This document shows positions 1-24,701 of a stretch of DNA of 24,701 nt, one piece after another. The notes beneath the pieces are model-generated. The model was not told the origin of the DNA. It was given only the letters and a program-made list of their open reading frames with translations, and ran no database searches. The position numbers and the translations under genes were made by a program. Source of the stretch: a virus. Each line of letters opens with the position of its first letter. Position 1 is the stretch's first letter. The stretch lies in IMG/VR virus record IMGVR_UViG_3300038463_000111, positions 1-24,701 of that record, one strand, 5' to 3'.

Positions 1-157
1 CTAGAGCGATTTCTAGCGATGGAATCTTCAGTGTGATTGCATCAATTTTTGTCTCAACGCGCGTTAGCGATTTGGAAACTAGCGCGACAATGGTTCCGAT
101 AGTCACACATGACCCTAGAAGTGTGCCAATCATTATTACAATTTGCTCGGGGGCCAT
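1..157 (-). CDS. Small membrane protein, partial; holin or other lysis candidate
   Basis: The ATG at 157 has AAGGAAAGGAAG just upstream. The frame stays open to the window edge, giving 52 residues of a longer protein. The visible part is MAPEQ, then a hydrophobic stretch of about 22 residues (starting IVIMIGTLLGS and ending IVALV), then a charged, amphipathic helix (SKSLTRVETKIDAITLKI). An N-out single-span protein with a helical tail, lying after the fibre gene, fits holin-like or spanin-like lysis proteins, which often sit there. The rest of the gene, and any lysin, would lie beyond base 1. A membrane-bound assembly factor is also possible. Confidence 0.6.
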   Translation of the reverse strand, partial: MAPEQIVIMIGTLLGSCVTIGTIVALVSKSLTRVETKIDAITLKIPSLEIAL

Positions 158-192
158 GGCTTCCTTTCCTTCATTCCATAATAGAAGAAGAG

Positions 193-363
193 TCATAAAG
201 GGGATAAATATAACACCGATTCTTCAATCTTTCGTACTGTCTCTTGAACCTTCTTCTCTGTCGCCGAGCCCATAGTTTTCATCATATGGGTCCTAATATT
301 ATTAATTGATTCTGGACATAATCGACGTTCGCCGAATGCGCCAAATAGGAAATTGATTACCAT
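193..363 (-). CDS. Hidden 56-aa ORF downstream of the fibre
   Basis: Reading from the ATG at 363, which overlaps the fibre stop codon (ATGGTAA), the minus strand is open for 56 codons to TGA at 195-193. The product starts [14 protein letters not shown] and continues into a charged helix ([19 protein letters not shown]), ending YLSPL. No strong ribosome site precedes the ATG, so translation would depend on coupling to the fibre gene. An internal ATGATG with TTAGGA upstream could start a 30-aa form. It fills most of the gap between fibre and membrane gene, which supports it. It would be missed by a 60-aa cut-off. Function unknown. Confidence 0.5.
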
Positions 364-3300
364 GTATATTGCATGATTGTGGCGGTAGCCCCTGCTCCCC
401 CAGTATAACCAGTAGATCCCGTGACTCCAGCACTCAACGGACCTGTTGGAGCAATCAAGATGCTCCCTGGAGTTGCTCCAAAAATTTGGATACGTCCCGA
501 GAAGTTATTACCGCCACCATTTGCACCATTGCCGGGGGTTCCGGTCCCACCATTTCCACCTGGTCCGCCAGCTCCGCTGGAAACATTAATAAGATTGGTG
601 GTGGCTTGTCCAGAGACCATCCCAACAATCATATATACCCAACCACCAGCTCCACCACATCCGCCGCCGCCACCACCACCACCGCCAGAAGTTTTAGTTA
701 TACCATTGCTCGCATTACCACCAGTAACCGATATGGCCGATGCGGAAGTAGATGAATCTCTATAGATTTCTGCTGCAGAAATGAATATTGCACCTCCACC
801 CGAACCGCCCCCACCTCCAGCCCCACCAATATTGCCCGCTACACCGCTGCCACCACCCCCACCACCACAACCTCCGCCGCCGCCAGCATAAGGGTTAATT
901 GTTATACCAATCGCTCTGGTGAAATTATCAGTAAGATTGTTTATGGTTCCAGTAGCAGTAGAAGGCAAAGCTGCTATTGCTCCTGTACCCCCAGCAAAAG
1001 TACCAGAGTTGGCACCTTTGCCTGCAATAGCTTGATATCCTTGAGCATTCGTAGTTATTATTCCACCTTGATACTGTGTAGCATTATTATTTATTGCTTG
1101 GCCTCCAGGCGATCCTGCGGTGTTTCCAATACCCGCAGCACCACCAGTGCCTGCAATGCCACTATTCCCACCAATTGTTTCTGGTGCTAAGGCGAGCCCA
1201 CCATTTTGAGAAGCAACAGTAGAAATTCCGTTACGATTTATAGCATTTGCGGGAGCATTCTGAAGATTCAGTGTTCCCGAGCAGTAAATTTTATAACCAC
1301 CAGTACTAATTGTGCTGGTAGAACCAGCTGACCATGACATTGCACTATAATACATGTCACGTGCTAATGTTGTGGTCCCAGAAGCACCTGAAGCGTAAGC
1401 CCCATCGGCACCGTCACCGAACAATTGATTACATAAAGCTAGATCCCATGGATCGCACGGTAATACCACGGCTCCTGAATTAAGAACCGTTCCATGTCCT
1501 GAATTACCCATCACGCCAACGGTCGTCAGGGTTGCAGTGAGTCCGGAAAGAGCTGAGACCTGAAAGGTTCCTTGATTGCCGGTTCCATCTGCTATGAATA
1601 TGTAGAGTCCGTTAGAAAGATTGGCAGCGGAAGTAAATCCAATTGATGCGACAGTGCTTCCAACTGACGGGATCGTAATAGTAGTGGTGGTTACAAGAAC
1701 TGACGTACCAGCAGGTCCTGTGGCTCCTACGGGTCCGGTAGCTCCTTGAACACCGGCTCCAGTAACCCCTGCAACACCTTGCAGTCCGACAGGACCTGTA
1801 GCTCCTGTAACGCCCTGAATGCCTTGAATGCCTTGCGGCCCCTGAATACCTTGTGGCCCTTGAGACCCAGTTGGTCCTGTGGCTCCGGTTACACCATTTA
1901 CTCCTTGCGGTCCTTGCGGTCCAGTATTACCAACCGGCCCGGTTTGCCCTTGCGGACCGGTTGGACCAGTGGCCCCAGTAACGCCCTGAACTCCACCTAT
2001 CGAAACAAGGGATAGGAAAGAATAAGACCAAGTGGGGGTTACACTATTTGTTGTAGCGCAAGTTACTTGAAGTCCAACTTTATCCCCGGAATTCAGAAGC
2101 GCAGGAGCTGTGCCTGAAATTGATACGGTGTTGGTAGCTGCAGCTCCTAAGGTATCAATTTGGAACGGATCGGCTATAAATGCATTTTGTGTAATGTTAA
2201 ATAGAGCAAATTGGAAAGTATTACCAAGTGTAGATTCAAACGATACGGCAAAACTTACGTTGTAATAGCCACCATAAGTAACTGAAATTCCAGTTGCTGA
2301 CCTAGTCGCATTGAAACTAATTTCAGGAGACCATGCAACTCCTCCTGTGTCTCCGAAAACATAATATGTACCTAGAGTCGTAAGAGTCGGAGGAGCGGCA
2401 TAAGCAACATAACCTGCTGCTGAAAGTGCAGCACCTGGACCCGTAGCGCCCTGAGGACCCTGAACTCCAGTGGCCCCTTGAGGACCCGTGATTCCCGGTC
2501 CAGTAGCGCCCTGAGGACCCGTGGGTCCAGTAGAACCAGTAACACCATTTACTCCAGTTGCGCCTTGAGGACCCGCTGGTCCTATAGGACCTGTCGGTCC
2601 TGTGGCTCCAGTTACACCTTGAACACCAGCTCCGGTAGCTCCCTGAGGTCCAACTGACCCCGCTGGTCCTGTGGCCCCCGTGACTCCTTGAGTCCCTCCA
2701 CTAGAAGTAACGCTAAGGTTCGCCCACTGGAGTGCATTGCTTGGACTTCCACCACTTAAACAAGTACCCCAAAGCGTGATTATATCATTAGCATTAAAGG
2801 ACTTAGTGAACGTAAAACCTGCTGATGAATCCGCATCCGTAGCAACACCAGTCCCAAAATTTATCTGGGATTCAACGAGTCTGGATCCGTTAATGAATAT
2901 GGCAAAGGCCCAGGTTGCTGCGGGAGTACTAACTCCCATTGTTGCAGCCCAACTAATTGAGTAACTTCCTCCACTCGTAAGCGTTATGCTTGATGCACCA
3001 AGTGTTGTATTTAGAGAGTCTCCAGCAGTGAAACTTGTGACCTGATAAAATGTAGCTTGTGTAACAGGGGTGAAATTTGAGGCACCATAAATATTCCCAT
3101 AAGCTGATACGGTTATACCTTGTGGTCCAGTGGCTCCTTGGGCACCTGTTGAACCTTGAGGGCCAGTAGAGCCTTGTGACCCTGTTTGTCCTTGTGGTCC
3201 TGTATAACCAGGACCTGTATAACCAGGACCCGTATATCCTTGGGGACCCGTAACTCCTTGGGGACCCGTAGTACCTACGGGGCCAGTGGGACCTGTTGGA

Positions 3301-4547
3301 CCAAGTGGACCAATTGGTCCAGTAGAACCTTGTCCTTGGGGACCCGTAACTCCTTGGGGTCCAACGGGACCGGTTGGACCCGTTGGACCTTGAATCCCTG
3401 CTCCAGTGGCACCTTGTGGCCCCGTGACACCAGTTGGACCAAAAGTCCCTATACTGAAAACATTGAAATTACCGTAAGGATTAATCGAAACTACTCTAGT
3501 ACCAGCATTAGTCGCAGCTATTAGATAAAGAGTGGTTCCAGCACCAAATGAGGCTGTAAATGAACCAGAAACATCACTGGCCTCACCACTTGAATCAGGA
3601 GGAACGCTAACGGTGAATATATATGGTCCAGGGTATGTGGATATTGGATTGATGCCGTCTGTCGATATGGCAAATTGAATTACCGCAGTTGCATTAGTAG
3701 TACTCGAAATATTTAGATTGAAATTAACCGTATAAATACCGGTTTGAAGAATTTCAATATATGCACCGGGACGAGTCGATGGGAAAGGTACATATAGTGT
3801 TGTATTTGCATAATCACCAGCTACCCAACCACCAGTTTGAGTCCAACCGGTGACCGGTGATGTTAGTGTTATCCCGTACCCATCTTCTTGGTATAAATTT
3901 CCGTAAGCAAGTGCAGTCGGTCCAACACCCGTTACACCTTGTATACCTTGAGGGCCAGTTGACCCCTGTGGACCAGTCTGTCCTTGGGGTCCTGTCGGTC
4001 CCGTGAAACCAGTGACTCCATTTACACCAGTGGCTCCCTGTGGACCCTGAGGGCCCGTGTTACCAACAGGACCTGTTAGTCCTTGGACACCGGTCGGACC
4101 CTGAACTCCGGTAGAGCCCTGTGGACCTGTATTACCAACAGGCCCCGTGTTACCTACAGGACCTGTTAGTCCTTGGACACCAGTGGAACCTTGTGGACCG
4201 GTAGAGCCCTGGATACCTCGGGGACCTGTCTCTCCTTGGGGACCCGTTGGTCCTGTGACACCAGTGACACCCTGAGGACCAGTTGGTCCACCATAAGGGC
4301 CCGTGGCTCCTGTGACACCCTGAATACCTTGAGGACCCGTAGCACCTTCAGGGCCCTGAGGACCAACTGGTCCTACTTCACCCTGAGGACCCGTTACACC
4401 CGGGGTTCCCTGTCCACCACCCGGTCCACCGACTTGAGTAGTTACAATTGTGCTTGGTAACGAGACAGTGCTCGTTACGATTATTGGGTCACCAGGGATT
4501 GTTGTAATTACACCTGGCTGTCCGGGAAGTGTGACAATTATAGCCAC
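357..4547 (-). CDS. Collagen-like receptor-binding fibre with three globular domains and a polyglycine tip
   Basis: This is a 1396-aa protein. The start is GTG at 4547 with GAGGTG seven bases upstream. Order: an N-terminal beta part (1-44); collagen-like blocks of Gly-X-Y at about 45-208, 369-478, 619-705 and 852-947; three globular beta domains at 211-368, 479-618 and 706-851; then a beta unit (948-1030) and a Gly-rich tip (1031-1396). The three globular domains share an alternating strand plan ([36 protein letters not shown]), like C1q or BclA heads. The tip holds FGDGADG..., [10 protein letters not shown] and two Gly runs with one Cys each (1222-1233 and 1288-1299), like polyglycine-helix tips of phage adhesins. 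It probably binds the host surface as a trimer. Confidence 0.88.
3199..3228 (-). repeat. 15-bp tandem repeat in the second collagen block
   Basis: The 15-base unit at 3199-3213 is repeated exactly at 3214-3228, and a degenerate third copy follows. It encodes the five-residue step GPGYT, which breaks the Gly-X-Y period. Exact tandem copies can slip during replication and change length in frame. Confidence 0.85.
4054..4184 (-). repeat. 90-bp period DNA repeat in the first collagen block
   Basis: A 41-bp stretch at 4054-4094 recurs at 4144-4184 with two differences, a spacing of exactly 90 bases (30 codons). It encodes the [15 protein letters not shown] unit twice. Near-identity in DNA, in a protein where synonymous codons vary freely elsewhere, points to recent duplication. 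Confidence 0.85.
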
Positions 4548-4552
4548 TCAAT

Positions 4553-4957
4553 TCACCTCGTGCCAGTGCCAACCACCTGAAAAGAACCCGATAGATAATA
4601 ATCTTTGATGCCAGTTCCTTGTGTTACGAGCAAATCGTAGTAGAAAACACCAACTGGCATGGCCGCAGTTTGAGCCGCCGTGATGGTGATTGTGATAATT
4701 CCAGCTGGATAGGTGTTCACACCATCAGTTTCATCACCTGAACTGAAAACAATTCCACCAGATGGCGACGTGAGAGCCAAATATTCAGTACTTGTGGGAT
4801 CAGCATCCTGACGCACTTGCATTTTAGCAGTTGCGCCAGAAAAACTGACGGCTGTGGCTAAAGCTAAATTTCCGCTCGGATCGCCATTGGAATAACCAGG
4901 GGCAATTGAAAAGTCCTGATTTTGCAGGACCTGAATCGGAAATTCAGCTACAGCCAC
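4553..4957 (-). CDS. Beta-sandwich structural protein upstream of the fibre
   Basis: This 134-aa protein starts at GTG (4957) with AAGGAG eight bases upstream, overlapping the previous stop region. The sequence follows a pattern I know from small phage fibre-associated or baseplate-associated proteins (N-terminal domain of BppU-like type): GATAKMQVRQDAD, then ALTSPSGGIVFSS, TITITAAQTAAMPVGVFYYDLLV and a closing YYLSGSFQVVGTGTR. Such domains attach fibres to the tail. Its last codons (ACG AGG TGA) carry the ribosome site of the fibre gene, so the two are tightly linked. The attachment role is inferred from pattern and neighbour. Confidence 0.65.
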   Translation of the reverse strand: MAVAEFPIQVLQNQDFSIAPGYSNGDPSGNLALATAVSFSGATAKMQVRQDADPTSTEYLALTSPSGGIVFSSGDETDGVNTYPAGIITITITAAQTAAMPVGVFYYDLLVTQGTGIKDYYLSGSFQVVGTGTR

Positions 4958-4967
4958 AGTAGTCTCC

Positions 4968-5471
4968 TTAACCGGCTATACCATATCCGGACGACTGAAA
5001 GACTCGACACGTTCCGGTCGCCGAGGCCACAACTCCAAGGAAGTTATCCTGACCAATTTGGGTAAGATAACGTTCGCTGGTTCCCGAAGGAATTCGGTGG
5101 CATGTTCCTGTGGCTCCAGTATAGCCACCGGTAGCACTTAGGGTTCCGACTGCAGCAAGAGCCGGGGCGGCCCCTCCTGAAACAGAAGCTAGGGTTTGTC
5201 CAACGATGATACCAAGGTCGGCCCCATCAGCAAAGATGGTTACGTAGGAGCCAACCAATCCTTGAGGCATCCCTGGGGGAGCACCAAGACCCGTATCATT
5301 TTGACAACTTCCGGCATCATAAACGAGTCCGAAGGTTGTGGTTTGAAGCGCGAGCACCCGAGCACTGCTGGAGACAGTAAAGGCTACCTCCTGTCCGACA
5401 GGCCCGGTCGGTCCATAAGCCCTAGGAGGGCTAATGAATGAATATTGGCGGACTTCTGATGGGTAGCCCAT
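4968..5471 (-). CDS. Small beta-rich structural protein
   Basis: This 167-aa protein is rich in Gly, Ala, Ser and Thr. It reads as repeated short strands (AFTVSSSARVLALQTTTFGLVY, VGSYVTIFADGADLGIIVGQT) and ends in GTCRVFQSSGYGIAG. Four Cys are present (near residues 56, 123, 155 and elsewhere), without a CxxC pair. No signal peptide is seen. It sits six bases after the previous gene and nine before the next, in a group that leads to the fibre, so a fibre-base or head-surface protein is the best guess. The family is not recognised. Confidence 0.65.
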   Translation of the reverse strand: MGYPSEVRQYSFISPPRAYGPTGPVGQEVAFTVSSSARVLALQTTTFGLVYDAGSCQNDTGLGAPPGMPQGLVGSYVTIFADGADLGIIVGQTLASVSGGAAPALAAVGTLSATGGYTGATGTCHRIPSGTSERYLTQIGQDNFLGVVASATGTCRVFQSSGYGIAG

Positions 5472-5477
5472 GTTTGA

Positions 5478-5753
5478 TTACTTCTTGCTCGATGTGTGGT
5501 TTTCTTCAGTGCCCATAGGGACCTTGTAACCAGCAGGCCAGTGCTTGGCTGCGTCGTCCGAGGTCATCCCGCGCTGTGCGTGCTTATTGGTGCTTGGGGC
5601 ACCAATCGGCGACGCCTTGACCTTCTCACCCATAGGACCCTTTTGCTGATTCTTCATCTCGTTTTTATCGACAGATGAATTATCAGAACCGGGGGATGCT
5701 GATCCCTTCGGGCCCTTACCGACATTCTTTGGCATCATTGACTTCGTCTTCAT
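5478..5753 (-). CDS. Small protein sharing a C-terminal module with its neighbour
   Basis: I choose the ATG at 5753 (MKTKSMMPKN), because AGGAG lies eight bases upstream and the start forms an ATGA overlap with the previous gene. This gives 91 aa. The longer reading from 5804 would overlap that gene by 55 bases. The N-terminal 60 residues are rich in Lys, Gly, Ser and Asn and look disordered. The end (QRGMTSDDAAKHWPAGYKVP....ENH) matches the end of the upstream protein at R-G-M, K-H-W, G-x-K-V-P and E-N-H. The lysine-rich nature fits nucleic acid or capsid-interior binding, but this is inference. Confidence 0.65.
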   Translation of the reverse strand: MKTKSMMPKNVGKGPKGSASPGSDNSSVDKNEMKNQQKGPMGEKVKASPIGAPSTNKHAQRGMTSDDAAKHWPAGYKVPMGTEENHTSSKK

Positions 5754-5962
5754 TTGTGATTCTCCTGTTGAGTCTTCGGGACTTTCATGCCCGTTTTCTT
5801 CCAATGCTTAGTGTTCTCACCGTCACTCATACCACGGGATTCATGCTCATCCTTCTTCGGGATATGCTCACCTTTAGCATGCATTTCTTTATCCCACTTT
5901 TTTGCAATTTCTGGGTGATTAATGTGCATAAAAGCAGCTTGTTTTTGCGATTCGTATGGCAT
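5750..5962 (-). CDS. Small basic protein with a KxxAFMHxNHP motif
   Basis: This 70-aa protein has an N-terminal part ESQKQAAFMHINHPEIAKKWDKE resembling a short motif I have seen in small phage proteins (S-K/Q-AQ-x-FM-x-x-x-P-x-x-A-x-x-W), function unknown. Lys and His are abundant. The C-terminal part (RGMSDG..TKHW...GMKVP....ENHK) is shared with the next gene, so the two are partly paralogous. ATG at 5962, with a weak ribosome site. The stop overlaps the next ATG (ATGA). Confidence 0.7.
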   Translation of the reverse strand: MPYESQKQAAFMHINHPEIAKKWDKEMHAKGEHIPKKDEHESRGMSDGENTKHWKKTGMKVPKTQQENHK

Positions 5963-5997
5963 GCTGATCTTATTTCAGTTAGAGCAAAAACGGTTTA

Positions 5998-8718
5998 TCA
6001 ACTACCCTTCAGATGTCGAGTTTTTCCGAAACCCTCGTCGAACGAAGTTTTGGTCGCATGAGCTTTTGGTGCTTTACCGCCCCCTCTTCCTTTACCGGAA
6101 GGGGCCACCGTTTGAGGAGCCGATAGGATCATTTGCATCGACATGGTTTCCTGAGGCATACCAAGGAATGTTTTCAGATTTTGCTCTTGGGCGAGAGATA
6201 GGGGTTTGTCCGCTTTCTCAAGTTCATCTTTGAACTTCGAAACACATTCCTTATACATGTCCGGATGCGTTGCCTTGAAGGCTTCAATTTCAGTGCTGGT
6301 CATCCGACCATCTTGGAGTTTCCCAAGAGTCTTGAGCGGAATATTTACTGCCTCATAGCACTGATTGAAATGATCTTTGGCTAGGTCAGACGCGTCAAAC
6401 GTCCTTGCTGTCTTAGGAGTCAATGAACTCGGATCAGCCGACGCGGTCTTCGGAAGTTGTTGAGCCAAATAGGTCACCTGACCCAATGCTCTTGCCTGAA
6501 TCTTATCCTGTAGTCCAGGATCCTCTTGTCCTATCCATCCCGTATGATCTCGATGCATATCTATAGTGGACTGGGGGTCGGAAGCTATTTTCATTACCGA
6601 TTTTGCACGGGTCTCAAAATCTTCCGGATGGTTTACCGGATGAGAATACTCATAAACTTTGGAACCCTGAACTGTGGCTCGCACAATCTTACTCATCACG
6701 TCATCAATATGCGTTGATGCAGCTTCAATTTTAGACCAATTTGATAGACGCGAAGTAACTAAACTAGCTGTGAGAGCACCATCGGGTGAATTCACATAAT
6801 TTTTGATTGATTTTTTGGCCGCTCCTGCGATAAGTGCTCCGGCCGCTGCGGGGAAGTTACCATGTAGTGCAAGACCTCCGGCCGCCGTTAAAGTTGGTAG
6901 TCCAACGTTGGCGATACTTTCCGGTGTTCCTTTTGGTGCACGAAGAGCAGATCTAGTAATCTCTAGAGCCTGGTTCCATGGGTCAAGTTTATCACTAGCT
7001 TTTTCAAAAGTTTTGAATGCTTCATGTGCGGGGTCACCCCCGCCCAATTTCTTGAGGGATTTCTTGATTGAGTCATATATATGGTCATTAAATTTTTGAC
7101 GCACTTCCATAATCGCATTACCGACTTCTGGAATACGAGTTTGCTTGCCTAATTCTCCGAGAGAATTGGATATATCTGCAGCATTAGTGAGTGAAATCGG
7201 TACGTCTTTGAGTTGTTCACGATTCGCTTCGGTAATATTCCCGAGCGAAGATGGTTTCTCAACCATCTGGAATTTTACTTCATCAGGCGTACCTTTGAAC
7301 CCTTGCTTGGCCCAATCTAGGAAACCCTGTGACTTTTGAAATTCCTTACTATTCTGATATAATGCTTGTTCAGCCGGAGTTCGTTCTACTTGCTCTTTGA
7401 GCGTAACTGGAATTTTATCTAGTGCAATATTGACTAAATTTTTCGTTACTTGTACACCATTAACGTCCTCAATCTTATCTAGAGCACGCGAAAATTTCTT
7501 ATCTTTCAGAACACCATCAAGAATATTGAAAATTTCATCCGCTTTAGGATTTGTACTGACATCACCCGCTACATTAATAAGCGGGTCTATCGCCTTGAGC
7601 GAGTTCGTATATTCTTTATTCGCTGCGTCCCAATGAGTTTTGGTACCTTCCAAAACATCTTCTAGGCTTCTCGCAGGTCCAATGACGCCAGCCTTTTCCA
7701 TCGTCTGGCGAACATTTTGTAGTTTGTTACTATCAATCATTTCTCGATAGGTTGGTGACCGATTTGTCGGTTCGGCTCCAGCGAATTTTTTGAAATAATC
7801 ATTCGCTGCTGTCTCCAATCTGGAATTTGCCCATCTTGAAGTACCAGTGACAGCCGATCCTACTGCAGCGCCACCAAGACTAAGAGCACCTCCAAACAGA
7901 GCATTGTGTTGTCCAGAGGCTAAAATTTTATCAGCTGAAAGCCCCTTGTCTTCTTTCAGTTCCTGCCCGGTTTCGGAAGCAAGACCAATAAGTCCACCTT
8001 CCGTCGCACCTCGACCAACAGCCGTGATGCCTTTTTGAGCTAGTCTGCCTGCAACTGTTGTGGCCGGGGATCCGAGAATGGATCGTAAACCAGCTTCAGT
8101 TACATCACCTGCGGCTCCTAAAACACGTGTAGGAGCCGCAATAGCGTCAAGAGCTCCTCGCCCGGCAATCCTTGCAACGCTGCCAGCCTCTCCTGCCATA
8201 AGGCCAGGTGTAGCCAGACCTCCAGTAGCAAGATCAGCTGCAATTGGAGCAATAATTCCAGCGGCTTGTCCCGCCGTGTGATAATTCGGATGTTCCGCCT
8301 CGGATTCCTGGATATACTTGGATACATCGGGTTTGAGTTGTGATTCAATGAGTCCCGGTCCCAGCCCGAATGTTCCTGTGTCGAGCGCTCCAGTAGCCAA
8401 AGAAGTTGCTTTAGAGGCAACTGTGTTGTGTGCTTCATGACGTGCTTCTAGGGCATTGTGTTCGGCCTGCTCATTTTGATGATCTTCTAGCGCCCTCTGG
8501 TATTCATCAGTCGAGACAACGGAAGCGCCGTGTTTATTGACCGCATCAGCTAATTCGGAAACACCAATTGTACCGAGTTGACCATCTTTTGTACGAATTG
8601 GTATCGGTTGACCAGCTCCACCCGGAGCCGAATATCCACCTGAAGCAATAGCATCCGCAACTTCCGTTTCCGGAAGTTGAACCATCTTTCCTGAGGAGTC
8701 TAAAAGAGGAACAGGCAA
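5998..8718 (-). CDS. Large putative internal virion (DNA ejection) protein
   Basis: This is a 906-aa protein. Two short related units open it: residues 2-29 (VPLLDSSGKMVQLPETEVADAI) and 38-67 (IPIRTKDGQLGTIGVSELADAV), each a strand, a DG-type turn and a helix. Keeping the TTG start at 8718 preserves the first unit whole. The next ATG, at 8685, would cut it. Residues 145-290 carry Ala/Gly-rich helices (AAGIIAPIAADLATGGLATP) that could enter a membrane. A second such stretch is near 600-635. The rest is charged helix, and the end is basic (GKGRGGGKAPKAHATK). Size, order and mix of helices fit ejection proteins. No lysozyme motif is seen. Confidence 0.6.
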   Translation of the reverse strand: MPVPLLDSSGKMVQLPETEVADAIASGGYSAPGGAGQPIPIRTKDGQLGTIGVSELADAVNKHGASVVSTDEYQRALEDHQNEQAEHNALEARHEAHNTVASKATSLATGALDTGTFGLGPGLIESQLKPDVSKYIQESEAEHPNYHTAGQAAGIIAPIAADLATGGLATPGLMAGEAGSVARIAGRGALDAIAAPTRVLGAAGDVTEAGLRSILGSPATTVAGRLAQKGITAVGRGATEGGLIGLASETGQELKEDKGLSADKILASGQHNALFGGALSLGGAAVGSAVTGTSRWANSRLETAANDYFKKFAGAEPTNRSPTYREMIDSNKLQNVRQTMEKAGVIGPARSLEDVLEGTKTHWDAANKEYTNSLKAIDPLINVAGDVSTNPKADEIFNILDGVLKDKKFSRALDKIEDVNGVQVTKNLVNIALDKIPVTLKEQVERTPAEQALYQNSKEFQKSQGFLDWAKQGFKGTPDEVKFQMVEKPSSLGNITEANREQLKDVPISLTNAADISNSLGELGKQTRIPEVGNAIMEVRQKFNDHIYDSIKKSLKKLGGGDPAHEAFKTFEKASDKLDPWNQALEITRSALRAPKGTPESIANVGLPTLTAAGGLALHGNFPAAAGALIAGAAKKSIKNYVNSPDGALTASLVTSRLSNWSKIEAASTHIDDVMSKIVRATVQGSKVYEYSHPVNHPEDFETRAKSVMKIASDPQSTIDMHRDHTGWIGQEDPGLQDKIQARALGQVTYLAQQLPKTASADPSSLTPKTARTFDASDLAKDHFNQCYEAVNIPLKTLGKLQDGRMTSTEIEAFKATHPDMYKECVSKFKDELEKADKPLSLAQEQNLKTFLGMPQETMSMQMILSAPQTVAPSGKGRGGGKAPKAHATKTSFDEGFGKTRHLKGS

Positions 8719-8719
8719 T

Positions 8720-10387
8720 TTAGGTGCCTAGTGGCTTGAATGTTTTACCGGGTGAATCTCCACCGCTTGAACGACGAGTCTTCGCAGCTTCAGCTTCATC
8801 AATAGCGTGTTGAACTCGGTCTGCGTTAATATTCGTAATCGAAGTTCCGCTTGGAAGCGATTCCCCAATAAGCGACTCGGAAGCCGGTCGTCCAACGGAC
8901 GAAGACCTGGCTTTCATTTTTGTATCAGCTAAGAGACTAGCTCCTTGCCCATAAAGAAGACTTCCACCTGAATCCATATGGGTCTTCAGTGCATGGAGTG
9001 AAGCTAGATAGTCATCATCCGCTCGAACCTCTTTTGACTCGGCCCGGTCTTCCGGCGATGGTTTCTCGGGCTTTATAGGTTTTGCAATTGGAGCAAACGC
9101 TCCTCTTTGAGAGCCGGGGTAGTAATAGGCAGCTGCGTGTTTGAGAAGTTGATCCGGGTTGACTTCTCGCCCTTCAGCAGCGGCTTTTTGGGCCTCATCG
9201 GCAGCCCACTTCTGAACGCGGGGATCTTGTAAAATATCGGTTTTGCCAGTTGCCGGAGAGTATTTGGTATTCTTGATATAGTCATTGATTCCTTCGAGTG
9301 CAATTTTATTTGACTCGGTCCGGATTTGCTGCGCTGCAATTGAAGCTCTTTGAGCTAGAGCCTGATTGTCGGTTTGAGTACCGATAGCTTCAGCTTTGGT
9401 CGCAGCAGCAGTCATGCCCAATTGCGTAGCGAGTTTAGTCGCTTCTTGGGCATTGTTCGTCATATGGTATGCCTGAGCATACATGGTTTGAGCATTTTTC
9501 GAATTGTGCTCAAAATCGTCCTTTTGGGCTGCAACGTCACGGTCGATGGTGGATTTAAGATTATCCAACATCTGGTTGTTTCCCAGATGAAGAAGTCCCT
9601 GAGCTGCCCCACCAAGACCAGAGGCAATCACCATCAAAATTTGACGTCCCGTACCCATGTTATTCCAGGCGCGGTCGGGGTCGATTTTCTGGTCCTTGAT
9701 CTGATTGAAATATTGCTCTGAAGCCTGAAGTTGCTGTTGTGCAGATTTCTTTAGTGCATCAGCTTCGGCACTTTTATCGTCGGCAAATTTCTGTTGAGTC
9801 TCAGAAAGTTTCCCTTGAGCAACTGCCTTATCGATACCGCCCTCGGATATAACTTTAGCGAGCGTATCGGTCTGAACTGCTTCTTGCTGTTTATCGGCTA
9901 CAGCCTGTGCCCAAACAGCCTGATTTCCCTGAAGCATTCCAGGGTCAACCAATGGACGAACAGCGGCCGGAGCGCCCGGAATTGTCCGGTTAATTGCAGT
10001 TGTATCCGGAGGTGCCCAAGGAGCTGTTGGAGCGACAGGAGCTGCTGGAGCGACAGGAGCTGCCCCTGGAAGCGGCATCGGAGTCACTGGACGTGCTCCA
10101 GCTCCAGCGGGACGTATGAATGGAGCTACCGGTCCTGCAAATGGAGCTTGAGTTCCAAGAGCCCGTCCCCATCCAGAAACATCTGTTCCTGGGTTGACCA
10201 TAGGAACTGTGCCCATAAGTCCAGCATCAGGAGGCGGACCGCCCTGAGCAAGAGGTTGTGATAAATTTACCGGGGTGTTGGCGGCATTTTGGTATTGTGC
10301 CGACTGTTGTGCCTGTTGTAGTGGAGATAAAGAATTCCATACAGACATATCAACGCCCGGAGGCGGCGCGAGAGTTTGATCAGCCAT
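8720..10387 (-). CDS. Putative internal virion protein, Pro/Ala-rich N-terminus
   Basis: This 555-aa protein has an N-terminal 1-150 rich in Pro, Ala and Gly (PVAPAAPVAPTAPWAPP at 111-127), probably disordered. Residues about 150-235 are helical and charged. A Gly-containing hydrophobic helix follows at 249-270 (QILMVIASGLGG), then IDRDVAAQKDDFEH, a pattern I associate with internal phage structural proteins. A long helical region continues to about 365, and the C-terminus is charged and low-complexity. The ATG has GAGGG upstream and overlaps the S74 gene by eight bases. A role in the ejection apparatus is inferred from its position between tail and fibre genes. A structural protein of another kind remains possible. 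Confidence 0.6.
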   Translation of the reverse strand: MADQTLAPPPGVDMSVWNSLSPLQQAQQSAQYQNAANTPVNLSQPLAQGGPPPDAGLMGTVPMVNPGTDVSGWGRALGTQAPFAGPVAPFIRPAGAGARPVTPMPLPGAAPVAPAAPVAPTAPWAPPDTTAINRTIPGAPAAVRPLVDPGMLQGNQAVWAQAVADKQQEAVQTDTLAKVISEGGIDKAVAQGKLSETQQKFADDKSAEADALKKSAQQQLQASEQYFNQIKDQKIDPDRAWNNMGTGRQILMVIASGLGGAAQGLLHLGNNQMLDNLKSTIDRDVAAQKDDFEHNSKNAQTMYAQAYHMTNNAQEATKLATQLGMTAAATKAEAIGTQTDNQALAQRASIAAQQIRTESNKIALEGINDYIKNTKYSPATGKTDILQDPRVQKWAADEAQKAAAEGREVNPDQLLKHAAAYYYPGSQRGAFAPIAKPIKPEKPSPEDRAESKEVRADDDYLASLHALKTHMDSGGSLLYGQGASLLADTKMKARSSSVGRPASESLIGESLPSGTSITNINADRVQHAIDEAEAAKTRRSSGGDSPGKTFKPLGT

Positions 10388-11765
10388 GTTTGGAGCCCTC
10401 TAGTTCTTTGACTCGCTCATGTAACCGGCCAAGACCTGCCATAACGGCCGACAAAGCAACCTTGGGCTCGATGACTTTACCCCGAGGCGTATCACTCACC
10501 ATTTGAGATCCAATTGATGGTGCTCGTTCTACATCTTGAGCCATAACACCCAGGTATTTTCCACCATTCGGTCCGGCCTGACGAGGTTCATCCTGTGGAT
10601 CTTTATACGTGTAAGAAGCTGGATGGAGATAATCCAAGAATGCGTCAGCCAATGTTCTGTGGTCACCATCCACTTTTTTAGCGCGTTCATCCGATTCAAT
10701 GGCTCCAACCATGGACGCCATTTGTGCGGTACTCATACCGCCTGAAGACCCACCAGTTGAAGGTGGTTTCCCTGCTGAACCAGTCAGGCTCGGTAGTCCT
10801 GAAAGTCCAAGAGTTGAAGTCACATCCGAGGTATACTGTCCTTCGGGTTGGATATTTGCTTTCGTATTCACGTCGCTCATTGCACCTGCGCCTGCAACAG
10901 ATGCGGCGGCTTGCATAACGGCTCCAAGGGTTTGTGTACCCTCATTGAAGGTCTGCTGGTTGAGTTGCCCCTGGAGACCCTGAGCCGTGAGATTTTCTCC
11001 AGTATAGGCGTTTAGAGCATTGGTCTGGGCTCCCTGGGCGCCTAATTGAAGACCACCCATGCCGAGACCATACGTATTTTGTTGTGCAGCATTCTGCAAT
11101 GCAGTCTGTTGCTGCAATGCGGCCTGTTGCTGGGCCTGTTGCTGCTCTAAACCATATTGACCTAGAGCCAACTGACCCTGGGTACCATATAACTGTCCGG
11201 CTTGACCTGCCGCAGCATTTTCCATCCCAGCCATCGTTTGCTGGCTCGCTGCCGCCGCCTGACCTTGGGTGGCCGCCAGGTTACCTTGGCCCGCCAACTG
11301 CGCCGCGTTTTGAGAAAGGGCCCCTCCTGTGGCAGAACGGGCCATCGCCATCTGGGATGCGATATTCTGCCCAGTCGCTGCCTGCATCTGGGCCTGAGCT
11401 GCTTGAGCAGCAGGTCCCTTACCTATAGCGGTCTGACCCAATAGGCCAGCCATCGAGCCAACTCCACCCGAAGAACCGGCTAAAGCTGCCTGACTTTGAG
11501 CCTGAAACGGATTAGATATCTGAGCGGCCTGAGCCTGAGCCGCCTGAGCATTGTCAAATTCAGCTTCGGACGATTGACCCTGTCCGAGAATGTTATTGTA
11601 TGCCGCTGCATTAGGACCGGTGACAGCTGGTCCTTGCCCGAATATTGCTTGTCCGATCCCAGCTAGCCCAGTTTCAGGGGCATTAGTCGCTGCCGTCCCG
11701 GCTACAGAATTAGATCCACCTGCCTCGAGACTCGGGTCGTAAGCCCCATAATTGCCTTGACTCAT
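10380..11765 (-). CDS. Gln/Ala-rich virion protein with C-terminal S74-type chaperone domain
   Basis: This is a 461-aa protein. Residues about 70-290 are extremely rich in Ala, Gln and Gly (AQAAQAQMQAATGQ, EQQQAQQQAALQQQ) and should form long helices. The end (about 358-456) matches the S74 intramolecular chaperone pattern: SDERAKKVDG, then LHPASYTYKDP, GKYLGVMAQDVERAP, VIEPKVALSAVMAGL and a closing helix RLHERVKELE. The SD at 358-359 fits the cleavage-site Ser-Asp of the family. A second similar motif, MSDVNTKANI, occurs at 296-305. S74 domains usually trimerise fibres and cut themselves off. Here the carrier is not an obvious fibre. The gene overlaps both neighbours (4 and 8 bases). Confidence 0.8.
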   Translation of the reverse strand: MSQGNYGAYDPSLEAGGSNSVAGTAATNAPETGLAGIGQAIFGQGPAVTGPNAAAYNNILGQGQSSEAEFDNAQAAQAQAAQISNPFQAQSQAALAGSSGGVGSMAGLLGQTAIGKGPAAQAAQAQMQAATGQNIASQMAMARSATGGALSQNAAQLAGQGNLAATQGQAAAASQQTMAGMENAAAGQAGQLYGTQGQLALGQYGLEQQQAQQQAALQQQTALQNAAQQNTYGLGMGGLQLGAQGAQTNALNAYTGENLTAQGLQGQLNQQTFNEGTQTLGAVMQAAASVAGAGAMSDVNTKANIQPEGQYTSDVTSTLGLSGLPSLTGSAGKPPSTGGSSGGMSTAQMASMVGAIESDERAKKVDGDHRTLADAFLDYLHPASYTYKDPQDEPRQAGPNGGKYLGVMAQDVERAPSIGSQMVSDTPRGKVIEPKVALSAVMAGLGRLHERVKELEGSKHG

Positions 11766-14700
11766 GTGCTTCTCGCTCCCGCTGGAATTAGGAGATATCG
11801 CGGACCCAATTCCTGCGTTTCAATAGCAAGTCCAATAAATACTGCACCTTGACCGGTCCAACCAGCAGTTGGGGTATTAGAGGCATATGGGGTAGTATCA
11901 GAAACAGTAAACTGATATTCTTGTCCCATGTTATATTTAGCGCCGATAAACATTTGAACCTGTCCTGGAATTGCAAGAACTGCTAATTGATTTTGATTCC
12001 AATTGACTGTCTGAACTATCGTATTATCGCCATTCAATGCCAATTGAATTTGGAGACCACAAAGATCAGCGCCGGTAGCCAAATTGGATTTCAGACTAGC
12101 CGTAATGACCTGGCTGTATCCCTGGACTGATGTCTTGATCCAGGCTGTGCTTACTGAAGTAGGCACAAAGAAAACCATGTTACTGGAGGTGTTCGTGTCG
12201 AACCAATAAAATGTAGATCCTGGAGCGTTTTCTTGCCAAAGTTGACCGTCTCCTGTCAGGATAGTAAGTAGATTTGGAGACTGATACGATAGACACGCGG
12301 AGGCAACTGGCATAACGAACTGTGCGTACGTATGAAGTGACCATTGTTTCAGGTAGTAGTCATAAACAATTGCAGCCGAGTAGGTTCCATCCGTACAAAT
12401 AAATCGAATTTGTTGTGCTTCAGGGATTTTGACGATATCCACAATGATTGGATATTGATTCGTCAGATCCTGAACCTGTGCTCCAATCCAACTAACTGAA
12501 AGATCTCGACCTAGGAGATAGATCCCATTATTGGATTGAAAGAAAACTCCAACATCGGTCGTTTCAATAGCTTGGGATGAAATACAACCGACATTGGTTG
12601 GTATTTGAATAGGAACAGTCCAGTCCGAACCAGAACTTGTTGGGGACGGACCATTCAGTCCTTGCATAACCCAAATGGAAGATTCCTTGAATACGAGGAA
12701 TTTATCGTCCATGGAGGCAATGGCGGTGATATCTCCTTTTTCAGGAAAGGGAACAACCAAGGTTCCGCTAAATCCTGGAGCTGCTCCGGGCTCAAATACC
12801 TGACTAAACCACACCTGCTGGAGAGTTTCGTCGACCCCTGCGATTCTTCCGCAGTGAGTAATCTGCATAAGAAATGCAGGTGGGTTTATATTTGGTAGCA
12901 CCCCACCAGTTGTGTATAACAATGATGCGGTCTGGAGATTAGCGTCAGATACGTTATCTACAGAAATAGAACTTGGGTACGCGATGTAAGGCGCATGCGT
13001 ATTTGAGCATGCAATTCTATCTAGAAAATAAAATATTGAACCGTTAGCGGTAGTTCTATATATTTCAGCAAATACCTGACCGGGGGTATCAATATCTTTC
13101 CACGTAGCCTGATATGATAGTATCTGCAGTTGAATCCCATATCCCACGAGTGACGGATTGGGGAACGTAATCGGTGAGATGAAGAAGGGAGCAGATCTAT
13201 GAATTAGTCCAGAAGCAGTCTGATATGAATAACAAATCGCATACTGATACAATCCATCCGACAAATCAGCTGATGAGGCATTATACCAAATGGAGTATGA
13301 AAATTCAGGATAGTTGAAGAAGTTATCCTCGAATGCAGTCTTTGCGTCCGTGATGAATGGGGATCCTCCAGATATATGAAGTTCTGATCCCAATTCAGAA
13401 GTTGCATACATATTATCGATATGCTCTTCATCGAAGAAGAAATCACATGTCCAAGACTGTTGGTTGAAACCAGATTGTACTGATACGGATTCACCGGCTG
13501 TGACGAGACCGATAGAAAATCTGGTTCCCGTAGAATCAACATTCATAAGAGAGTGGTGACCACTCCAATATAAAGTTGTATATAACAATTGATAATTAAC
13601 AGACAACACATTTTTGGCAACGGTTGCTACCGGAAGCAATTGGTTATTAACCTGCACATTCTGCCATTGCATCAAGTACATAGTGACTTGCTGCGATTGG
13701 ACCACATTTGACCCGGTATCAACTTGATCAAATAGAAGGAATGCACAAACCATGTAAGGGACTCCCCTAAACATGAATGGGCGTGCTAGTGCATAGTATC
13801 CAACGGGACCGTAATCTGTATAGAAAGTCTCTCCGAAAACATTATTCCAACAAGACCACCCAATCTGAACACATTCAATTCCTTTTGCAGATGAATAATT
13901 CTGTCCATATTGAAATGTGATGAGTAAATGGGAATTATCTAGTCGTACAGCACCGGTTAGACCTGAATTATCGGGGATGGTAGCTTGTTGAGATCCACCG
14001 CCTCCTATAGTGAAAACATAATCACCGGAGTACTGGAGCATGAAATAACGATAGACTGAACTACCGTCTTTGGTTGCAAATACAGCCCAGTTTTGTTCTC
14101 CATAAGTAGCGACAGCAAAATTTGGGTATTGAAGAGTCTGACCCATTGCTGGAACAGCAAAGGTTCGCGATACGTCAAACGCCCCAGTTGGGAAAAAGTA
14201 GGCCCAATTTAAGAGGGTGGAACTATAATTGTATAGAACGATAAAACCATTCTGGGGATCATTTACGTAAGGAACAACATCGTAAGCTGGATTTGTTGCT
14301 GTAACCGTGACCAGAGTTGTCGGAGCTGAGAATGTATTTGTAGAAGGGGAATAATTGATTAGATATAAAACACCGTTCGTTGGATCTTGTGTAAATATAG
14401 CAATTTGGTTTGCTGGCAGTGCCCCTGGAATCACAAAGGCATTATTTATGAGTCCAGTAAGACTGGCGAGTTGTTGAATTACAGTCGGTTCAAGAATTAT
14501 GTCGCCGGTATCGGAGTCATAAACCGTAGCAACAACATTCGTTCCAACTGCGGGAACAAGTTGCATACTGAATGCAATTCGGAGATTTCGATTATTGTAT
14601 GGGAAATCAAGAAGAAATACGAATGTTCCTTGAGATGCGGAATTTACTGGACGGCGCAGCGGATAAACTGGAGGAAGTGGTGATATTTCAGCTACAGCGT

Positions 14701-14989
14701 CGAAGGCTTGAGAATAGAAATAGAGCGTGGAATCGTCTATCATGGTGACGTCTGAACGATTCCAGCTCGTCACATATTGTCCATTAGTAAGAAGCGTAGT
14801 CCCGTTTGGCGGAAGGACTCCGCCAGAATTTAGTGCTTTGATCCCAACACGTTTATCGATAGCCCCAACTTTAGTGAAATTGCCATTTACTACAGAATAT
14901 TGACGAGCATTAGGATCAAGATACTCCTGTGCTGTCTTATTATCAATTCCACCGGCAAAAGGATACTGAACTATTTTAGGCTGGGTCAT
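11762..14989 (-). CDS. Large nozzle/stabilisation-like tail protein
   Basis: This 1075-aa, beta-rich and Tyr/Asn/Thr-rich protein has no collagen or S74 part. Its C-terminal half contains a stretch typical of podovirus nozzle or DNA-stabilisation proteins (T7 gp12 and P22 gp10 types): RIAGVDETLQQVWFSQ, DDKFLVFKESSIWVMQG, GCISSQAIETTDVGVFFQS, NNGIYLLGRDLSVSWIG, then IRFICTDG and YDYYLKQWSLHTY, which resembles repeated propeller blades. The N-terminus opens with FAGGIDNKTAQEYLDPNARQ, as in such proteins. It is longer than T7 gp12 or P22 gp10, so an extra domain is likely. It follows the adaptor and overlaps the next gene by four bases. It probably forms the distal tail tube that closes DNA in. 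Confidence 0.7.
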   Translation of the reverse strand: MTQPKIVQYPFAGGIDNKTAQEYLDPNARQYSVVNGNFTKVGAIDKRVGIKALNSGGVLPPNGTTLLTNGQYVTSWNRSDVTMIDDSTLYFYSQAFDAVAEISPLPPVYPLRRPVNSASQGTFVFLLDFPYNNRNLRIAFSMQLVPAVGTNVVATVYDSDTGDIILEPTVIQQLASLTGLINNAFVIPGALPANQIAIFTQDPTNGVLYLINYSPSTNTFSAPTTLVTVTATNPAYDVVPYVNDPQNGFIVLYNYSSTLLNWAYFFPTGAFDVSRTFAVPAMGQTLQYPNFAVATYGEQNWAVFATKDGSSVYRYFMLQYSGDYVFTIGGGGSQQATIPDNSGLTGAVRLDNSHLLITFQYGQNYSSAKGIECVQIGWSCWNNVFGETFYTDYGPVGYYALARPFMFRGVPYMVCAFLLFDQVDTGSNVVQSQQVTMYLMQWQNVQVNNQLLPVATVAKNVLSVNYQLLYTTLYWSGHHSLMNVDSTGTRFSIGLVTAGESVSVQSGFNQQSWTCDFFFDEEHIDNMYATSELGSELHISGGSPFITDAKTAFEDNFFNYPEFSYSIWYNASSADLSDGLYQYAICYSYQTASGLIHRSAPFFISPITFPNPSLVGYGIQLQILSYQATWKDIDTPGQVFAEIYRTTANGSIFYFLDRIACSNTHAPYIAYPSSISVDNVSDANLQTASLLYTTGGVLPNINPPAFLMQITHCGRIAGVDETLQQVWFSQVFEPGAAPGFSGTLVVPFPEKGDITAIASMDDKFLVFKESSIWVMQGLNGPSPTSSGSDWTVPIQIPTNVGCISSQAIETTDVGVFFQSNNGIYLLGRDLSVSWIGAQVQDLTNQYPIIVDIVKIPEAQQIRFICTDGTYSAAIVYDYYLKQWSLHTYAQFVMPVASACLSYQSPNLLTILTGDGQLWQENAPGSTFYWFDTNTSSNMVFFVPTSVSTAWIKTSVQGYSQVITASLKSNLATGADLCGLQIQLALNGDNTIVQTVNWNQNQLAVLAIPGQVQMFIGAKYNMGQEYQFTVSDTTPYASNTPTAGWTGQGAVFIGLAIETQELGPRYLLIPAGARST

Positions 14990-15480
14990 CCGTAGATCTC
15001 AATGTCCATTAACACCGGAGTACCTTCAACAAACACCGATACCTTCGTCCATAAGGTCAAATAACGGTTCAACGGGTACGGAGGTGTTGGACCAGTTGGA
15101 GCAATTACACAATGACCCTCAATAAATCCTCCAGATACCGCATTTATTCTGTACCCGGTATACGGAACATTCAATTCGTGAGCAATAAAATTGAATCCCG
15201 TAGCTCCTCCCGTGTACCCATTTACTAATGGGACACCTTGCAATAAATTTTTGTTTCCGGTCGGATCAGATTTTGCAACCTGAGTTGCCGATGCAATTTT
15301 AGATTGCAAATCATTGAGGGCACGAGCTACAGCCGGATCTACGTCAGGTGCATTAAATACTTCACGAGCCTGAGTTGGTCCCGGTACTAAAATTGATGGT
15401 TTTGGTACAGGTTGATTACCGGAGGTAGTATTTACCTGTCCGTAAGGTTGATATTGAATACGACCAGGGATCCGCGGCAT
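14986..15480 (-). CDS. Small neck or tail protein of unknown family
   Basis: This 164-aa protein has a Pro/Gln/Gly-rich N-terminal third, a short helix (AVARALNDLQSKIASATQV, about residues 50-68), then a beta-rich end (FNFIAHELNVPYTGYRINAVSGG, then VSVFVEGTPVLMDIEIYG). The layout of an extended arm, a helix and a beta domain suits a protein that ties tail parts together. It lies between the adaptor-like gene and the nozzle-like gene and overlaps the latter by four bases (ATGA). I do not recognise a named family. Confidence 0.65.
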   Translation of the reverse strand: MPRIPGRIQYQPYGQVNTTSGNQPVPKPSILVPGPTQAREVFNAPDVDPAVARALNDLQSKIASATQVAKSDPTGNKNLLQGVPLVNGYTGGATGFNFIAHELNVPYTGYRINAVSGGFIEGHCVIAPTGPTPPYPLNRYLTLWTKVSVFVEGTPVLMDIEIYG

Positions 15481-15483
15481 GAT

Positions 15484-16245
15484 TCAGTAGAACCATCCAT
15501 CGTTCCCGTCATCGTTAATTTCATGCACACGTTCTGCGGAGTTGTTGTCCCTTCGTGGAGCGGAAGAAAGTATTCTCTGCTTTTCCTGTTCCTGTTTCGC
15601 TGAGTATATAGCGATCTGATCCATGCGACCAAACTTCAAAAGAAGATTGATCGCCATATCAAGAACGATGTACTCGTCCCACCCATTTATCGAATCGATT
15701 GTGGCCCCTGGACTTGAAAGTTTTGGAGCTATCGGAATATAATTCAACTTCATCTGAAATACAGATTGAGGAGGAGGCATCAAAACGATGGTTGGAGTAC
15801 CACCGGAGCCAACACCTTGGCATTGGTAATAGACGGTAGTCCCAATGAACCAACCGACCGCACCGAGCCAGAAACGATAGAAATTCCGCTCCTCTTCCTG
15901 AAAAGGAGTGCAGGTGATGATGAGTGTTGGACTTACGAATGCATCGAGTGAAATTACTCGATAGAAATCATTTGGTAGATTATAGATACTTCCAGGCGGA
16001 GGATTTTGTTGCGGTGGATTTGGGGTTCCCTGACCTGGAGTTACATTAAAATAGTATGGAGCTCGATAATAATTACCGTTCCATGTGCTATTTACGATTA
16101 GGTCATACCATTTGGCGATCCCAACGTTTGCAAGGTCAGTTAACTCTTGTGGAGTAATTGCACCATTAGGTCCAACGGCTCCTTCAAGATTTACCCTTTG
16201 CAAAGCTCTTGTCTGTAGCTGAGCGAGTGATACGGAATATGCCAT
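15484..16245 (-). CDS. Head-tail adaptor-like protein
   Basis: This 253-aa protein is probably the ring that joins the portal to the tail. Its C-terminal half has features common to phage adaptor proteins: INLP/NDFYRVISLD early, a Pro-rich strand (TPTIVLMPPPQS), then GWDEYIVLDMAINLLLKF, a helix with many Glu/Gln (SAKQEQEKQRI) and a C-terminal SAPRRDN...AERVHEI. N-terminal residues 1-55 are helical (ALQRVNLEG, ELTDLANVGIAKWYDLI). It is the first gene after the terminator, only about 18 bases from the hairpin, and the next gene starts three bases after its stop. The ribosome site is weak. Assignment rests on pattern and position, without a search. Confidence 0.65.
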   Translation of the reverse strand: MAYSVSLAQLQTRALQRVNLEGAVGPNGAITPQELTDLANVGIAKWYDLIVNSTWNGNYYRAPYYFNVTPGQGTPNPPQQNPPPGSIYNLPNDFYRVISLDAFVSPTLIITCTPFQEEERNFYRFWLGAVGWFIGTTVYYQCQGVGSGGTPTIVLMPPPQSVFQMKLNYIPIAPKLSSPGATIDSINGWDEYIVLDMAINLLLKFGRMDQIAIYSAKQEQEKQRILSSAPRRDNNSAERVHEINDDGNDGWFY

Positions 16246-16263
16246 TATGTACTCTACTCATAG

Positions 16264-16306
16264 AAAAACGCCCCACTAAGCATTTTGAACTTAGTGGGGC
16301 GTTTTT
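16264..16306 (-). terminator. Strong intrinsic (rho-independent) terminator, symmetric
   Basis: A perfect 17-bp stem (16264-16280 pairing with 16290-16306) encloses a 9-base loop. It is GC-rich in the middle (CGCCCCAC / GTGGGGCG), with a run of five A at one end and five T at the other. On the minus strand the T run follows the stem, as needed for termination after the acidic-protein gene. The mirror symmetry means it could also end transcripts on the plus strand. It is the only clear terminator in the window and separates head genes from neck and tail genes. Confidence 0.93.
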
Positions 16307-16324
16307 GTTTGGGTTCGATGACCT

Positions 16325-16582
16325 TTATCCGGTTGGCCCTTCTTCTGGCTCGTCTTTAGCCCCGGAATCTTCTTTTTCCCAAGCGGCGTGGTCCAACCCA
16401 TGGAGAGCTTCAAAAGCCTTGAGAGCGGCCGAGGCGTCCCCTTCTTGGACTGCCTTCATGAAGGCTTCCATAGAGGTATGCTTATGTTCGACAATCTGTT
16501 TTTCGGACAGATCTTCGAACTCATCCTCCCCATCACCCATTTCTTCGGATGATGGGGGCGCCTCTTCCTCTTCGTCAGACAT
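16325..16582 (-). CDS. Very acidic small protein before the terminator
   Basis: From the ATG at 16582 this is 85 aa and starts MSDEEEEAPP. A longer form from a GTG at 16621 overlaps the previous stop as GTGA and would give 98 aa with a basic, hydrophobic N-terminal extension. I prefer the ATG because the extension looks unlike the rest, but the GTG is possible. The protein is dominated by Glu and Asp at both ends, with a helix in the middle (SMEAFMKAVQEGDASAALKAFEAL). It is the last gene before the strong terminator. Acidic small proteins in head operons can mimic DNA or act as assembly factors. No family is recognised. Confidence 0.65.
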   Translation of the reverse strand: MSDEEEEAPPSSEEMGDGEDEFEDLSEKQIVEHKHTSMEAFMKAVQEGDASAALKAFEALHGLDHAAWEKEDSGAKDEPEEGPTG

Positions 16583-16617
16583 TTTAGGTCTGCCTAAGAG
16601 TATGCCAATCGAAGGAC

Positions 16618-17094
16618 TCACGGTTGAGGTCCGTTGCGATAGGTGAAGTGACAGAAAATTGTTGCCCCAACCGGGGGATCTGTGGCAACACCAGCACTAA
16701 ATACAGTGAACGGGATGCTCCACGTATTTAGTTGACCCGAGTTCGACGGGTTACTAGTTGGGCCGACAACCCCAGACACAGTGTTCTGGAACGGAGTTCC
16801 AAACTCAATTGTCCAAGTTCCAGCGGCTTGACCAGCGATTGCAATAGATGCAACTGGAGCAATGACGCCTGCAAATGGATCTGTGGTTGTAACTAGTGTT
16901 GTTCCAGTTGTGCCGGTACCCCCAGCAATTCCAGAGGTACCGCGTTGTACCTGGATAAATTCCCCGTTCGGATCACCTTCTCCGACAACTGGTCCAAGAG
17001 CACCCGTAGGAGCTGCTGGATAGCCAATTGCGAATCGGTAATTTACGTGGAAAAGACCCTGCGTATTTGCTACCTGATATTGATTATCACTCAT
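16618..17094 (-). CDS. Gly/Thr-rich accessory head protein, possible decoration protein
   Basis: This 158-aa protein is not recognised by family. It is low in charge and rich in Gly, Thr, Pro and beta-forming residues (TGTTGTTLVTTT, IAIAGQAAGTWTIEF), and ends in a stretch that reads like a beta sandwich. It follows the major capsid gene, where decoration or head-completion proteins are common. The ATG at 17094 has AAGGAG about eight bases upstream. That site lies inside a 12-bp perfect palindrome. The stop overlaps a GTG of the next reading frame. The decoration role is inferred from position and composition only. Confidence 0.7.
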   Translation of the reverse strand: MSDNQYQVANTQGLFHVNYRFAIGYPAAPTGALGPVVGEGDPNGEFIQVQRGTSGIAGGTGTTGTTLVTTTDPFAGVIAPVASIAIAGQAAGTWTIEFGTPFQNTVSGVVGPTSNPSNSGQLNTWSIPFTVFSAGVATDPPVGATIFCHFTYRNGPQP

Positions 17095-17106
17095 AGGAGA
17101 TCTCCT
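17095..17106 (-). promoter_or_regulatory. Ribosome binding site inside a perfect palindrome
   Basis: The 12 bases just before the ATG at 17094 read AGGAGATCTCCT, a perfect palindrome that contains the GGAG ribosome site. It could fold as a 4-bp stem with a GATC loop and weaken ribosome access. Chance is a fair alternative, since AGGAG is expected here anyway. Confidence 0.35.
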
Positions 17107-17130
17107 TGGTTGTTAAGGCCAGAGAGCCTC

Positions 17131-18363
17131 TCAAAAGGTGAGAACCCCATTATACCCTGGCGCGCTGCAATACGTGGTTGCACGTGCAACCGTACGCAGC
17201 TGGAAGGAGTCCCCGGTTCCACGGAGCCATTCCAGGCCGTCAACACCGGTACCCCAGACGTGAGGAACATCCTGCATGCTGGGCATCAGGAATGTATCCA
17301 ACTGGATGAGGTAACAGATACCAACTGGGCAGAAGACGTCGGTCACGAGCGTCAACTCACCGTATTCAGTCGCGAGAACGGTGCCCTTGAAGGAGAGCTG
17401 AGCGTTATCAAATGACTGAACCGTGGTGTAACGAAGCTGTGTAGTTGCACCCGTGATGATCGCGCTGTAGTCAAGCGGGTTCAGGAGGACGTAATCGGGA
17501 CGTCCACCCATACGCTGAACGTAGCTGGCAATCTTGATGAGCGAAACGTCTTTCTTCGCACCGCCGCCATTCAATGCAACACCGGCAAGACGGGTCGGAT
17601 CTGCGGACCGCACTACCGTATTGAACGCCGTACCCAGGCTTGCGCGCTGATTGTACGCCGGCAACCAACCCTGAAGCCCAGCATAGGCTCCTGCGTAGTT
17701 ACCATTCTGGAATATGTAGTCACCGGCAACGGCTGCAGCAATTCCGCCAGTCCAGTTTCCAGAGACCGTGATGGTCCCATTCATGATGTCGACGGCCGTT
17801 ACCGTAACGGTTCCCGTACGAACACCTGCTCCGCCCGTACCATCATCAGCGGAAAGCTGAAGGATCTGGCCCTGGACGAAGTTGACCATCTGGCTCGGGT
17901 TAGTGAGCGTGATGGTTGGGGTGCCAACGTTGGAGGTCAGAGAGATCTGACCGTAAGAACCTCCACCGTCACCGAAAAGATCCTGACCAAGCATCTGGCC
18001 AATATCGATGAATGCACCATCGAACTCGGAAACCATCGCATCGACAAGGGCATTAGCTTCCCCCTTGGAGCGGTCGATGGCGTTACCGGTGACGTTCGCC
18101 GTTGAGTACGAGTTATTGTACTGGCAAACCCACTGGTTATAGATGGAGCTGGATCCGGCTGAGAAGGCCACGGTGTCCGTATGGCTTGCGGTAGAACCGA
18201 TAGCACTACGGATAGCTCCGTTGAAGGCATACCCGCCTTCGTCGGTCTTCTTGGGGATCATGGCCAAGAAGCTACTCTTGAATGCAAGAGTCTGAATCTT
18301 GGACTGTGTATAGCGCTGCTTGAGAACGGGCGTTACCGCCGTGAAATCGAAGTTAAAACCCAC
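17131..18363 (-). CDS. Major capsid protein, HK97-fold candidate
   Basis: This 410-aa protein follows the scaffold gene and is the likely shell subunit. Length and layout fit the HK97 family: N-terminal helix (VLKQRYTQSKIQTL), an early loop rich in Ser/Thr/Gly, a central beta-rich insertion (about residues 140-215) and a C-terminal part with VQRMGGRPDYVLLNP and PVGICYLIQLDTF, as seen in A and P domains. The start is GTG at 18363, with AGAGG about ten bases upstream. Codon use differs from the neighbours: Lys is nearly always AAG and Phe mostly TTC near the start, a bias often seen in highly expressed genes. No separate protease is seen, so maturation may not need cleavage. Confidence 0.85.
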   Translation of the reverse strand: MGFNFDFTAVTPVLKQRYTQSKIQTLAFKSSFLAMIPKKTDEGGYAFNGAIRSAIGSTASHTDTVAFSAGSSSIYNQWVCQYNNSYSTANVTGNAIDRSKGEANALVDAMVSEFDGAFIDIGQMLGQDLFGDGGGSYGQISLTSNVGTPTITLTNPSQMVNFVQGQILQLSADDGTGGAGVRTGTVTVTAVDIMNGTITVSGNWTGGIAAAVAGDYIFQNGNYAGAYAGLQGWLPAYNQRASLGTAFNTVVRSADPTRLAGVALNGGGAKKDVSLIKIASYVQRMGGRPDYVLLNPLDYSAIITGATTQLRYTTVQSFDNAQLSFKGTVLATEYGELTLVTDVFCPVGICYLIQLDTFLMPSMQDVPHVWGTGVDGLEWLRGTGDSFQLRTVARATTYCSAPGYNGVLTF

Positions 18364-18413
18364 TATGGTCGAGCCTCTTGGATGGGCTCACCGTTGGGTC
18401 AAGGCGACGTACT

Positions 18414-19355
18414 CTATTTCGCTAGTCCGTTTTGACGGAGTTGTTCTGCAAGAAGAGACCGCTGCTTGTGATCAGGCAGCGAATCGAAATTGGCAGGTAG
18501 CGAGAATTTTGTAGTCCCAGACTTTTGGGTGAGCGTCTTGAATTTTGGAGGAGGCGCCTTGGATTTATCAGTGGCGACAACCTTGCTCGTTTCTGGGGCT
18601 GCTGTTTCTTCTACTACTGCCTGTTTAATTTCAGTTTCGGTTACAGGGGTCAATTTCTTACCCTTAGCCTTATTTGCACACAAAGAGTCTAACCATGCCG
18701 CTATTTGGTCGAGGGTTACTCCCTCGTTAGCTGGGCGTCCTGTTTCAGGATTTTTCCGATTCGCCAATTGATTTATGATAGTAATTGTCTGGCTTATGAT
18801 CATCTCGTCCGGAAGCTGACAGAGATACGGAAATTTCTTCTCATCATTTGCTAGGACTAGATATTCAGCTTGGCGGGCTGATTCCTTAGCAGATTCTTTT
18901 TCATTTTTGATTCCATCTTCAAGAGCTTTACGGGCGTCTGATTCCTTCTTGAGTTCCGCCTTGAGATTCTCGACTGCCTGCTCCATTGAACCATCTTGAG
19001 CAACCTTAGCTGCAATTTGAGTATCCGATAAACCGGCATCGCGGAGTGCTTTGTAGGGGTCCGCCCTAAAAGCGGCCTGTTGGTCACGAACCGCTTGCGT
19101 TTCTGCCCGGAGTCTCGCATTTTCCTGTTGTGCAATCGATGCATTATAAGATGCGACTTGAGCCCTGGATTCAGCCTCACGTCTTTTTGAGCTGGATCTA
19201 CGGGCCTTCTGAGCGGTTAAATGTGCTTTATCTACCGCCGATTTTTCAACGGGAGTTGTAGTCTCACCGTCTTTTACGGGTGCGGCAACAACGACGGGGT
19301 CTACTGGCTTTACGACTACCGGAACTTCAGCTGCAATCACGGGCATCTGAGACAT
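18414..19355 (-). CDS. Scaffolding protein
   Basis: This 313-aa protein lies between portal and major capsid protein, the standard place for the scaffold that shapes the prohead and is lost afterwards. The N-terminus (1-40) is Val/Pro/Ala-rich. Residues about 40-175 are highly charged and helical with long Glu/Lys/Arg/Ala runs (KAELKKESDARKALEDG), fitting a coiled coil. A short ordered part follows around 180-245, then a Thr/Lys/Pro linker and a basic-helical C-terminus (DHKQRSLLAEQLRQNG) that could bind capsid subunits. No protease motif is visible. The ATG is ten bases from the portal stop, with a weak Shine-Dalgarno site. Confidence 0.8.
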   Translation of the reverse strand: MSQMPVIAAEVPVVVKPVDPVVVAAPVKDGETTTPVEKSAVDKAHLTAQKARRSSSKRREAESRAQVASYNASIAQQENARLRAETQAVRDQQAAFRADPYKALRDAGLSDTQIAAKVAQDGSMEQAVENLKAELKKESDARKALEDGIKNEKESAKESARQAEYLVLANDEKKFPYLCQLPDEMIISQTITIINQLANRKNPETGRPANEGVTLDQIAAWLDSLCANKAKGKKLTPVTETEIKQAVVEETAAPETSKVVATDKSKAPPPKFKTLTQKSGTTKFSLPANFDSLPDHKQRSLLAEQLRQNGLAK

Positions 19356-19365
19356 TTATTTGCTT

Positions 19366-21282
19366 TCAGGCACCAGGAGGTGCATTTCCGGGGCCTCGTC
19401 CACTTGGTAGTAGACCTGGACCTCCGGCAGGGAGTTGTGGCGGAACAGGGGGTAATGGGGGTGGGACTAAAGATGCAGCTTGTTGCATCCATTCCCGTAA
19501 CATACGTAAACGATCCGGTGCCAATTTGCACTGTACTGCTTTGAGGTAGAACATCCTTACCACGTTAATCATAAGAGGAATTTGATCCGCCAACATTGCA
19601 TCTGGCGGACTATAAATTCCATGATCGGCGATATCGGTGGCACAACACATGGTCAAGTTGAATGCCGCCATTTCAAGACTGATCTCCCCTTCAATGTCGG
19701 GGATACCATTTTCAACCATCAACCGTTTGGCGGTTATCGGATCAATAAACCCGGCTCCGACCATATCCTCCACCATTTGGAACCGCTCAGCCACATCGTC
19801 ACCGAGCATATTGGCTGGCTTCAATTTTAGCTGAAACTCTTCATCCTTCAAGTGAACGTCCGCCCACTTGACGGTCTTCATCATCGTTTTGGACCCCGGG
19901 GCTTTGACTTCAAAGTCCGGGTAGATCTCCATGATTTCACGAGCCCAGTGGATCACTTGCTCCGTGATTCGGATGAACCAATGTTCGTAATTTCTGTAAG
20001 CTGGCTTGAACCGGTCAGATTGTACGTCAGCATACGTATCAATTGCTTTCCCAGATTTTATTCCCTGAGGAACCTGGCTCATGGCGGCCATTTCAGAAAC
20101 GCCAGTTGATTCAAATCCCTTGGCCCATAGAGCCCAGAGATAAGAATAGACTTCCTGGCTTACCGCCTGGAAACTGACGTAAGTTGGCGGGTTTCCCGTG
20201 TACCGAATTATGGAAGCGACCACATTGTTAATCGCATTCGTATCTACATCTGCGTTGCGTTCGGCCAACCAGTGACCTACAGCCAACCGTTGGGACTGAG
20301 AAATGGTTCTCATCATCCGGTTAATTTCAAGCTGTGTTGGCATTAACTCGCCAGGTAGACTGATTCCCCAAACTCCCTGAATTGGTTTCTGACGATAACA
20401 GAATTCGAACGGAAAACGATCCCAAGTATAGACTTCGTCTTCAATTACGGTCGATCCAACTATCTTCGTATGTCTCCCGTCAACCGAACCGCCTTCTTCA
20501 GCTGATCCCGGCACTCGAGCCTTGTGCCATGCTTCCACTACAACGAGCATGTCACAGAAGGTCCCGTTCACATAAGTAGACCCGGGAGCATCGGCAAATA
20601 CGGAATTGTTCGCCAGTCGAATTTCATTCACGTATTCTGGATACTGATCCATCAATACTTTTCGGTCTACATATTTGTATTGATAGATATTATCTGGGCT
20701 TCCGTATACGGCTTCCTGGTCATCAACCAGTACTTCCCATGGAAGAACCCGTTCAATCCTTATCCGTGGTTTCTTTTCATTATCATAGTCGGCATAAATT
20801 TTTACAACGCCGAGGCCGAAAATGGCCGTATCCATTACTATATCGGGCGCTTTTTGCTCCAACTCGGTTTCGTAAGCCAACCCATCCATGAACATCTGGA
20901 GGTGATGAGCCTTACGCTTGAGTTCCCAGTCACCCCCAGCTACGTCGAAAAATGTCTTCGGTCGATCATGGGTGATGAGACTTACATAAGCATCACAGAC
21001 GGCTTTGACAACATTGAGTCCCGGAGCATTGAATTTTATTCCGGGGCTCCTCTGCCGGTACGTTCTTGGTGTAAGGCCAATTATCGGTTGATTTGTATAG
21101 AGTCTGGCACATACCGCAAAATTGGTACGGACGGGTTCTTGGACCCTATACAACTGCATTGATATGTTGGCGAGACTCTGACCCCGACGATTTCTATTGG
21201 CTTTTTCGTCGAGTTCAGGGTTCTCCCACCACCAACGAGCATCAAATTCGGCATTCGCGTTATTAGAGGTGGGATCGAACAT
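19366..21282 (-). CDS. Portal protein (head-tail connector ring)
   Basis: This 638-aa protein is the likely dodecameric ring at the packaging vertex, which receives the terminase motor and later binds the tail. The call rests on position (terL, two small genes, then this, then scaffold and capsid), size, and portal-like sequence: WWWENPELDE near residue 17, PFEFCYRQKP with GELMPTQLEINRMM near 291-324, and long helices around 410-450 (AYRNYEHWFIRITEQV). The C-terminus (603-638) is Pro/Gly-rich and probably disordered. The ATG at 21282 has no clear Shine-Dalgarno site and lies in an AT-rich leader, so translation strength is uncertain. A Pro-rich tail of this kind is not part of the core fold and may contact scaffold or DNA. 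Confidence 0.85.
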   Translation of the reverse strand: MFDPTSNNANAEFDARWWWENPELDEKANRNRRGQSLANISMQLYRVQEPVRTNFAVCARLYTNQPIIGLTPRTYRQRSPGIKFNAPGLNVVKAVCDAYVSLITHDRPKTFFDVAGGDWELKRKAHHLQMFMDGLAYETELEQKAPDIVMDTAIFGLGVVKIYADYDNEKKPRIRIERVLPWEVLVDDQEAVYGSPDNIYQYKYVDRKVLMDQYPEYVNEIRLANNSVFADAPGSTYVNGTFCDMLVVVEAWHKARVPGSAEEGGSVDGRHTKIVGSTVIEDEVYTWDRFPFEFCYRQKPIQGVWGISLPGELMPTQLEINRMMRTISQSQRLAVGHWLAERNADVDTNAINNVVASIIRYTGNPPTYVSFQAVSQEVYSYLWALWAKGFESTGVSEMAAMSQVPQGIKSGKAIDTYADVQSDRFKPAYRNYEHWFIRITEQVIHWAREIMEIYPDFEVKAPGSKTMMKTVKWADVHLKDEEFQLKLKPANMLGDDVAERFQMVEDMVGAGFIDPITAKRLMVENGIPDIEGEISLEMAAFNLTMCCATDIADHGIYSPPDAMLADQIPLMINVVRMFYLKAVQCKLAPDRLRMLREWMQQAASLVPPPLPPVPPQLPAGGPGLLPSGRGPGNAPPGA

Positions 21283-21309
21283 GATTTATTTGATTGATAT
21301 ACAAAGATT

Positions 21310-21543
21310 CTAGGATCTTGATGCTTCTTCACAGGTCATTGGCTGGAGTGGATCCATGGTATTTGGCGGGAGTATATCGGATTTTCGGTACACACCCAAT
21401 TTTACCGATGGTGGATTAGTTACAAGTAACCCGTGGATGCGGACAACTCCAACATTATCATCCGGTCGAAAAATAGCTTCTGCACCACACCCCGTGCACT
21501 TCCATTCTTTAGGACGAACCGGATGGTGTTGCCAATTATGCAT
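21310..21543 (-). CDS. Small protein with one CxxC zinc-like motif
   Basis: The preferred start is the ATG at 21543 (MHNWQHHPV), because AGGAGG sits about nine bases upstream. This gives 77 aa. A longer reading from 21585 would add 14 basic residues but overlaps the previous gene more. The sequence has His residues at the N-terminus and KWKCTGCG around residues 15-20, resembling half of a rubredoxin or zinc-ribbon knuckle. A third Cys occurs near the C-terminus (TCEEASRS). It lies just before the portal gene, separated by 27 bases. Function is unknown, and metal binding is inferred from CxxC only. Confidence 0.65.
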   Translation of the reverse strand: MHNWQHHPVRPKEWKCTGCGAEAIFRPDDNVGVVRIHGLLVTNPPSVKLGVYRKSDILPPNTMDPLQPMTCEEASRS

Positions 21544-21808
21544 TGTTTTCTTCCTCCTCGTCCGGATAACCTTCCGTGGCTGCAAATAATAGATCCTGGT
21601 CCGTTAATTTCTTCCCCGTCTTCTTGTTCGTCATGGGTTCAAAATTCGGACCGAGGACATCTTTAGGCTCGGACTTCATAGCATGACTACTCATGAGAAT
21701 TTCAATATCATGACCCTGACGCTTCAGGTGGATGATCTGTTCCTTCCGCATCATTGTAGCAATTGCTGCAATTTCATCGATAGATAAGTTATCATGTTTA
21801 TCAGTCAT
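21536..21808 (-). CDS. Small acidic-tailed protein between terminase and portal
   Basis: I place the start at the ATG at 21808 (MTDKHDNLS), giving 90 aa. GGAGGAGGT lies just upstream inside the last codons of terL. The longer reading from 21835 starts inside terL without a comparable site. Residues 8-40 look helical (DEIAAIATMMRKEQIIHLKR), followed by a Lys/Pro-rich middle and a strongly acidic end (DEEEENNA). It overlaps terL by eight bases and the next gene by eight. A protein between large terminase and portal may act in packaging, but I do not recognise the family. Confidence 0.7.
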   Translation of the reverse strand: MTDKHDNLSIDEIAAIATMMRKEQIIHLKRQGHDIEILMSSHAMKSEPKDVLGPNFEPMTNKKTGKKLTDQDLLFAATEGYPDEEEENNA

Positions 21809-23201
21809 ACATACCTCCTCCACCTTCAATTTCATCTCTTTGATGTTTGATTCGAGTCTCTTCTCGCTTCCAAAAATCTTCGACTTCCTGCTTGATTTTT
21901 TCGTCCGGAGTCGTCTTATTCTCTACCGGCAATTTATTCAAATACATAGTAGCTGAACGCCATATATATAACCCTGCATCACAGAGGTGATTTTCGAATC
22001 CTTGATGTTCCTTCTGGCGACCATCTGCCCAGGGTAAACTTGTCATTTCTTTGATATAATCAGTGTTACTGTGGCGCAAAAATTTAATTGCGCCGGTAGC
22101 CATATCGCCATTGAACAAATCAATATACCCACGCTTGTTTTGTTTATCTGCTGGTTCTACAGGAATATGGAACCGACGCCTCATTTCCTCACTATAAGCT
22201 TTTCCCATTCCGCCCGTGTCGCCAATTATTTTATTGAAATGGAATGTTGCGTCAAGCTCCAAGACCTTCTCAGCACATTTCGATGGAATCATCCCCACTT
22301 CTTTGAAACTTGTCACTATATAAGCGGTTGGATCTTGGTCTCTGTATGCCAATATGACGAAAGCACAAGCATCATTGAATCCAAAGTCCAGCCCTAGCAC
22401 ATAAAGCCATTTTTGACCTAACGTATTGGACGGAAGTGCATCAATGAGATTATTAATTTCATCATAAGCACCATATACCATTCCCCCGCCAGATTGGACG
22501 AATTTGCATTCGTATTCTTGCTGAAATTTATCTCTTAGACTTATGCGATGTTCTTCAATATCAGTAGGATCTATCCTGGGGCACATCGTCCAGGGAATCT
22601 CATATCTTTCCCAACCTGGACCTCCACGTTCCCAGTTTTCGAAGAAGTGGCCTCTCCGGCCCTTCGGAGTACCCGCCAAAATCAGCTGACCTTTAGAAAC
22701 TATCAACATGGGCAAAATGGCAACAAAGAGGTCGTCCGGTACATCTCCTGACTCATCTTCTATGATGAGGTCTGCGGTGAAAGTTCGGATCGTAGACTCT
22801 GTTGCAGGAAGTGAAATAATTCTTGAACCGTTCGGCAGCTCAACAACTGTTTTCGATTCACCCTCAAGCTTCCCCGTAAATGGCCAGTGGTCCAGTCTAT
22901 CCTGAACTTTTCGCAACAGTTCACCAGACTGACGTAGGGAGGGGGAGATAAGGAGGGTGGTTGATCCGGGATAGTATATGGCTTTATGGCACGCCAATAA
23001 TGACGACACAGTAGATTTACCACTTTGTCGGCTACAATTAAGGAGGATTCGTCTAGAGCGGGATCTGAGGACATCAGCCTGCCAGGGGTCCGGATTTATT
23101 GAGCACGAATTGGCGAAAATTACTGGGTCCTTACGACCTTCACGCCGATTTTGTTCAGCGGCTAAATTAGCCAATTCAACAAGATCCGCCCGGGTGGTCA
23201 T
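21801..23201 (-). CDS. terL: Terminase large subunit
   Basis: This 466-aa protein is the ATPase/nuclease motor that cuts phage DNA and drives it into the prohead. The N-terminal ATPase has a Walker A motif CSRQSGKS at residues 56-63, a Walker B DLIIEDE at 144-150 and a motif III LAGTP at 175-179. The C-terminal RNase H-like nuclease shows acidic residues at D272 (GLDFG), D328 (GDTGG) and D408 (CDAG). Length fits large terminases of the P22-like range and is shorter than T7 gp19. The ATG is in an ATGA overlap with the gene upstream. The C-terminus ends in a short Gly run (EGGGGMYD), whose codons also form the Shine-Dalgarno site of the next gene. No helix-turn-helix small subunit is recognised nearby. 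Confidence 0.95.
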   Translation of the reverse strand: MTTRADLVELANLAAEQNRREGRKDPVIFANSCSINPDPWQADVLRSRSRRILLNCSRQSGKSTVSSLLACHKAIYYPGSTTLLISPSLRQSGELLRKVQDRLDHWPFTGKLEGESKTVVELPNGSRIISLPATESTIRTFTADLIIEDESGDVPDDLFVAILPMLIVSKGQLILAGTPKGRRGHFFENWERGGPGWERYEIPWTMCPRIDPTDIEEHRISLRDKFQQEYECKFVQSGGGMVYGAYDEINNLIDALPSNTLGQKWLYVLGLDFGFNDACAFVILAYRDQDPTAYIVTSFKEVGMIPSKCAEKVLELDATFHFNKIIGDTGGMGKAYSEEMRRRFHIPVEPADKQNKRGYIDLFNGDMATGAIKFLRHSNTDYIKEMTSLPWADGRQKEHQGFENHLCDAGLYIWRSATMYLNKLPVENKTTPDEKIKQEVEDFWKREETRIKHQRDEIEGGGGMYD

Positions 23202-23458
23202 GACTTCACTAAAATGTTTCCTTTAGTGTCGACCAATTTTATATTATCCTTATACTTCTCATCTCGTCCGCCCTGGGCATTTATGGGCCAAATACAATCT
23301 GGATGCCTTACATACCTTCCTGGTGAGCACATAACATCTTCGCCAATTTCAAGATGATGTCTACATACAAGACAGACAGCCGCCTCCGGCAATTTTATTG
23401 GCGTCCACTTCCCCTCGGAACGGTCCTGTATAGCTACAAATTTTGATTTCTTGGGCAT
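23198..23458 (-). CDS. Small protein with a putative Cys/His zinc site
   Basis: This 86-aa protein contains CLVC at about residues 29-32, followed by two His, a third Cys at about 44, then RHPDC with a His and a Cys at about 52-55. A C-x2-C ... C ... H-x2-C arrangement fits a single zinc-binding knuckle. The N-terminus is basic (MPKKSK). It lies directly before the large terminase gene and overlaps its start by four bases. Small zinc proteins next to packaging genes include HNH nucleases, but no HNH active-site pattern is visible, so I do not assign that. A nucleic-acid-binding accessory protein is the best inference. Confidence 0.65.
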   Translation of the reverse strand: MPKKSKFVAIQDRSEGKWTPIKLPEAAVCLVCRHHLEIGEDVMCSPGRYVRHPDCIWPINAQGGRDEKYKDNIKLVDTKGNILVKS

Positions 23459-23655
23459 TAATCGGTCTCGCTACTTTGAACTTCCTGCTTCTGGGGCCAC
23501 AGCTCTGAAGCCACTTTCTGAAGGGCTGAGATTAGTGTGTAAATTGCATCCTCTTGGCATTCCCAAACCATATTCATATGATTGTCTGTTATAATGATGG
23601 CCGCTTTGTCTTTCTTCTGGGAGACACGGACCTCAAGTTGTACTTTATTAGTCAT
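23458..23655 (-). CDS. Hypothetical small phage protein
   Basis: This 65-aa protein reads as a short beta hairpin (residues 4-24), then a helix around residues 35-52 (EDAIYTLISALQKVASEL), and a polar Gln/Ser/Glu tail. There is no zinc motif and no membrane segment. The ATG overlaps the previous stop (ATGA), and its TAA shares one base with the next ATG (TAATG). The coupled position is the main evidence that it is translated. Function is unknown. Confidence 0.65.
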   Translation of the reverse strand: MTNKVQLEVRVSQKKDKAAIIITDNHMNMVWECQEDAIYTLISALQKVASELWPQKQEVQSSETD

Positions 23656-23903
23656 TTTGATTTCTGTGCCTTGATTGGTTTCACGACTGATAATGTTGCC
23701 AAAACTGGCTGCAATTCAGCGTATCTCGTTCCGGCGTGCGGGACCCAAAGAACTTGCTGATCATTTTTCTTATTTATGAGGAAACCATCAACACATTTTT
23801 CTATGTCATAATCTTCGGCTGTGAAATAATCGCGTTGAATTTCACCGGCTCGTGCGCCAGGAAACTCAACTTTATGATCTAGGCTAAGTACACGAATTTT
23901 CAT
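23652..23903 (-). CDS. Hypothetical small phage protein
   Basis: This 83-aa protein has no recognised motif. It starts with a beta-like stretch (MKIRVLSL), followed by a charged middle and a basic C-terminus (KPIKAQKSK). The start is ATG in an ATGA overlap with the gene before, with AAGG five bases upstream. The gene overlaps its downstream neighbour by four bases. Position in a tight run of small genes supports it being real. Nothing in the sequence points to a function. Confidence 0.7.
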   Translation of the reverse strand: MKIRVLSLDHKVEFPGARAGEIQRDYFTAEDYDIEKCVDGFLINKKNDQQVLWVPHAGTRYAELQPVLATLSVVKPIKAQKSK

Positions 23904-24337
23904 ATAGCCTTCTTTTTGTTCTTTGGTGCAAATTTATTGACCGGTTTCACGATTGCTGGGATTGCTTCGGTTACCGGTCTTGTTGCGAGGACCGCATCAA
24001 AAATTAGTTTGGCGTGGGATCCGTTTCCACTACACAGTCCTTCATAAGCACTTGGGATGTTGATATCCCACCTTTTGATCACATCGTAAATTGCATTGAA
24101 AATTGGATTGAGTCGGTCCTGTTCCGTCGTATCTGGGAGCAACGCACATTTATCGCGTTGAACGATGACCACGATTTCAGCCTTGAAATCGTCGAACGTG
24201 AGTCCGGCATTCCTATGTTTATTTAGCTCAGGAGCTAGGAAAATTGTACTAATATTCGGGTCATGGACATTAACTGTGAGCATAGACCATTCGTATGGAT
24301 ATCGTTCCTTTATATAATTGTAATCAATGGTACTCAT
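23900..24337 (-). CDS. Hypothetical phage protein upstream of terminase
   Basis: This 145-aa protein is not recognised. It is probably soluble, mixed alpha/beta, with a basic tail (PKNKKKAI) that could touch nucleic acid. The ATG lies in an ATGA overlap with the upstream stop, and GAGGAA is about 12 bases upstream. The next gene again starts in an ATGA overlap. Small terminase subunits often sit a few genes before the large subunit and are of roughly this size, but I see no helix-turn-helix, so that role is only a possibility. Confidence 0.75.
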   Translation of the reverse strand: MSTIDYNYIKERYPYEWSMLTVNVHDPNISTIFLAPELNKHRNAGLTFDDFKAEIVVIVQRDKCALLPDTTEQDRLNPIFNAIYDVIKRWDINIPSAYEGLCSGNGSHAKLIFDAVLATRPVTEAIPAIVKPVNKFAPKNKKKAI

Positions 24338-24618
24338 GGCTTGTTCAGTTCCTCTGGCCTAACTATCGGTCCATTATCCGTCCAGTCATATACTATTCTT
24401 TCCTGCCAGGCTTCGTCAAAAGGCCACCACTTGGTTCCATTGGACTGATTTTCAAAAACCTGCCAATTGGCTGGCGGAGTTCCTGTGCCTATCAAACACC
24501 ATGCAAAATCACCAGGTGACTCTCCATTTTCTATAGAAGTAAAAATACCAAATTTTTCTCCTTTGAGGAGCTTACCTAAATCTTCACGCTTGGGAGTGTT
24601 TTCGGTGGGAGTATTCAT
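24334..24618 (-). CDS. Small tryptophan-rich protein of unknown function
   Basis: This 94-aa protein is not recognised. It has a charged N-terminus (residues 1-25, several Lys and Glu) and a Trp-rich second half with six Trp, including KWWPF and the pair AWQER and DWTD. It has no membrane segment, no Cys pair and no signal peptide. The ATG overlaps the stop of the partial gene upstream, and its own stop overlaps the next start (ATGA), so it is probably translated as part of a coupled run. The Shine-Dalgarno site is weak, which fits coupling. Its place ahead of the packaging genes suggests an early-structural or packaging accessory role, but that is position only. Confidence 0.7.
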   Translation of the reverse strand: MNTPTENTPKREDLGKLLKGEKFGIFTSIENGESPGDFAWCLIGTGTPPANWQVFENQSNGTKWWPFDEAWQERIVYDWTDNGPIVRPEELNKP

Positions 24619-24701
24619 TTGGATTTTGACTTCGGGTTCGGGCTGAGTACTGAAAATTTCATGGTTCCTCTTTCAGTGACTCTTGGCGACTGAAACCCTT
24701 T
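24615..24701 (-). CDS. C-terminal end of an unrecognised gene, cut by the window edge
   Basis: The minus strand is open from the window edge for 28 codons and ends in TGA at 24617-24615. That stop overlaps the ATG of the next gene (ATGA junction), the usual spacing in this gene set, so this is probably the tail of a real upstream gene. The visible end is basic (PNPKSKSK). An internal ATG preceded by GAGGAACC would give a 15-residue peptide, so a separate mini-ORF is possible. No function can be assigned. Confidence 0.45.
   Translation of the reverse strand, partial: KGFQSPRVTERGTMKFSVLSPNPKSKSK

Follow-up and report, generated by a model that had tools for sequence, protein, structure and literature searches.

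The window analyzed here, meaning the whole 24,701-nucleotide stretch of viral DNA (positions 1 to 24,701 of IMG/VR virus record IMGVR_UViG_3300038463_000111), harbors a gene for a 461-residue protein which ends in an S74 domain, otherwise known as an intramolecular chaperone (ICA) domain. The gene is located between a nozzle-like gene and two large genes, opening a conserved three-gene module, and the relevant features are as follows:

5998..8718, minus strand: third gene of the module, 906 residues, gp16-like by position, with homologues placed alike in other contigs
8720..10387, minus strand: next gene, 555 residues, gp15/gp20-like by position, overlapping the end of the S74 gene
10380..11765, minus strand: S74 carrier gene, Ala/Gln/Gly-rich and of presumed ejection type, 461 residues, ATG start (Pfam and open reading frame list)
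10383..10694, minus strand: S74/ICA domain, residues 358-461, with a C-terminal helix at about 434-459 (Pfam, profile and predicted model)
10677..10694, minus strand: canonical S74 head S358DERAK363, with its Ser encoded by TCG (Pfam and alignment)
10695..10859, minus strand: Ser/Thr/Gly-rich linker, residues 303-357, mostly at pLDDT <50
10860..10877, minus strand: orphan S74 head S297DVNTK302, its Ser encoded by AGC and its Ser and Lys spaced like those of S74
10878..10928, minus strand: hydrophobic stretch, residues 280-296, the 17-mer with the highest hydrophobicity in the protein; its last residue immediately precedes the orphan head
10878..11765, minus strand: core, residues 1-296, Ala/Gln/Gly-rich and partly predicted to be helical (low confidence)
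11762..14989, minus strand: preceding gene, nozzle/tail-tube-like, 1075 residues (PHROG matches)
15484..16245, minus strand: SU10-type adaptor, which served as the anchor for finding relatives that lack S74

The S74 domain which a preliminary description had placed at 10380-11765 is real, being supported by both a PF13884 match and a predicted ICA fold. PF13884 matched residues 358-415 of the protein at a borderline 21.9 bits (E 2.1e-4; curated cut-off 22), and passed the cut-off in a six-frame genome search (24.9 bits, E 5.9e-7). A 40-row profile, which, like the alignment underlying the model, includes S74 rows from fibres, reached the solved S74/ICA chains 8jov (5e-11), 6f45 (5.7e-11), 7dc3 (7.7e-7), and 3gud (7.8e-7), while a profile of the six closest S74 domains alone retrieved no S74 in the PDB, its best rows being fructose-bisphosphatase at E 0.027. 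The predicted model of residues 340-461 (pLDDT 87) contains the C-terminal helix; when it was compared with the PDB by Foldseek, no row reached E 0.001, and ICA chains of 7dc3, 3gw6, and 3gud filled the first 11 rows (best E 2.5e-3, probability 1.00). The VIA Z values of this model were 7.1, 6.7, and 6.0, followed by 3.1, all below 8, and 37 viral models were matched at E <=0.001, the named rows among them being S74, chaperone, neck-appendage, or tail proteins. As modeled, the fold of the window S74 domain is that of the MyRF, endoNF, and GA-1 chaperones.

Residue 358, previously singled out as a site of self-cleavage, is the canonical S74 serine (SDERAK) and forms, with K363 five residues further on, the Ser-Lys dyad; the S, D, and K of this head are invariant across a 6-row alignment. 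The MyRF ICA (7dc3) shares this fold and dyad, as do the S74 domains of endoNF and the GA-1 neck appendage (3gw6, 3gud), whose carriers, in contrast to the window protein, are spikes and appendages. The 2021 MyRF structure paper equates MyRF S587/K592 with endoNF S911/K916 (PMC8326128). A second such pair, S297/K302, is present in the orphan head S297DVNTK, which the preliminary description had overlooked.

In line with the preliminary description, residues 1-296 are rich in Ala (24%), Gln (18%), and Gly (16%); the accompanying claim of a helical region stands at low confidence only, AlphaFold2 placing four long helices within residues 86-249, and the full-length fold (pLDDT 52.7) was too weak for a structure search. 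Residues 280-296 constitute the one clear hydrophobic segment of the protein. Neither Pfam nor PHROG profiles returned a tail-fibre match, nor was a tail-needle family matched. The PHROG family phrog_4287 ("DNA ejection protein") matched weakly (E 0.0012), over a stretch overlapping S74, whereas the match is clear in some relatives.

The flanking genes had been described as nozzle-like and ejection-like. The former assignment is upheld by PHROG profiles, the 1075-residue product matching phrog_3287 (E 1e-9) and phrog_511 (E 3.5e-9), while the ejection role of the 555- and 906-residue products is deduced from their position and from conservation of the module, as Pfam returned nothing above its cut-off for either and their PHROG matches were weak and to families without an assigned function. 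In 14 contigs, a homologue of the 906-residue protein (E <=1e-3) is encoded two genes behind an S74 ORF, and in 7 contigs other than the window, the gene right behind the S74 ORF encodes a homologue of the 555-residue protein (E <=1e-3), although the poorest of these 7 matches covers only 31 residues; in both counts, several loci of one contig were merged into one. The window gene thus occupies the first position of three ejection-type genes with two large genes behind it, the ejection identity of those two being positional. A review (PMC8954989) places T7 gp14 and P22 gp7 likewise as the first of three ejection genes; these proteins are, in contrast, of approximately 200 residues, the review makes no mention of S74, and for T7 gp14-like factors it gives more than one predicted transmembrane helix, namely several, compared to the single clear hydrophobic segment noted above.

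Work on S74 domains has to date centred largely on tail spikes and fibres. As phage families with this domain, the MyRF structure paper lists endosialidases, K5 lyases, L-shaped tail fibres, and neck appendages (PMC8326128). S74 has been studied on external trimers, and the window protein could likewise be an external trimeric helical part, namely, a tail needle or whisker relying on S74 for assembly of its tip, as fibres do. The long, low-confidence AlphaFold2 helices are compatible with such a part, as is the position of the S74 gene directly behind the nozzle gene, because the needle gene of P22 also follows the nozzle gene. We nevertheless consider this reading very improbable, based on four observations. 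First, two S74 carriers of other phages immediately precede injection genes, namely, phiGT1_17 and P0012 of Vibrio phage 199E37-1, the latter followed by a gp20-type Inj_translocase (both matches in that Vibrio phage being under the Pfam cut-off). Second, relatives without such a tip domain exist: L088, at the same position, is 41% identical across 226 aligned columns (E 4e-7), and L093 is a relative by position only. No S74 was detected in either by two custom profiles (examined stretches, to E 10) or by PF13884 (whole records); silence of PF13884 alone is no proof of absence, since it missed the headless S74 of L009, which the two custom profiles do detect. Third, S74 is in certain cases fused to peptidoglycan-hydrolase parts (see below). 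Fourth, the upstream parts of 75 carriers of similar composition match no tail-fibre family.

This last result stems from a survey of 168 S74 ORFs (128 non-redundant), a sample which is biased because it was drawn by DNA patterns. Five were dropped for having fewer than 100 residues before S74, and the remaining 123 were divided by upstream composition into group E (Ala/Gln/Gly/Met-rich; 75 proteins) and group F (all others; 48 proteins). Where the group E upstream parts had a match, the family was an ejection, virion structural, or unnamed one and in no case a tail-fibre family, which lends no support to the helical trimeric whisker of the preliminary description, although at least 43 of the 75 matched nothing at all. 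Its alternative, an internal protein, and its statement that the carrier is not an obvious fibre are both backed by gene order, by the S74-less relatives, and by the family matches of relatives. Among the latter, RHph_N2 EVC05_012 and ppBeUSDA76-2 WAX24423 carry S74 on phrog_4287 proteins before injection genes and, together with phiGT1_17 (the three falling under phrog_4287 / phrog_6121), resemble the window protein in being structural or ejection proteins with a hydrophobic stretch, then S74, and two large genes behind, while differing from it in their single head and short S74. In several named phages, the S74 unit is indeed short (approximately 66 to 72 residues), seemingly without the long C-terminal helix which MyRF needs for trimerisation.

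Orphan heads recur in group E, where 18 were found in 17 of the 75 proteins against a shuffled mean of 3.8 (0/500 shuffles as high), and the stricter motif SD.[RNEK].K occurred 10 times against 0.55 expected. As the motif spans six residues with three fixed letters, the SD...K at residue 297 might be a chance match, and shuffling is an imperfect null, since certain control motifs were also raised (AD...K, 20 versus 8.3, 0/200; TD...K, 8 versus 3.35, 2/200; SD..K, 8 versus 3.7, 8/200). Against this explanation, which we regard as improbable, stand the excess itself, the near-expected counts of other controls (DS...K, 4 versus 3.65; SE...K, 3 versus 4.1; SN...K, 4 versus 3.7; SD...R, 8 versus 5.6; SD....K, 6 versus 3.7), and the exact abutment of the most hydrophobic 17-mer on the S297 head. 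Group F as defined by composition also held orphan heads (12 versus 3.6, 1/500), partly owing to the ejection-like proteins L011, L134, L196, and L048 within it. When 14 proteins were moved by eye, group E (89 proteins) held 27 orphan heads in 22 proteins versus 4.7 (0/500), about six of which look like chance matches, and group F (34 proteins) held 3 versus 2.8 (254/500); this regrouping was performed after the heads in some moved proteins were known, and the composition-only count takes precedence. An earlier test on hand-picked sets of 21 and 16 proteins had yielded 10 versus 0.88 and 4 versus 1.6, respectively.

A hydrophobic stretch was rejected as an exclusive mark of ejection proteins, as other S74 carriers, including some tail and baseplate-like proteins, also have one before the head. 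When the 250 residues preceding the first head were scanned, the most hydrophobic 17-mer ended no more than 15 residues from that head in 48 of 74 composition-selected proteins (5.4 expected) and in 19 of 47 others (3.7 expected), the latter including proteins that are ejection-like by reading.

It could be argued that S74 acts here as a tag for trimerisation or folding that does not cleave, with the orphan head as an evolutionary relic, given the odd head of Ruegeria phage 45A6 and the lack of an adjacent head in five of 89 proteins (L009, L048, L186, L212, and L228). All five, however, have a head elsewhere, and almost every S74 row retains the dyad. Furthermore, ten hand-picked multi-head proteins retain S, D, and K despite largely diverged DNA on either side (0.17-0.55 identity), and we deem this option unlikely. 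Heads were only slightly more alike within one protein than between proteins (0.294 versus 0.223; permutation p 0.038).

Considering the fold family of S74, the preserved spacing of Ser and Lys, the module of three genes, and the S74-less relatives, we propose, with a probability of roughly 0.6, that the window gene encodes a gp7/gp14-like podophage ejection protein which bears S74 as a removable, trimerising, self-cleaving C-terminal appendage, and which probably assists the passage of viral DNA across the bacterial envelope. The orphan heads and the fusions of phrog_4287 and S74 with peptidoglycan-hydrolase parts (see below) speak for the self-cleaving role. By analogy to MyRF, the three C-terminal helices would form a coiled coil, and the S74 trimer would offer the SD-x-x-x-K head to its own body, the chain being cut before Ser358 and perhaps also, or instead, before Ser297; Ser358 may accordingly be one of two candidate cleavage sites. 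The predicted product would be an Ala/Gln-rich helical protein ending in or near the hydrophobic stretch, resembling what some S74-less relatives are from the outset, two of five of which (the second L088 copy and ppBjS10J-1) extend by reading approximately 25 to 40 residues beyond that stretch. Points against the proposal are the weak phrog_4287 match of the window protein, the failure of the profile of the six closest S74 domains to retrieve S74 in the PDB, the modest Foldseek and VIA values, the short S74 units of several named phages, the hydrophobic stretches of some tail and baseplate-like carriers, and the extension of those two relatives. The likely purpose would be to hold a sticky, membrane-active chain in soluble and orderly form until it is packed into the head, and the timed release suggested in the preliminary description is plausible, as dyad and fold are intact.

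Papers on MyRF report that cleavage requires the ICA trimer while the upstream stalk is dispensable (PMC8326128, PMC3742440), and that in endoNF the triple-beta-helix participates in cleavage (PMC8326128). They further describe S74 of MyRF as releasing the functional N-terminal portion of a protein linked to the membrane (PMC8326128, PMC3742440), which parallels the arrangement proposed here; MyRF is, in contrast, a eukaryotic transcription factor whose transmembrane part follows S74, whereas the hydrophobic stretch of the window protein precedes it, and a single cleavage site is described there, compared to two heads here.

At the sequence level, the doubled cutting motif gives a hint of phage DNA-injection proteins that, in some cases, start out as longer, self-trimming precursors. 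The fused ORFs bear on this point: 17 ORFs extend at least 300 residues beyond the first S74, several hold a second S74, and two of six scanned combine phrog_4287 and S74 with a subsequent transglycosylase or VanY match (peptidoglycan hydrolase). Of the 17 fused tails, four match separate genes that lie behind unfused S74 ORFs; in three cases, the match spans only approximately 116 to 194 residues. It is tentatively conceivable, at clearly less than even odds, that in a podophage-type branch the ejection proteins are self-processing precursors with S74 heads as cut sites, the trimeric S74 body cutting its own and orphan heads (S297 in the window) and, inside fused ORFs, splitting an ejection polyprotein into pore-type and peptidoglycan-hydrolase parts. 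Literature searches found no paper on orphan S74 heads or S74-split fusions, while S74 on such Ala/Gln-rich proteins is already annotated in database records. If S74 does trim ejection proteins, it would provide a way of studying how injection proteins that act on membranes remain ordered until they are ejected. For proteomics, trypsin would yield few usable peptides from the window protein, because residues 1-296 hold two basic residues in all (positions 116 and 143).

Searches of phage records by tblastn returned nothing for the window protein, its S74 part, or the S74 parts of two relatives, and a consensus query gave 7 weak rows; with the terminase as the query, tblastn retrieved 1520 records. 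Two of the best terminase neighbours, Thermus phage Riverbug and Meiothermus phage MMP17, were set aside, as their gene tables show tail-sheath genes and lack a comparable module; so was Pelagibacter phage HTVC010P, which has a tail-tube gene layout yet no PF13884 match in its record. The phrog_4287 profile matched nowhere in the phage-record search, controls included. A genome-contig scan with A1 gave no confirmed match, and a second scan, with the domain of L006 as the query, retrieved L080 and L081; among 377 genomes of the phylum of L080, three contained a match, one being the genome of L080 itself.

The S74 domain forms the final hundred or so residues of the protein encoded by the following gene, identified by ORF calling.

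10380-11765, minus strand: S74 gene, an ORF of 461 aa

The Pfam S74 score of this protein was 21.9 bits (cut-off, 22), and the record search returned 24.9 bits. The domain is common to five IMG/VR relatives at approximately 50% identity, and the Ser, Asp and Lys of its head (the SD...K motif with a Ser-Lys dyad, the rest of S74 being the body) are invariant across the six rows formed by the window and these relatives. The structure predicted for residues 340-461 (pLDDT 87) matched the MyRF, endoNF and GA-1 chaperones above all others, with modest E-values and Z below 8, and a 40-row profile which includes fibre S74 rows matched solved S74 chains; the latter were not reached by a profile built from the six closest rows alone. 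On the basis of the Pfam scores, the shared head, the predicted structure and the 40-row profile, the original assignment of an S74 domain with Ser358 is upheld.

Ala, Gln and Gly make up 58% of residues 1-296, the core, which contains two basic residues. The S74 gene is preceded by nozzle-like, 164-aa and SU10-type adaptor genes and followed by genes of 555 and 906 aa, an order shared by locus L002, where the S74 protein is 703 aa long. By our count (E up to 1e-3, loci of one contig merged), homologues of the 906-aa protein are encoded by the second gene after an S74 ORF in 14 contigs, and those of the 555-aa protein by the next gene in seven contigs besides the window, the weakest match spanning 31 residues. 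The structural module ends with a 1396-aa collagen-like protein (357-4547, minus strand) in which long Gly-x-y runs are interspersed with other domains. The best phage-record matches of the terminase (21801-23201, minus strand) are to Thermus and Meiothermus phages (37-41%), two of which carry tail-sheath genes, in contrast to the podovirus-type structural module of the window.

The preliminary description had considered both a helical trimeric whisker and an internal protein, the latter with S74 as a possible timed release. In a scan limited to the parts before S74, phrog_4287 and phrog_6121 (virion structural) were each matched by 13 of 75 S74 proteins selected for an Ala/Gln/Gly/Met-rich upstream part, phrog_598 (DNA ejection) by two, and four more families by one protein each; no tail-fibre family was matched in these parts, with no match of any kind for at least 43 of the proteins, so that the whisker is not supported. 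The remaining 48 S74 carriers matched 96 families, tail fibre, spike and baseplate names being common among the 25 listed, and phrog_6121 had nine members there. Among carriers with enough downstream DNA, the next ORF was at least 300 aa long in 55 of 67 composition-selected cases versus 18 of 45 others. At six loci (L074, L049, L016, L064, L026 and L067), S74 follows a hydrophobic stretch in proteins, some long, which look less like simple fibres than like baseplate or other structural components.

Anchoring on the SU10-type adaptor revealed relatives which lack S74. The L088 module harbors two tandem Ala/Gln-rich genes, both without S74, the first matching the window core at 41% identity across 226 columns (E 4e-7) and the second at E 0.038; in L093, a single gene of this kind occupies the equivalent position. 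Two custom S74 profiles, which detect the S74 of L009, found none in the L088 and L093 stretches examined up to E 10, and neither whole record matched PF13884. These S74-less genes in the same module indicate that S74 is optional on this protein. The two L088 copies (15350-17133), which are of ejection type, have diverged from each other. Related proteins of ctMlz233 and ppBjS10J-1 also lack S74, the former ending no more than a few residues from the hydrophobic stretch and the latter extending further past it. Gene order, these relatives and the ejection-family matches together support the internal protein.

Named phages provide further cases. The S74 proteins of RHph_N2 (E 3.2e-16) and ppBeUSDA76-2 (E 1.5e-24) match phrog_4287, "DNA ejection protein," and are each followed by two large genes; in phiGT1, the depositors noted S74 on the protein preceding the "internal virion / injection" genes; and in Vibrio phage 199E37-1, a carrier with a sub-threshold S74 match is annotated as "DNA transfer protein," the gene right after it being a gp20-type Inj_translocase just under the cut-off (E 1.6e-6). 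The presence of S74 on ejection-type proteins is, therefore, already known at the annotation level. Our literature search found no paper that treated it in the title or the first lines of the abstract. "S74" does not occur in the accessible portion of an ejection-protein review (PMC8954989), nor do "S74" and "endosialidase" in that of the phiGT1 main text (PMC10386132), or "S74" and "intramolecular chaperone" in that of the phiM1 ejectosome paper (PMC11440229). The only occurrence of intramolecular chaperone in the available sections of PMC4992974 is in a reference concerning the P22 coat protein, and the six mentions in those of PMC11990801 all concern tail fibres.

Two features outside the wording of the preliminary description are, at face value, surprising, namely, heads located apart from an S74 body and S74 within fused ejection ORFs. 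The window protein possesses a second head, S297DVNTK, in addition to S358DERAK, and its most hydrophobic 17-mer (280-296) ends exactly before it. In the 75 proteins, chosen by composition alone, 18 SD...K motifs lie outside the body (in 17 proteins) versus 3.8 in shuffles, with 0 of 500 shuffles as high; a stricter form gave 10 versus 0.55. Five of eight control motifs were near expectation, and since AD...K (20 versus 8.3), TD...K (8 versus 3.35) and SD..K (8 versus 3.7) were also raised, shuffles of such repetitive proteins represent an imperfect null. Three or four heads occur in some proteins (L187, L134 and L196), an insert separates head from body in L048, L186, L212 and L228, and the sole head of L009 lies after the body. 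In ten multi-head proteins picked by hand, the flanking 60 bases on each side are for the most part diverged (0.17 to 0.55 identity; 0.22 and 0.25 in the window) with S, D and K kept, and in five of them, including the window (AGC, TCG), the serines fall in both codon classes, a pattern which argues against recent copying and for constraint, or for repeated origin. In L002 and L009, a head after the body precedes a long stretch with some motifs shared by eye (around EGHxA).

In MyRF and endoNF, the S74 trimer forms and then cuts before the Ser via the Ser-Lys dyad, trimerization of MyRF being mainly through the S74 C-terminal helices, according to PMC8326128 and PMC3742440. The window S74 shares the dyad and a C-terminal helix, and we propose that it may serve as a trimeric chaperone tail which is removed by cleavage, so that the remaining ejection protein would end in or near its own hydrophobic stretch. 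Candidate cut sites are S297, S358 or both; cleavage at S297 would create an end similar to the natural terminus of the first L088 copy and of the L093 and ctMlz233 proteins. Some named phages have short S74 units, seemingly without the trimer helix, and the mechanism may, therefore, differ there.

In 17 ORFs (16 non-redundant by our rule), the chain continues for 300 residues or more beyond the first S74, with one GenBank example (ct7L0027); in 4 of the 17, the fused tail resembles the product of a separate gene located after an S74 ORF that is not fused. L223 combines a full-length phrog_4287 match, S74 at 320-371 and then transglycosylase matches (SLT below the Pfam cut-off; phrog_4067, E 1.4e-14), and L176 a full-length phrog_4287 match with S74, after which a VanY match falls slightly short of the cut-off; no transglycosylase- or VanY-type match was obtained for the remaining four of the six fused ORFs scanned. 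Two S74 stretches occur in L227, L157, L158, L181 and L137 (the second in L137 being weak and partial) and in L147, whose ORF is cut by the contig end. An S74 flanked by two ejection parts has the arrangement expected of a putative self-cleaving separator. The first five double-S74 cases are single ORFs of about 1200-2000 aa, and the three scanned (L227, L158 and L137) have phrog_4287/6121 matches. In L209 and L194, one contig carries S74 on both a fused ejection-type ORF and a fibre-type ORF.
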